Below, one piece after another: positions 1 to 64,000 of a stretch of DNA of 64,000 nt (positions are counted from its first letter, which is position 1; every line of letters begins with the position of its first letter). This DNA is from Halocaridina rubra. Lineage: Eukaryota > Arthropoda > Malacostraca > Decapoda > Atyidae. The notes beneath the pieces are model-generated. The model saw nothing but the letters and a program-made list of their open reading frames with translations. It made no database searches and had not been told where the DNA came from. The stretch lies in NCBI GenBank assembly GCA_037179515.1, contig JAXCGZ010000077.1, positions 1 through 64,000 of the forward strand, read 5' to 3'. Position numbers and translations under genes: made by a program.

Positions 1-114
1 GTTATGTTAAAGGGAATTAATTTTTTTAGTTAGAAAATAACAGTTATGTTACTAATTTTATTTAATAAGGCATCTAACAGCCTCAATTGACATTGAGCGA
101 AACACTCTGTCACA
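1..114 (-). repeat. Family G LTR, 5' tip (partial)
   Basis: The reverse complement begins TGTGACAGAGTG and matches the first ~110 bases of the LTRs that start at 56095 (plus) and end at 12080, 36022 and 45229 (minus). It stops at the window edge. On its other side lies LINE-A ORF1 instead of a polypurine tract, so this is probably the 5' LTR of an element extending leftward out of the window, inserted in LINE-A. The uninterrupted LINE sequence is seen near 7845-7860. Confidence 0.8.
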
Positions 115-797
115 CTCCCCTGCCATGTTGGCTCCTGGGATTCACTTATGCCTGAGATTACCACTGTCTTCTCCTTATCAAGTGCCTGTCTGATGAGTGG
201 GTTTGCCCTTTCCATCACAACGTCTTTCATTTTTTCGATTACTGTCTCTTTATAGTCAACTGTTTGTATGTTTTCCAGTGCCACCACCTTTACAGCCTCT
301 TTTACTGCCACATTCCCCTTTAGTGCATCAGCAAAGGAAGTTTTCATGACATCATTTTCCATATTCAGCTCCTGGAACTCTTTTCTGAACTGTTCAATGT
401 TTTCCTTAATCTGGACATTCCAAGCAGCAATCTCGTCTCTCTCAGAGGAGAGCAGTGAACTAACATCTAATTCCTTTAGCTTGTCATTCAGCTGTTTGTT
501 TTTATCTTCTTGTTTAGAAATTCTAGATTCTAGTTGACTCTTTTCCCCTTCCAGCTTATTTATTCTTTTTTCTAGTTCCTTTCTCTCCTGCCCTTGTTCT
601 TTATTTGCTTCCTCCAAAGATCTTATTTGCTCTCTGAGTGTTTCATTCTCTTTCATTTCTCCATCCATATTCCGAATTTTATCATCAAGGCTTATAACCA
701 TTTCCTCTAAATTCTTGAATTTCTGTTTAAGTCTCCTAATGGTTACCCCTCCTACCGACCCATGGATGGGAGAGGTTTGGGACAGAGATGGAGTCAT
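115..797 (-). pseudogene. LINE-A ORF1 protein, truncated (coiled coil)
   Basis: This is the N-terminal part of the first ORF of the LINE-A non-LTR retrotransposon, the presumed RNA-binding chaperone. The start ATG is at 797 and the frame is open for about 227 codons until the family G LTR cuts it. Residues ~20-120 are rich in E, K, Q, L and R with heptad character, a likely coiled coil. A conserved block after it (VVALENIQTVDYKETV) matches the second copy at 7880-8095. The C-terminal RNA-binding region is lost to the LTR insertion at ~114. This copy keeps the reading frame in the coiled coil, whereas the copy at 7450-8525 has a frameshift there. ORF1 identity is inferred from position upstream of the endonuclease ORF in the longer copy. 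Confidence 0.75.
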
Positions 798-1310
798 TTT
801 TATGTTCTCCCTCTCACAGAATATAGAAAGAAGACGAGAAAGAGGAAAAAAAAAGAGAAAAAATTTTAATTAAGCTTCACACAGAATTTTTATATCTCCA
901 TATAAGTGCTATTTAGTGACTCAGTTTATCTCTTTTCTGGTAACACACATCTTAACTTAAAAACTTGACCATGGTAATTTAAGGATAAAAAGAAAAAGAA
1001 AAAAAATGCAACAAAACAAAAGTCAAACCTGAAGGAAAAATTCGAACCTGTGTCTGAGGAGGCACCCACCTGTTTCTGCTATATATTCTTCCTCACTGAT
1101 AAACTCACTTGCTAACCAAGATATGTATCACAGGATTAGACTTTACATTTGACTCAATATATATACAAAATAAAAAAAAATAGTAAAAGAGAAAGCTAAA
1201 AGAAAAGCAAAAAAATGAAGAAAAATAAGACAGCTGTACTACTTGGCAACTTAACTCAGTACTGTTGACAGGTGGATATTTGGTATTTTCTTTTTTTTAA
1301 TTATTCAATT
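798..1310 (-). other. LINE-A 5' untranslated region (partial)
   Basis: This A/T-rich stretch has no credible ORF. It matches 8526-9040, the leader of the longer LINE-A copy, nearly base for base (for example the segment ending GACAGGTGTATATTTGG). It lacks the outermost ~390 bases of the leader and breaks into LINE-B at about 1310. Confidence 0.7.
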
Positions 1311-2590
1311 ATTTGTACTGGTGGCGATGGGGAGCTGGTTGGAGCTTGCAATTTCCGCGAATTTGACGGAGAGTTCTTCTGCTGCCCTGCTAGGATCCCA
1401 GTGGGGGATGGTTTTAGGAAGTTTACCTTTAGCAATGGAGTTAATGCTCCTCCACATCTGGCCCACAGAGGTTTGAGCATCAAGGGTGGAACACCATGCT
1501 AGCCATTTTTTCCTCTTAATGGTGCGTGTCTCTTCATGGACATGTTGTTTGACTGCCTGGAGAGTGCGGTAGGAGTCTTCAGTGAGACGTTTTTTGTGCA
1601 TTTTCCGGATGACTTTGAGCCGGTGATTGAGTTCTTTAACTCTGTCACAGTAGTACCATCTGTCCCGATGAGTGGTGTGTTGTGAATTACAGAGGAGGAT
1701 GGAGGAGTTTGCTGCAGCTTGCAGGGCATTGACTAGCTTGGCCTCTGCTTGGTCGATGTCTTCGAATGGTGTGTAGGCTAAAAACCAATTGCTGAGGTGC
1801 TCCTGGAATCGGCCCCAGTCAGCCTTCTGGAAATTCCATCGATGGGTAGGAGCAGGGATTTGGAAGATTTCAGGAATTGGCCGTGTGAGATGGATCCCGT
1901 AGTGGTTGCTTGTGACCAGGGGATGAACTCTCCATGTGGCGTCTTGCCTTAGGGAGTTGGAGACAAAGGTGAGGTCCAGTATTCCACCTCTGTCATGACT
2001 TGGCTCATGATTGTTGAGAAGGGAGATGTCTTCTCGGTCATCCAGCAGGCTAATGATATGTCTGCCTGCAGCACAGGGGCGCTCATACCTGAATCTTGGA
2101 AGGTGCGCATTGAAGTCGCTTCCTATTACCAAGTCACGATGACTGGCTAGCCCGAAGAAGGTAGTCAGGTCTAAGCCACCATCGTGTCGTCTGTAAATGT
2201 TGTACAGATCTATGCAGCTGCCCTGAAGTTGGATGCTAACAGCGAGGACGTGGACATCTTTGCCGCAGAAGACTGGTCAGGTTATTTCCTTAGCTAATAG
2301 GTTTTTCCTGATGACGGTGGCGCTGCCTCTGTTCTCCCTTGGAGACCAGTGTTGGTAGAATCCTTTGTATTCTCAGATTTTTGGAGTGTTTTGCTCTGTG
2401 CACAGGGTTTCTTGAACCATGATGACATCTATATTGTCAGCCATGGCAATGCCTTCAAGATGTTGTACCTTGTGTCTGAGACCCTGGGAATTCCAGTGTA
2501 GGATCCCGAGATTAGACCTTGATGATTTAAGGAGGTGGAGGTGGTAGGAGTGGTGGATTGTTGAAGCTGGTGGTGGGTTCTGGAGACTAG
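1311..2590 (-). pseudogene. LINE-B ORF2 fragment: APE-type endonuclease
   Basis: This is the endonuclease domain of a second LINE family that nicks target DNA for target-primed reverse transcription. Read on the minus strand, the N-terminal part (2590-2133) gives motifs WNSQGLRHK and IMVQETLC but has in-frame stops. From 2132 down a frame stays open for 275 codons and starts GSDFNAHLPRF, the GDFN-type catalytic motif of APE endonucleases. Further on come ILDLTFVSN and TSNHYGIHL, equivalents of the conserved D-F and SDH motifs (SDH reads SNH here). The ORF runs into the linker before RT and then stops at ~1311, so the RT is missing. The motif style suggests the Jockey/I group, which is an inference. 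Confidence 0.75.
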
Positions 2591-2764
2591 GGCTTGGGCG
2601 ACGATGGATGGGCTACTTCGATGAATTGATTATAGGCATCTTGAGGAGAGGCGTCTGCTTCAAGGAGTCGAACAGCTGCCAGTATGGCCTGAATAAGAAG
2701 GTTGGTGAGCTCATTAACTCTGAAGAGGGTTTGTTGTTGGGAAGAGGAGGCAAAAGAACTGGCA
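2591..2764 (-). pseudogene. LINE-B ORF1 C-terminal tail
   Basis: About 55 codons immediately upstream of the LINE-B endonuclease (NELTNLLIQAILAAVR...ASPQDAYNQF) end in a stop near 2587. Position before ORF2 suggests the C-terminus of the LINE-B Gag-like ORF1. The apparent N-terminus of the same open frame (GRRVKESIFQ) is a frame-shadow of family G pol, so the element boundary lies near 2765. Confidence 0.45.
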
Positions 2765-3690
2765 ATGTTTCCAAGAGCTTGAAAAATACTCTCTTTGACT
2801 CGTCTGCCCATGCGAGGTTTTACCTCGCTTTAAGGAGGTCATTTGCAGCAAAGGTGCAGCAATAGTATTAAAGTGTGGAATGAACTGTTGGTAGTAGCTA
2901 ACACTACCCAGAAATGATCTTAGTTGAGTGAGAGTAGCAGGTTTTTCCATATCCTTAATAGCTCGCACCTTGTCCTATATAGGAGACATAGCTCCTTCTC
3001 CGATCAAGTGGCTGAAATACTGCAATTGTGTGAAACCAATCTCGCATTTGGAAGGTTTTAAATGAAGTCCATGCTATTTCAGAGGAGTGAGAACTCTACA
3101 AAGAGTCGTGAGGTGCTATAACCAATCCTGAAAATGCACGAAAATATCATCCATAAAGCAAGAAACGTTATTGAGGTCCTACAATACTGTCTTTATGAGT
3201 TGGCTGAAGCAGCCAGGGGCATTCACCATCCCAAAAGGCATGACCCTGAACTGGCATAGATCGTATCATGTGGAAAAGGCTGTTAGAGGCTTGGTAGTCT
3301 TGGTCAGTAGGACTTATCAAAATCCACTGGCCAGATCCAGTTTGGACAAGTAGCGGGTTCGAGAGAGTAATGAGAAAATATGCTTGGTGTAGGCAATGGG
3401 CTCTCCGTCAAAGATGGTATGGGAACTAAGGTTACGACATTCGAGGCAGAACCTGTGACTGCCAATTCACTTATGCACTGCCAGTAACGGTGAACACCAA
3501 GGCGAAATGCTCTTTTCAACTATTCCGAGACGGACCCAAGATTTCCTTCAGCTGTACGGAAAGCTCGTGGGGAAGGCCATAGGAATGCCGAAATGGCTCT
3601 GGGTTAGTCAATCTGACATGATGCTTAAGGGTAGCGGTAGTGCCTGGGAGGTCGTTGTATTGCCATCAATATTTAACATGCAATTGTTGA
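2765..3690 (-). pseudogene. Element G-A reverse transcriptase (decayed)
   Basis: This is the RT of the oldest family G copy (G-A). Minus-strand reading gives the RT thumb motif IKDMEKPATLTQLRSFLGS, then YYQQFIPHFNTIAAP, and upstream the SKLDLASGFWQ-type region and the FMDDIFVHFQD-equivalent of the catalytic box. Several frameshifts and stops break it. The RT N-terminus is joined near 3655 to the integrase C-terminal tail through a deletion of the linker present in G-B (14140-14470). RNase H is missing because LINE-B lies beyond 2765. Confidence 0.8.
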
Positions 3691-4060
3691 CGGTCACACG
3701 GTGTACCTTAGTGTATAATCCATTCTAGCATAGCATTAGATTGTGAGTATCTGTTGAAAGAAGTAACAGAGCTCGATCTCCGGGTGTCAGGGCCCAACAC
3801 CAGGCACGCTTGTCAAAGAGGAGCTTGTCAGTCTTCTGGTGATCCTTAATGGCTAATTGGGAAGTTTTCCAGGCCTTTGTGAGATGGGACGTAGACTTCA
3901 AAATATACTCATGGACGTCCCTATCGTCATCCTTGATGGTAGGTGAGTCCCAACACTCTGCCAAGAATTCCACTGGGCTTCTGACCTTATGACCATACAT
4001 CATCTCGAAAGGCCAATATCCAATAGTGTCGTGGGGTGTGTGTCTCAAGAAGAAAAGTGC
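3691..4060 (-). pseudogene. Element G-A integrase, C-terminal part
   Basis: The minus strand encodes RHTPHDTIGYWPFEMMYGHKV followed by VEFLAECWDSPTI and ALTPGDRALLLL: the end of the integrase core and the C-terminal domain, as in G-B and G-C. It sits between protease (4080-4400) and RT (2765-3690), so the PR-IN-RT order is visible here too. The zinc-binding and most of the catalytic core are deleted. Confidence 0.8.
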
Positions 4061-4531
4061 AGCGGGATGAACTTGTGGGGCTTTTCACTTGTAGTATTTG
4101 CAGTCCATGTCAATGACACAGCAGCGTCATATCTGAAGTTCTCCCCCAGCAACCCGGACTCGAATGACTTTGCCTGATGAATCTCTCATCAACAAACATG
4201 CCACTGGTCCCTGTTTAGAGGGCTATCTCAGCTTCCACACCATTGATGGTTCCTAGGTATTTTGGGATCATCTCGGGATCATCAAGTTTGGTGAATTCCA
4301 CATTGGCAAGTTTGTATTGTGGTTCCTCGGCGTTATCCTCAGTGGCCCTTTCTGGCATTGTTTCTACGGCATTGGCCAAATGAATGGCTAGACGGTTATG
4401 AGGGCAGCTGCTATGAGAGCTAGTGTGGTGGCTCTTAGAGTTTAGCTGAAAACCCTAGGAAGGTGTAGCAGGGTAATTGCCCTCTCCTCTGAACTGCTCA
4501 GGCTTAGGTCTTACCAAGTCGTCCTTCTTGA
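4061..4531 (-). pseudogene. Element G-A protease and Gag 3' end
   Basis: This is a retroviral-type aspartic protease that would process the Gag-Pol precursor. Minus-strand reading gives LANVEFTKLDD, IPKYLGTINGVEAEIAL and then a stop codon followed by TGTSG. In other copies this site reads LDTGA or LDTGS, so the catalytic aspartate codon itself has become TAA. The stretch 4401-4531 is the proline/lysine-rich end of Gag and is interrupted by LINE-A after ...TTCTTGAGTG. Gag continues at 9426-10055 on the other side of LINE-A. Confidence 0.8.
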
Positions 4532-4534
4532 GTG

Positions 4535-4562
4535 ATTACCTAATTGTGATTACCTAATTGTG
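4535..4562 (-). repeat. LINE-A 3'-terminal 14-bp repeats
   Basis: Two copies of ATTACCTAATTGTG (sense strand CACAATTAGGTAAT) end the element. The same ending is found at 22248-22275, 25397-25424, 45552 on and 45877 on, always at the 3' edge of a LINE-A copy. CR1/L2-type LINEs characteristically end in short tandem repeats. Confidence 0.85.
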
Positions 4563-6262
4563 TTTTCGGGAAAGAGCCCAAAGCTCGTATCTTCCCGTCT
4601 CCTGATCGGTTCCATTTTATACTTGTGATACTTATCATACCTGTCCTTAAAACTATGGATTGAGATAGCATTAACTACCTCCTCGCTTAGCCAATTCCAA
4701 TTATCAACTACTCTTACACTGAAAAAGTATTTCCTTACATCCTGCAAAGAAGTTTTCTTACGAAGCTTCAAACTATGACCTCTAGTTCTAGAGCCAGCCA
4801 TATCAATATATCGATCCCTATCCACTCTATCATAACCATGAAGGAATTTAAAGACTGCCACCATATCCCCCCTCAGTCTTCTAGCTTCGAGTGATGGTAA
4901 GTCTAATTACCTAAGCCTCTCATCATAATTGAGATTGCGTATTTCTGCCACCAGTTTCGTGGCATGTCTTTGAACTTTTTCAAGCTTAGCTATGTGCTTT
5001 TTCAAGTGTGGATTCCAAATGGGGGCTGCATATTCGAGTTTTGGCCTCACATAGGTTACATAAATATTTCTGAACATTTCCTTGTCCATGTGGCTGAAGG
5101 CTACCCTTACATTTGATAAGAATGCATATGCTGCCCTTACTATGCCATTTATATGTATTTCTGGAGACAAATCTGCCAGTATGTTTACTCCTAGATCTCT
5201 CTCATTTTCTGTCTTTTGAAGTTGTACTCCAGCCAATTAGTAGTCAGGCTTGGGCCTTCTTGCACGTTACCCATTCACATTACCTTACATTTTGAAGTAT
5301 TAAATTTCATTAGCCACCTTTCTGACCACTCATGCAGATTATTTAGATCCTCCTGAAGTTCTTAACCATTGTTCTCATTTTTTACTTTCTTCACAATCTT
5401 TGCATCATCTGCAAACATATTCATGAATGAATTTACAGACTCTGGTAGGTCATTTACATATACAAGGAACAAAAGTGGCCCTAAAGCATAACCCTGTGGA
5501 ACTCCACTACTAACTCTTCTCTATTCAGACATTGAGTGTCTTACTTTAACCCTCTGTTCCCTTCCTTCTAAGTAAGTTTTTATCCATTCCAAAACATTTC
5601 CACCTATTCTAGCCATTGCTTGCAGCTTCCTAATAAGTCTCCCATGAGGAACAGTGTCAAATGCTTTCTGGAAGTCTAGGAATATGCAATCTGCCCAGCC
5701 CTCTCTTTCCTGTAAGATTCGGCTTACCTCATCATAAAATTCTAATAAGTTTGTTACTGTTGATCTACCTTCTCTGAAGCCATGTTGCCTCACTGACAAA
5801 AGTTGATGGATTCCAAGTGAAGAGAGATATGTTTCCTTAGTAGTTTCTCCATAACTTTGCAAACTATGCTGGTCAAGGAAACTGGTCTATTGTTCAGAGC
5901 CATATCCCTCCTTCCCTTTTTGAAGATAGGTATCACATTTGCTTATTTCCAGCATCTTGGAATCTCCCCTGACTCCAGTGACTTTTTAAATATGATACTT
6001 AGTGCCACTGATATTGAGTTTGGGCATTTCTTAAGCACATGAGGGGATATGTCATCAGGACCTGTAGCTTTATGAACATCTAAATCCATTAGTGCTTTGC
6101 ATACCTCTGTGGCTGTAAGGTTGATGTTCTCTAATACCTTCCCTTGAGCTTCTATCTCTGCAATCTGAGGGGGTGGGGTATTTTCTACTGAAAATACTGA
6201 CTGAAACTCCTTGTTCAATTCTTTGCAGATCTCTTCATCCGTCTCAGTGATGCTTCCATCCG
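4563..6262 (-). pseudogene. LINE-A copy 1 ORF2: reverse transcriptase part
   Basis: This RT copies the LINE RNA at the nicked target. On the minus strand in order: DLDVHKATGPDDISPHVLKK, the RPVSLTS region, GFREGRSTVTNLLEF, IFLDFQKAFDTVPHGRL, GVPQGSVLG-type loop, FADDAKI catalytic box, then a C-terminal region with NERDLGVNILADLSPE and PKLEYAAPIWNPHL, ending SFKDRYDKYHKYK. Premature stops occur (for example after PRCWK and after VRHSMSE), so translation would be broken into pieces. Copies 3 and 4 on the plus strand are cleaner versions of the same protein. Confidence 0.85.
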
Positions 6263-7475
6263 CTCACTTGAGCCTTAAAAGCTGTTCTTTTACCTTTAGT
6301 ATTCCACTGATAAAGCTGTGGAAAAGCTTGGGATTTTCATTAGCCTTCCTGGTGATGTCCCTCTCATAGTCTCTCTCTGCCTCTCTCCTTTTACTTAGGT
6401 AGTCATTTTTTGCTCTTTTGTAGGTTTGCCAGGCATTTATGTTTTTTCTCCTCCTATGCCTTTTCCAGCATTTGTCTCTCCACTCCTTAGCTCCTTTACC
6501 CCCATTATCGAACCATTTTTCTCTGGCATGAATTACACCTACTCTGGTGATAGGTATGCAGCAATCTACTATCTTCCCATATTTCTCACAAAAGATGTCA
6601 TACATTTCTTGTACAGACTTGTGGTAAAATAAGGTTCTCCAGTCAATAACTGCAAAAAGCTCATTCATTTTGATGTAATCTCCTTTCTGATAATTCCTCC
6701 TCATGTCCTCAGTGCCTCTACTCTCAGGCAGAATATCTTCAATGATATACTCCATCAACAACACACAGTGGTCACTCTTTCCAACTGGTGGTTCATACTC
6801 AATTTTTTCAGTATCCAACACGTTATCTGTGAATACTAGATCAAGTAGTGATGGCTCATCCCCACCCGTGGTCCTCGTTGGTTCCATTACATGTTGGTGT
6901 AGGAAATTCCCTTGTATGCAATCTAGGAATATTGCCCCAAATGAGTCCTCACCACTGTGTAGGTCAAGATTTATCCAATCTATCTCTTTATGATTAAAAT
7001 CTCCCTTAATCAAAATCCTACATTTTTTTTCCTGCGCCATGTTAACAACAGAGTTCATGACTTCAATAGTACCTATATGACTTTCCTCATAAACTTCAAG
7101 CCTATTCTGGGCCCTTGGTGGGTTATATACAACAGTTATTATAATGCTCTCTGACCCAGTATTTATGCGAGCAACAAGAAATTCCTTGAACTCACTTTCT
7201 ATAGCCAAGTTTATTTCTTCAACTTGAATCCTTTCACTTATGAGCAGTGCTATCCCTCCACCAGTCCTCTCAGATCTTTCAACCCTTAGTATTTTGAAGC
7301 CCTTAGGAAAAACTGTGACACTGTTTATGGCCTCACCCAACTTAGTCTCTGTAATTGCTACTATATCTGCCTTACTGTTGTGAATCCTATCTTTTAATTT
7401 TACTGCCTTACCAAAAAATCCATCAGCATTTGTGTATAACAATCTTAATGAGGCCCCATCCCCTGATCTTATGTC
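6263..7475 (-). pseudogene. LINE-A copy 1 ORF2: APE endonuclease part
   Basis: This is an AP-like endonuclease, open for 392 codons from 7442 to 6264. Visible motifs: LYTNADG at the N-terminus, ADIVAITETKL (metal-binding Glu), ERTGGGIALLIS, VVYNPPR, ILIKGDFNHKEIDW (catalytic Asp/Asn), LLDLVFTDN and GKSDHCVLL (SDH motif). All catalytic-site motifs look intact. The frame ends at a stop in place of Arg in LRLKRADGS, separating it from the RT. The coding frame continues a few codons upstream of the first ATG into the end of ORF1. Confidence 0.85.
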
Positions 7476-8525
7476 ATTATCTTCTTTATCTCCTCTTTGT
7501 CTGGAAGAACTCTGTAATGAAAATTTTTCTTCTCTTCTTCATTTCTTTCCTCATTTAACCTTCTTGCCTCTTGCAACAAGTTTTTGATCTTTCCCATCTC
7601 TTCCTGTGTTCTGTATCGTCAAATGAACACTTCTTTGAATTCTTGAAGGTCTTTTAGACTTTTTTTTCTCAACAATATTTCCCTACATGTTTCCCCTCTC
7701 TCAAAGGTTACTTTTGTTGGTCTCGGCTCTCCTTCCCTCGAATATTTACGTAGTTGGTGTATGTTTACAATATCCTCAGGACCACAAACTACTCCAAGCT
7801 TTCTTATCAGGTCTACAACCCTAGCTTTATTTTCTTCAAGTCTCCCCTGCCATGTTGGCTCCTGGGATTCGCTTATGCCTTACATTACCACTGTCTTCTC
7901 CTTATCAAGTGCCTGTTTAATGAGTGGGTTTGCCCTTTCCATCACAACGTCTTTCATTTTGTCGATTACTGTCTCTTTATAGTCAACTGTTTGTATGCTT
8001 TCCAGTGCCACCACCTTTACAGCCTCTTTTACTGCCACATTCCCCTTTAGTGCATCAGCAAAGGGAGTTTTCATGACATCATTTTCCATATTCAACTCCT
8101 GGAACTCTTTTCTGAACTGTTCAATGTTTTTCTTAATCTGGACATTCCATGCAGCAATCTCGTTTCTCTCAGAAGAGAGCAGTGAACTAACATCTAATTC
8201 CTTTAGCTTGTCATTCAGCTGTTTGTTTTTATCTTCTTGTTTAGAAATTCTAGTTTCTAGTTGACCCTTTTTCCCTTCCAGCTTCTTTATTCTTTTTTTC
8301 TAGTTCCTTTCTCTCCTGCCCTTGTGCTTTATTTGCTTCCTCCAAAGATCTTATTTGCTCTCTGAGTGTTTCATTCTCTTTCATCTCTCCATCCATATTC
8401 CGAATTTTATCATCAAGGCTTATAACCATTGCCTCTATTTTCTTGATATTCTGTTTAAGTCTCCTAATGGCTACCCCTCCTTCCGACCCATGGGTGGGAG
8501 AGGTTTGGGACAGAGATGGCCTCAT
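7450..8525 (-). pseudogene. LINE-A copy 1 ORF1 (coiled coil + RNA-binding region)
   Basis: The ORF1 start is at 8525 (MRPSLSQTSP). A long E/K/Q-rich coiled coil is followed by the block NENDVMKT-type and VDYKETVIDKMKDVV, then a basic C-terminal domain visible in other frames: LIRKLGVVCGPEDIVNIHQL, PRPTKVTFERGETCREILL, EEMGKIKNLLQEARRL. This resembles the RRM/C-terminal-domain arrangement of LINE ORF1 nucleic-acid chaperones. A frameshift lies near 8290 (run of T) and stops near 7880 and 7615. The end of ORF1 (...QGMGPH-stop) overlaps the upstream extension of ORF2 in another frame. Confidence 0.75.
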
Positions 8526-9425
8526 TTTTATGTTCTCCCTCTCACAGAATATAGAAAGAAGAAGAGAAAGAAAAAAAAAGAGAAAAACTTTTATTTAAGC
8601 TTCACACAGAATTTTTATATCTCCATATAAGTGCTATTTAGTGACTCAATTTATCTCTTTTCTGGTAACACACATCTTAAATTAAAAATTTGACTATAGT
8701 AATTTAAGGATAAAAAGAAAAAGAAAAAAAAAATGCATCAAAACAAAAGTCAAACCTGAAGGAAAATTCAAATTTGTGTCTGAGGAGGCACCCACCTGTT
8801 TCTGCTCTATATTCTTCCTAACTGATAAACTCACTTGCTAAGCAAGATATGTTATCACAGGATTAGACTTTACATTTAACTCAATATATATACAAAATAA
8901 AAAAAGCAGTAAAAGAGAAAGCTAAAAGAAAAGAAAAAAATGAAGAAAATAAGGCAGCTGTACTACTTGGCAAATTAACTCATTATTGTTGACAGGTGTA
9001 TATTTGGTATTTATATAATCATTCAATTATTTCGAGTATCAAACTAACTAACAAGTTAATATAAATGGGAAGGATACTGATTTTAACAATATATGGAGCC
9101 ACAGGATCAGGTAAACGGCCTAAGAGCTTTCCCCAGTTTACACAAAAAATTAGGTAATGTGATATGATGGCTTCACCTCTGGCAACTCTTCTAAATTTCC
9201 TTCAAGGCAGAACAGGACAGCAGCTTCTCTCTCCCCTCACGAATATGTTCTCAATTTTTTCCTTTAATATTTTGGACAGTCTCGTCATACAACAAATATA
9301 AGTTTTGTACTCACAATACTCTGCAGGATTTCAGATTTAGGGAAATTATGGTAGTTTTCCACTAAGCACTTAGTCACTCAAAAACACAAAAGAAAAATTT
9401 AAGAGATACTGGGATGTGTGTACTG
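8526..9425 (-). other. LINE-A copy 1 5' untranslated region
   Basis: About 900 A/T-rich bases lie upstream of ORF1 with no convincing ORF. The part near ORF1 is shared with 798-1310. The outer edge is set at the point where family G gag sequence resumes after a short GT run (9423-9438). Confidence 0.65.
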
Positions 9426-10055
9426 TGTGTGTGTGTGCATGGCCGTAATAAGGCTTTGGAGTGTTAGAAGGATGAGCTTAGATGATTGGAGTTCTGAAAA
9501 GGGCCCTTTTGCTTCCCGTTCCTGCAGTCTCCTTTCTGGTGAGAATCATGGCCTGCTGCGTGGGAGATGACACTCTGAGGAGAAGCCATGAGATCAGCCC
9601 TTCTTGCCCTCATAAGGCCACAGACACGTACTCCAGGCTAGTTGTGCTGGAGGTATTCATCCAGAGCGGCTAAACTTTTCTCAAAGTTGATCTCATCCTT
9701 AAGCTGAGTCTATTCATATGCAACAACATCCATAGGGAAGTCATTGGCAATTGAATCAAACATCAAGCACGGATACCACTTCTCGTGAGGACACTTTGCA
9801 ATTTGCAACCAATCATTAAAGAAGCGAGCCTTGCGTTTGCCAAAGGCACTACAGTTCTCCTCCTTCAATGAGAAATTGGAGACAAACCTAACACAACACT
9901 CAGCTTGAGAAAAGTTCTTCGAGGCAAGAAGTGTGCTTTTAACTTTCTCCTAGTCCCTCAGTTGCCTGTGGTCGAATTCATTGACTAGGACGAGCAGACG
10001 GGTGGCATGGAGGTGAGCTACCACCGAATCTTCTCAGCCTCTGTGCCTTCGTTAG
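9426..10055 (-). pseudogene. Element G-A gag, middle part
   Basis: This is a capsid-type Gag segment between two insertions (LINE-A below, G-B above). Minus-strand reading gives LRD-stop-EKVKSTLLASKNFSQAEC, KEENCSAFGKRKARFFNDWL, and ANDFPMDVVAY, with at least three stops. The DYEKVKSTLL...SPAECRARY...DWLRVAK pattern shared by all copies resembles the C-terminal capsid/SCAN fold region of gypsy and retroviral Gags (an inference from pattern). It ends exactly at the GTTAG duplicated by the insertion of G-B. Confidence 0.8.
10051..10055. other. Target site duplication of element G-B (left), GTTAG
   Basis: GTTAG at 10051-10055 directly precedes the G-B terminal TGTGGG. The same GTTAG at 26749-26753 directly follows its other terminus CTGTCACA. 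Joining the flanks restores gag sequence matching 17020-17070. Confidence 0.85.
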
Positions 10056-12080
10056 TGTGGGCATGGAGGGTTGTTAAGATTCTGTTTTACTAAGGAGACT
10101 TAAAGTACTGAACTCGGTTAAGAGCTCACAAACAGACAGGACAGATATTTGTACTTGAACACCCCACCCGTATATCAATACTTGGTTAAATGAAACTCAG
10201 AATTCAACTTTCTTTTAATATTGGAAATGCAATGACACATTAAAAGAATTGAATTAATTTTTTGAATTAAAATTTTAAGGAATGCTGCCTCGGATTCTGG
10301 AGTTGGTGAGCATGATTTCGTTTCCCAGTACCACAAGTGGATGCCAAGACTTTGGCCTCAACTCGATGATTACCTCTGTCACACAGGCAGAGTAGAATAG
10401 AGGACACTGCAATTGCAGAAACAGAAACGACTCACCGTTAATAATGGGAAACTGAAAGCACGAGCACACATATAATGAGTTTCTAATATTATTCTATTGG
10501 ATGAAAATATATTGATTAGTCACAGCTAACCAGAAATATTTATACTACCATAAGAGCATACAAAATTATTAAGTCTTTGCTGGTATTAAAGAAAAACAAT
10601 TTATTCACAATAAATGAAGAATAAGCAAGACAAATACAGTACTGTATGTATTCCTTAAATTGTGGGCAATCCCAATAGTTGCAATGCCTATTAATGATAT
10701 ACAATTTATATGGTAAAACACTCTATTTACGATAAAGGAAGAATCTATGAAATAAAAACAGTATTCATTCACTTTTGGTTATCAAGAACTATTTGCAATG
10801 AAAAAGGGGCAAAACCACCTTTTGAAGTATTTGCAACTTATAACTCAAAACACTATATCCCCAATATATGAAGAATCAGCAAGATAAATACAGTATATAA
10901 TCATTAAATTGTGGTTAACAAGAAATATTTGCAAAGCCAACAGGGTGAAACTAGAATTTGTTAGAAGAAGGGATAGATTTTTACGGGCTCATAACCAATC
11001 TTCAGAGGATGAGATTCTCATTTACCATATTCAGTGAAAGAAACTTCTTAGCAGTGTATATCAGATGTAATTTCCAGGTTAAGGAATTAAGTTTGGCAAG
11101 TGAGATTCCAGTTAGGTAATCTACTAAAGTTCGTTTGTATGGGGATGGAATCTGAGAAAATTTTCATAGGATTTGACCAGTAACAAATGTAACTAATTCT
11201 CGAAATCCCAATTTGTTTAACCCACGAGCTTTACCATACACTATCCCTAACCTTGTTTGTGCCAGATGAATTCCTGTGAAGATGCCATGTAAATAAGGTT
11301 TGAAATAAGCTTGACTGCTGAGGTGAGATCTTGCCTCTGGGATGTTTGGCCGCCAAATGAGGACGCTTCAATGTCTCACCTGTTGACATCTTCTGTAGGA
11401 TATATTTCCAGATCAGTAACTGGCTCTTATATCCTTTAAGTGCTACTTTAGTGGTGGCCCCTGGCAGGCTATTATGGCAGAAATGCAAGGGAGAGACAGT
11501 ATTTTAGGTGCAACAAGTGGAAGCAAATAAAATAATACGAGAATAATTATGGAAAAGTAGGTTACTGGTAAACAATCTCTAGAACGTTCTTTGCGTTGTA
11601 GAAGACAGAACTTAACTATTCAAATAATAAAGAAGGTACTGAAATGTATTTAGACAGGCTAATGATGTAACAGCAAGGTCAAATTAATAACAAAATTATC
11701 AGAAATAAAAATTTTTATAATATAAAAAAATTATTAGCGAGAGCTATTTTATCATAAGAAAATTGTAAAGCAAACGTATCTGATAGGCTCGCTGAAGAAA
11801 GGGAATGGTAGGATAACAGAAATAGGGGGCAGCCTTTATATTGGGATCATGCATGAGGCAGCCTTTATATCGGGATCATGCTTTCTACACATACTAGAAT
11901 ATTAAATAAGATATATTCAAAATTAGCCATAAGCTAAAATATAAATTGCAAATAATCATAATCTGCAAAAGGCAAGGAGTGGGAATTATTTTTAGTTAGA
12001 AAAATGACAGATAAGTTACTAAATTAACTAATAAGGCATCTAACAGCCTCTTGTAACTTTGAGCAAAACACTCTGTCACA
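10056..12080 (-). repeat. Element G-B 3' LTR (2,025 bp)
   Basis: The reverse complement starts TGTGACAGAG and ends ...CCATGCCCACA. It is homologous along its length to the LTRs at 33924-36022, 43153-45229 and 56095-58040. It contains a duplicated TATA-like segment near 11830-11870 and a block of degenerate ~115-bp units (about 10560-10960). No real gene is present. A ~64-codon open frame at 10275-10469 recurs in other LTR copies and is discussed separately. Confidence 0.85.
11829..11886 (-). promoter_or_regulatory. Duplicated TATA-like core promoter in the G-B LTR
   Basis: On the sense (minus) strand a segment containing ATATAAAGGCTGC occurs twice, 29 bp apart. G-C and G-E LTRs carry one copy (near 35805 and 56319). 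It lies ~220 bases from the LTR start, which would leave a short U3 and a very long R-U5. That it is a promoter is an inference from the TATA sequence and its place in the LTR. Confidence 0.4.
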
Positions 12081-12096
12081 AAGGCCCTTTCTAGAG
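12081..12096 (-). promoter_or_regulatory. Polypurine tract of element G-B
   Basis: The sense strand reads CTAGAAAGGGCCTT directly before the 3' LTR start. The same sequence precedes the G-C 3' LTR at 36023. Position and purine content fit the plus-strand primer site of an LTR element, although it is shorter and less pure than usual. Confidence 0.5.
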
Positions 12097-12687
12097 AATA
12101 TTGAATTAGAAAAATTCTACTACAGAAGGCAAAAATAGAACAGATGAAGGTATGGTGACTTCATTGTTATTATGAGGATGAGATATCCTTCTCATGGAAA
12201 AGAACAAATGAACAATAGGAATGGGATCCACCACTGGAACAATTCTTATATACAAAACATTAAATGACATGCAAAACATATAAGGAATGTGAGCAAATTC
12301 AAATTTCAAGAAAATTAAAATCACAATTAGATATCAGTGAATATCAATATTTAAGTTTAAGAATTCTTCACATGCAATAGAGCAATAAAATAATATACAA
12401 AAAAATACAGTATACGCAAATGAAAACTTTGAACCAAGTCTTCATTAACAGTGGCGACTGGATTTAAAACAGTTTCAGCTATTCAACACCAAACTAAAAG
12501 TTTCCGCCATGTTCTGGATTTCAGTCCTACAGAGGGAAATATAAAACTACAATCAAAGAAATGTTCTTCATCTTCATTGTCTTCCATTAGGAATAATGTT
12601 TGTAAGCTAAAATAAACAAGTACAGTACAGTTTTAAAGACATAAAAGATAAAAATAAAAAATAAACAACACATCAGAGAAGTAATCT
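12097..12687 (-). other. Element G-B 3' untranslated region
   Basis: About 590 bases lie between the pol stop codon and the polypurine tract. No coding region is supported. The same segment occurs in G-C (36038-36660). There is no sign of an integrase or env gene here. Confidence 0.7.
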
Positions 12688-14290
12688 CTACCGACTAGTC
12701 AAATTGAGGATAACAGCACCAGCTTCCTCATTGGAGGGTAACGACCGTCGACTTAGTAGATCAGCGAGGTCATTGTCCTTTCCATCAACATGTTGGGCAG
12801 TGAATTTGAAAAGATTCAGGTAAAGTGCCCACCTTTTCAGGCAAGAAATCAGTTTGTCTGCAGTCTGTAAATATATGAGAGGATGGTGGTCGGTTCTCAG
12901 TGTAAAATGTCGGCCATACAGATGGACTTCAAATTTCTTTATGGCTCAATATGCAGCTAAAGCTTCCTTTTCCACGGTGAAGTAATTTCGCTCTACAGGG
13001 AGAAGCCTGCATCTTGCTTATCGCATTAGAGCTATTTCTATTGAGTTGTCTGATCGGGCTTGCAAGAGCACGGCACCCAGGCCTTTGTCTGAGGCGTCTG
13101 TCCGCAAGATAAATAGAAAATCAGGGTTTCCAGTTGTAATACTGGCTCACCAGCCAATGCTTCTCGGAGCTTTAAAAATGCTCTCTCCGCTTCGTCTGTC
13201 CATTGGACAGGGGAGGTTTTACCTTGCTTTGAGGAGGTCATTTGCTGCATAGGGGCAGCGATAGTATTAAAGTGTGGAATGAACCATTGGTAGTAGCCGA
13301 CACTACCCAGGAATGATCTCAGTTGAGTGACAGTAGGAGGTTTCTCCATATCCTTAATAGCTTGTACCCTGTCCTGTAAAGTGGACATAAGCCCTTCTCT
13401 GCCCAAGTCGCCGAGACACCTCAGTTGTGTGAAACCAATCTCACATTTGGAAGGCTTTAAATGAAGTCCATGCTGGTTTAGACGAGTGAAAACTCTGCGA
13501 AAAGTCTCGAGGTGCGATGACCAATCCTGAGAATGCACCAGGATGTCGTCTATAAAGCATAAAACATTGTCGAGGTCTTGTATTACTATCCTCATGAGTC
13601 TGCTGAAGCAGCCAGGGGCATTCACCATGCTAAAAGGCATGACCCTGAACTGGTATAGACTATATCTTGTGGAAAAGGATGTTAGGGGCTTAGTAGTCTC
13701 GCTCAGCGGGACTTGCCAAAATCCACTGGCCAGATCCAATTTGGACAGGTAACGGGCTCGGTAGAGCATCAAGAAAATATGCTTGGCGTCAGCAGTGGGC
13801 TCTCCATCAAATATGGTACGAGAGTTAAGCTTACGACAGTCAAGGCAGTACCTGTGACTGCCATCTCGCTTATGCACTGCCAGTAACGGTGAACACCAAG
13901 GCGAAATGCTCTTTTCAACTATTCCGAGGCGGACCCAAGTGTCAAGGTCTTCCTTCAGCCGTACGAACAGCTGGTGGGGAAGGCCATTGGAATACCGAAA
14001 TGGCTCTGGGTCAGTCAATCTGACATGATGCTCAAGGGTAGCGGTAATGCCTGGGAAGTTGTTGAAGACTTTCTCGTAGTCCTCTAATAGCTTGTTCAGT
14101 TGTTCCCGTTGACTCAGTTGCAGTCTGGAGTTCATAATGCAATTACTCACACTTTCCTTTCGGTGTGTGGGAATGGCAGGATCGTTACCATCATCAAAAG
14201 CTAAGCTTCTGTCTCCAATTGCAAGGGCAGTGGTTGTGGCCAAAGGAGCTTCTTCTGAAAAACTCCACTCCCGTAATTCTTTCTCCACTG
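12688..14290 (-). pseudogene. Element G-B reverse transcriptase-RNase H (end of pol)
   Basis: This is the polymerase that makes element cDNA, with the RNase H that degrades the RNA template. A long frame (14432-13038) holds, in order, a linker, LTDPEPFRYSNGLPHQ, SPWCSPLLAVHKRDG, CLDCRKLNSRT, LSKLDLASGFWQVPL, FRVMPFSMVNAPGCFSRLM, CFIDDILVHSQDW (catalytic DD), LHLKPSKCEIGFTQL and TQLRSFLGSVGYY. RNase H follows in a shifted frame (HFTLRTDH, then the connection region with DNDLADLLSRRSL), and pol ends at the stop 12688-12690. There is no integrase or chromodomain downstream; integrase lies upstream. RNase H contains a stop at the position of Trp in the WAIKKFEVH motif. Confidence 0.9.
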
Positions 14291-15480
14291 CAAGGGTGGA
14301 GTATTCCAATATAGGAAATAAGGGGTGGCTATAATGAAGCACCTGTGTTGCTGCAGCCTCGGAGGTTCTGTTGATGCTGAGGGGTTGCAGAGAGTGCCAG
14401 CGCAGGATCCCTGTGGGCCTCCGGGTCATCACAATACAGCTTTAGCTGGTTAATGTGGTATTTCCGGTTATTGCCGTCAACATTTAGCACGTAATTGTCA
14501 GGGGTCACCAAGTGTACCTCAGTGTACGGTCCTTTCTAGTGTAGCATTAGCTTGCGAGTATCTGTTGGAAGAAGTAACAGAACTCGATCTCCGGGCGTCA
14601 GGGCACGACGCCGGGCACTCTTTTCAAAGAGGAGATTAGCAGTCTTCTGGTGACACTTATTGGCTGAATTTGCAGTTTTTCAAGACTTTTAGAGATGGGA
14701 CGAAAACTTCAAAATATACTCAGGGACGTCCCTATCATCATCTTCAATGGTAGGCGAATCCCAACATTCTGCCAAGAATTCCACTGGGCCTCTGACCTTA
14801 TGATAATAAATCAGCTCGAAAGGCAAGTATCCAGTGGTGTTGTGTTGCATGTCTCTGAAGGAGAAAAGTGTAGCAGGGACGTACTTGTCCTACTGCCTAG
14901 GTATATCTATCACTAGCTTGTACAAACATCGCTTCAATGTCTTGTTATAGCGTTCACATGCGTCTTTTGAAAGGGCATGACGCTCATAAGAATGTGCTTC
15001 ATTTCTAAGAGGTTACAGAAAGCCTCAAAGTGCCTACTTGTAAACTGACTTCCATTATCAGAAGTGACCTAATCAGGAAACCCAACCCTGGAGCAGATTT
15101 CAAATAGGGCATGAGCGACTGCTTCGGTCGTGATAGGATACAGCGGCACTGCATCTGGGTACCTTGTTGCCAGGTCGACGTATGCCAGGAGGATCTGTTT
15201 CCCAGTGGACGAAGCTGGATTAATAGGAACTAATATGTCAATAGCAACCTTGGAAAATTGCTCATTTGAGTGCTTAGTTATTCTTATGGGAACTCTTGGT
15301 ACCAGTACCATAGAGGTGGATTGACAGACATGGCAGGAGCCCATGTATCTGTCTACCTCGGCGTACATGTTTGGCCATGCAAAAGCCTTCTGAAGGACAT
15401 GCCGAGTTTTTGCTTTGCCTCTGTGTCCACTCAAAGGAAAATGGTGTGCCACATACATAGCCTAGTGGAGTAACAATGCG
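14291..15480 (-). pseudogene. Element G-B integrase, located upstream of RT
   Basis: This is a DDE integrase that inserts the cDNA. In sense order: zinc-binding HHCC region (HHFPLSGHRGKAK ... CHVC at 15460-15320), catalytic core with Asp1 in KVAIDILVP, ATRYPDAVPL, Asp2 in TSDNGSQF (~15055) and Glu in ACERYNKTLK (~14945), then the C-terminal domain (TPDNYVLNVDGNNRKYHINQ) near 14500. A stop separates GFPD from VTSDNG. It lies between protease (15870-16260) and RT (below 14290), the reverse of the usual gypsy order and the Gmr1-type arrangement. The fact that the same order occurs in G-A, G-C and G-D argues against a local rearrangement. Confidence 0.9.
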
Positions 15481-15869
15481 GGCACCACCAACTATTTAAA
15501 GGTGTGGCCATCTTTAGTCACATGCCTATAAAGTTCTCCATCTTCAAGGGTGTAAGTGGTCTGGCCTCCTCCTCTCACCATGGAGGTTCTTTCTTCCTCC
15601 AGTGGCCTGTTGCATCCAGCGTTTGAGGCTGGGGCAGTCTTGCTGCAATTTGGCAAAGTCTTGACAGGACTTCAGTGACTCTAGAGGTGCATCATCTGTT
15701 TAAGGAGGGGGAAACTCTCTGCGTTCCACATTACGTGTCCTAACTGCGGCAGACTCAACAGAGTCAGTCGGAGAATCGTCCAAATTCTTGGCATCTTAGC
15801 CAGGAGTTGCTGCTGAAATGGCTTGTTTTGACTTCGTCCGAGGGATATTTCAGTGAGAAATGTCCTCAT
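15481..15869 (-). pseudogene. Element G-B protease-integrase linker of pol
   Basis: Coding remnants in alternating frames include ISLGRSQNKPFQQQLLAKMP (15869-15681) and an acidic/proline stretch. They connect the protease to the integrase zinc-binding region. The same linker is present in G-D (49350-49740). No known domain recognised. Confidence 0.6.
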
Positions 15870-16260
15870 GGAAGAGGTCAGCCTGGAAGATTGGAGCTAG
15901 GTTCAGTACACGACCCAGCAAGACAGGGTACATAAGTCCAATCAATGCCACAACTGGGGCTTTTCCCTTGTAGTATTTGCATTCCAGGTCAATGACACAG
16001 CAGTGTCATATTCGAGGTATTCCTTCAGCAACCCGCACACGAACGACTTTGCCGGTAAAATCTTCATCCCTGACGAACTTCTCGTCAACAAATATGCCAC
16101 TGGCCCCTGTGTCGTGGGCTATCTCAGCTTCCACACAATTTATGGTTTCTAGGCATTTTGGGATCATTTCCAGATCATGTTCAATGAATTCCACATTGGC
16201 AAGTTTTTTCGGTATTTCCTCGGCATTATCCTCAGTGGCCCTTTCTGGCCTTGTTTCCAC
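15870..16260 (-). pseudogene. Element G-B aspartic protease
   Basis: This is a retropepsin-type protease. The sense frame gives LANVEFIEHDLEMIPKCLET, then AEIAHDTGASGIFVDEKFV with an intact DTGA catalytic motif, then GKVVRVRVAEG. A second-half motif of the GLMYPVLLGR type follows in another frame (~15915). It is preceded in the same stretch by the Gag C-terminus without a visible boundary; G-F shows Gag and protease share one frame. Confidence 0.85.
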
Positions 16261-17437
16261 AACATGGGCCGAGTGAGTGGCTGGACGGATATGCAGGCTG
16301 CCGCTGTGAGAGGGAGTGTGGTGGCTCTAAGAGTTTGGCTGAAAACACATTGAAGGTGGAGCAGAGTAATGGCCCTCTCCTCTGAACTGCTGAGGCTTAG
16401 GTCTTACCGAGCCATCGTTCTTGAGTGTGGGTGTATAGCCCTAATAAGGCTTATGAGTTTGAGGAGGATGAGCTGGATGATGAGAGTTCTGCAAGGGGCC
16501 CTTGTGCTTCTCATTCTGTGATCTCCTTTCCGGTGAGAAGCAAGGCCTGCTGCGGAAGAGATGAAACTCTGAGGACAAGTCTTGGAATCGGCCCTTCTTG
16601 ATCTCATAGCATCACAGAGACGTACTCCAGGCTGGTTGTGCTGGAGGTACTCATCCACAGCGGCTAAGTTTTTCTCGTAGTGAGTCTCATCCTTAAGCTG
16701 AGTCCTTACATATGCAACAATATCCGGAGGGAGGTCATAGGCAATTGCATCAAATATCAAGAAAGAATACAACTTCTCAGAAAGACACTTTGCAACTCGC
16801 AACTAATCATTGAAGAGGTGAGCCTTGCGTTTGCCAAAGGTACTACAGTTCTCCTCCTTCAATGGGAAAGCAGAAATATATCTTTCACGACACTCAGCTG
16901 ATGAGAATTTCTGCAAGGCCAGGAGTGTGCTTTTAACTTTCTCATAGTCCCTCAGTTGCGTTTGGTCAAGTTCATTGACCAGGGGTGGCATGGAGGCATG
17001 GAGGCGAGCAACCTATGACTCTTCTCAGTCTCTGTGCCTCCGCTAGCTGTCAAAGACTTTCGAAAGAGCTGATGTAAGTATCAAGTGGTTGCTTGCCGTC
17101 GTATTCATATTTCTGTATTGGGGGAGCCTCTCACGATGCTGGTCCCCATTTCCAGATGAAGGACCACTGTCTGGGATTCCCGCTCAAAGCCGAGCAAGCG
17201 CAAGCTCATGTTCGCGTTGTGCTTATGCCTCATCACGGGCTTTCTTCTCCAGCTCAGCTCGGCGTTCAACCATCTTGTCATGAGTCCATTCGAAGAGCTT
17301 CTGTCCTGGGGAAAGACCGTATCTCGCACCCCCTAGCAATCGTCATGTTCAGGTAACACTCCTCATCGAATGTTTCAATGGTTTCCTGTGACTGCCTGGT
17401 TTCCACGTTTGTTTCTCCTGACTGCCCAGTTGTCATG
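16261..17437 (-). pseudogene. Element G-B Gag
   Basis: This is the structural Gag, which would form the particle and bind element RNA. It starts near 17437 with a repeated MET-type N-terminus (...ETRQSQETIETFDEE), then YGLSPGQKLFEW, a short E/Q/A-rich coiled-coil region (RDEAQAQREHELALARL), a capsid-like region (DYEKVKSTLLA, AECRERYISAFPLKEENCS, HLFND), then DIVAYVRTQLKDE and LRHNQPGVRLCD-type segments, and a basic His/Lys/Pro-rich tail. There is no CX2CX4HX4C zinc knuckle. Several frameshifts and stops occur. Confidence 0.8.
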
Positions 17438-18532
17438 GTGGTTTCCTAAAGAGTCAATAATGAAGTGCCCCCCCCCAAAAAAAAACAAATCTCTTCAATA
17501 GTAGAAAAAATGAAAGAACCACACAACACCAAGGAGAGAAAAAAAATTCGACACCACAGTTCAAACTTAAACATAACGGTGATCTCAAAACCTCACCATA
17601 AAAGTGACTCAAAATACAATCAAGTGCAACAGCAGCAAAATGTTGCAAAACAGTGCATGAAACACTGGTTATACAGGATGGCAGTTGTGCCTGCTTTACA
17701 GCAATATGCGGCAGTACCTGCGGTTATGGTGCAAATGAAAGGAATGAACAACAATGAATTTTACCGACTAGCACCCAGTGCCAGAGAAAACAGGCAAGTG
17801 AAGTATTAGCGGTGGTACCTGCGTATGAGCATGTATATGACAGTACCCACAAATAAAATGTCGTAAGAAAAATTCTGGAGTGTTGCCAAAAGGGCACAGA
17901 TCCTATGCAAAATACACCAAAGATAAGCTAACTTCTTACAAAGCAGCCAAATTGCACATGTGTCTACTAATATTTAGAAAATTTATTTTTGAGTGACAAC
18001 TCACACACATGAAGGGTTTAGTCTAGGCTCAATAAACTACACCAAAGTGTATCTTCCCAATTTATGAGCAATCAGTGCTTGAATATAAAACTCAATTATA
18101 ATCAAAATACTTAATATGCTTACTCCCAATTCCTAAATCCCAAAGAAATATAAACAATTCTTAACAAATATCACCCTTTAATGGATATATAAAACAATAA
18201 TGCTTTAAAACTCAATCTTAGTACGGAAATAAATGAAATCTTAAATAACACGTGTTCTCTTCATGCAAAATTTCTTAATTCCGTTACCACATAATCTCAT
18301 GCAGATTTCCTGAAATTTTGCTTACCACATGGTAAACAAGACAATATTAGGTTACCGTAATTAATTTTGAAAATTAGAAAATTCTGATCCGCAACGTCTT
18401 TACCGATAAAATTTTTGTGCGCAGCCTAAGATTCAATCATTTCAATAATCGAGCCAATGGTAATCGGGTTTCATATGCAATGTTAAAAAGCAAAATAAAA
18501 ATAAATTTATCAATATCAGTCTGTCTGTTCGG
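17438..18532 (-). other. Element G-B untranslated leader (~1.1 kb)
   Basis: A long noncoding stretch between PBS and gag. It is shared with the leaders at 27159-28263, 46591-47735, 58063-59233 and 61290-62522. It includes a C/A homopolymer stretch near 17471-17485. Frames seen here are not conserved between copies. Confidence 0.7.
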
Positions 18533-18550
18533 GTCCCTGTTCAGGCGCCA
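18533..18550 (-). other. Primer binding site of element G-B (tRNA-Lys type)
   Basis: The sense sequence TGGCGCCTGAACAGGGAC differs by one base from TGGCGCCCGAACAGGGAC at 58045. That 18-mer is complementary to the 3' end of tRNA-Lys(3). It lies four bases after the LTR end. Confidence 0.85.
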
Positions 18551-18554
18551 ATAT

Positions 18555-19356
18555 TGTTGTGGGAATGGAGGGTTGTTAAGTTTCTGTTTTACCAAGGGCC
18601 TCAAAGTACTGAACTTGGTTAAGAGTTCACAAATAGACAGGACAGATATTTGTACTTGAATAACGAACTCGTATACCACTATTTGGTAAAATGAAACTCA
18701 GAATTCAACTTCTGCTTTAATTTTGGAAATGCAATAACACATTAAAAAAATTGAATAAAATTTTTGAATTAAAATTTTAAGGAATGCTGCCTCAAATCCT
18801 CTAGGTAGTGAGCACGATTTTGTTTCCTGGCACCACAGACGGATGCCAAGACTTTGGCCTCAACTCGACGATTACCTCTGTCACACAGGCAGAGTAGAAT
18901 AGAGGACACTGCAATTGCAGAAACAGAAACAACTCACCGTTAATAATGGGAAACTGAAAGCACGAGCACACATATATGAGTTTCCAATATTATTCTGCTG
19001 GATGAAAATAAATTGATTAGTCACAGCTAACCAGAAATATTTATGCTACTGTAAGAGCATACAAAACCATTAATTCTTTGCTGGTATTAAAGGAAAACAA
19101 TTTATTCACAATAAATGAAGAATAAGCAAGACAAATACAGTACTATATGTATTCCTTAAATTGTGGGCAACCCCAATAGTTGCAATGCTTATTAATGATT
19201 TACAATTTATATAGTAAAACACTCTACTTACGATAAAGGAAGAATCTACGAGATAAATACAGTATTCATTCACTTTTGGTTATCAAGAACTATTTGCAAT
19301 GAAAAAGGGGCAAAAACACATTTTGAAGTATTTGCAACTTATAACTCAAAACACTA
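18555..19356 (-). repeat. Element G-B 5' LTR, segment 1 (3' portion of LTR)
   Basis: This is the LTR end adjoining the PBS (the reverse complement ends ...CCCACAACA), homologous to 10056-10855. It is interrupted by LINE-A copy 3 at ...AAAACACTA. Confidence 0.85.
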
Positions 19357-22300
19357 AGATTGTTATACACAAATGCTGATGGATTAGCTGGTAAGGCAGT
19401 AGAATTAAAAGATAAGATTCACAACAGTAAGGCAGATATAGTAGCAATTACTGAGACTAAGTTGAGTGAGGACATAAACAGTGTCACAGTTTTTCCTAAG
19501 GGCTTCAGAATACTAAGGGTTGAAAGATCTGAGAGGACTGGTGGAGGGATAGCACTGCTCATAAGTGAAAGGATTCAAGTTGAAGAAATAAACTTGGCTA
19601 TAGAAAGTGAGTTCAAGGAATTTCTTGTTGCTCGCATAAATACTGGGTCAGAGAGCATTATAACAACTGTTGCATACAACCCACCAAGGAACCAAAATAG
19701 GCTTGAGGTTTATGAGGAAAGTCATATAGGTACTATTGAAGTCATAAACTCAGTTGTTAACATGGCACGGGGAAAAAAATGTAGGATTTTGATTATGGGA
19801 GACTTTAATCATAAAGAGATAGATTGGATAAATCTTGACCCACACAGTGGTGAGGACTCATTCGGGGCAAGATTCCTAGATTGCGTACAAGGGAATTTCC
19901 TACACCAACATGTAATGGAACCAACAAGAGCCAGGGGTGGGGATGAGCCATCACTACTTGATCTAGTGTTCACAGATAATGTGTTGGATATTGAAAAAAT
20001 TGAGTATGAACCACCAATTGGAAAGAGTGACCACTTTGTGTTGTTGATGGAGTATATCATTGAAGATAATCTTCCTGAGAGTAGAGGCACTGAGGACATG
20101 AGGAGGAACTATCCGAAAGGAGATTACATCAAAATGAATGAGCTTTTTGCAGTTATTGACTGGAGAACCTTATTTTACAACAAATCTGTACAAGAAATGT
20201 ATGACATCTTTTGTGAGAAATATGGGAAGATAGTAGATTGCTGCATACCTGTCACCAAAGTAGGTGTAATTCATGCCAGAGAGAAATGATTCGATAATGG
20301 GTGTAAAAGAGCTAAGGAGTGGAGAGACAAATGCTGGAAAAGGTATAGGAGGAGAAACAACATAATTGCCTGGCAAACCTACAAAAGAGAAAGAAATGAC
20401 TACCTAAGTAAAAGGAGAGAGGCAGAGAGAGACTATGAGAGGGACATCACCAGGAAGGCTAAAGGAAATCCCAAGCTTTTCCACAGCTTTATCAGAGGAA
20501 AACTGAAGGTAAAAGAACAGGTTTTAAGGCTAAAGAGAGCGGATGGAAGCATCACTGAGACGGATGAAGAGATCTGCAAAGAATTGAACAAGGAGTTTCA
20601 GTCAGTATTTACAGTAGAAAATACCCCACCCCCTCAGATTGCAGTGATAGAAGCTCAAGGGCAGGTATTAGAGAACATCAACCTTACAGCCACAGAGGTA
20701 TGCAAAGCGCTGATGGATTTGGATGTTCATAAAGCTACAGGTCCTGATGACATATCCCCTCATGTGCTTAAAAAATGCACAAACAATCAATATCACTGGC
20801 ACTAAGTATCATATTTAAGGAGTCACTGGAGTCGGGGGAGATTCCAAGATGCTGGAAACAAGCAAATGTGATACCTATCTTCAAAAAGGGAAGGAGGGAT
20901 ACGGCTCTGAACTATAGACCAGTTTCCTTGACAAGCATAGTTTGCAAAGTTATGGAGAAACTACTAAGGAAACATATCTCTCTTCACTTGGAATCCTTCA
21001 ACTTTTTGTCAGTGAGGCAACATGGCTTCAGAGAAGGTAGAACAACAGTAACAAACTTATTAGAATTTTATGATGAGGTAAGCCAAATCTTACAGGAAAG
21101 AGAGGGCTGGGCAGATTGCATATTCCTAGACTTCCAGAAAGCGTTTGACACTATTCCACATGGGAGACTTATTAGGAAGCTGCAATCAATGGCTAGAATA
21201 GGTGGAAATGTTTTGGAATGGATAAAAACTTACTTAGAAGGAAGGGAACAGAGGGTTAGAGTAAGACACTCAGTGTCTGAATGGAGAAGAGTTAGTAGTG
21301 GAGTTCCACAGGGTTCAGTTTTAGGGCATCTTTTGTTCCTTGTATATGTAAATGACCTACCAGTGTCTGTAAATTCATTCATGAATATGTTTGCAGATGA
21401 TGCAAAGATTGTGAAGAAAGTAAAAAAACGAGAACAATGGTAGAGAACTTCAGGAGGATCTAAATAATCTGCATGAGTGGTCAGAAAAGTGGCTAATGAA
21501 ATTCAATGCTTCAAAATGTAAGGTAATGAGAATGGGTACAAGTGCAAGAAGGCCCAAGCTTGACTACTCGGTGGCTGGAGTACAACTTCAAGAGACAGAA
21601 AATGAGAGAGATCTAGGAGTAAACATACTGGCAGATTTGTCTCCAGAAATACATATAAATGGCATAGTAAGGGCAACATATGCATTCTTATCAAATGTAA
21701 GGGTAGCCTTCAGGCACATGGACAAGGAAATGTTCAGAAATATTTATGTAACCTATGTGAGGCCAAAACTCGAATATGCAGCCCCCTTTTGGAATAGGCA
21801 CTTGAAAAAGCACATAGCTAAGCTTGAAAAAGTTCAAAGACATGCCACGAAACTGGTGCCAGAAATATGCAATCTCAGTTATGATGAGAGGCTGAGGGAA
21901 TTAGACTTACCATCACTGGAAGCTAGAAGAGTGAGGGGGGATATGGTGACAGTCTTTAAATTCCTTCATGGTTATGATAGAGTGGATAGGGATCGATATT
22001 TTGATATGGCTGGCTCTAGAACTAGAGGTCATAGTTTGAAGCTTCGTAAGAAAACTTCATTGCAGGATGTAAGAAATACTTTTTCAGTGTAAGAGTAGTT
22101 GATAATTGGAATTGGCTAAGCGAGGAGGTAGTTAATGCTATCTCAATCCATAGTTTTAAGGACAGGTATGATAAGAATGACTAAGTATAAAATGGAAGCG
22201 ATCAGGAGACGGGAAGATACGAGCTTTGGGCTCTTTCCCGTAAACACAATTAGGTAATCACAATTAGTTAATCACTGTATCCCCAATATATGAAGAATCA

Positions 22301-22361
22301 GCAACATAAAGACAGTATATATTTATTAAATTGTGGTTAACAACAAATATTTGCTAAGCCA
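19211..22361. repeat. Tandem duplication, unit 1 (LTR-LINE-A-LTR)
   Basis: This is the first of two adjacent ~3.15-kb units. Each holds ~145 bp of family G LTR, a LINE-A copy and ~90 bp of LTR. The join at 22361/22362 fuses ...TTTGCTAAGCCA to ATAGTAAAACACTC, which in a normal LTR are about 240 bp apart in the opposite order. So the unit was duplicated head to tail after LINE-A had inserted. Confidence 0.85.
19357..22275 (+). pseudogene. LINE-A copy 3: ORF2 endonuclease-RT, 5' truncated
   Basis: The copy starts at the ORF2 N-terminus (LYTNADGLAGKAVEL) and ends in the 14-bp repeats, so ORF1 and leader are missing. The endonuclease is open from 19360 to a TGA at 20287-20289 that replaces a Trp codon (AREK-stop-FDNG). 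The frame then continues with KRKREAERDYERDI-type sequence, KATGPDDISPHVLKK, a frameshift near 20790, the RT (20775-21443: FLDFQKAFDTIPHGRL, GVPQGSVLGHLLFL, FADDAKI), a one-base insertion in an A run near 21425, and the C-terminal region to another frameshift near 22072. Inserted in the G-B 5' LTR with a ~4-5 bp CACT(A) duplication. Confidence 0.9.
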
Positions 22362-22508
22362 ATAGTAAAACACTCTACTTACGATAAAGGAAGAATCTTC
22401 GAGATAAATACAGTATTCATTCACTTTTGGTTATCAAGAACTATTTGCAATGAAAAAGGGGCAAAAACACATTTTGAAGTATTTGCAACTTATAACTCAA
22501 AACACTAT
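22276..22508 (-). repeat. Element G-B 5' LTR pieces between the LINE-A copies
   Basis: 22276-22361 is LTR sequence after LINE-A copy 3 (ATCCCCAATATATGAAG). 22362-22508 repeats the LTR sequence found before it at 19211-19356. This is the joint of the tandem duplication. Confidence 0.85.
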
Positions 22509-25500
22509 GATTGTTATACACAAATGCTGATGGATTAGCTGGTAAGGCAGTAGAATTAAAAGATAGGATTCACAACAGTAAGGCAGATATAGTAGCAATT
22601 ACTGAGACTAAGTTGAGTGAGGACATAAACAGTGTCACAGTTTTTCCTAAGGGCTTCAGAATACTAAGGGTTGAAAGATCTGAGAGGACTGCTAGAGGGA
22701 TAGCACTGCTCATGAGTGAAAGGATTCAAGTTGAAGAAATAAACTTGGCTATAGAAAGTGAGTTCAAGGAATTTCTTGTTGCTCGCATAAATACTGGGTC
22801 AGAGAGCATTATAATAACTGTTGTATGCAACCCACCAAGGAACCAAAATAGCTTGAAGTTTATGAGGAAAGTCATATAGGTACTATTGAAGTCATGAACT
22901 CAGTTGTTAACATGGCACGGGAAAAAAAATGTAGGATTTTGATTATGGGAGACTTTAATCATAAAGAGATAGATTGGATAAATCTTGACCCACACAGTGG
23001 TGAGGACTCATTCGGGGCAAGATTCCTAGATTGCGTACAAGGGAATTTCCTACACCAACATGTAAAGGAACCAACAAGGGCCAGGGGTGGGGATGAGCCA
23101 TCACTACTTGATCTAGTGTTCACAGATAATGTGTTGGATATTGAAAAAATTGAGTGTGAACCACCAATTGGAAAGAGTGACCACTTTGTGTTGTTGATGG
23201 AGTATATCATTGAAGATAATCTTCCTGAGAGTAGAGGCACTGAGGACATGAGGAGGAACTATCCGAAAGGAGATTACATCAAAATGAATGAGCTTTTTGC
23301 AGTTATTGACTGGAAAACCTTATTTTACAACAAATCTGTACAAGAAATGTATGGCATCTTTTGTGAGAAATATAGGAAGATAGTAGATTGCTGCATACCT
23401 GTCACCAAAGTAGGTGTAATTCATGCCAGAGAGAAATGGTTCGATAATGGGTGTAAAAGAGCTAAGGAGTGGAGAGACAAATGCTGGAAAAGGTATAGGA
23501 GGAGAAAAAACATAAATGCCTGGCAAACCTACAAAAGAGAAAGAAATGACTACCTAAGTAAAAGGAGAGAGGCAGAGAGAGACTATGAGAGGGATATCAC
23601 CAGGAAGGCTAAAGGAAATCCCAAGCTTTTCCACAGCTTTATCAGAGGAAAATTGAAGGTAAAAGAACAGGTTTTAAGGCTAAAGAGAGCGGATGGAAGC
23701 ATCACTGAGACGGATGAAGAGATCTGCAAAGAATTGAACAAGGAGTTTCAGTCAGTATTTACAGTAGAAAATACCCCACCCCCTCAGATTGCAGTGATAG
23801 AAGCTCAAGGGCCGGTATTAGAGAACATCAACCTTACAGCCACAGAGGTATGCAAAGCGCTGATGGATTTAGATGTTCATAAAGCTACAGGTCCTGATGA
23901 CATATCCCCTCATGTGCTTAAAAAATGCACAAACACAATATCAGTGGCACTAAGTATCATATTTAAGGAGTCACTGGAGTCGGGGGAGATTCCAAGATGC
24001 TGGAAACAAGCAAATGTGATACCTATCTTCAAAAAGGGAAGGAGGGATATGCCTCTGAACTATAGACCAGTTTCCTTGACCAGCATAGTTTGCAAAGTTA
24101 TGGAGAAACTACTAAGGAAACATATCTCTCTTCACTTGGAATCCTTCAACTTTTTGTCAGTGAGGCAACATGGCTTCAGAGAAGGTAGATCAACAGTAAC
24201 AAACTTATTAGAATTTTATGATGAGGTAAGCCAAATCTTACAGGAAAGAGAGGGCTGGTCAGATTGCATATTCCTAGACTTCCAGAAAGCGTTTGACACT
24301 GTTCCACATGGGAGACTTATTAGGAAGCTGCAATCAATGGCTAGAATAGGTGGAAATGTTTTGGAATGGATAAAAACTTACTTAGAAGGAAGGGAACAGA
24401 GGGTTAGAGTAAGACACTCAGTGTCTGAATGGAGAAGAGTTAGTAGTGGAGTTCCACAGGGTTCAGTTTTAGGGCCATCTTTTGTTCCTTGTATATGTAA
24501 ATGACCTACCAGAGTCTGTAAATTCATTCATGAATATGTTTGCAGATGATGCAAAGATTGTGAAGAAAGTAAAAAACGAGAACAATGGTAGAGAACTTCA
24601 GGAGGATCTAAATAATCTGCATGAGTGGTCAGAAAAGTGGCTAATGAAATTCAATACTTCAAAATGTAAGGTAATGAGAATGGGTACAAGTGCAAGAAGG
24701 CCCAAGCTTGACAACTCGGTGGCTGGAGTACAACTTCAAGAGACAGAAAATGAGAGAGATCTAGGAGTAAACATACTGGCAGATTTGTCTCCAGAAATAC
24801 ATATAAATGGCATAGTAAGGGCAACATATGCATTCTTATCAAATGTAAGGGTAGCCTTCAGGCACATGGACAAGGAAATGTTCAGAAATATTTATGTAAC
24901 CTATGTGAGGCCAAAACTCGAATATGCAGCCCCCTTTTGGAATCCGCACTTGAAAAAGCACATAGCTAAGCTTGAAAAAGTTCAAAGACATGCCACGAAA
25001 CTGGTGCCAGAAATACGCAATCTCAGTTATGATGAGAGGCTGAGGGAATTAGACTTACCATCACTGGAAGCTAGAAGAGTGAGGGGGGATATGGTGACAG
25101 TCTTTAAATTCCTTCATGGTTATGATAGAATGGATAGGGATCGATATTTTGATATGGCTGGCTCTAGAACTAGAGGTCATAGTTTGAAGCTTCGTAAGAA
25201 AACTTCTTTGCAGGATGTAAGGAAATACTTTTTCAGTGTAAGAGTAGTTGATAATTGGAATTGGCTAAGCGAGGAGGTAGTTAATGCTATCTCAATCCAT
25301 AGTTTTAAGGACAGGTATGATAAGTATGACTAAGTATAAAATGGAAGCGATCAGGAAACGGGAAGATACGAGCTTTGGGCTCTTTCCCGTAAACACAATT
25401 AGGTAATCACAATTAGGTAATCACTATATCCCCAATATATGAAGAATCAGCAGCATAAAGACAGTATATATTTATTAAATTGTGGTTAACAAAAAATATT

Positions 25501-25510
25501 TGCAAAGCCA
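22362..25510. repeat. Tandem duplication, unit 2 (LTR-LINE-A-LTR)
   Basis: This is the second unit, differing from unit 1 by scattered substitutions and a few one-base indels (for example a missing G near 22853, and the Trp codon intact at 23438 where unit 1 has a stop). The two units have diverged by roughly one to a few percent by eye. Confidence 0.85.
22509..25424 (+). pseudogene. LINE-A copy 4: ORF2 endonuclease-RT, 5' truncated
   Basis: This is the least damaged LINE-A ORF2 in the window. The N-terminal endonuclease (22511-22879) has LYTNADG and AITETKLSE; a one-base deletion near 22853 shifts the frame. From 22894 a 536-codon frame runs through MGDFNHKEIDW, FTDNVLDIEK, GKSDHF, the linker, KATGPDDISPHVLKK, RPVSLTSIVCK, GFREGRSTVTNL, FLDFQKAFDTVPHGRL and GVPQGSVLG. 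A one-base insertion at ~24478 shifts to 24482-25333 with FADDAKI, DLGVNILADLSPE, PKLEYAAPFWNPHL and SFKDRYDKYD, ending before the 3' repeats. Only two frame lesions separate it from a continuous ORF. ORF1 is absent, so it was a dead-on-arrival 5'-truncated copy. Confidence 0.92.
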
Positions 25511-26748
25511 ACATGGTAAAATTACCCTTTAATTATATGCAATTTATAACATAAAACAGTTTATTCACGAGTTTTTGACATAAAACACTTTATTTACGAT
25601 GATTGAAAGGGGTAAAATGAAATTAGAATTTGTTAGGAGAGGGGATAGATTTTTATGGGTTCATAACCAATCTTCAGAGGATGAGATTTTCGTTTATCAC
25701 GTTCAATGAAAGAAACTTCTTATCAATGTATATCAGCTGTAATTTCCAGGTTAAGGAATTAAGTTTGGCAAATGAGATTCCAGTTAGGTAATCTACGAAA
25801 GTTCGTTTGTATGGGAATGGAATCTGAGAAAATTTTTGTAGGATTTGACCAGTAACGAATGTAACTAATTCTCGAAATCCCAATTTGGTTAACCAGCGAG
25901 CTTTACCATACACTATCCCTCACCTTGTTTGTGCCAGGTGAATTTCTGTGAAGATGCCACATAAATAAGGCTTGAAATAAGCTTGTTTGCTTAGGTGAGA
26001 TCTTGCCTCTGGGATGTTTGGCCGCCAAATGAGGATGCTTCAATGTCCCTCTTGGTGACATCATCTGTAGGATATATTTCCAGATCAGTAACTGGCTCTT
26101 ATATCAATTAAGGGCTACTTTAGTGGTGGTTCCTGGCAGGCAATTATGTCAGAGATGCAAGGGAGAGAATATTTTAGGTGCAACAAGTGGAGGCAATTAA
26201 AATAAAACGAGAATAATTATGGAAAATTAGGTTACTGGTAAACAATCTCTAGAACGTTCTTTGTGTTGTAGGAGACGGAACTTAACTATTCATATTATAA
26301 AGAAGCTACTGAAATGTATCTAGACAGGCTAATGTCGTAACAGCATAGTCAAATTTATAACAAAATTATCAGCAAGAACAATTTTTATAATATAAAAAAT
26401 TTATTAGCGAGAGCTATTTTATCATAAGAAAATTGTAAAGAAAACGTATGTGATAGGCTCGCTGAAGAAAGGGAATGGTAGGAAAACAGAAATAGGGAGC
26501 AGCCTTTATATTTTGATCATGCTTGAGGCAGCCTTTATATTGGGATCATGCTTTCTACATGTACAAGGATTTTAAATTAGATATATTTAAAATTAGCTAT
26601 AAACTAAAATATAAATTGCAAATAATCATAATCTGCAAAAGGCAAGGAGTGGGAATTATTATTAGTTAGAAAAATGACAGTTAAGTTACTAAATTAACTA
26701 ATAAGGCATCTAACAGCCTCTGGTAACTTCTAGCAAAACACTGTCACA
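25425..26748 (-). repeat. Element G-B 5' LTR, final segment (LTR start)
   Basis: This is the remainder of the 5' LTR up to its TGTGACAG start at 26748, homologous to 10860-12080. It also carries the 29-bp duplicated TATA-like segment (26500-26550). Followed by the GTTAG target duplication. Confidence 0.85.
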
Positions 26749-27158
26749 GTTAGAGTTTGCAAGACTTTCGAAAGTGCTGATGTATGTATCGAGCGGTTGC
26801 TTGCCGTCATCCTCGTATTTCCGTATTGGGGGGGCCTTTCACAAGGGTGGTCTCCATTTCTGGGTGAAGGACCACTGTCTGGGGTTCCTGCTTGAAACCG
26901 AGCAAGCGCAATCTCATGTTCGCAGTGTTCCTTTTCCTTCGCGTGGTCGTAATCACTTTGTGCTTGTGCCTGCGCCTGCTCCTGCTCACGTGCATTCTTC
27001 TCCAGCTCAGCTCGGCGTTTAGCCATCTTGTTATGAGCCCACTCGAGGAGCATTGGTCTTGGGGAATAGTCGTATTTCTCACCCATCACTATCATCTTGT
27101 CCGGGTAACTCTCCTCATCGAATGATTCGATGGTTTCCTGTGACTGCCTGGTTTCCAT
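26749..27158 (-). pseudogene. Element G-A Gag, N-terminal part
   Basis: The Gag start is at 27158 (METRQSQETIESFDEESY). It then gives GEKYDYSPRPMLLEWAHNKM, an acidic/Gln/Ala coiled-coil repeat (EQEQAQAQAQSDYDHAKE) and HEIALARFQAGTPDSGPSP. A frameshift precedes the point where element G-B inserted. The protein continues at 10055 downward. The open N-terminal frame makes this the clearest copy of the Gag start. Confidence 0.85.
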
Positions 27159-28263
27159 GTTAAGTTTCCTGTGACTACCCAGCAGAAATGGTGTTTTTCT
27201 GAACAGTCAATAATGAAGTACCAAAGCAATAAACTACCAAAAAAAAAAAATCTCTACAATAGTAAAAAAATTGAAAGAACTACACAACATCAAGGAGAAA
27301 AAAAAATAAACACCACAAATTACACTTAAACATAACAATGATCCCAAAACCTCACCAAGAAAGTGACTCAAAATACAAACAAGCGCAACAGCACCAATAT
27401 ATTGCAAAACAGTGATTGAGACACTGGTAATTCAGGATGGCAGTTATGCCTACTTAACACCAATATGTGGCAGTACTTGTGGTTATGGTGTAAATGAAAG
27501 GAAAGAGCAACAACAAATTCTATGAACAAGCACCCGGCGCAAGAGAATATAAAAAAGTAAAGTATAGCTGTCGTGCCTGTGCATGAGCGCGTATATTGCA
27601 GTGCCAACAAGCAAAATGTCGTAAGTAAAATTCTGGAGTGTTGCCAAAAGGGCACAGATCCTATGCAAAATACCCCAAAAATAAGCTAATGGCTTACAAG
27701 GCACCCAAATTGCACATGTGTCTACTAATAATGAGAAAATTATTTTTTGAGTGACAACAAACGACTCCAAAGTTTTTCTTCCTAATCTATGAGCAGTCAA
27801 TGCTTTAATATAAAAACTCAGTTATAATCAAAATATTTAATATGATTACTCCCAATTTCTAAATCTCAAAGAAATATTAACAATTCTTAACAAATATTGC
27901 CCTTTAAAGATAAATAAAACACTAGTGCTTTAAAACTAAATCTTATTACTCAAATGAATGGAATCTTAAATAACACGCATAATCGTCATGCAAAATTTTT
28001 TCATTCTGTTACCATATAATCTCATGCAGATTCACTGAAATTTTGCTTACCACATTGTAAACAAGGAAAATATTAGTTACCAAAATTAATTTTCAAAATA
28101 AAAAATAAAAATTATGATACGCAACGTCTGTACAGATAAAATTTTTGTGCGCAGCCTTAGATTCATTCATTTCAAAAATCCAAGCCAAAGGTAATCTGGT
28201 TTCACGTGCAATGTTATAAAGCAAAATAAAAATAAATTTGTCAAAATCAGTCTGTCTGTTTTG
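27159..28263 (-). other. Element G-A untranslated leader
   Basis: A noncoding leader of ~1.1 kb between PBS and gag, homologous to the other family G leaders. Contains an A run at 27239-27250. No gene seen. Confidence 0.7.
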
Positions 28264-28281
28264 ATCCTTGTTCAGGCACCA
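28264..28281 (-). other. Primer binding site of element G-A
   Basis: The sense sequence TGGTGCCTGAACAAGGAT is a decayed version of the tRNA-Lys type site (14 of 18 bases match 58045-58062). It lies 3-4 bases after the LTR end. Confidence 0.75.
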
Positions 28282-28284
28282 AAT

Positions 28285-28876
28285 TTTGTGGAGTGGGGAG
28301 GTTGTTAAGTTTCTGTTTTACTAAGGGGACTCAAAGTACTGAACTCGGTTTAGAGCTCACAAACAGACAGGACAGATATTACTGTACTTGAACACTTCAC
28401 CTGGGCTACCACTACTCAGTAATATGAAACTCAGAATTCAACTTTCTTTTAATTTTGGAAAGACAATGACACATTAAGAAAAATTGAATTAATTTTTTGA
28501 AAGCTGGAACAGATTTAAAATTTGAATTTATGGAATGCTGCCTCAAATCCTGGAGGTGGTGAGCATGATTTTGATTCCCGTCACCACAGACGGATGCCAA
28601 GACTTTGGCCTCAACATGATGATTACCTCTGTCACACAAGCAGAGGGGAATAGAGGCCACTGCAATTGCAGAATCAGTAACGACACACTGTTAATAATGG
28701 AAAAACCGAAGGCACGAGCACACAAATAATGAGTTTCCAATATTATTCTACTGGGTGAAAATATATTGGTTAGTCATAGCTAACCAGTAATATTTACACT
28801 ACCGTAAGAACATGCAAAACCATTAATTATTTGCCGGCATTAGACAAAAAAAATTTATTCACAAAAAATGAAGAAA
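28285..28876 (-). repeat. Element G-A 5' LTR, partial
   Basis: This is the PBS-proximal ~590 bases of an LTR, homologous to 10056-10650. It is cut at ...TTATTCACAAAAAATGAAGAA by a LINE-A fragment; the rest of this LTR is not found intact beyond it. Confidence 0.75.
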
Positions 28877-30410
28877 TGTAAATACTGACTGAAACTCCTT
28901 GTTCAATTCTTTGCATATCTCTTCATCCGTCTCAGTGATGCTTCCATCCGCTCTCTTTAGCATTAAAACCTGTTCTTTTACCTTCAATTTTCCTCTGATA
29001 AAGCTGTGGAAAAGCTTGGGATTTTCTTTAGCCTTCCTGGTGATGTCCCTCTCATAGTCTCTCTCTGCCTCTCTCCTTTTACTCAGGTAATCATTTCTTG
29101 CTCTTTTGTAGGCTTGCCAGGCATTTATGTTTTTTCTACTCATATACCTTTTCCAGCATTTGTCTCTCCACTCCTTAGCTCTTTTACACTCATTATTGAA
29201 CCATTTCTCTCTGGCATGAATTACACCTACTTTGGTGACAGGTATGCAGCAATCTACTATCTTTCCATATTTCTCATAAAAGATGTCATACATTTCTTTT
29301 AGAGATTTGTTGTAAAATAAGGTTCTCCAGTCAATAACTGCAAAAAACTCATTCATTTTGATGTAATCTCCTTTTGGATAGTTCCTCCTCATGTCCTCAG
29401 TGCCTCTACTCTCAGGCAGAATATCTTCAATGATATACTCCATCAACAACACACAGGGGTCACTCTTTCCAATTGGTGGTTCATACTCAATTTTCTCAAT
29501 ATCCAACACATTATCTGTGAATACTAGCTCAAGTAGTGATGGCTCATCTCCACCCCTGGCCCTCGTTGGTTCCATTACATGTTGGTGTAGGAAATTCCCT
29601 TGTACGCAATCTAGGAATCTTGCCCCGAATGAGTCCTCACCACTGTGTAGGTCAAGATTTATCCAATCTATCTCTTTATGATTAAAATCTCCCATAATCA
29701 AAATCCTACATTTTCTCTCCCATGCCATGTTAACAACTGAGTTTATGACTTCAATAGTACCTATATGACTTTCCTCATAAACTTCTAGCCTATTCTGGTT
29801 CCTTGGTGGGTTATATACAACAGTTATTATAATGCTCTCTGACCCAGTATTTATGCGAGCAACAATAAATTCCTTGAACTCACTTTCTATAGCCAAGTTT
29901 ATATCTTCAACTTGAATCCTTTTACTTATGAGCAGTGCTATCCCTCCACCAGTCCTCTCAGATATTTCAACCCTTAATATTCTAAAGCCCTTAGGAAAAA
30001 CTGTGACACTGTTTATGTCCTCACTCAACTTAGTCTCAGTAATTGCTACTATATCTGCCTTACTGTTGTGCATCCTATCTTTTAATTCCACTGCCTTACC
30101 AACTATTTCATCAGCATTTGTGTATAACAATCTTAATGAGGCTCCATCCCCTGATCTTCTGTCATTATCTTCTTTATCTCCCCTTTGTCTGGAAGAACTC
30201 TAAAATGAAAATTTGTCTTCTCTTCTTCAATTCTTTCCTCATTTAACCTTCTTGCCTCTTGCAACAAGTTTTTGATCTTTCCCATCTCTTCCTGTGTTCT
30301 GTATCGTCTAATGAACACCTCTTTGAATTCCTGAAGGCCTTTTAACTCTTTTTTTCTCAACAATATTTCCCTACATGTTTCCCCTCTCTCAAAGGTTACT
30401 TTTGTTGGTC
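28877..30410 (-). pseudogene. LINE-A copy 5: ORF1 end + ORF2 endonuclease, 3' truncated
   Basis: The endonuclease is open for ~420 codons from 30130 downward, with AITETKLSE, ISERTGGGIALLIS, VVYNPPRNQNR, IMGDFNHKEIDW, FTDNVLDIEK and GKSDPCVLL (His of the SDH motif changed to Pro). It then breaks in the linker after KELNKEFQSVFT, so the RT and 3' repeats are missing. At the other end 30133-30363 encodes the C-terminal part of ORF1 (RYRTQEEMGKIKNLLQEARRL). Loss of the 3' end is unlike ordinary 5' truncation and points to later deletion or recombination. Confidence 0.85.
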
Positions 30411-32014
30411 TTTAGGTATGCAATCTAGATAAGCTCCTGACCTGATATATATTAATTGCGTTTCACTTGAATTTATTCTAAGTATGCTTCTTGTAAAATA
30501 TTCCATTACTGTTTCAATTGTGGATGCCATTTCTAAGAGTAGGAGGTTAAGATGTTCTATATTTTTGAAGAGAAGAAACTAGGCATCATCTGCTTGGCAT
30601 TTGGGCAACATTTTATAAATTATTTATAAATATACTGAGAGTGGAATGTCTTCCTGTCGTTAGTTTGACCAGTGTTTTGTGAATCCATGGATTATGGCAC
30701 CTATTTCTGCAAAAACTCTTCATACTATGGATAGCTGTACTTTGATAAGTAAACACTGAGCCATGGCAAAATTTGACCTGTGGTATCATTCAGCCATTCT
30801 GATGTTTGGAATAAGGAGCGGAATATTTCTTTCTAATCTTGTTCTCTGTTTGCAGTGATATGAACTCCTTACTTGTAAGCTCTGTTCTCTGATCACATCA
30901 TAGGCTTGATATTTCCATAAGGTATTGTGTTTGCTAGGTACCTCTCCATGGCCATTTCTGCATCACTTATTCCTCAGGAGAAAAATTTTGTTGGCTTATG
31001 AGTAGTATTCAACAAAGGAATGTCATATTCGAATCCTCCTTGTACAATTGGTTCAAGAGGCTTTACAACATCACAATCTACTAAATCTGGTCGATGTAGT
31101 GCCTTCTTCTCAATTGCCTTTTTCCTAATTTGTGTCATCTTAACAAGGGCACATGTGATACAGTTAAATTCTTCTCTTTGCATTATATCCATTCCATCAA
31201 CAGCTGCTTCGAGTTTTTATACAGCAGCTATATTACAGTGCTCTAAAATTTTGTGCCTTTTCTCTGGGCTATGTTTCCTGTCCTCAATATTGAATTGATT
31301 AAACTTGTCAATCTGAGAATTAGTGTGGGGATCACCTCAATGCAAGTATAACAGCTTGTTTTCTTCATATTGTTAAAATTCCTACCGTCCTTGATAGACA
31401 GTGGGTTGCCATTAGGAGAAAATGTAACACTTAGCTCAATCTGTATTGTTCTCCATATAGACAATATTCTTTTCTTAAAGCCTGATATGTACAGAATGTG
31501 TTTCAGCTATATGTTCAAAGGGTTGCTGTCTCTGCCTTGAATGATGTCACTTTTAGCGTCAATCCCTGTAATACACCTTGTTGTCTCTGTCATCTGCAGG
31601 TACTAAGTAGTGATTCTGGGTTTTGGAAATGTTTGATTATGATTTTCACCGTGTGATGTAAGACAAATATCAACCATTAGAAACTATTCTTTTGCTTCCA
31701 CTCCTAATATATTATTTCATCCTGTTATCTGTCCTGACTTTCTTAGCCTGTTGAAGTCTTGGAGAATGTTTGAGATAGAGTATAAGTTCCCTCTTCATTT
31801 GCTTCATATCCGGTATTCAAAGAATTTATTGCTCTTCTTTGGTCTTCCCACTCTGCATTCTTGTGTGTTATGAGTCTTTGAATTATGAATATCCCACCAC
31901 TTTTTAGCATTATAGGGCTACTATTCTTTGTACCTTCACCATGTTTATTACACTTGAATGCGAAATGACCATGGTTCACCACACCAGTAATATAATTACC
32001 TTAAGGTGATCCTC
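30411..32014 (-). pseudogene. Ty1/copia-type gag-protease-integrase fragment
   Basis: This is a decayed piece of a different LTR superfamily. In sense order on the minus strand: a damaged Gag zinc knuckle near 31950-32000 (YYWCGEP, then after a one-base slip GHFAFKC, with the first Cys read as Tyr), a protease C-terminal segment around 31480-31400 (LKHILYISGFKKRILS), an integrase N-terminal region at 31192-30974 (CITCALVKMTQ, then DLVDCDVVKP and GGFEYDIPLL), and integrase core remains in shifted frames (SENRAYK, SAPYSKHQNG-like) down to ~30610. I do not recognise 30411-30600 with confidence. Neither LTR is visible. Confidence 0.6.
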
Positions 32015-32427
32015 TGTGGGGACGCTGTCAGTAAGTTTCTGTTTTACTAAGGGCACTCAAGGTACTGAACATGGTTAAGAGCTCACAAACAGATTGCACA
32101 GACTCTCACACCACTACTCGGTTACTTGAAACTCAAAATTCAACTTTCTTTTAATTTTGGAAATGCAATAACACATTACAAAAAATTTAATTAAATTTTG
32201 AAAAGCTGGAACATTTTTAAAATCTAAATTTATGGAATGCTGCCTCGAATCCCGGAGGTGGTGAGCACAATTTCGATTCCTGGCACCACAGACAGATGCC
32301 AAGAGAAAACTGTAATTGCAGAAACAGAAATGACACACCATTAATACTGGGAAAGCTGAGGGCACAAGCATGCAAATAATGAGTTTCCAATATTTTTCTA
32401 CTGGATGAAAATATATTGGTTAGTTAC
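32015..32427 (-). repeat. Family G LTR fragment (3' end of LTR)
   Basis: About 410 bases matching the PBS-proximal end of the LTR (compare 33924-34400). It is cut at ...TATTGGTTAGTTAC by the 5' LTR of element G-D, which runs in the opposite direction. Confidence 0.75.
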
Positions 32428-33923
32428 TGTGACAGTGTTTCTCTCAAGGTCATCAGAGGCTGTAGTAGATGCCTTATTGGTTGATTTAGTAACTATTCAC
32501 TGTCTTTTTTTCTTACTAAAATAATTCTCACTCCTTGCCTTTTGCACATTATGATTATTTGCAATTTATATTTCAGCTTAAGGCTAATTTTAAATATATC
32601 TTGTTTAATATTCTCGTACGTGTTGAAAGAATGATCCCAATATAAAAATCTCCCTCCTATTTCTGTTTTCTGATCTCTTTTTCATGAACGAAGCCATAAT
32701 TTTAGCGGGTCTGTAAGATAGGTTTTTTACAGAATTTTCTTATGATAAAATAGCTCTTGCTGATAAATTTTTTATATTATAAAAATCACTTGCTGACTTG
32801 TCATTAGCCTGTCTAGATATATTTCAGTAGCTCCTTTATAATTTAAATAGTTAAAATTCCGTCTCCTGCAACGCAAAGAACGTTCTAGAGATTGTTCACC
32901 AGTAACATATTTTGCCCATAATAATTCTCGTTTTATTTTATTTGCTTCTGCTTGTTGCACCTAAAATACTGTCTCTTCCTTGCATTTCTGCCATAATTGC
33001 CTGCCAGGGACCACCACTACAGGAGCCCTCGAATATACTATGAACAAGTTACTTCTCTGGATATATATCCTACAGATGACGTCAAAAGGAGGGACATTAA
33101 ATCATCCTCATTTGGCGGCTAAACTTCCCAGAGGCAAAATCTCACATCAGCAATCAAGCTTACTATAAACCTTATTTACTTGGCATTTTCACAGGAATTC
33201 ATCTGGCATTCACAAGGTGAGAGATAGTGTATGGTAAAGCTCGTTGGTCAAGCATATTGGGAATTCGAGAAACTGGTTAAATTCGTTACTGGTCATATCC
33301 TTTACTGGTCAAATCCTACGAATATTTTCTCTGATTCCATTCTCATTCAAAATGAACTTTTGTAGAATACCTAATTGGAATCTCATTTGCCAAACTTAAT
33401 TCCTTGACCTGGAAAGGGCCAATATACATTGATAAGAAATTTCTTTCTGGCTTCCCTTCAAAACGCATAAATCTTTCGCCTTTTACTAAAGATTTCCATG
33501 GAGGGGAGCAACTCAATGAGTCTATAACAAACAATCTTTGAGAGTGCCAAACAAAAATCTCCTCCTCAGAAGATTGTTTATAACCACTTAAAAATCAATC
33601 CCTTTTTCCTAACGGCTTCTAATTTCATTTCAGTCATTTCTATTATCATAAATGAAGCGCTTTTTGTCGAAACTCGTAAATAACGTGATTTACTATATAA
33701 ATTGCAAATAATTTATCATTTTATGCAATGAACTGCAAATAATTAAAAAGTAATTTTACCCTGTTGGATTTGCAAATGTTTCTTGTTAACCACAATTTAA
33801 TGATTACATACCATATTTAACCTGCTGATTCTTCATATATTGGGGAGAAAGTTTTTGAGATATGTTGCAAATATTTCAAAAGGTGATTTTGCCCTTTTTG
33901 CATTGCAACTATTTGTTGCTAAC
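32428..33923 (+). repeat. Element G-D 5' LTR, first part
   Basis: Plus-strand LTR starting TGTGACAGTG, homologous to 56095-57300. It is broken at ...TTTGTTGCTAAC by insertion of element G-C and resumes at 45230 with CTACCCAAAATTGAATGAATACTG, as expected from the intact LTR. Confidence 0.85.
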
Positions 33924-36022
33924 TGTTGGGGGAATGGTAGAGTTGTTGTTATTCTGTTTTACTAAGGGGACTCAAAGTACTGAGTTTGTTTAAGAGCTCA
34001 CAAACAGACAGGACAGATATTTGTACTTGAACACCCCTCCCTTATACCACTACTCGGTTAAATGAAACTCAGAATTCAACTTTCTTTTAATTTTGGAAAT
34101 GCAATGACATTAAAGGAATTGAATTAAATTTTTTAAATAAAATTTTATGAAATGCTGCCTCGAATCCTGGAGGTGGTGAGCACGATTTCGTTTCCCGGCA
34201 CAACAGATGTATGCCAAGACTTTGGCCTCAACTCGACGATTACCTCTGTCACACAGGCAGAGTAGAATAGAGGACGCTGCAATTGCAGAAACAGAAACGA
34301 CACCCTGTTAATACTGGAAAACTGAAAGCATGAACACATATACAATGAGTTTCCAATATTATTCTACTGGATGAAAATATATCGGTTATTCAAAGCTAAC
34401 CAGAAATTTTTATGCTACCATAATAGCATACAAAACCATTAATTCTTTGCTGGTATTAAAGGAAAACAATTTATTCACAATAAATGAAGAATAAGCAAGA
34501 CAAATACAGTACTGTATGTATTCCTTAAATTGTGGGCAACCACAAAAGTTGCAATGCTTATTAATGATTTGCAATTAATATTATAAAACACTCTATTTAT
34601 GATAAAGGAAGAATCTACGAGATAAATACAGTATTCAGTCACTTTTGGTTATCAAGAACTGTTTGCAATGAAAAAGGGGTGGGGGGCAAAACCACCTTTT
34701 GAAGTATTTGCAACTTATAACTAAAAATACTTTATCCCCAACATATGAAGAATGAGCAAGATAAATACAGTATGCATTCATTAAATTGTGGTTAACAGGA
34801 AATATCTGCAAAGCCAAAAGGATGAAATTACCTTTTAATTATTTGCAGTTTATAGCATAAAACACTTTAGTTAAATGATTAATCATTTGCAATTTATATA
34901 GCAAATAGCTTTATTCACGAGTTTTTGACGTAAAACAGTATATTTACGATGATAGAAAGAGGTGAAATGAAATTAGAATTTATTAGGAGAAGGCATAGAT
35001 ATTTACAGGGTTATAACCAGTCTTCAGAGGATGAGATTTTCGTTTATCACATTCAATGAAAAGAAACTTCTTGGCAATGTATATCAGCTGTAATTTCCAC
35101 GTTAAGGAATTAACTTTGGCAAGTGAGATTCCAGTTAGGTAATTTACAAAATTTCGTTTGTATGGGAATAGAATCTGAGAAAAAATTCGTAGGATTTAAC
35201 CAGTAACGAATGTAACTAATTCTCGAAAAACCAATTTGCTTGACCCAGGAGCTTTACCATACACTATCCCTCACCTTGTTTGTGCCAGATGAATTTCTGT
35301 GAAGATGCCACGTAAATAAGGTTTAAATAAACGTGTCTGCTGAGGCGAGATGCTGCCTCTGGGATGTTTGGCCGCCAAATGAGGACGCTTCAATGTCCCA
35401 CCTGGTGACATAATTTGTAGGATATATTTCTAGAGCAGTAACTGGCTCTTATATCATTTAAGGAATACTTTAGTGGTGGTCCCTGGCAGGCAATTATAGC
35501 AGAGATGCAAGGGAGAGACAGTATTTTAGGTGCAACAAGTGGAAGCAAATAAAATAAAACGAGAATAATAATGGAAAGTTACGTTACTGGTAAACAATCT
35601 ATAGAAAGTTCCTTGCGATGTAGGAGACGGAATTTAAGTACTCAAATAATAAAGAAGCTACTGATATATATCTAGACAGGCTAATGACATAACAGCAAGG
35701 TCAAATTTATAACAAAATTATCAGCAAGAGCTATTTTATCATAAGAAAATTGTAAAGAAAACGTACCTGATAGGTTCACTGAAAATGTGGAAAGGTAGGA
35801 GCAGCATTTATATCGGGACTCTGCTTCTACACATACAAGAATAGTAAATAAGATATATTTAAAATTAGCTATAAGCTAAGATATAAATTGCAAATAGTCA
35901 TAATCTGCAAAAGTCAAGAAATGGGAATTATTTTTAGTTAGAAAGATGAGAGTCAAGTTACTAAATTAACTATTAAGGCATCTAGCAGCCTCTGGTGACT
36001 TTGAGCGAAATACTCTGTCACA
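33924..36022 (-). repeat. Element G-C 3' LTR (2,099 bp)
   Basis: The reverse complement starts TGTGACAGAG and ends CCATTCCCCCAACA. It includes the degenerate ~115-bp unit block (about 34430-34900) and one TATA-like segment near 35805. Highly similar to 43153-45229. Confidence 0.88.
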
Positions 36023-36660
36023 AAGGCCCTTTCTAGAGAATATTGATTTAGCAATATTCTACAACAGAATGCGAAAAAAGAACAGAGGAAGTTATGGTGA
36101 CTTCAGTGTTATTATGAGGGATGAGATATCCTTCTCATGGAAAAGAACAAATGAACAATAAGAAGGGATCCACCACTGGAACATATCATACTATTCGGAA
36201 AAGTGAACAAGTCTCATAAGCAAAACATTAAATGACATGCAAAACATAAAATAAATGTGATCAAATTCAAATTTAATGAAAATTAAAATCACAATTAAAT
36301 ATCAGTGAATATCAATATTTAAGTTTAAGAATGCTTCACATGCAAGAAGGCAATAATATATAAAAAAAAAAACTACAGTATATGCGAATAGAAAATTTGA
36401 ACCGCGTGGTATTTAACATTGGCGACTGGATTTAAAACAGTTTCAGCTATTCAACGCTAAACTAAAATGTTTCTGCCATGTTCTGGCTTTCAGAGTCCCA
36501 CAAAGGGAAATTTAAAACTACGATCAAAGAAATATTCTTCATCTTTTTCGTCTTCCATTAGGAATAACGTTTGTACTCTAAAATAAACAAGTACAGTACA
36601 GTATTAAAAACATAAACGATAAACATAAAAAATAAACAACACATTAGAGAAGTAATCTTT
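36023..36660 (-). other. Element G-C polypurine tract and 3' untranslated region
   Basis: The tract TCTAGAAAGGGCCTT lies against the 3' LTR (36023-36037), as in G-B. The remaining ~620 bases up to the pol stop are noncoding and homologous to 12097-12687. Confidence 0.6.
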
Positions 36661-38117
36661 ACCGACTAGTCAAATTGAGGCTAACAGCACCAGCTTCCTC
36701 ATTTGAGGGTAACGACCGTCGACTTAGAAGATCAGCGAGGTCATTGTCCTTGCCATGAACATGTTGGGCAGTGAATTTGAAAAGATTCAGGTAAAGTGCC
36801 CACCTTTTCAGGCAAGGATTAAGCTTGTCTGCAGTCTGTAAATATAGGAGAGGTCAGTGGTCGGTTCTCAGTGTAAAATGTTGGCCATACAGATGGACTT
36901 CAAATTTCTTTATGGCCCAATATGCAGCTAGAGCTTCCTTCTCCACGGTGGAGTAATTTCGCTCTGCAGGGCGAAGCCTGCAGCTTGCATATTGCACTGG
37001 AGCTACTTCTGCTGAGTTTTCTGATCGGGCTTGCAAGAGCACGGCACCCAGGCCTTCATCTGAGGCGTTGGTCTGCAAGATAAATGGAAAATCAGGGTTT
37101 ACCAGTTGTAATACTGCTCACCCGCCAATGCTTCTCGGAGCTTTAAAAATGCTCTCTCCGCTTCATCTGTCCATTGGACAGGGGAGGTTTTACCTTGCTT
37201 TGAGGAGGTCATTTGCTGCAAAGGGGCAGCGATAGTATTAAAGTGTGGAATGAGCCGTTGGTAGTAGCCGACACTACCCAGGAATTATCTCAGTTGAGTG
37301 ACAGTAGCAGGTTTCTCCATATCCTTAATAGCTTGTACCCTGTCATGTAAAGGGGACATAACTCCTTCTCCGACCACGTGGCCGAGATACTGCAATTGTG
37401 TGAAACCAATCTCACATTTGGAAGGCTTTAAATGAAGTCCATGCTGGTTCAGACGAGTGAGAACTCTGCGGAGAGTCTCGAGGTGCGATGACCAATCCTG
37501 AGAATGCACCAGGATGTCGTCTATAAAGCATGAAACATTGTCGAGATCCTGTAGTACTATCCTCATGAGTCTGCTGAAGTGGACAGGGGCATTTACCATA
37601 CTAAAAGGCATGACCCTGAACCGGTATAGACCATATCTTGTGGAAAAGGCTGTTAGAGGCTTGTTAGTCTCGCTCAGCGGGACTTGCCAAAATCCACTGG
37701 CCAGATTCAACTCGGACAGGTAGCGGGCTTGGGAAAGCAACGAGAAAATATGCTCGGCATCAGCAAAGGGCTCTCCATCAAAGATGGTACGGGAGTTAAG
37801 CTCACAACAGTCAAGGCAGAACCTGTGACTGCCATCTCACTAATGCACTGCCAGTTACGGCGAACACCAAGGCGAAATGCTCTTTTCAACTATTCCGAGG
37901 CAGACCCAAGTGTCAAGATCATCCTTCAGCAGTATGGACAGCTGGTGGGGAAGACCATAGGAATGCCGAAATGGCTCTGGGTCAGTCAATCTGACATGAT
38001 GCTCAAGGGTAGCGGTAATGCCTGGGAGGTCGTTGAAGACTTTCTCATAGTCCTCTAATAGCTTGTTGAGCTGTTCCCATTGATTCGGTTGCAGTCTTTA
38101 GTTAATAATGCAATTAC
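36661..38117 (-). pseudogene. Element G-C reverse transcriptase-RNase H
   Basis: The RT frame 37740-37285 shows LSELNLASGFWQVPL, FRVMPFSMVNAP, CFIDDILVHSQDW and IKDMEKPATVTQLR. The RT N-terminus lies in other frames up to ~38100. RNase H (37078-36854) shows QTNASDEGLGAVLLQ, TVEKEALAAYWAIKKFEVHL and LRTDH. The first catalytic Asp of RNase H (TDAS in functional enzymes) is Asn here. The connection region ends near the stop at ~36660, and no integrase follows. Several frameshifts. Confidence 0.88.
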
Positions 38118-38902
38118 TCACACTTTCCTTTTGGTGTGTGGGAATGGCAGGATCCTCACCATCATCAAAAAAGCTAAGCTTATGTCTTCAACTGCGAGGG
38201 CGGTGATTGCGGCCAGAGGGGCTTCTTCCGAAAAACTCCACTCCCGTAAGTCTGTCTCCACTGCAAGGGTGGAGCATTCCAATATAGGAGGTAAGGGGTG
38301 GCTATAATGGAGCACCTGTGTTGCTGCAGCCTCGGAAGTTCTGTTGATACTGAGGGCATCTATAGGGGTTGCTGAGAGTGCCAGCGCAGGACCCCTGTGG
38401 GCCTCCGGGTCTTCACAATAAAGCTTCAGCTGTTTGATGTGGTATTTCCGGTTATTGCCATCAACATTTAGCACGTAATTGTCAGGGGTCACCCGGTGTA
38501 CCACAGTGTACGGTCCTTTCCAGCGTAGCATTAGCTTGCGGGTATCTGTTGGAAGAAGTAACAGAGCTCGATCTCCGGGTGTCAGGGCACGACGCCGGGC
38601 ACGCTTGTCAAAGAGGAGCTTGGCAGTCTGCTGGTGACCCTTAATGGCTAATTGTGCAGTTTTCCAAGCCTTTTTGAGGTGAGATGAAAACTTCAAAATA
38701 TACTCTTGGACGTCCCTATCGTCATCTTCGATGGTAGGTGAATCCCAACATTCTGCCAAGAATTCCACTGGCCCTCTGACCTTTTGACCATAAATCAGCT
38801 CAAAAGGTGAGTATCCAGTAGTGTCGTGGGGCGTGTCTCTGAAGGAGAAAAGTGCAGCAGGGACGTACTTGTCCCACTGCCTAAGTATATCTATCACTAG
38901 CT
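38118..38902 (-). pseudogene. Element G-C integrase C-terminal half fused to the RT linker
   Basis: One uninterrupted frame of ~260 element codons runs from integrase core (WDKYVPAALFSFRDTPHD, TGYSPFELIYGQKVRGPVEF) through the C-terminal domain (LTPGDRALLLLPTDTRKLML, GPYTVVHRVTPDNYVLNV) into the linker that leads to RT (TEAAATQVLHYSHPL-type, LREWSFSEEAPLA). Because integrase and RT linker share a frame, the integrase-before-RT order is a property of the polyprotein. The N-terminal half lies at 42348-42892, beyond LINE-C. Confidence 0.9.
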
Positions 38903-39099
38903 TTTTTTTTTTTTTTTTTAAGAGTGTGACACCAGGACAGGCAGAAACTGCCCTCATCAACAAAGGCCCGGGCACGAGAAAATACCAAGACGAAGGAAAA
39001 GAAAAAGGTCAAGTGCAAGGCAGAGATGAAGTAATGTCACACAAAGGAAACGACAGACAGGAAAAAACAGTCAATGCAAAGAGGACCCAGAGATATGGA

Positions 39100-40910
39100 G
39101 GACTAGGCTCTGAGATGACGATAGATCTGCGTTTTGAAGGATGAAAGGTCATAAGAATTAGGAAAGACAGAAGGAGGAAGAGAGTTCCAGAGTCTGGAGG
39201 TAGATGGGAAAAAGCAGTCGCTGCACCGACCAATCCACGAGCTACAAATCTCCACACTGTACCTGTGAGATGAGGCCACTTGGCGAGTGTTATGTGGCCT
39301 CGGCAGTGGAGGAGGGATGCAACTCGCCAACTCATCAGAGCAGTGATGGAAAGAGTAGCGATAGAAAAGCAAAAGGGAAGATACCTTACGGCGAAGAGAG
39401 AGAGAATCCAGGTTAGAAGTAAGAGAAGGATCATTAATGAGTCTGACTGCCTTAGATTGAACCCTATCAAGAAGATAAGTAAAGGAATAAGCACCCCGGA
39501 TGTGTGAGCAGTATTCTAAGCAGGGGCGGATAAGACCTTTGTAAATTTTAAGTAACTGCAATGAGGAAAAGTAATAATGAAAACGAAACAAAACCCCCAA
39601 TTTTTTGGGTGAAGATTTTGAAATTTGGATTATGTGATTCCTCCAAGACAAGTTAGAGGCTATATGGATTCCTAATATATTGATAGAGTTAAGAGAGTAA
39701 ATTTCATTAGTTTCGAAGACAATAGGGTTATCAGGAGGAGAAGAAGATAAAGAGATAACCAGAAACTGTGTCTTAGAGGTATTGAATTTAACTAAATTTT
39801 GAGTGCCCCATTCAGATACTCTCTGCAAATCGGAGTAAAGAGTAGAAGAAAGAGAGATACGAGATTGATTTCGAGTAACAGATGAAGGTTGTGAAGAAAA
39901 GGCAGAGGAAAAGTGAAGGGTAGAATCATCGGCAAAGGCATGAAGAAGAGAGGAAGATGGGGATTGTAGAAGATCATTGATGAAGAGAAGGAAGAGAGTA
40001 GGTGAAAGAACAGAGCCCTGTGGAACACCATTGGAAACAGAGAAAGGGCTATATGTTGTGCCATCAACAACTACAGATATAGAATGGTCAGAAAGAAAAC
40101 TGGAAATCAGAGAACAGAAAGAAGGGGTAAAGCCATCGGCAGGGAGTTTGGCCAACAGAGCCTTGTGCCAGACTCTATCAAAAGCCTTAGTGATATCAAG
40201 GGCGACGACAAAGGATTCCCCATAGTTCCTCAGAGAAGATGACCATACATGAGTAAGATAGGACAGGAGATCACCAGTGGATCTTGCCTTGCGGAAGCCG
40301 TACTGGTGATCGGAGATAAGTGAGTTAGATTCAAGGCATTTCAAGAAGTGAGCATTGAGCAAAGTTTTGAAAACTTTAGCAATGGAGAAGGTTAGAGCAA
40401 TAGGTCGGTAGTTTAAAGGAATAGAGCGATCACCCTTCTTAGAACAGGTTGAACTAGAGCATGCTTCCAAGATGAAGGATAGATACTGGTTGACAGAATG
40501 AGGCGAAAAAGACGGCAAAGCACGGGAGCCAGTTCATCTGCAAACTCCTTAAGGAACCTTGCAGGGATACCATCGGGACCAGATGCCTTGTTTGTCTTTA
40601 GTGAGCGAAGAAACTTATGAACATTGCGTGAAGAAAGGATAAGGGAGGGCATAGGGTTAGAGAGGGGAAAAGACTGAGGAACAGGTGCGCTGGAATCGTT
40701 GATAGAAGAGTTGGCAGAAAAATGAGAGCCAAAGAGAGTGGCTTTGTCAGTAGGAGAGCAAGCTATAGAACCATCAGAACGAATGAGAGGGGGAAAGCTT
40801 GAGTTACAGAAGTTTTTGGAGAGGTTTTAGGCTAAGGACCAGAAGCATTTGTCAGTGGAAGATGAGTTAAGGTCATCAACTTTCCTTCTTATAAAGGAAG
40901 CCCTAGACCT
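39100..40910 (-). pseudogene. LINE-C ORF2: reverse transcriptase part
   Basis: The N-terminal RT piece (40652-40413) has NKASGPDGIPARFLKEF and IYPSSWKHALVQPV. A frameshift near 40440 leads to a 470-codon frame ending at 39103 with IPLNYRPIALT, DHQYGFRKARSTGDLL, VVALDITKAFDRVWH, GVPQGSVLSPTLFLLFIN, HAFADDSTLHF (catalytic DD), VKFNTSKTQFLV and PCLEYCSHIRG. The C-terminal basic region ends FKTQIYRHLRA. 40653-40910 has stops (LSLA-stop-NLSK). Apart from those lesions the RT looks intact. Confidence 0.88.
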
Positions 40911-42164
40911 TCAAATCTGAGCTGTACAGCGATTCCTAGCTATAATAAAAGCAGAGCAAGTTAAATCGGAAGGAGAGGCTTGGTAAGATTTGTGAGCCTG
41001 ATTCCTAGCCTGGATTGCCATGGAGCAGGCACGGTCAAACCAAGGTTTAGGGGGAGAGAAAGTTTTTGTAGAAGAGGGGATGTACGCCTCCATTCCCGCG
41101 GTCATGATCTCGGCAACTTTTACAGCTACCCGATCAGGGTTGCGGGACCGAAAGCAGTAGTCATCCCATGGAAAGTCAAAGAGAAAGTTACGCAAATTTT
41201 CATATTGGGTTCGCTCGAAGTGCCAAAGGCGGCGTTGAGTAGGAGGGATTGGTGGTGGGGGAGCGAAAATGGAAGAGACAGAGATCATGTAGTGGTCAGA
41301 TATACCAAGAGGGGAAAGCACAGAATAAGAGTAGTTTGAAGTGTTAGAAGTAAAAAATAGGTCAAGAGTGTTTGCAGCATGTTCGTGACAATCAGGAACG
41401 CGAGTAGGATTTTTGATAATTTGCTCCAGATCGTGAGTAATAGAGAAAGTAAGAGCCTCGCTTCCTCCCACATCAGTGTGAGAAGAATGAAGCCACTCAC
41501 TGTGGTGTACATTGAAGTCTCCAATGTAGAGAACTTCGGCATGTGGGTGAGAAGATAGCAAGGACTCATGGCACAAGGAGAGATATTCAAAGAAAGACAT
41601 AAACTCGGTGGAGTTTGGAGAACAGTAGCAGAAGCAAAGGATGATAGTGGTAGTGGAGAGATAGACTTTTAGCCAGAGAACATCAAAGTCAGGAGATTCA
41701 AGGTCCATGATCCTCACAGTAGGAGTGTTAATGTTGCAGTAAGCACAGACCCCACCTTTGGAACGAAAACGAGTATACAGATTATAGTGGGAGATTTGGA
41801 AAGGGTCAGTGGAAGCATGTATAGACAACTGGGTTTCAGATAGGAGGAGGAGGTTAGGGAGGAAAGTGCCCAAGTGCTGTTCCACAGACGAAAGATTAGA
41901 GTTCAACCCACGAATGTTTGAATAGTGAAGAGTGAAAGAAGCAGATCTATTGGGAGGTGCAAGGTTAAGAGCAGACCCATAACTACCACCAGGCGTGTCT
42001 GCCCTCAAGCCAATGGTGGAGTAAACACGATCCCTGGAGATTCTTCGCACCCCACTATGCCGGGTACTGGGGGCCATTAGTTGTGAACCTTCCATAGATA
42101 ATGACAAAATGTGAGGAAAAGGAAAGTAAAAGAGATAGATGTGCAGAATGTTGTGACTTGTCAA
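40911..42164 (-). pseudogene. LINE-C ORF2: APE endonuclease part
   Basis: A 417-codon frame with the motifs LHYSNIRGLNSNL, LLLLSETQLSI (metal-binding Glu), VLYIGDFNVHHSEW (catalytic GDFN), NTLDLFFTSN and LGISDHYMISV (SDH). All signature residues are present. A stop after RNRCTAQI cuts it from the RT. The first ~30 residues upstream of SMEGSQ may not be translated. Confidence 0.87.
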
Positions 42165-42347
42165 ATGTAATGGAATAGCAAGAGATGTGTAATGAATTTG
42201 CCAGAATATTCAGTGTAGATGTAGGCATGAGGAAAGAACCGTCCTGAAGAAAGACTCAACCTGGAACTGTCTGGACCAGTCCTAGTTGCATACTAATACC
42301 TTCAGTCGTAGTCTCTCAACGGGCGGCTGGTGCCATGGCCAACCTAC
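42165..42347 (-). other. LINE-C 5' untranslated region
   Basis: About 180 bases upstream of the endonuclease ORF, with a GC-richer outermost stretch (GGCCATGGCACCAGCC on the sense strand). It ends where family G integrase sequence resumes (CTTGCGCAAACATAGC). Confidence 0.6.
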
Positions 42348-42892
42348 TTGCGCAAACATAGCTTCAATGTCTTGTTATAGTGCTTGCATGCTCCATTTGA
42401 TTGGGCAAGATAGACACTCGTATGAATTTGCTTCATTTCTAAAAGGTTACAGAAAGCCTCGAAGTGCCTACTTGTAAACTGACTTCCATTGTCAGAAGTG
42501 ACCTGCTCAGGAAAGCCAACCCTGGAGCAGATATCAAATAGGGCATGAGCGACTGCTTCAGTTGTGATAGAAGACAGTGGCACTGCATCTGGGTACCTTG
42601 TTGCCAGGTCAACGTATACAAGGAGGAACTGTTTCCCCGTGGACGAAGCTGGATTAATAGGACCTAATATGTCAATACTGACCTTGGAAAATGGCTCCAT
42701 TGAGAGCTTAGTTATCCCCATGGGAACTTTCGGCAGCGGTGCTGTAGAGGTGGATTGACAGACAGGACAGGAGCCCACATATCTGTCTACCTCGGCGTAC
42801 ATGTTTGGCCATGCAAAAGCCTTCTGAAGGACGTGCCGACGTTTTGCTTTGCCTCTGTGTGCACTCAGAGGTAAATGGTGTGCCACATAATC
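42348..42892 (-). pseudogene. Element G-C integrase N-terminal half
   Basis: An open frame of 180 codons: zinc-binding HHCC (HHLPLSAHRGKAK ... CPVC), core Asp1 in VSIDILGPI, DLATRYPDAVPL, Asp2 in TSDNGSQFTSRHF, and the Glu position in ACKHYNKTLK, where Glu is Lys in this copy (G-B has CERYNKTLK). So the DDE triad is broken by one substitution. Upstream it joins the leader directly, which shows that gag and protease were deleted. Confidence 0.9.
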
Positions 42893-43130
42893 TCATGTAG
42901 ATTTCCTGGTATTTTGTTTACCACATGGGAAACAAGAAAATATTAGTTACCGTAATTAATTTTGAAAATTAAAAAAAAATTCTGATCCGCAACGTCTCTA
43001 GCAATAAAATTTTCGTGTGCAGCCTATGATTCATTCATTTCAATAATCGAGCCAATGGTAATTGGGTTTCATGTGCAATGTTAAAAAGCAAAATAAAAAT
43101 AAATTTATCAAAATCAGTCTGTCTGTTCGG
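42893..43130 (-). other. Element G-C leader remnant
   Basis: This is the PBS-proximal ~240 bases of the leader, homologous to 18290-18530. The rest of the leader, gag and protease are missing. Confidence 0.75.
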
Positions 43131-43148
43131 GTCCCTGTTCGGGCATCA
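43131..43148 (-). other. Primer binding site of element G-C
   Basis: The sense sequence TGATGCCCGAACAGGGAC matches the tRNA-Lys type site at 58045 in 16 of 18 bases. Confidence 0.85.
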
Positions 43149-43152
43149 ATCT

Positions 43153-45229
43153 TGTTGGGGGAATGGTAGACTTGTTGTTATTCTGTTTTACTAAGGGGAC
43201 TCAAAGTACTGAGCTCGGTTAAGAGCTCACAAACAGACAGGACAGATATTTGTACTTGAACACCCAACCCGTATACCACTACTCGGTTAAATGAAACTCA
43301 GAATTCAAATTTCTTTTAATTTTGGAAATGCAATGACATTAAAAGAATTGAATTAAATTTTTTAAATTAAATTTTATGAAATGCTGCCTCGAATCCTGGA
43401 GGTGGTGAGCATGATTTCGTTTCCCGGCACAACAGATGTATGCCAAGACTTTGGCCTCAACTCGATGATTACCTCTGTCACACAGGCAGAGTAGAATAGA
43501 GGACACTGCAATTGCAGAAATAGAAATGACACACTGTTAATAATGAGAAACTGAAAGCATGAACACACATATAATGAGTTTCCAATATTATTCTACTGGA
43601 TGAAAATATATTGGTTAATCAAAGCTAACCAGAAATTTTTATGCTACCATAATAGTATACAAAACCATTAATTCTTTGCTGGTATCAAAGGAAAACAATT
43701 CCTTCACAATAAATGAAGAATAAGCAAGACAAATACAGTACTGTATGTATTCCTTAAATTGTGGGCAACCACAAAAGTTGCAATGCTTATTAATGAATTG
43801 CAATTAATATGGTAAAACACTCTATTTATGATAAAGGAAGAATCTACGAGATAAATACAGTAGTCATTCACTTTTGGTTATCAAGAACTGTTTGCAATGA
43901 AAAAAAAGGGGGGGGGGCAAAACCACCTTTTGAAGTATTTGCAACTTAAAACTAAAAATACTTTATCCCCAACATATGAAGAATCAGCAAGATAAATACA
44001 GTATGCATTCATTAAATTGTGGTTAACAGGAAATATCTGCAAAGCCAACAGGGTAAAATTACTTTTTAATTATTTGCAGTTTATAGCATAAAACACTTTA
44101 GTTAAATGATTAATCATTTGCAATTTATATAGCAAATAGCTTTATTCACGAGTTTTTGATGTAAGACCGTATATTTACGATGATAGGAAGAGGTGAAATG
44201 AAATTAGAATTTATTAGGAGAAGGGATAGATCTTTACAGGCTCATAACCAGTCTTCAGAGGATGAGATTTTCATTTATCACATTCAATGAAAAGAAACTT
44301 CTTGGCGATGTATATCAGCTGTAATTTCCACGTTAAGGAATTAACTTTGGCAAGTGAGATTCCAGTTAGGTAATCTACAAAATTTCGTTTGTATGGGAAT
44401 GGAATCTGAGAAAAAATTCGTAGGATTTAACCAGTAACGAATGTAACTAATTCTCGAAAAACCAATTTGCTTGACCCAGGAGCTTTACCATACACTATCC
44501 CTCACCTTGTTTGTGCCAGATGAATTTCTGTGAAGATGCCACGTAAATAAGGTTTGAAATAAACTTTACTGCTGAGGCGAGATGTTGCTTCTGGGATGTT
44601 TGGCCGCCAAACGAGGATGCTTCAATGTCCCACCTGGTGACGTCATCTGTAGGATATATCTCTAGAGCAGTAACTGGCTCTGATATCATTTAAGGAATAC
44701 TTTAGTGGTGGTCCCTGGCAGGCAATTATAGCATAGATGCAAGGGAGAGACAGTATTTTAGGTGCAACAAGTGGAAGCAAATAAAATAAAACGAGAGTAA
44801 TAATGGAAAGTTAGGTTACTGGTAAGCAATCTCTAGAATGTTCTTTGCGTTGTAGGAGACGGAATTTAAGTACTCAAATAATAAAGAAGCTAGTGATATA
44901 TATCTAGACAGGCTAATGAAATAACAGCAAGGTCAAATTTATAACAAAATTATCAGCAAGAGCTATTTTAGCTTAAGAAAATTGTAAAGAAAACGTATCT
45001 GATAGGAGTAGCCTTTATATCGGGACTCTGCTTCTACACGTACAAGAGTAATAAATAAGATAAATTTAAAATTAGCTATAAGCTAAGATATAAATTGCAA
45101 ATAATCATAATCTGCAAAAGTCAAGAAATGGGAATTATTTTTAGTTAGAAAGATGAGAGTCAAGTTAGTAAATTAACTATTAAGGCATCTAACAGCCTCT
45201 GGTGACTTTGAGTGAAGCACTCTGTCACA
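43153..45229 (-). repeat. Element G-C 5' LTR (2,077 bp)
   Basis: Full LTR with ends TGTGACAGAG...CCCCCAACA on the sense strand, closely similar to 33924-36022. A run of A and G near 43901-43917 marks the boundary between two of the ~115-bp units and varies in length between copies. Confidence 0.88.
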
Positions 45230-45548
45230 CTACCCAAAATTGAATGAATACTGTATTTATCTCGTGGATTCTCTCTTTATTATAAATAAAGTGTTTTTAC
45301 CATTTAAATTGCATATAATAAAAAAAAATTTCCCAATTGGTTTAGCAAACTTTTCTGGTTGCCCACAATTTAAGGAATACATACTCTATTTGTCTCACTT
45401 ACTCTTCATTTATTGTGAATAAATCGTTTTCCTCTAATGTCAGCATATAATTAATGGTTTTGCATGTTCTTATGGTAGTGTAAATATTTCTGGTGTGACC
45501 AACCAATATATTTTCATCCAGTAGAATAATATTGGAAACTCATTATAT

Positions 45549-45873
45549 GTGATTACCTAATTGTGATTACCTAATTGTGTTTACGGGAAAGAGCCCAAAG
45601 CTCGTATCTTCCCGTCTCCTGATCGGTTCCATTTTATACTTAGTGATACTTATCATACCTGTCCTTAAAACTATGGATTGAGATAGCATTAACTACCTCC
45701 TCGCTCAGCGAATTCCAATTATCAACTACTCTTACACTGAAAAAGTATTTCCTTACATCCTGCAAAGAAGTTTTCTTACGAAGCTTCAAACTATGACCTC
45801 TAGTTCTAGAGCCAGCCATATCAAAATATCGATCCCTATCCACTCTATCATAACCATGAAGGAATTTAAAGAT
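45549..45873 (-). pseudogene. LINE-A 3' stub 1 (C-terminus of ORF2)
   Basis: The last ~325 bases of LINE-A: codons for DRDRYFDMAGSRTRGHSLKL to SFKDRYDKYH, then the 14-bp repeats at 45552-45579. Extremely 5' truncated. The 3' edge abuts LTR sequence ending TATATGTG. Confidence 0.88.
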
Positions 45874-46164
45874 GTGACTACCTAATTGTGATTACCTAAT
45901 TGTGTTTACGGGAAAGAGCCCAAAGCTCGTATCTTCCCGTCTCCTGATCGGTTCCATTTTATACTTAGTGATACTTATCATACCTGTCCTTAAAACTATG
46001 GATTGAGATAGCATTAACTACCTCCTCGCTTAGCGAATTCCAATTATCAACTACTCTTACACTGAAAAAGTATTTCCTTACATCCTGCAAAGAAGTTTTC
46101 TTACGAAGCTTCAAACTATGACCTCTAGTTCTAGAGCCAGCCATATCAAAATATCGATCCCTAT
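45874..46164 (-). pseudogene. LINE-A 3' stub 2, head-to-tail with stub 1
   Basis: A second ~290-base LINE-A 3' end in the same orientation, its repeat terminus directly joined to the 5' edge of stub 1 at ...TTTAAAGATGTG. Nearly identical in sequence to stub 1. Confidence 0.85.
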
Positions 46165-46572
46165 AAAAACGAGAAATTCTGTTTCTGCAATTGCAGTGTC
46201 CTCTATTCTACTCTGCTTGTGTGACAGAGGTGATTGTCGAGTTGAGGCTACATTCTTAGCATCCATCTGTGGTACTGGGAATTGAAATCATGCTCACTAC
46301 CTCCGGGATTCGAGGCAGCATTTCATAAATCTAAATTTCAAATTTGTTCCAGCTCTCCAAAATTTTATTCAGTTTTTTTTTTTAATGTATCATTGCATTT
46401 CCAAAATTAAAAGAAAGTTGAATTCTGAGTTTCATTTTACCAAGTAGTGGTTGCACGGGTAATATACAAAATTAATAAATGTCCGGTCTGTTTGTGAACT
46501 CTTAACCAAGTTCAGTACTTTGAGTCTCCATAGTAAAGCAGAAACTTAACAACCTCCCCACTCCACAAAATT

Positions 46573-46590
46573 TGGCGCCCGAACAAGGAC
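46573..46590 (+). other. Primer binding site of element G-D
   Basis: TGGCGCCCGAACAAGGAC, one mismatch to the site at 58045, a few bases after the LTR end. Confidence 0.88.
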
Positions 46591-47735
46591 TGAACGGACG
46601 GACTGATTTTGATGAGTTTATTTTTATTTTGCTTTTTAACATTGGACATGAAACTCGATTACCATTGGCTCGGATTATTGAAATGAATCTGTCTTAGGCT
46701 GCACACAATATTTTATCGCTAGTGACGTTGCAGATCAAAAATTTTCTTTTTTTTTCTTTTTAAAAATTAATTACTGTAATTAATATTTTTCTTGTTTACC
46801 ATGTGGTAAACAAAATTTCAGGAAATATGCATGAGATTATGTGGTAACAGAATTAAGAAATTCTGCTTGACGAGACCACGTGTTAGTCAAAATTTCATTT
46901 AGTTGCATGATAATATTGAGTTTTAAAGCACTAGTCTTTCATATATCCGTTAAAGGGTTATATTTTTTATGAACTATTTATATTTCTTTGGGATTTAGGA
47001 ATTTGGAGTAAGCATATTAAGTATTTTGCTTATAACTGAGTTTTTATATTCAAGCACTGAATGCTCGTAGATTGGGAAGAAAAACTTTGATGTCGTTGTT
47101 GAGCCTAGGCTAAGCCCTTCATGTGTCTGAGTTGTCACTCAAGCATAAGTTTTCTCATTATTAGTGGACACATATGCAAATTTGGGTGCCTTGTAAGCCA
47201 TTAGCTTATCTTTGGTGTTTTTTGCATAGGATCTGTGCCCTTTAGGCAACACTCCAGAATTATGCTTACAACATTTTATTTGTGGGTACTGCCATATATT
47301 TGCTTATGCACAGGCACGCCCCCTATTCTTTACTTGTTTGTATTCTCTTGCACCGGATGCTTGTCGGTAAAATTCATTGTTGCCTACTCCTTTCGTTTGC
47401 ACCATAACCGCAGGTACTGCCACATATTGGTGTTAAGCAGGCACAACTGCCATCCTGTATTACCAGTGTTTCATGCACTGTTTTGTAACATTTTACTGCC
47501 TTTGCCATTGATTATATTTTGAATCAATTTCATGATGAGGTTTTTGGATCACCATTACGTTTAAGTTTGAACTGTGATTTTGATTTTTTTTTCTCTCCTT
47601 GGTGTTGTGTGGTTCTTCAATTTTTTTTTTACTATTGTAAAGATTTTTTTTTTTTTTGTGGTTGATTGTTTTGGTACTTCAGTATTGACTGTTTAGGAAA
47701 CCACCATAACAACTGGAAAGTGACAGGAAACTAAC
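46591..47735 (+). other. Element G-D untranslated leader (~1.15 kb)
   Basis: A noncoding leader homologous to the other family G leaders, with several T runs near 47585-47660. Open frames here (for example 47235-47522) are not kept in other copies. Confidence 0.7.
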
Positions 47736-48985
47736 ATGGAAACCAGGCAGTCACAGGAAACCATCGAAACATTCGATGAGGTGAAATACCTGGACAAGAC
47801 GATTGCTATGAGTGAGAAATGCAGATATTCCCCAGGACTGACGCTCCTCGATTGGGCTCATAACAAGATGGCTAAACGCCAAGCTGAGATGGAGAGGAAA
47901 GCACGTGAGCAGGAGCAGGCACAAGCGATATGAGAAAGTGAGCAAGCACAACATGATTATGACCAGGCGCAGGCACAAGCACAACTGGATTACGACCAGG
48001 CGCAGGCACAAGCACAACGAGAACATGGGCTTGAGCTTGCTTGGCTTTGAGCTGGAACTTCAGACTGTGATCTTTCATTCGGTAATGATGACCAGCATCG
48101 TGAGAGGCCCCCCCAATATGGAAATACGAGGACAACGGCAAGCAACAGCTCAATGCTTACATCCGCTCTTTCGAAAGTCTTGCGATCTCTAATAAAGGCA
48201 CTGAGATTGAGAGGAGTCGTTTGCTGCTCGCCTCCATGCCACCCTGCCTGCTCACCCTAGTCCATGAACTCGACCACAGGCAACTGAGGGACTACGAGAA
48301 AGTTAAAAGCACCCTCCTTACCTCGCAGAATTTTTCGCCAGCTGAGTGTCGTGCTAGATATGTCTCCGCTCTCCCATTGAAAGTGGAGAACTGTAGTGCC
48401 TTTGGCAAGCACAAGACTCGCCTCTTTAAATATTGGTTGCGAGTTGCAAAGTTCTTCCTGATAAGTTGTATCTGTTCTTGATGTTTGATTCAATTGCCAT
48501 TGACCTCCCTACGGATGTTGTTGCATATGTAAGGCCTCAGCTTAAGGATGAGATCAACTTCGAGAATAGTTTAGCTGCTCTGGCTGAGTACCTCCAGGAC
48601 AACCAGCCTGGAGTACGTGTCTGTGACCTTATGAGGGCTAGAAGGGCCGATCCCAAGGCTTGTCCTCAGAGCGTCATCTCCCCCAGTCTGTGATTCTTAC
48701 TAGGAAGGAGATTACAGGAAGGAGAAGTATAATGGCCCTTCCCAGAACTTCATTTGTCCAGCTCATCCTCCTCACACTTCTTAGCCTTTCTACGGCCATG
48801 CACCCTCTCTCAATAAGGACGACTCGGTAAGAGTTAAACCTCAGCAGTTTAGAGGCAAGGGCAATTACCTTGCTCCACCTTCCCAGAGTTTTCAGCCGAA
48901 CTCTAAGAGCCACCACACTCCCTCTCACAGCAGCGGCCTGCATAACGTCTGGCCACGCATTCGGCCCATGTCATAGAAACAAGGC
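47736..48985 (+). pseudogene. Element G-D Gag
   Basis: It starts METRQSQETIETFDEVKY at 47736, then YSPGLTLLDWAHNKMAKRQ and a coiled-coil region expanded by a 33-bp repeat unit near 47955-48020 (DYDQAQAQAQ twice). The capsid-like region 48221-48481 reads LVHELDHRQLRDYEKVKSTL, SPAECRARYVSALPLKVENC, then IDLPTDVVAYVRPQLKDEIN and YLQDNQPGVRVCDLMRARRA. The His/Lys-rich tail is frame-broken. Stops after QEQAQAI and near 48482. Confidence 0.85.
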
Positions 48986-49740
48986 CAGAAGGGCCGCTAA
49001 GAATTACACCGTGGAACCACCATATAAATTCGTCAATATGGAATTCACCGCACATGATGATCCCGAGATGATCCCAAAATGCCTAAGAACCATAAATGGT
49101 GTGGAGGCTGAGATAGCCCTCGATACAGGTTCCAGAGGCATATCTGTTGACGATAGATTTGTCAGGGATGAAGATTTCACAGGTAAAGTCGTTACTGTGC
49201 GGGTTGCTGAAGGAACACTTCAGAAATGGCGCTGCTGTGTCATTGACCCGGCCTGCAAATACTACAAGGGAATACATCAGCTTTGGCATTGATTGGGCTT
49301 ATGTACCCTGTCTTGCTGGGTCGTGTACTGTACCTAGCTCCTATCTTCCAGGCCAACCTCTACCATGGAGACTTTTCTTACTGGAACATCCTTCGGGTGA
49401 AGTCACAATAAGCCATTTCAGCAGCAACTACTGGCTTTGATGCCAGGAATTTGGATGATTTTCCGACTGACTCCATTGAGTCTGCTGCAGTTAGTAGTCG
49501 TAATGTGGAATGGGGAGAGTTTCTTCCCTCTTTTTCCAGATGATGCACCTCTAGAGCCACTGAAGTCCCGTCCAGACTTCTCCAAGCTGCAGCAGGACTG
49601 CCTCAGCCTCAAAAGCTGGATGCAACAGCCCACTGAGGGAAGAACCTTTACGGTGAGAGGAGGAGGCCAGATCACTTACGCCCTTGAAGATGGAGTACTT
49701 CGTAGGCATGTGACCAAAGATGGCCACACTTTTAAACAGT
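48986..49740 (+). pseudogene. Element G-D protease and linker
   Basis: Protease: VNMEFTAHDDPEMIPKCLRT, EAEIALDTGSRGISVDDRFV (DTGS catalytic motif kept), GKVVTVRVAEGT. A frameshift near 49290 precedes the second half (GLMYPVLLGR type). The linker to integrase (49437-49740) includes LKSRPDFSKLQQDCLSLKSW, a segment reminiscent of the region before the integrase zinc finger in other gypsy elements. Confidence 0.82.
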
Positions 49741-50960
49741 TGGTGGTGCCCACTTTATTGCATTGCCAAGCTATGCATGTGGCACACCATTTACCTCTGA
49801 GTGGACACAGAGGCAAAGGAAAAACTCGACACATCCTTCAGAAGGCTTTTGAATGCCAAACATGTATACTGAGGGCGGCAAATACATGGTTTCCTGCCCT
49901 GTCTGTCAATCCACCTCTATGGCACTGGTACCAAAAGTCTCCATGGGCATAATTAAGCTCTCAACGGAGCCATTTTTCAAGGTTGCTATTGACATATTAG
50001 GTCCTATTATCCCAGCTTCATCCACATGGAAACAGTTCCTCGTGGTACAGATCGACCTGGCAACAAGATACTCAGATGCAGGGCCGCTATCGTCTATCAT
50101 GACCGAAGAAGTCACTCAGGCCCTATTTAAAATCTGCTCCAGGGTTGGCTTCCCTTAGTAGGTCACTTTTGAAAATGGAAGTCAGTTTACAAGCAGGCAC
50201 TTTGAGGCTTTCTGTAACCTCTTATAAATGAAGCGCATTTGTACGAGTGTTTCTTATGCTCAATCAAATGAAGCATGTGAATGCTATATCAGGACAATTT
50301 GAAACGATGTTTTCACAAGCTAGTGATAAATATACCCAGGCAGTGGGACAAGTACATCCCCACTGCACTTTTCTCCTTCAGAGACACGCTCCACGACACT
50401 ACTGGATACTCGCCTTTGGAGCTGATTTATTGTCATATGGTCAGAGGCCCAGTGGAGTTCTTGGCATAATATTGGGACTTGCTTACCATCGAGGATGACG
50501 ATAGGGACGTCCATGAATAATTTTTGAAGTTTTCTTCCCATCTCAAAAAGGCCTGGAAAACTGCACAATTAGCCATTAAGGGTCATCAGCTGACTGCCAA
50601 GTTCATCTTTGACAAGCGTGCCAGGCGTCGTGCCCCGACACCCGGAGATCGAGTTCTGTTACTTCTTTCAACAGATACTTGCTAGCTAATGCTACGCTGG
50701 AAAGGATCATACACTGTGGTGCACCATGTGACCCACAACATTACATGTTAAATGTTGATGGCAATAACTGGAAATACCACATTAACCAACTGAAGCTGTA
50801 TTGTGAGGACCCAGAGGACCACAGGAATCCTGCACTCGCACATTCAGCAACTCTTATAGGTGCCCTCTTCATCAACATTACCTCCGAGGCTGCAGCAAAA
50901 CAGGTGCTCCATTATACCCACCCCTTACCTCCTGCATTGGAAGACTCCTCCCTTTAGGTG
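49741..50960 (+). pseudogene. Element G-D integrase, upstream of RT
   Basis: HHCC region (HVAHHLPLSGHRGKGK, then after a frameshift SCPVC), core Asp1 in VAIDILGPI, ATRYSDAGPL, then TFENGSQFTSRHF, where the second Asp is Glu. The C-terminal domain (HYMLNVDGNNWKYHINQ) lies at 50739-50790, followed by the linker KQVLHYTHPLPPALEDSSL. Plus strand, between protease and RT: a fourth witness of the PR-IN-RT order. Confidence 0.87.
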
Positions 50961-51810
50961 GAGACAGACTTAGGGTTGTTAAGTTTTTCAAAAGAAGCCC
51001 CTCTGGCCACATCTACTGCCCTTGCAATTGAAGACACAAAATTAACTCCTGATGAAGTTAAGGATCCTGCCATTTCCACACACTGCAACCAAGTCAATGA
51101 GAACAGCTGAACAAGATAAAGACTACGAGAATGTCTTCAACGACCTCCCAGGCACTACCACTACCCTTGAGCATCATGTCAGACAGACTGACCCAGAGCC
51201 ATTTCGGCATTCCTATGGCCTTCCCCAGTAGCTGCCCATACAGCTGAAGGAAGATCTTGACTCTTGGGTCCACCTTAGAACAGTTGAAAAGAGCATTTTG
51301 CTGGCAGTGTGTAAGTGAGATGGCAATCAAAGGTTCTTCCTCAACTGTTGTAAGTTTAACTCCCATACCATCTTTGATGGAGAGCCCATTGCCGACGCCA
51401 AGCATATTTTTTTGTTACTCTCCCAAGCACGCTACCTGTCCAAATTGGATCTGGCCAGTGGATTTTGGAAAGTTCTTCCACAAGATATGGTCTGTACCAG
51501 TTCTGGGTTGTGCTTTTTGGTATTTTGAATGCCCCTGGCTGCTTCAGCCGACTCATGAGGACAGTATTACAGGACCTCGACAATGTTTCATTCTTGATAG
51601 ACGACTTCCTGGTGCATTCTTAGGATTGATCATCGCACCTCGCAACTTTTCGCAGAGTTCTCGCTCGTCTGAACCAGCATGGACTTAATTTAAAGCTTTC
51701 CAAATGTGAGATTGGTTTCGCACAATTACAGTATCTCGGCCACTTAGTCAGAGAAGGAGTTATGTCCCTTTTACAGGACAAAGTGCAAGCTATTAAGGAT
51801 ATGGAGAAAA
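50961..51810 (+). pseudogene. Element G-D reverse transcriptase, truncated
   Basis: RT remnants with many frame breaks: SFSKEAPLATSTALAIED linker, then LYQFWVVLFGILNAPGCFSRLM and VSFLIDDFLVHS (catalytic DD kept), LNLKLSKCEIGFAQLQYLGH and VQAIKDMEK. It stops abruptly at 51810, where LTR sequence begins; RNase H, the 3' UTR and the start of the 3' LTR are deleted. Confidence 0.85.
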
Positions 51811-52540
51811 TAAACTTGACCCTGCTGATATATCATTAGCCTTTCTAGATATATTTCAGTAGCTTCTTTATTATTTGAATAGTTGAAATTCCGTCTCCTG
51901 CAACGCAAAGAACAATCTAGAAATTGTTCTAACTCTCATTTTTTTTTTGCTTCCACTTGTTGCACCTAAAATACTGTCTCTCCTATGCATTTCTGCCATA
52001 ATTGCCTGCCAGGAAACACCACTACAGTAGCTCTCGAATAGTGAACAAGTTATTTCTCTGGATTCTACAGATAACTTCACCAGGAGGGATATTGAATCAT
52101 CTTCATTTGGCTGCCAAACATTCCAGAAGCAAGATCTCGCCTTAGCAGTCAAGCTTACTTCAAACCTTATTTTTGTGGTGTTTTCACAGGCATTCATCTG
52201 GCACTAACAACGTGAGAGATAGTGTATGGTAAAGCTCGTTGGTCAAGCAAATTGGGAATTCGAGAAATTGATTAAAGTCGTTACTGGTCAAATCCTTTAC
52301 TGGTCAAGTCCTACGAAAATTTTCTCAGATTCCATTCCCATACAAAACAAACTTTTGTAGATTACCTAACTGGAATTTTATTGGCCAAACTTTATTCCTT
52401 GACCTGGAAATTACTGTCGATATACATTGATAAGAATTTTCTTTCATTGAATGTGCCAAACATGAATTTCATCCTCAGAAGATTGCTTATAACCACGTGA
52501 AAATCTATCCCTTTTTCCTAACGAATTCTAATTTCATTTC
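51811..52540 (+). repeat. Element G-D 3' LTR fragment
   Basis: Middle part of the LTR (compare 32795-33640), lacking the first ~400 bases. It is cut at ...TTCTAATTTCATTTC by the mag-like element. Confidence 0.82.
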
Positions 52541-52908
52541 TGTTATGTTTCTTATCTGTTCTAGATAAGTTGATGATTGTAAAGCTCTATGAAACTTTAT
52601 ATTTGTGTATGATGTGTAGTCATTATAATGCATATCCCATTCGCGTCATTAATATTATATAGATGATGTAATATCGTTGTGTCATTTGTAGAGGAGTGCA
52701 AATTCTAAAGCTAAATAAAATATATAAATGACATGAGAACAATCAATAATACTGGATAATACTGAAACATTTATTAAAAGGATCTAAACCTTTATATGAA
52801 GGATCGAAACATACTATTTGTGGTTGTCAAACCTAGATAATAGAAAACACTTTCTGAGTGAACACTATAATACTTAACACTAGTTAAAGGGGTATCTTAG
52901 ACACAACA
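52541..52908 (-). repeat. 3' LTR of the mag-like element (368 bp)
   Basis: The reverse complement starts TGTTGTGTCTAAG and ends AACATAACA, giving TGTT...AACA termini. It lies directly after a polypurine tract. Unrelated in sequence and size to the family G LTRs. Inferred as an LTR from the termini, the PPT and the upstream pol, because the partner LTR is outside the window or lost. Confidence 0.7.
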
Positions 52909-52925
52909 CCTCCTTCCCCCTTAAA
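52909..52925 (-). promoter_or_regulatory. Polypurine tract of the mag-like element
   Basis: The sense strand reads TAAGGGGGAAGGAGG immediately before the LTR start TGTTGTG, a textbook plus-strand primer site. Confidence 0.8.
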
Positions 52926-53125
52926 AGAATTTTGAGTACATGTATGGGTATATGCAAAATATATTTTGTCTTAATATCTATATTATCATAATATCACAAA
53001 TCTAATTTCTTAGGAACTATTCCCCTGGTTGCCCTATCAGGAAGTACCTTGCGTGCAACTGGACTCTGGGGTAAAGGCACTGTTAACTTGTCTGCTGAGA
53101 ATGAAACCTCTGTGTTCGTGGCTGG

Positions 53126-54100
53126 TTACACTGCATTTCTGGGATAAAGAGTTTGTTCAGTATCAGACTGATCTGCTGAGAGGTGGTGCCTATTGTCAGA
53201 CCATTCCCATTTACTCGAACATCGTAATGCATATTCCCAACCTTTTATGTAATTTCTCCAGGTATCCACTTGTCTGGTGTTGTGTATGATTGTACAAGTG
53301 CTGGAGATGAAGGTTGAATGTGTCGTATCTCCTTTTGGTGTAATTGTTTCCAGACTTTGTTCTGCTAAGAACAAAGAACAAAGATAATCAGGCAACATCT
53401 GATCTAACTTAGTTGTAATCCTCCTCTCCATCAACAAAACTGATGGTGCCATACCCGTAGTTGCATGTGGAGTAGTTCGATGACTTAAGAGAAATTTACT
53501 TATGCCATTAGGAACAGTAGCATGCTTAAAAGTCTGGACAAATCTTTCAACCTCCCCATTTGTGACAGGATGATGAGGTGCAGAAAAGGTGTGTAGAATG
53601 CCATTTACATCCAAAAAGTAATTGAATTCCTGAGAAGAAAACTGAAGACTATTATCAGATACTATGCGCTCTGGCAGACCATGGTTTGCAAAAAGCGGTA
53701 TTTGTGCTTTGTAATGCAAAGTGATGTAGTTGACTGCATTGGAATGATCTTTGACCATTTAGTGTAAGCATCGACAACAATTAAGTAAGAATATCCAAGA
53801 AATGTGGCAGCAAAATCAATGTGTAGCCATTGTCAAGCATGTCTAGGATATTCCCAGGGGTGCAAACATCCAGGTTTGATATTATTTTGATTGATGGAAT
53901 AAGTCGTACATTTCCAAACAGACAATTCAATGGCCACCACATGCAACTTCTAGCTATTGCTTTAGATCTTACAATGCTCTGGTGATCCTCATGTAGATCG
54001 GTGAGTACCTGTTTCCTAAGCTGCTTAGGAACTACAACTCTGGCCCCACGTAATATGCAATCCTGTTCCGTACTAAGTTCAGACCATGTGCCACATATGG
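53126..54100 (-). pseudogene. mag-like element integrase
   Basis: The core is in the frame 53758-53126: HGLPERIVSDNSLQFSSQEF (second Asp), HHPVTNGEVERFVQTFK (catalytic Glu in VER), then SHRTTPHATTGMAPSVLLM and a C-terminal extension. The first core Asp (HIDFAATFLGYSY) and the decayed zinc-binding segment lie upstream in shifted frames (53760-54100). This integrase is downstream of RNase H, the usual gypsy order. Confidence 0.85.
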
Positions 54101-55560
54101 TTTACATTCTTACATAGTTATTGTTGAACCTCGACCAGTATATTAACTGAAGTAACATGGACAATATTGGTTCATGTTTTGTGCTTTTAGCTATATGTTT
54201 ATCTGTGATAGGTAAATTGAGCCTGTCTAACAACAAAATACTGACATCATGATCTGTAGAAGGTTCGTCTACGGGTAAGCGAGATGGTGCGTCTGCATAT
54301 CCTATCTTGGTAGTAGACTTGTACTCTAATGTATAATTATAAGCTGCCAAAATAGTAGCCCACCTTTGTAGTCATGCAGCGACTAGAGTAGGTAAACCTG
54401 CTTTTAGACCTAAAATTTCTAATAATGTTTGTAGTCAGTGACTAACTTAAATTCCTTCCTGCCGTATAATTATCTGTGGAATTTCTTTACAGCATATTCT
54501 AGTGCAAGGCCCTCCTTTTCAATTTGTGAATAGTCTCATTCTGCCTTATTTAACAATCTAGATGCATAAGCAATTGGCCTTTCTGTGCAGTTGGGCATTA
54601 CATGAGCTAAAATTGCACCTAAGCCGACCAGTGAGGCGTAACACACTAGTTTTACTGGCAAGTCCATTTCGAAATGCGTCTAGAACTTTAGAGAAGTTAT
54701 TTCTGCTTTTATCTTCTCAAATGACTGCTGACAGGCCACTAATCCATGCCATTCTACGTCTTTGTTTAACAGTCAATATAGTGGTTCTGCTAGGGTAGGT
54801 AAGTATATTATGAACTTTCAGTAAAATGTCACAAGTCTTAAAAATGACTGTAGCTCCTTGGCATTTTCAGGTACTGTTGCTGACTGTACTGCCCTGACTG
54901 TCATATGTCTTGTGAATACTCTTGGTCATTTATGTTGAACCCTAAATATTAAATTACTGAAACTTTCAAATGATATTTGCTCTTTTTTATTTTTATTCCA
55001 TTTTCTTGGATGAGTTTCAATACGGCTACTAGACTTTCATGATGCTCTCTCTCATCCTTTCCTGCTAATAATATGTCATCAACGAAACAAATAACTCCAG
55101 GCAATCCACTGAATATTTTATCCATGGCTTGCTGCCATATTGCAGAACTGCTGGCTACTCCATATGATAGTCTTTTGGGATGAAATAACCCTATTTGAGT
55201 ATTTAGTGTACAGTATTGTTGTGACTCCTTATCCGTGTCTAACTGCTGAAAGGCATATTTTAGGTAAATTTTTGAAAAGACCTTACATTCTCCAAGGCCT
55301 GCAAACATGTTTGTAGGGCTGGGTAGAGGGTATTGGGCTATTTGTAACTGTGGGTTTAGTGTTACCTTATTATCTCCACACAACCAGACATCTTCATCTT
55401 GTTTGGCTACTGGAACTAAAGGGGTTCCCCAGTCTAACTACATTACTCTCTTTTATGTGTCTGCTGCTTCTAACCTTTTAATCTCCTGTTCAACTAAGGT
55501 TGCCATTGTGATTTTTACTGTGCCACATACTTCAGTGATAATCTCCTTAAATTTTTAAAA
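54101..55560 (-). pseudogene. mag-like element reverse transcriptase-RNase H
   Basis: The RT frame 55383-54949 shows CGDNKVTLNPQLQIAQYPLP, KVFSKIYLKYAFQQLDTDKE, LFHPKRLSYGVASSSAIWQ and VICFVDDILLAGKDE (catalytic VDD). The remaining RT and RNase H (54350-54950) are frame-broken. 54350-54102 ends RNase H with YNYTLEYKSTTKIGYADAPSRLP. The pattern (FAGLGECKVFSK, FVDDILLAGK) is mag-like. Confidence 0.85.
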
Positions 55561-56036
55561 CACATCACTCACAAGGTAACAGTTTTATGTTCTACCTTCA
55601 GAACCTTCAAAATTTCCCACCATATTAACTGAAAATGTTTCAACCAATCTAAACTCATTAATGTCTGACCTTGGCCTTTCACAGTGGTGAGGGGCAGATC
55701 CTGTGCTGTCTGCTGATCATAATGAGCATTAACCTTGGCTGCATCTACTATCTTGATGTTATGTGCATTGTAATCCTACAGAACTTTATTGCAAGCTTCT
55801 ATGGACAAATTAAGTATTTTGCACGCCACCTGTTCTGACATCACAAAGACGTCTGCTGCTGTGTCATCTTGCATGACAACTGGCACAATGTTTATGTTTA
55901 CTGCAATCATTAACCTCTTGTCTTTGCTACTTATAGAGTTGATTTGAAAAAGCAAATTCTGGTTTACTACTATCTTATTGCTCTCATGGCTCGTCTGACT
56001 GACCATTCTGTTGTGTCTCAGGTTTGATTGAGGCAT
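55561..56036 (-). pseudogene. mag-like element protease
   Basis: The frame 56036-55776 contains VNINIVPVVMQDDTAADVFVM, the position of the DTGA motif; here it reads DTAA, so the flap-side Gly is lost. The remaining protease lies in broken frames to ~55600. Confidence 0.65.
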
Positions 56037-56094
56037 AATTGATGTTTCTCTGTTTTGCGGAGCCTACACATATTACTGAAATGACCCTTGTGTC
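56037..56094 (-). pseudogene. mag-like element Gag zinc knuckle, truncated
   Basis: One frame reads HKGHFSNMCRLRKTEKHQLC, the second half of a CX2CX4HX4C knuckle plus the start of a following region. The first half is separated by insertion of the G-E LTR. Confidence 0.6.
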
Positions 56095-58040
56095 TGTGAC
56101 AGAGTGTTTCGCTCAAAGTCACCAGAGGCTGTTAGATGCATTATTAAGTAATTTAGTAACTTAACTGTCATTTTTCTAACTAAAGAAATAATTCCCACTT
56201 CTTGACTTTTGCAGATTATGATTCTTAGCAATTTATATTTTAGCTTATAGCTAATTTTAAATATACCTTATTTACTCTTCTTGTACGTGTAGAAGTATAG
56301 TCCCGATATAAAGGCTGCTCCTATTTTCCGTCTCCTACGAGCCAAGAACGTTCTGGAGATTGTTTATCAGTAACCTAACTTTTCATTATTATTCTCGTTT
56401 TATTTTATTTGCTTCCACGTTTTGCACCTAAAAATACTGTCTCTCCCTTGCATCTCTGCTATAGTTGCCTGCCAGGGACCACCACTAAAATAGTCCTTAA
56501 ATGATATCAGAGCCAGTTACTGCTCTAGAAATGTATCCTACAGATGAACTTACCAGGAGGGACAATGAGGCGTCCTCTTTTGGCGCCCAAACTTCCAAGA
56601 GGCAACATCTCGCCTGAGCAGTCTAAGTTTATTTCAAACCTTATTTACGTGGCATCTTCACAAGAATCCATCTGGCACAACAAGGTGAGGGATAGTGTAT
56701 GGTAAAGCTCGTGGGTCAAGCAAATTGGTTTTTCGAGAATTAGTTACATTCGTTACTTGCTAAATCTTACGAATTTTATTCTCAGATTCCATTCCCATAC
56801 AAACGAAATTTTGTAGATTACCAAGCTGGAATCTAATTTGCCAAAGTTAATTCTTTAACCTGGAAATTACAGCTGATATACATTGCTAAGAGGTTTCTTT
56901 TCATTGAATGTGATAAACGAAAATCTCATCCTCTGAAGATTGGTTATGAGCCCGTAAAAATCTATCCCGTCTCCTAACAAATTCTAATTTCATTTCACCC
57001 CTTTCTATCATTGTAAATAAAGTGTTTTACGTCAAAAACTCGTGAATAAAGCTATTTGCTATATAAATTGCAAATAATTAATCATTTAACTAAAGTATTT
57101 TATGCAATAAACTGCAAATAATTAAAAGGTAATTTTACTCTGTTGGCTTTGCAGATATTTCCTGTTAACCACGATTTATAGAATGCATACTGTATTATAT
57201 TGCTTATTTTTCACATGTTGGGGATAAAGTGGTTTGAGTTATAAGTTGCAAATACTTCAAAAGGTGGTTTTGCCACCCCCCCCTTTTTCATTGCAAACAG
57301 TTCTTGATAACCAAAAGTGAATGACTACTGTATTTATCTCGTAGATTCTTCCTTTATCATAAATAGAGTGTTTTACCATATCAATTGCAAATCATTAATA
57401 AGCATTGCAACTTTTGTGGTTGCCCACAATTTAAGGAATACATACAGTACTGTATTTGTCTTGCTTATTCTTCATTTATTGTGAATAAATTGTTTTCCTT
57501 TAATACTAGCAAAGAATTAATAAAATTGTATGCTCTTATGATAACATAAATATTTCTGGTTAGCTGTGACTAACCAATATATTTTCATACAGTAGAATAA
57601 CATTGGAAACTCATTATACGTGTGCTCATGCTTTCAGTTTCCCATTATTAACAGTGTGTTGATTCTGTTTCTGCAATTGCAGTGTCCTCTATTCTACTCT
57701 GCCTGTGTGACAGAGGTAATCGTCGAGTTGAGGCCAAAGTCTTGGCATACGTCCGTGGAGCCGGGAAATGAAATCGTGCTCACTACCTCCGGGATTCGAG
57801 GCAGCATTTCATAAAAGGTAGTTAGAAAATTTAATTCAATTCTTTTAATGTCATTGCATTTCCAAAATTAAAAGAAAGTTGAATTCTGAATTTCATTTAA
57901 CCGACTAATGGTATAACAGATGGGGTGTTCAAGTACAAATATCTGTCCTGTCTGTTTGTGACTCTTAACCAAGCTCAGTACTTTGAGTCCCCTTAGTAAA
58001 ACAGAATGTTTTAACCTCACTCTACCATCTCAACCCAATG
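56095..58040 (+). repeat. Element G-E 5' LTR (~1,946 bp)
   Basis: A complete plus-strand LTR starting TGTGACAGAGTGTTTCGC and ending just before AGAT-TGGCGCC. It includes a TATA-like box near 56319 (GATATAAAGGCTGC) and the degenerate unit block 57150-57525. No gene inside. Confidence 0.9.
57150..57525 (+). repeat. Degenerate ~115-120 bp tandem units inside the LTR
   Basis: Three consecutive units (about 57152-57270, 57289-57405, 57405-57520) share the scheme TTGCAA..GGTTA/GCCACAATTTA..GAATACATACTGTATTTRTCTTGCTTATTCTTC..ATAAAGTGTTTT..ATTGCAAAT. A shorter A/T-rich relative precedes them (57010-57130). The block is present in every full LTR of the family. Confidence 0.7.
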
Positions 58041-58044
58041 AGAT

Positions 58045-58062
58045 TGGCGCCCGAACAGGGAC
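58045..58062 (+). other. Primer binding site of element G-E (tRNA-Lys3 type)
   Basis: TGGCGCCCGAACAGGGAC is an exact 18-base complement to the 3' end of tRNA-Lys(3), the same site used by lentiviruses and by some arthropod gypsy elements such as Osvaldo. Confidence 0.92.
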
Positions 58063-59233
58063 CCGAACAGACAGACTGATTTTGATAAATTTATTTTTAT
58101 TTTGCTTTTTAACATTGCACATGAAACCCGATTACCATTGGCTCGATTATTGAAATGAATGAGTCTTAGGCTGCACACGAAAATTTTATTGCTAGAGACG
58201 TTGCGGATCAAAATTTTTTTTTTAATTTTCAAAATTAATTATGGTAACTAATATTTTCTTGTTTCCCATCTGGTAAACAAAATCTACATGAGATTATGTG
58301 GTAACAGACTTAAGAAATTTTGCATGATGAGAAAACGTGTTATTTAACATTTCATTTATTTGCGTGATAAGATTGAGTTTAAAGCATTTGTGCTTTAAAT
58401 ATCTGTTAATGGGTGATACTTGTTAAGAACTGTTTATATTTCCTTGGAAATTAGGAAATGGGAGAAAGCATATTAAGTATTTTGCTTATAATTGTGTTTT
58501 ATATTCAAGCATTGACTGCTCATAGATCGGGAAGAAAACTTTGGTGTCATTTATCGAGCCTAGGCTAAGCCCTTCATGTGTCTGAGTTGTCACTCAAAAA
58601 TAAATTTTCTCATTACCAGTAGACATGTGTAATCTGGCTGCCTAGTAAGCCGTTAGCCTATCTTTGGTGTATTTTGCATAGGATCCGTGTCCTTTTGGCA
58701 ACACTCCAGAATTTTACTTACGACATTTTATTTGTGGGTACTGCCATATTCGCGCTCATACGCAGGCACGACCGCTATGCTGTACTTGTTTGTTTGACTT
58801 ACAACATTTTATTTGTGGGTGCTGCCATATACACGTTCATACGCATGCACGACCACTATACTGTACTTGTTGTACTTTTTGGCACTGGGTGCTAGTCGGT
58901 AAAATTCGTTGTTGCTCATTCCTTTCATTTGCACCATAACTGCAGGTACTGCCACGTATTGCTATTGAGCAGGCACGGCTGCCATTCTGTATTACCAGTG
59001 TTTCATGCACTGTTTTGCAATATTTTGCTGCTGTTGCACTTGATTGTATTTTGAGTCACTTTTATGGTGAGGTTTTGAGATCGCTTTTACGTTTAAGTTT
59101 GAACTGTGGTGTTTAATTTGTTTATCTCCTTGGTATTGTGTTGTTCTTTCATTTATTTTTCTACAATTGTAGAGATTTGTTTTTTGTTGTTGTTGTTTTG
59201 GCACTTCGTTATTGACTGTTTAGGAAACCTCCA
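58063..59233 (+). other. Element G-E untranslated leader (~1.17 kb)
   Basis: A noncoding leader with an 81-bp tandem duplication (units start at ~58716 and ~58797, each with ACTTACRACATTTTATTTGTGGGT). Homologous to the leader of G-F. Confidence 0.75.
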
Positions 59234-59770
59234 TGGAAACAGGCAGTCACAGGAAATAAACATGGAAACCATCAAAACATTCAATGAGGAGTGTTACCTG
59301 GACATGATGATTCCTATGGGTGAGAGATGCGGTTTTTCCCCAAGACAGAAGCTCTTCAAATGGGCTCATGAGAAGATGGTTGAACGCCGAGATAAGCGGG
59401 AGAAGAGAGCAAGTGATGAGGCACAAGCACAATGTGAACATGAGCTTGCGCTAGCTCGGCTTTGATCGGGAATCCCAGACAGTAGTCCTTTATCCGGAAA
59501 TAGAGATTACAGGAACGGGAAGCATAAGAGCCCCTCGCAGAACTTCAATCGTCTGGCTCATCCTCCTCACACTCCTAAGTCTTATTACGGCCATGCACCC
59601 ACACTCAAGAAGGATGACCCAGTAAGACCTAAACCTCAGCAGTTCAGAGGAAAAGGCCATTACTCTGCTCCACCTTCCCAGGGTTAACAGCCAAACTCTA
59701 AGAGCCACCACGCTCCATCACACAGTGGCGGCCCGTGTAGCCATCCAGCCATGCACTTGGCCCATGTTGT
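59234..59770 (+). pseudogene. Element G-E Gag with internal deletion
   Basis: METRQ-type N-terminus (59233 on), METIKTFNEECYLDMMI, RCGFSPRQKLFKWAHEKMVE and coiled coil DEAQAQCEHELALARL, then a direct jump at ~59500 to the basic tail (GDYRNGKHKSPS-like, KPKPYYGHAPTLKKDD-like). The whole capsid-like middle (~650 bp in G-F, about 62840-63460) is deleted. Confidence 0.83.
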
Positions 59771-60147
59771 TGAAACAGGGCCAGAAAGGGCCAATGACGA
59801 TAACGCCGAGGCACCACCACACAACCTTGCCAATGTGGAATTCATCGAACATGATGATCTGGAAATGATCCCAAAATGCCTAGAAACCATAAATGGTGTG
59901 GAAGCTGAGATAGCCCTCAACACAGAGGCCAATGGCATACTTGTTGATGAGAGATTCGTCAGAGATGAAGATTTTACCAGCAAAGTCATTCATATGCGGG
60001 TCGCTGAAGGAACACCCCAAATACGATGCTGCTGTGTCATTAACCTTGCAAATACTACAAGGGAAAAGCCCCAGCTGTGGCAATGATTGGGCTTATGTAC
60101 CCTGTCTTGATGGGTCGTGCACTGAACCTAGTTCCTACTTTCCAGGC
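59771..60147 (+). pseudogene. Element G-E protease
   Basis: NLANVEFIEHDDLEMIPKC, EAEIALNTEANGILVDERFV: the catalytic motif DTGA is changed to NTEA, losing both catalytic Asp and Gly. RMRVAEGTPQ-like and the second half GLMYPVLMGRALNLVP follow, then a sudden switch to LTR sequence at ~60148. No integrase or RT. Confidence 0.85.
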
Positions 60148-61267
60148 TGATAAACGAAAATCTCATCCTCTGAAGACTGGTTATGAGCCCGTAAAAATCT
60201 CTCTTTTCCAAATAAATTCTAATTTCATTTCACCTCTTTCAATCATCGTAAATAAAGTGTTTTACGTCAAAATCTCATGAATAAAGCTATTTGCTATATA
60301 AATTGCAAGTAATTAATCATTTAGCTAAAGTGTTTTATGCTATAAACTGCAAATAATTAAAAGGTAATTTTACCCTTTTGGCTTTGCAAATATTTCCTGT
60401 TGACCACAAGGAATGCATACTGTATTTATCTTGCTAATTCTTCATATGATGGGGATAAAGTGTTTTGAGTTATAAGTTGCAAATACCTCAAAAGGTGGTT
60501 TTGCACCCTTTTTATCATTGCAAAGTTTTTGATAACCAAAAGTGAATGAATACTGTATTTATCTCGTAGATTCTTCCTTTATCCTAAATAGAGTGTTTTA
60601 CCATATTAATTGTTAATCAGTAATAAGCATTGCAACTTTTGTGGTTGCCCACAATTTAAGGAATACATACAGTACTGTATTTGTCTTGCTTATTCTTCAT
60701 TTATTGTGAATAAATTGTTTTCCTTTAAAACCAGTAAAGAATTAATGGTTTTGTATGCTATTATGGTAGCATAAATATTTCTGGCTAGCTGTGACTAACC
60801 AATATATTTTCATCCAGTAGAATAATATTGGAAACTCATTATATGTGTGTTCATGCTTTCAGTTTCCCATTATTAACAGTGTGTTGTTTCTGTTTCTGCA
60901 ATTGCAGTGTCCTCTATTCTATTCTGCCTGTGTGACAGAGGTAATCGTCGAGTTGAGGCCAAAGTCTTGGCATACGTCCGTGGTGCCAGGAAACAAAATC
61001 GTGCTCACCACCTCTGGGATTCGAGGAAGCATTTCATAAAATTTAATTTGAGAAATTTAATTCAATTCTTTTAATGTCATTGCATTTCCAAAATTAAAAG
61101 AAAGTTGAATTCTGAGTTTCATTTAACCGAGCCATGGCAAAATGAATGGGGTGTTCAAGTACAAATATCTGTCCTGTCTGTTTGTGAGCTCTTAACCGAG
61201 CTCGGTACTTTGAGTCCCCTTAGTAAAACAGAATCTTAACAACACTCCACAATCCCAACCCCCAACA
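60148..61267 (+). repeat. Element G-F LTR, 5' truncated
   Basis: About 1.1 kb matching 56926-58040, so the first ~830 bases of the LTR are missing. It is joined directly to the protease of G-E and ends CCCCCAACA, four bases before the next PBS. Confidence 0.85.
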
Positions 61268-61271
61268 AGAT

Positions 61272-61289
61272 TGGCGCCTGAACAGGGAC
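61272..61289 (+). other. Primer binding site of element G-F
   Basis: TGGCGCCTGAACAGGGAC, one mismatch to the G-E site and the same variant as G-B. Confidence 0.9.
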
Positions 61290-62522
61290 CCGAACAGACA
61301 GACTGATTTTATAAATTTATTTTTATTTTGCTTTTTAAGATTGCACATGAAACCCGATTACTATTAGCTCGAGTATTGAAATGAATGAATCATAGGCTGC
61401 ACACAAAAATTTTCGCGCTAGAGACGTTGCTGATCAGAATTTTTTTTATTTCCAATATTAATTATGGTAACTAATATTTTCTTGTTTCCCATGTGGTAAA
61501 CAAAATTTCAGGAAATCTACATGAGATTATGTGGTAACAGACTTAAGAAATTTTGCATGACGAGGAGACGTGTTATTTAAAATTTCATTTATTTGCGTGA
61601 TAAGATTGAGTTTTAAAGCATTCATGTTTTATATATTTCCGTTAAAGGGTGATACTTGTTAAGAATTGTTTATATTTCCTTGGGATTTAGGAATTGGGAG
61701 AAAGCATATTAAGTATTTTTGTTTATTATTGTCTTTTATATTCAAGCATTGACTGCTCATAGATTGGGAAGAAAAACTTTGGTGTCATTTATCGAGCCTA
61801 GGCTAAGCCCTTCATGTGTCTGAATTGTCACTTGAAAATAAATTTTCTCATTACCAGTAGACATGTGTAATCTGGCTGCCTAGTAAGCTGTTAGGTAATC
61901 TTTGGTGTATTTTGCATAGGATCCGTGCCCTTTTGGCAACACTCCAGAATTTTACTTACGACATTTTTGTGGGTACTGCCATATACGAGCTCATACGCAG
62001 GCACGACCGCTATGCTGTACATGTTTGTACTCTCTGGCACTGGGTGCTAGTCGGTAAAATTCGTAGTTGCTCATTCCTTTCATTTGCACAATAACTGCAG
62101 GTATTGCCACGTATTGCTGTTAAGCAGGCACGACTGCCATTCTGTATTACCTGTGTTTCATGCACTGTTTTGCAACATTTTGTTGCTGTTGCACTTGATT
62201 GTGTTTCTTATTCCTTTCATTTGCACGATAACTGCAGGTACTGCCACATATTGCTGTTAAGCAGGCACGACTGCCATTCTGTATTACCAGTGTTTCATGC
62301 ACTGTTTTGCAAAATTTTGCTGCTGTTGCACTTGGTTGTATTTTGAGTCACTTTTATGGTGTGGTTTCGAGATCACTTTTAATTTTAAGTTTGAACTGTG
62401 GTGTTGAATTTTTTTCCCTCCTTGGTGTTGTGTGGTTCCTTCATTTTTTTTCCTGTATTGTAGAGATTTGTTTTTTTTGTGGTTGTTTTGGCACTTCGTT
62501 ATTGAATATTTAGGAAACCACC
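61290..62522 (+). other. Element G-F untranslated leader (~1.23 kb)
   Basis: A noncoding leader. It contains a 137-bp tandem duplication (62071-62207 and 62208-62344) with the unit core TTCCTTTCATTTGCAC..GCAGGTAYTGCCAC. T-rich toward gag. Confidence 0.75.
62071..62344 (+). repeat. 137-bp tandem duplication in the G-F leader
   Basis: Two adjacent copies that differ at a few positions. G-E has only one copy of this unit (and duplicates a different 81-bp unit), so the duplication is specific to this copy or its recent ancestor. Confidence 0.8.
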
Positions 62523-63769
62523 ATGGAAACCAGGCAGTCACAGGAAACAAACATGGAAACCATCAAAACATTCAATGAGGAGCGTTACCTGGACATGATG
62601 ATTGCTAGGGGTGAGAGATACGGTCTTTCCCCAGGGTAGAAGCTCTTCGAATGGGCTCATGAGAAGATGGTTGAACGCTGAGATAAGCTGGAGAAGAGAG
62701 CAAGTGATGAGGCACAAGCACAACTTGATGAGGCACAAGCACAACGTGAGGAGGCACAAGCACAACGTGATCATGAGCTTGCGCTTGCTCGGCTTCAAGC
62801 GGGATTCCCAGACAGTGGTCTTTCAACTGGAAATGGAAACCAGCCTCATGAGAAGCCCTCCCCAATACCGAAATGCGAAGACGATGGCAGGCAACCGCTT
62901 GATACTTACATCCGCTCTTTCGAAAGTCTTGCGGCAGTTAACGAAGGCACAGAGGCTGAGAAGAGTCGTTGGCTGTTAGCATCCATGCCACCCCGTCTGC
63001 TCACCCTGGTGAATGAACTCGACCAAATGCAACTGAGGGACTATGAGAAAGTTAAAAGCACACTTCTGGACTCACAGAACCTTTCACCAGCTGAGTGTCA
63101 TGCTAGGTATCTTTCTGCTTTACCATTGAAGGAGGAGACCTGTAGTACCTTTGGCAAATGCAAGGCTCGCCTCTTTAATGATTGGTTACGAGTTGCAAAG
63201 TGTCCTCGTGAGAAGTTGTAAGCGTTCTTGATGTTTGATGCAATTGCCAATGAACCTCCTCCAGATGTTGTTGCATATGTAAGGACTCGTCTTAAGGATG
63301 AGATCGACTACGAGAAAAGTCTAGCTGCTGTGGACGAGTACCTCCAGCACAACCAGCCTGGAGTTCGTCTCTGTGATGTTATGAGGGCAAGAAGGGCCGA
63401 TTCCAAGGTTCGTCCTCAGAGTTGTATCTCCCCCGCAGCAAGCCATGATTCTCACCGGAAAGGAGATTATAGAAACGGGAAGCACAAGGGCCCCTCGCAG
63501 AACTCACATCGTCCAGCACATCCTCCTTACACTCCAAAGCCTTATTACGGCAATGCACCCACACTCAAGAAGGATAGCTCAATAAGACCTAAGCCTCAGC
63601 AGTTCAGAGGCAAAGGCCATTACTCTGCTCCTCCTTCCCAGGGTTTTCAGCAAAACTCTAAGAGCCACCACGCTCCCTCACACAGCGGCGGCCCACAAAG
63701 CCGTCCGGCCACACACATGGCCTATGCTGTAGAAATAAGGCCAGAAAGGGCCACTGGGGATAACGCCTA
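62523..63769 (+). pseudogene. Element G-F Gag (full length, four stop codons)
   Basis: This is the most complete Gag: ~415 codons in one frame with no frameshift, only four stops (~62637, ~62681, ~63219, 63768). Regions in order: N-terminus METRQSQETNMETIKTFNEE; RYGLSPG; coiled coil with three ~24-bp repeats (DEAQAQL / DEAQAQR / EEAQAQR, 62706-62775); LARLQAGFPDSGLSTGNG; LDTYIRSFESLAAV; capsid/SCAN-like LVNELDQMQLRDYEKVKSTL, LSPAECHARYLSALPLKEE, FNDWLRVAKC; DVVAYVRTRLKDEIDYEKSL; YLQHNQPGVRLCDVMRARRA; and a Cys-free tail rich in His, Lys, Pro, Ser and Gln. No zinc knuckle. The frame runs on into protease. Confidence 0.88.
62706..62775 (+). repeat. 24-bp minisatellite in gag (AQAQ repeat)
   Basis: Three near-identical units of the form GAKGAGGCACAAGCACAACKTGA encode the E/D-E-A-Q-A-Q-x repeat of the coiled coil. 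G-D has a different 33-bp expansion at the same point. Confidence 0.85.
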
Positions 63770-64000
63770 GGAACCTACGTACAAACTTGCCAATGTGGAA
63801 CTCACCGAATGGGGTAATACGCAGGTGATCCCAAAATGTCTAGGAACTATAAATGGTGTGGAAGTTGCGATAGCCCTCGACACAGGGGCCAATGGCATAT
63901 TTGTTGACGAGAGATTCGTCAGGGATGAAGATTATACCGGCAAAGTCATTTGTGTGCGGGTTGCTGAAGTAACACCCCAAATACGTCGCTGCTGTGTCAT
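63770..64000 (+). pseudogene. Element G-F protease (runs off the window)
   Basis: In the same frame as Gag: YKLANVELTEWGNTQVIPKC, EVAIALDTGANGIFVDERFV with intact DTGA, GKVICVRVAEVTPQIRRCC. The window ends before the second half. Same-frame continuation shows that Gag and protease are made as one polyprotein without a frameshift. Confidence 0.88.

What the first reader, a model, noticed from the sequence alone, without database searches (positions are those of the whole stretch)
12688..17437. Gypsy-type retrotransposon family with integrase before reverse transcriptase (Gag-PR-IN-RT-RH), Gmr1-like
In element G-B the order on the sense strand is Gag, protease (DTGA), integrase (HHCC, DDE, C-terminal domain), RT (FIDD), RNase H, then 3' UTR and LTR, with nothing after RNase H. 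G-A, G-C and G-D, at different sites and on both strands, show the same order, so it is not a local rearrangement. Established knowledge: nearly all Ty3/gypsy elements have PR-RT-RH-IN; the Gmr1 clade (named for the Atlantic cod element) is the known exception with copia-like order. As I recall, Gmr1-like elements were described mainly from deuterostomes, so a family in an apparent decapod genome would extend their range or be a separate origin of the order.
Basis: partly seen in the sequence, partly recalled or inferred. Interest (0 to 1): 0.88.

Follow-up and report, generated by a model that had tools for sequence, protein, structure and literature searches.

The report
Gmr1-type retrotransposon with forward-moved integrase
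The window holds copies of an abundant jumping-gene family whose integrase is encoded before, not after, its reverse transcriptase; the arrangement is real but belongs to a known group, the Gmr1-like elements, already reported from decapod crustaceans.

Summary
On the minus strand G-B reads Gag, protease (DTGA), integrase, reverse transcriptase (FIDD), RNase H; LTR matches outside the given coordinates (5' remnant 19355-18568, 3' LTR 12080-10066) complete it. G-C and G-D agree; G-A keeps only the integrase C-terminal part before RT. Elsewhere in the 1.18-Gb genome RT follows integrase in 28 of 29 integrase-seeded loci (the other stretch ends first), and in 14 of 14 loci that reach RNase H, none with integrase after it within the stretch held. 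RT and integrase trees agree: the integrase-first rows used (molluscs, echinoderms, fish, newt, Penaeus, Eriocheir, this family) lie on one side of a branch from conventional ones (RT 100/99; integrase 91/90, not starred), which favours one origin. The Gag region resembles that of other integrase-first elements. Piednoel et al. 2013 already reported Gmr1-like gypsy elements in decapods, so the range claim is not new. Modest additions: the order is shown in single open frames of many copies, and the genome has a second, deeply separate integrase-first family. The host was not identified. Verdict: new member of a known kind.

The parts
10066..12080 (-). G-B 3' LTR (with internal gaps; TG start at 12080)
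   Evidence: blastn to a family LTR, main pieces at 84-89% identity; LTR start motif at 12080
12688..12945 (-). G-B RNase H piece
   Evidence: Pfam RT_RNaseH 9.5e-9
13038..14441 (-). G-B open frame: linker after integrase plus reverse transcriptase (FIDD)
   Evidence: Pfam RVT_1 2.6e-25; FIDD
14485..14904 (-). G-B integrase C-terminal part (GPY/F-like by recall)
   Evidence: tblastn 81% identity to the G-C piece; the G-C frame has an SH3_Tf2-1 hit below its cut-off
14979..15461 (-). G-B integrase zinc-binding domain and catalytic core (broken)
   Evidence: Pfam Integrase_H2C2, tblastn, D-D-E
15985..16341 (-). G-B aspartic protease (DTGA); the query piece also covers the end of Gag
   Evidence: tblastn, motif
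16222..17270 (-). G-B Gag
   Evidence: tblastn pieces; profile of the pre-integrase region of 22 integrase-first proteins hits 16806-17012 at E 0.012 and 16009-16326 at E 0.0048
18533..18550 (-). G-B primer binding site (tRNA-Lys type by recall; one base differs from the form at 58045)
18568..19355 (-). G-B 5' LTR remnant, cut by a LINE whose frame begins at 19345
   Evidence: blastn 88%; ORF 19345-20289
3020..4535 (-). G-A fragment: gag, PR, IN C-terminal part, RT (no IN core hit)
   Evidence: tblastn
33924..45229 (-). G-C: 5' LTR 45229 to about 43153, primer site 43148-43131, IN 42892-42347, non-LTR insert, IN C-terminal 38888-38469, RT 38022-37381, RH 36916-36665, 3' LTR 36022 to about 33924; flanks GGTAG/GTTAG
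47970..51740 (+). G-D: gag, PR, IN, IN C-terminal part, RT
   Evidence: tblastn
56095..60086 (+). truncated copy: LTR 56095-58029, primer site 58045-58062, gag, PR
60148..63998 (+). further copy: partial LTR, primer site 61272-61289, gag, PR, runs to the window end

Best explanation
G-B is a decayed copy of an abundant Ty3/gypsy LTR retrotransposon family of the Gmr1-like type. Shown: order Gag-PR-IN-RT-RH; no stop-free stretch over 60 residues between RNase H and the 3' LTR in 3 of 4 sampled copies (in the fourth that stretch is LINE sequence); long LTRs (about 1.9-2.1 kb, TG...CA); a primer site a few bases behind the 5' LTR; an exact 5-bp target duplication at one solo LTR. Inferred: it moves by the usual copy-and-paste cycle. 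The RNA is translated into one Gag-Pol polyprotein (open frames up to about 1,600 residues exist around other copies' RT), the protease cuts it, a tRNA (Lys type by recall) primes reverse transcription, and integrase inserts the DNA with a 5-bp stagger. Because the protease releases each enzyme, the place of integrase in the polyprotein need not change the chemistry. The order was most likely gained once, in an ancestor of the Gmr1-like group, and inherited here.
For: Order in G-B, G-C, G-D. IN-seeded loci L010-L038, the best matches after the window's own: gag/PR - IN - IN C-terminal part in 29 of 29, RT following in 28 of 29 (L020 ends first). Longer loci L039-L045: IN-INC-RT-RH in 7 of 7, no IN after RH in 7 of 7, PR upstream in the same orientation in 6 of 7 (two of these places, L039 and L040, are also L018 and L035). 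RT-seeded loci L056-L062: IN-INC-RT-RH in 7 of 7. Places in both the IN list and the RT list within 5 kb: IN upstream on the same strand in 14 of 14. RT tree: 42 integrase-first rows on one side against 13 conventional, 100/99 (18 RT-only rows not counted). IN tree: 41 against 11, 91/90, and 33 against 11, 97/90. The four integrase-bearing relatives P0239, P0240, P0241, P0247 are in this family's clade in both trees. A profile of the region before integrase from 22 integrase-first proteins ranks window Gag 62682-63218 first of 457 window frames, E 2.3e-11. Catalytic D-D-E in 23 of 29 loci, D-D-K in 4, not read in 2. LTRs, primer sites, target duplications.
Against: No authentic cod Gmr1 sequence was placed in the trees. 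Pfam's SCAN model hits the one intact Gag piece tried only below its cut-off (E 0.057) and not the window Gag pieces. In a first quick RT tree the second family's damaged copy L050 stood outside the integrase-first group; fuller copies joined it. The larger IN tree's branch (91/90) is not starred, and there the Penaeus chinensis protein P0299 sits among mollusc and echinoderm rows, on a long branch, not with Penaeus vannamei as on the RT tree. G-C's target duplication matches at 4 of 5.
Confidence: 0.94

Rival explanations
1. An independent switch of domain order inside another gypsy clade (Mag, CsRN1, Osvaldo), only resembling Gmr1.
For: Named references of these clades were not in the trees; the quick RT tree left one damaged integrase-first row outside the group.
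Against: RT and IN trees each put the integrase-first rows on one side of a branch; the Gag region is also shared with integrase-first proteins.
Confidence: 0.04
2. A local artefact: rearrangement, nested insertion or chimeric assembly brings IN of one element before RT of another.
For: The window is full of nested elements and G-C is split by a non-LTR insert.
Against: Same order and spacing on many contigs, open frames above 1,000 residues around many IN and RT matches, and database proteins with the same order.
Confidence: 0.01
3. A Ty1/copia element, for which this order is normal.
For: Order alone fits.
Against: RT and RNase H hit RVT_1 and RT_RNaseH, and no copia-type RT model was listed at E 0.001; trees place it with gypsy proteins.
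Confidence: 0.01

Closest known systems
Gmr1-like (Gmr1 clade) Ty3/gypsy retrotransposons
   Same: Integrase upstream of RT, gypsy-type RT and RNase H, related Gag region, no long frame after RNase H
   Different: Very long LTRs here (about 1.9-2.1 kb, against 337-518 bp for the pufferfish rows Gmr1-Gmr4 in PMC11117352, passages read)
Decapod Gmr1-like fragments GyRex4/GyRex5, Gychoro2, GyMaja1, GyLiva4 (Piednoel et al. 2013, PMC3587641, passages read)
   Same: Reported as Gmr1-related, from shrimps, a prawn and a spider crab
   Different: For GyRex, RT (GyRex4) and integrase (GyRex5) were separate fragments only suggested to be one element; here both lie in one open frame in many copies. No sequence comparison with these was made
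Penaeus and Eriocheir database proteins P0299, P0301, P0318
   Same: Integrase before RT; next to this family's clade on the RT tree (97/83)
   Different: A separate branch, not the same family; P0318 holds only a piece of integrase, and P0299 places elsewhere on the IN tree

Membership tests
Gmr1-like Ty3/gypsy | gypsy-type RT and RNase H | tested here: met
   RVT_1 and RT_RNaseH; RT tree
Gmr1-like Ty3/gypsy | integrase upstream of RT | tested here: met
Gmr1-like Ty3/gypsy | RT and IN group with integrase-first elements of deuterostomes | tested here: met
   one side of a branch with sea urchin, sea star, fish and newt proteins: RT 100/99, IN 91/90, not starred
Gmr1-like Ty3/gypsy | groups with the cod element Gmr1 itself | not testable with these tools
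   no named cod Gmr1 record among the listed hits
Gmr1-like Ty3/gypsy | SCAN domain in Gag (in over 50% of frog Gmr elements, PMC4131045, passages read) | tested here: inconclusive
   Pfam SCAN E 0.057 on one intact Gag piece, below cut-off, none on window pieces; profile of the pre-integrase region of 22 proteins E 2.3e-11 on window Gag, best of 500 shuffles E 0.77
Ty1/copia | copia-type RT | tested here: not met
   only RVT_1 listed for RT at E 0.001
Mag, CsRN1, Osvaldo gypsy clades | RT then IN order (recalled) | tested here: not met
   order is IN then RT; membership by sequence was not tested with named references

The most novel reading that the evidence does not exclude
The same genome carries two integrase-first gypsy families so distant (integrase 25-38% identical) that the second branches near the base of the whole integrase-first group, as deep as the fish and newt members. 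If that holds, the order switch is older than the spread of Gmr1-like elements through animals, and the second family is an undescribed deep lineage; an independent switch for it is not fully excluded.
Probability: 0.3. Interest if true: 0.4.

Novelty: new member of a known kind. Interest (0 to 1): 0.27.

Why it matters
It shows in many copies of one genome that the integrase-first order is stable and compatible with large-scale spread in a probable arthropod, where the earlier decapod report had, for its shrimp, separate integrase and RT fragments. Largely agreeing RT and integrase trees support one old change of domain order over repeated shuffling. The second deep family could help to place that change.

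Tried and rejected
Local rearrangement was rejected because the order recurs across contigs. Copia was rejected by RT family. L041's apparent LTR pair was first read as one element; the right-hand LTR proved to be a solo LTR inside a LINE (5-bp duplication ATAGC) and was not used for dating. Host identification failed: no COX1 match in the assembly, and searches for two other markers did not complete. The conventional window fragment gave a very long branch on the quick RT tree and was dropped, with P0102, L050 and P0017, before the careful tree; near-duplicates P0013, P0171, P0119, P0028, P0154, P0129 were dropped before (P0171, P0119, P0154, P0129). Only a choice of the 330 listed proteins went into the trees. 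Regular expressions failed to read the catalytic residues of the loci and were corrected. The repeat finder found no LTR pair in 11000-19000, which does not hold the whole 3' LTR, and the 5' LTR is cut.
Full report
What is there. The window is contig C77, bases 1-64000, of an assembly of 1.18 Gb in 21,031 contigs. On the minus strand, 17270 down to 12691, lies G-B: gag, PR, IN, IN C-terminal part, RT, RNase H, with Pfam support for the integrase zinc domain, RT and RNase H and the motifs DTGA, HHCC, D-D-E and FIDD. The copy is dead: integrase carries a stop and a frame change, and RT and RNase H lie in two separate open frames. LTR and primer-site matches extend the element to about 10066-19355; its 5' LTR is cut by a LINE.

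Other copies in the window. G-C (45229-33924) has both LTRs, a primer site, IN, RT and RNase H, shows no gag/PR hit, and is interrupted by a non-LTR element. G-D (47970-51740, plus) has gag, PR, IN, RT. G-A (3020-4535) has only the C-terminal part of integrase before RT. Two more partial copies run from 56095 to the window end. A conventional gypsy fragment (RT 54949-55437, IN 53126-53758, minus) has RT first; its integrase scores weakly (23.2 bits).

Genome-wide check. A search with the G-C integrase scored 150 of 5,324 candidates, the weakest at 89% identity; a search with the G-B RT frame scored 91 of 7,682. These counts are lower bounds. Of the 29 best integrase-seeded loci other than the window's own, 29 have gag/PR upstream and the integrase C-terminal part downstream, and 28 have RT downstream. 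Of 7 longer loci, 7 read IN-INC-RT-RH and none has integrase after RNase H (two of these places are also among the 29). Of 7 RT-seeded loci, 7 read IN-INC-RT-RH. Places of the two lists that lie within 5 kb of each other agree in 14 of 14. Many rows lie in open frames above 1,300 residues, so the order is part of one reading frame. The same genome also has conventional RT-IN elements (3 of 3 stretches L046-L048), so the profiles do not force the order.

Relatives. Three protein searches listed 330 distinct proteins; one showed both domains to my profiles, 159 IN first and 13 RT first, and 158 showed RT alone. The sample is chosen by likeness and the lists are capped at 120, so the ratio is no frequency. 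Named integrase-first proteins come from bivalves, gastropods, sea urchins, a sea star, a brittle star, sea cucumbers, a fish, a newt, Penaeus and Eriocheir. In the careful RT tree of 73 rows all 42 integrase-first rows are on one side of a branch from the 13 conventional ones (100/99), with this family's clade next to Penaeus/Eriocheir proteins (97/83); 18 RT-only rows were not counted. The IN tree gives the same split (91/90, not starred, 52 rows; 97/90, 44 rows), and the four integrase-bearing relatives P0239, P0240, P0241, P0247 share this family's clade in both. So RT and IN come from one lineage. One disagreement: the Penaeus chinensis protein P0299 leaves the Penaeus/Eriocheir rows on the IN tree, where its piece is short and its branch long.

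Second family. Loci L001-L008, the best integrase zinc-domain hits in the genome, are 25-38% identical to this family in integrase. With L051-L053 they are one family, 87-93% identical in DNA over at least 1.4 kb to L050 (L049, L050 and L054 are longer stretches of the places of L001, L003 and L008). Of these 11 places 8 show RT after IN (L001-L006; L051, L052), none RT before IN; in 3 (L007, L008/L054, L053) no RT was seen, and in L053 and L054 the part beyond IN reads in all frames without stops, as masked sequence does. A damaged copy fell outside the group in a quick tree; two fuller copies fall at its base, where they form an open fork with fish and newt proteins in the larger trees.

Structure and mode of life. 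LTRs start TGTGACAG and end CA; an 18-base primer site, TGGCGCCCGAACAGGGAC in L045 and at 58045, lies a few bases behind the 5' LTR, and G-B's differs at one base (tRNA-Lys type is recalled). A solo LTR has an exact 5-bp duplication; G-C's flanks match at 4 of 5. Kimura distances between LTR pairs are 0.044 (G-C), 0.026 (L043, partial) and 0.010 (L045, partial), so insertion went on over a span of time. Between RNase H and the LTR the longest stop-free stretch is 60 residues in 3 of 4 copies; in the fourth (L041, 106) the stretch is LINE sequence. D-D-E is kept in 23 of 29 loci, D-D-K in 4, unread in 2. Movement itself is inferred.

Gag. Gmr1-like elements are linked in print with the SCAN domain (PMC3424704 and PMC4131045, passages read). 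One intact Gag piece of this family (L019) hits SCAN at E 0.057, below the cut-off; window Gag pieces do not hit it. A profile of the region before integrase from 22 integrase-first proteins ranks the window's Gag 62682-63218 first among 457 window frames (E 2.3e-11); the best of 500 shuffles has E 0.77. A profile comparison of L019's Gag with the same region gives probability 91.7, against at most 1.0 in 60 shuffles.

Against the literature. Gmr1-like elements in decapods were reported by Piednoel et al. 2013 (PMC3587641, passages read), who called them the first in protostomes; for Rimicaris the integrase and RT were separate fragments. An annelid member is reported too (PMC8220671, passages read). 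Goodwin and Poulter 2002 was seen only as a reference entry and as cited by others. Six paper searches in the held library were answered; within their listings I saw no account of this particular family, which proves little. The finding is a member of a known group, well documented here.

Noticed in passing
L001-L008, L049-L054 (11 places in G000): A second, distant integrase-first gypsy family in the same genome, near the base of the integrase-first group.
   Followed up: partly
window 62682-63998 and 59391-60083; L010-L038: Copies differ in two ways in Gag and PR: against the same query pieces some have gag about 90% and PR about 70%, others gag about 77% and PR about 86%, which suggests two subfamilies or exchange between them.
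   Followed up: no
window 39103-42209 (-): Non-LTR element with endonuclease-like and RT-like frames (by eye) inserted in G-C's integrase.
   Followed up: no
window 5521-7538 (-), 19345-25333 (+), 28859-30199 (-): Several copies of what looks like one LINE family, one of which cuts G-B's 5' LTR; a solo LTR of the Gmr1-type family sits inside a copy of it in L041.
   Followed up: partly
G000:C13589:16801-16974: An integrase zinc-domain hit in an open frame of 5,196 residues; could be masked sequence or an unusual large element.
   Followed up: no
window 45547-46164: Near-perfect tandem duplication of a 325-bp unit next to an LTR fragment.
   Followed up: no
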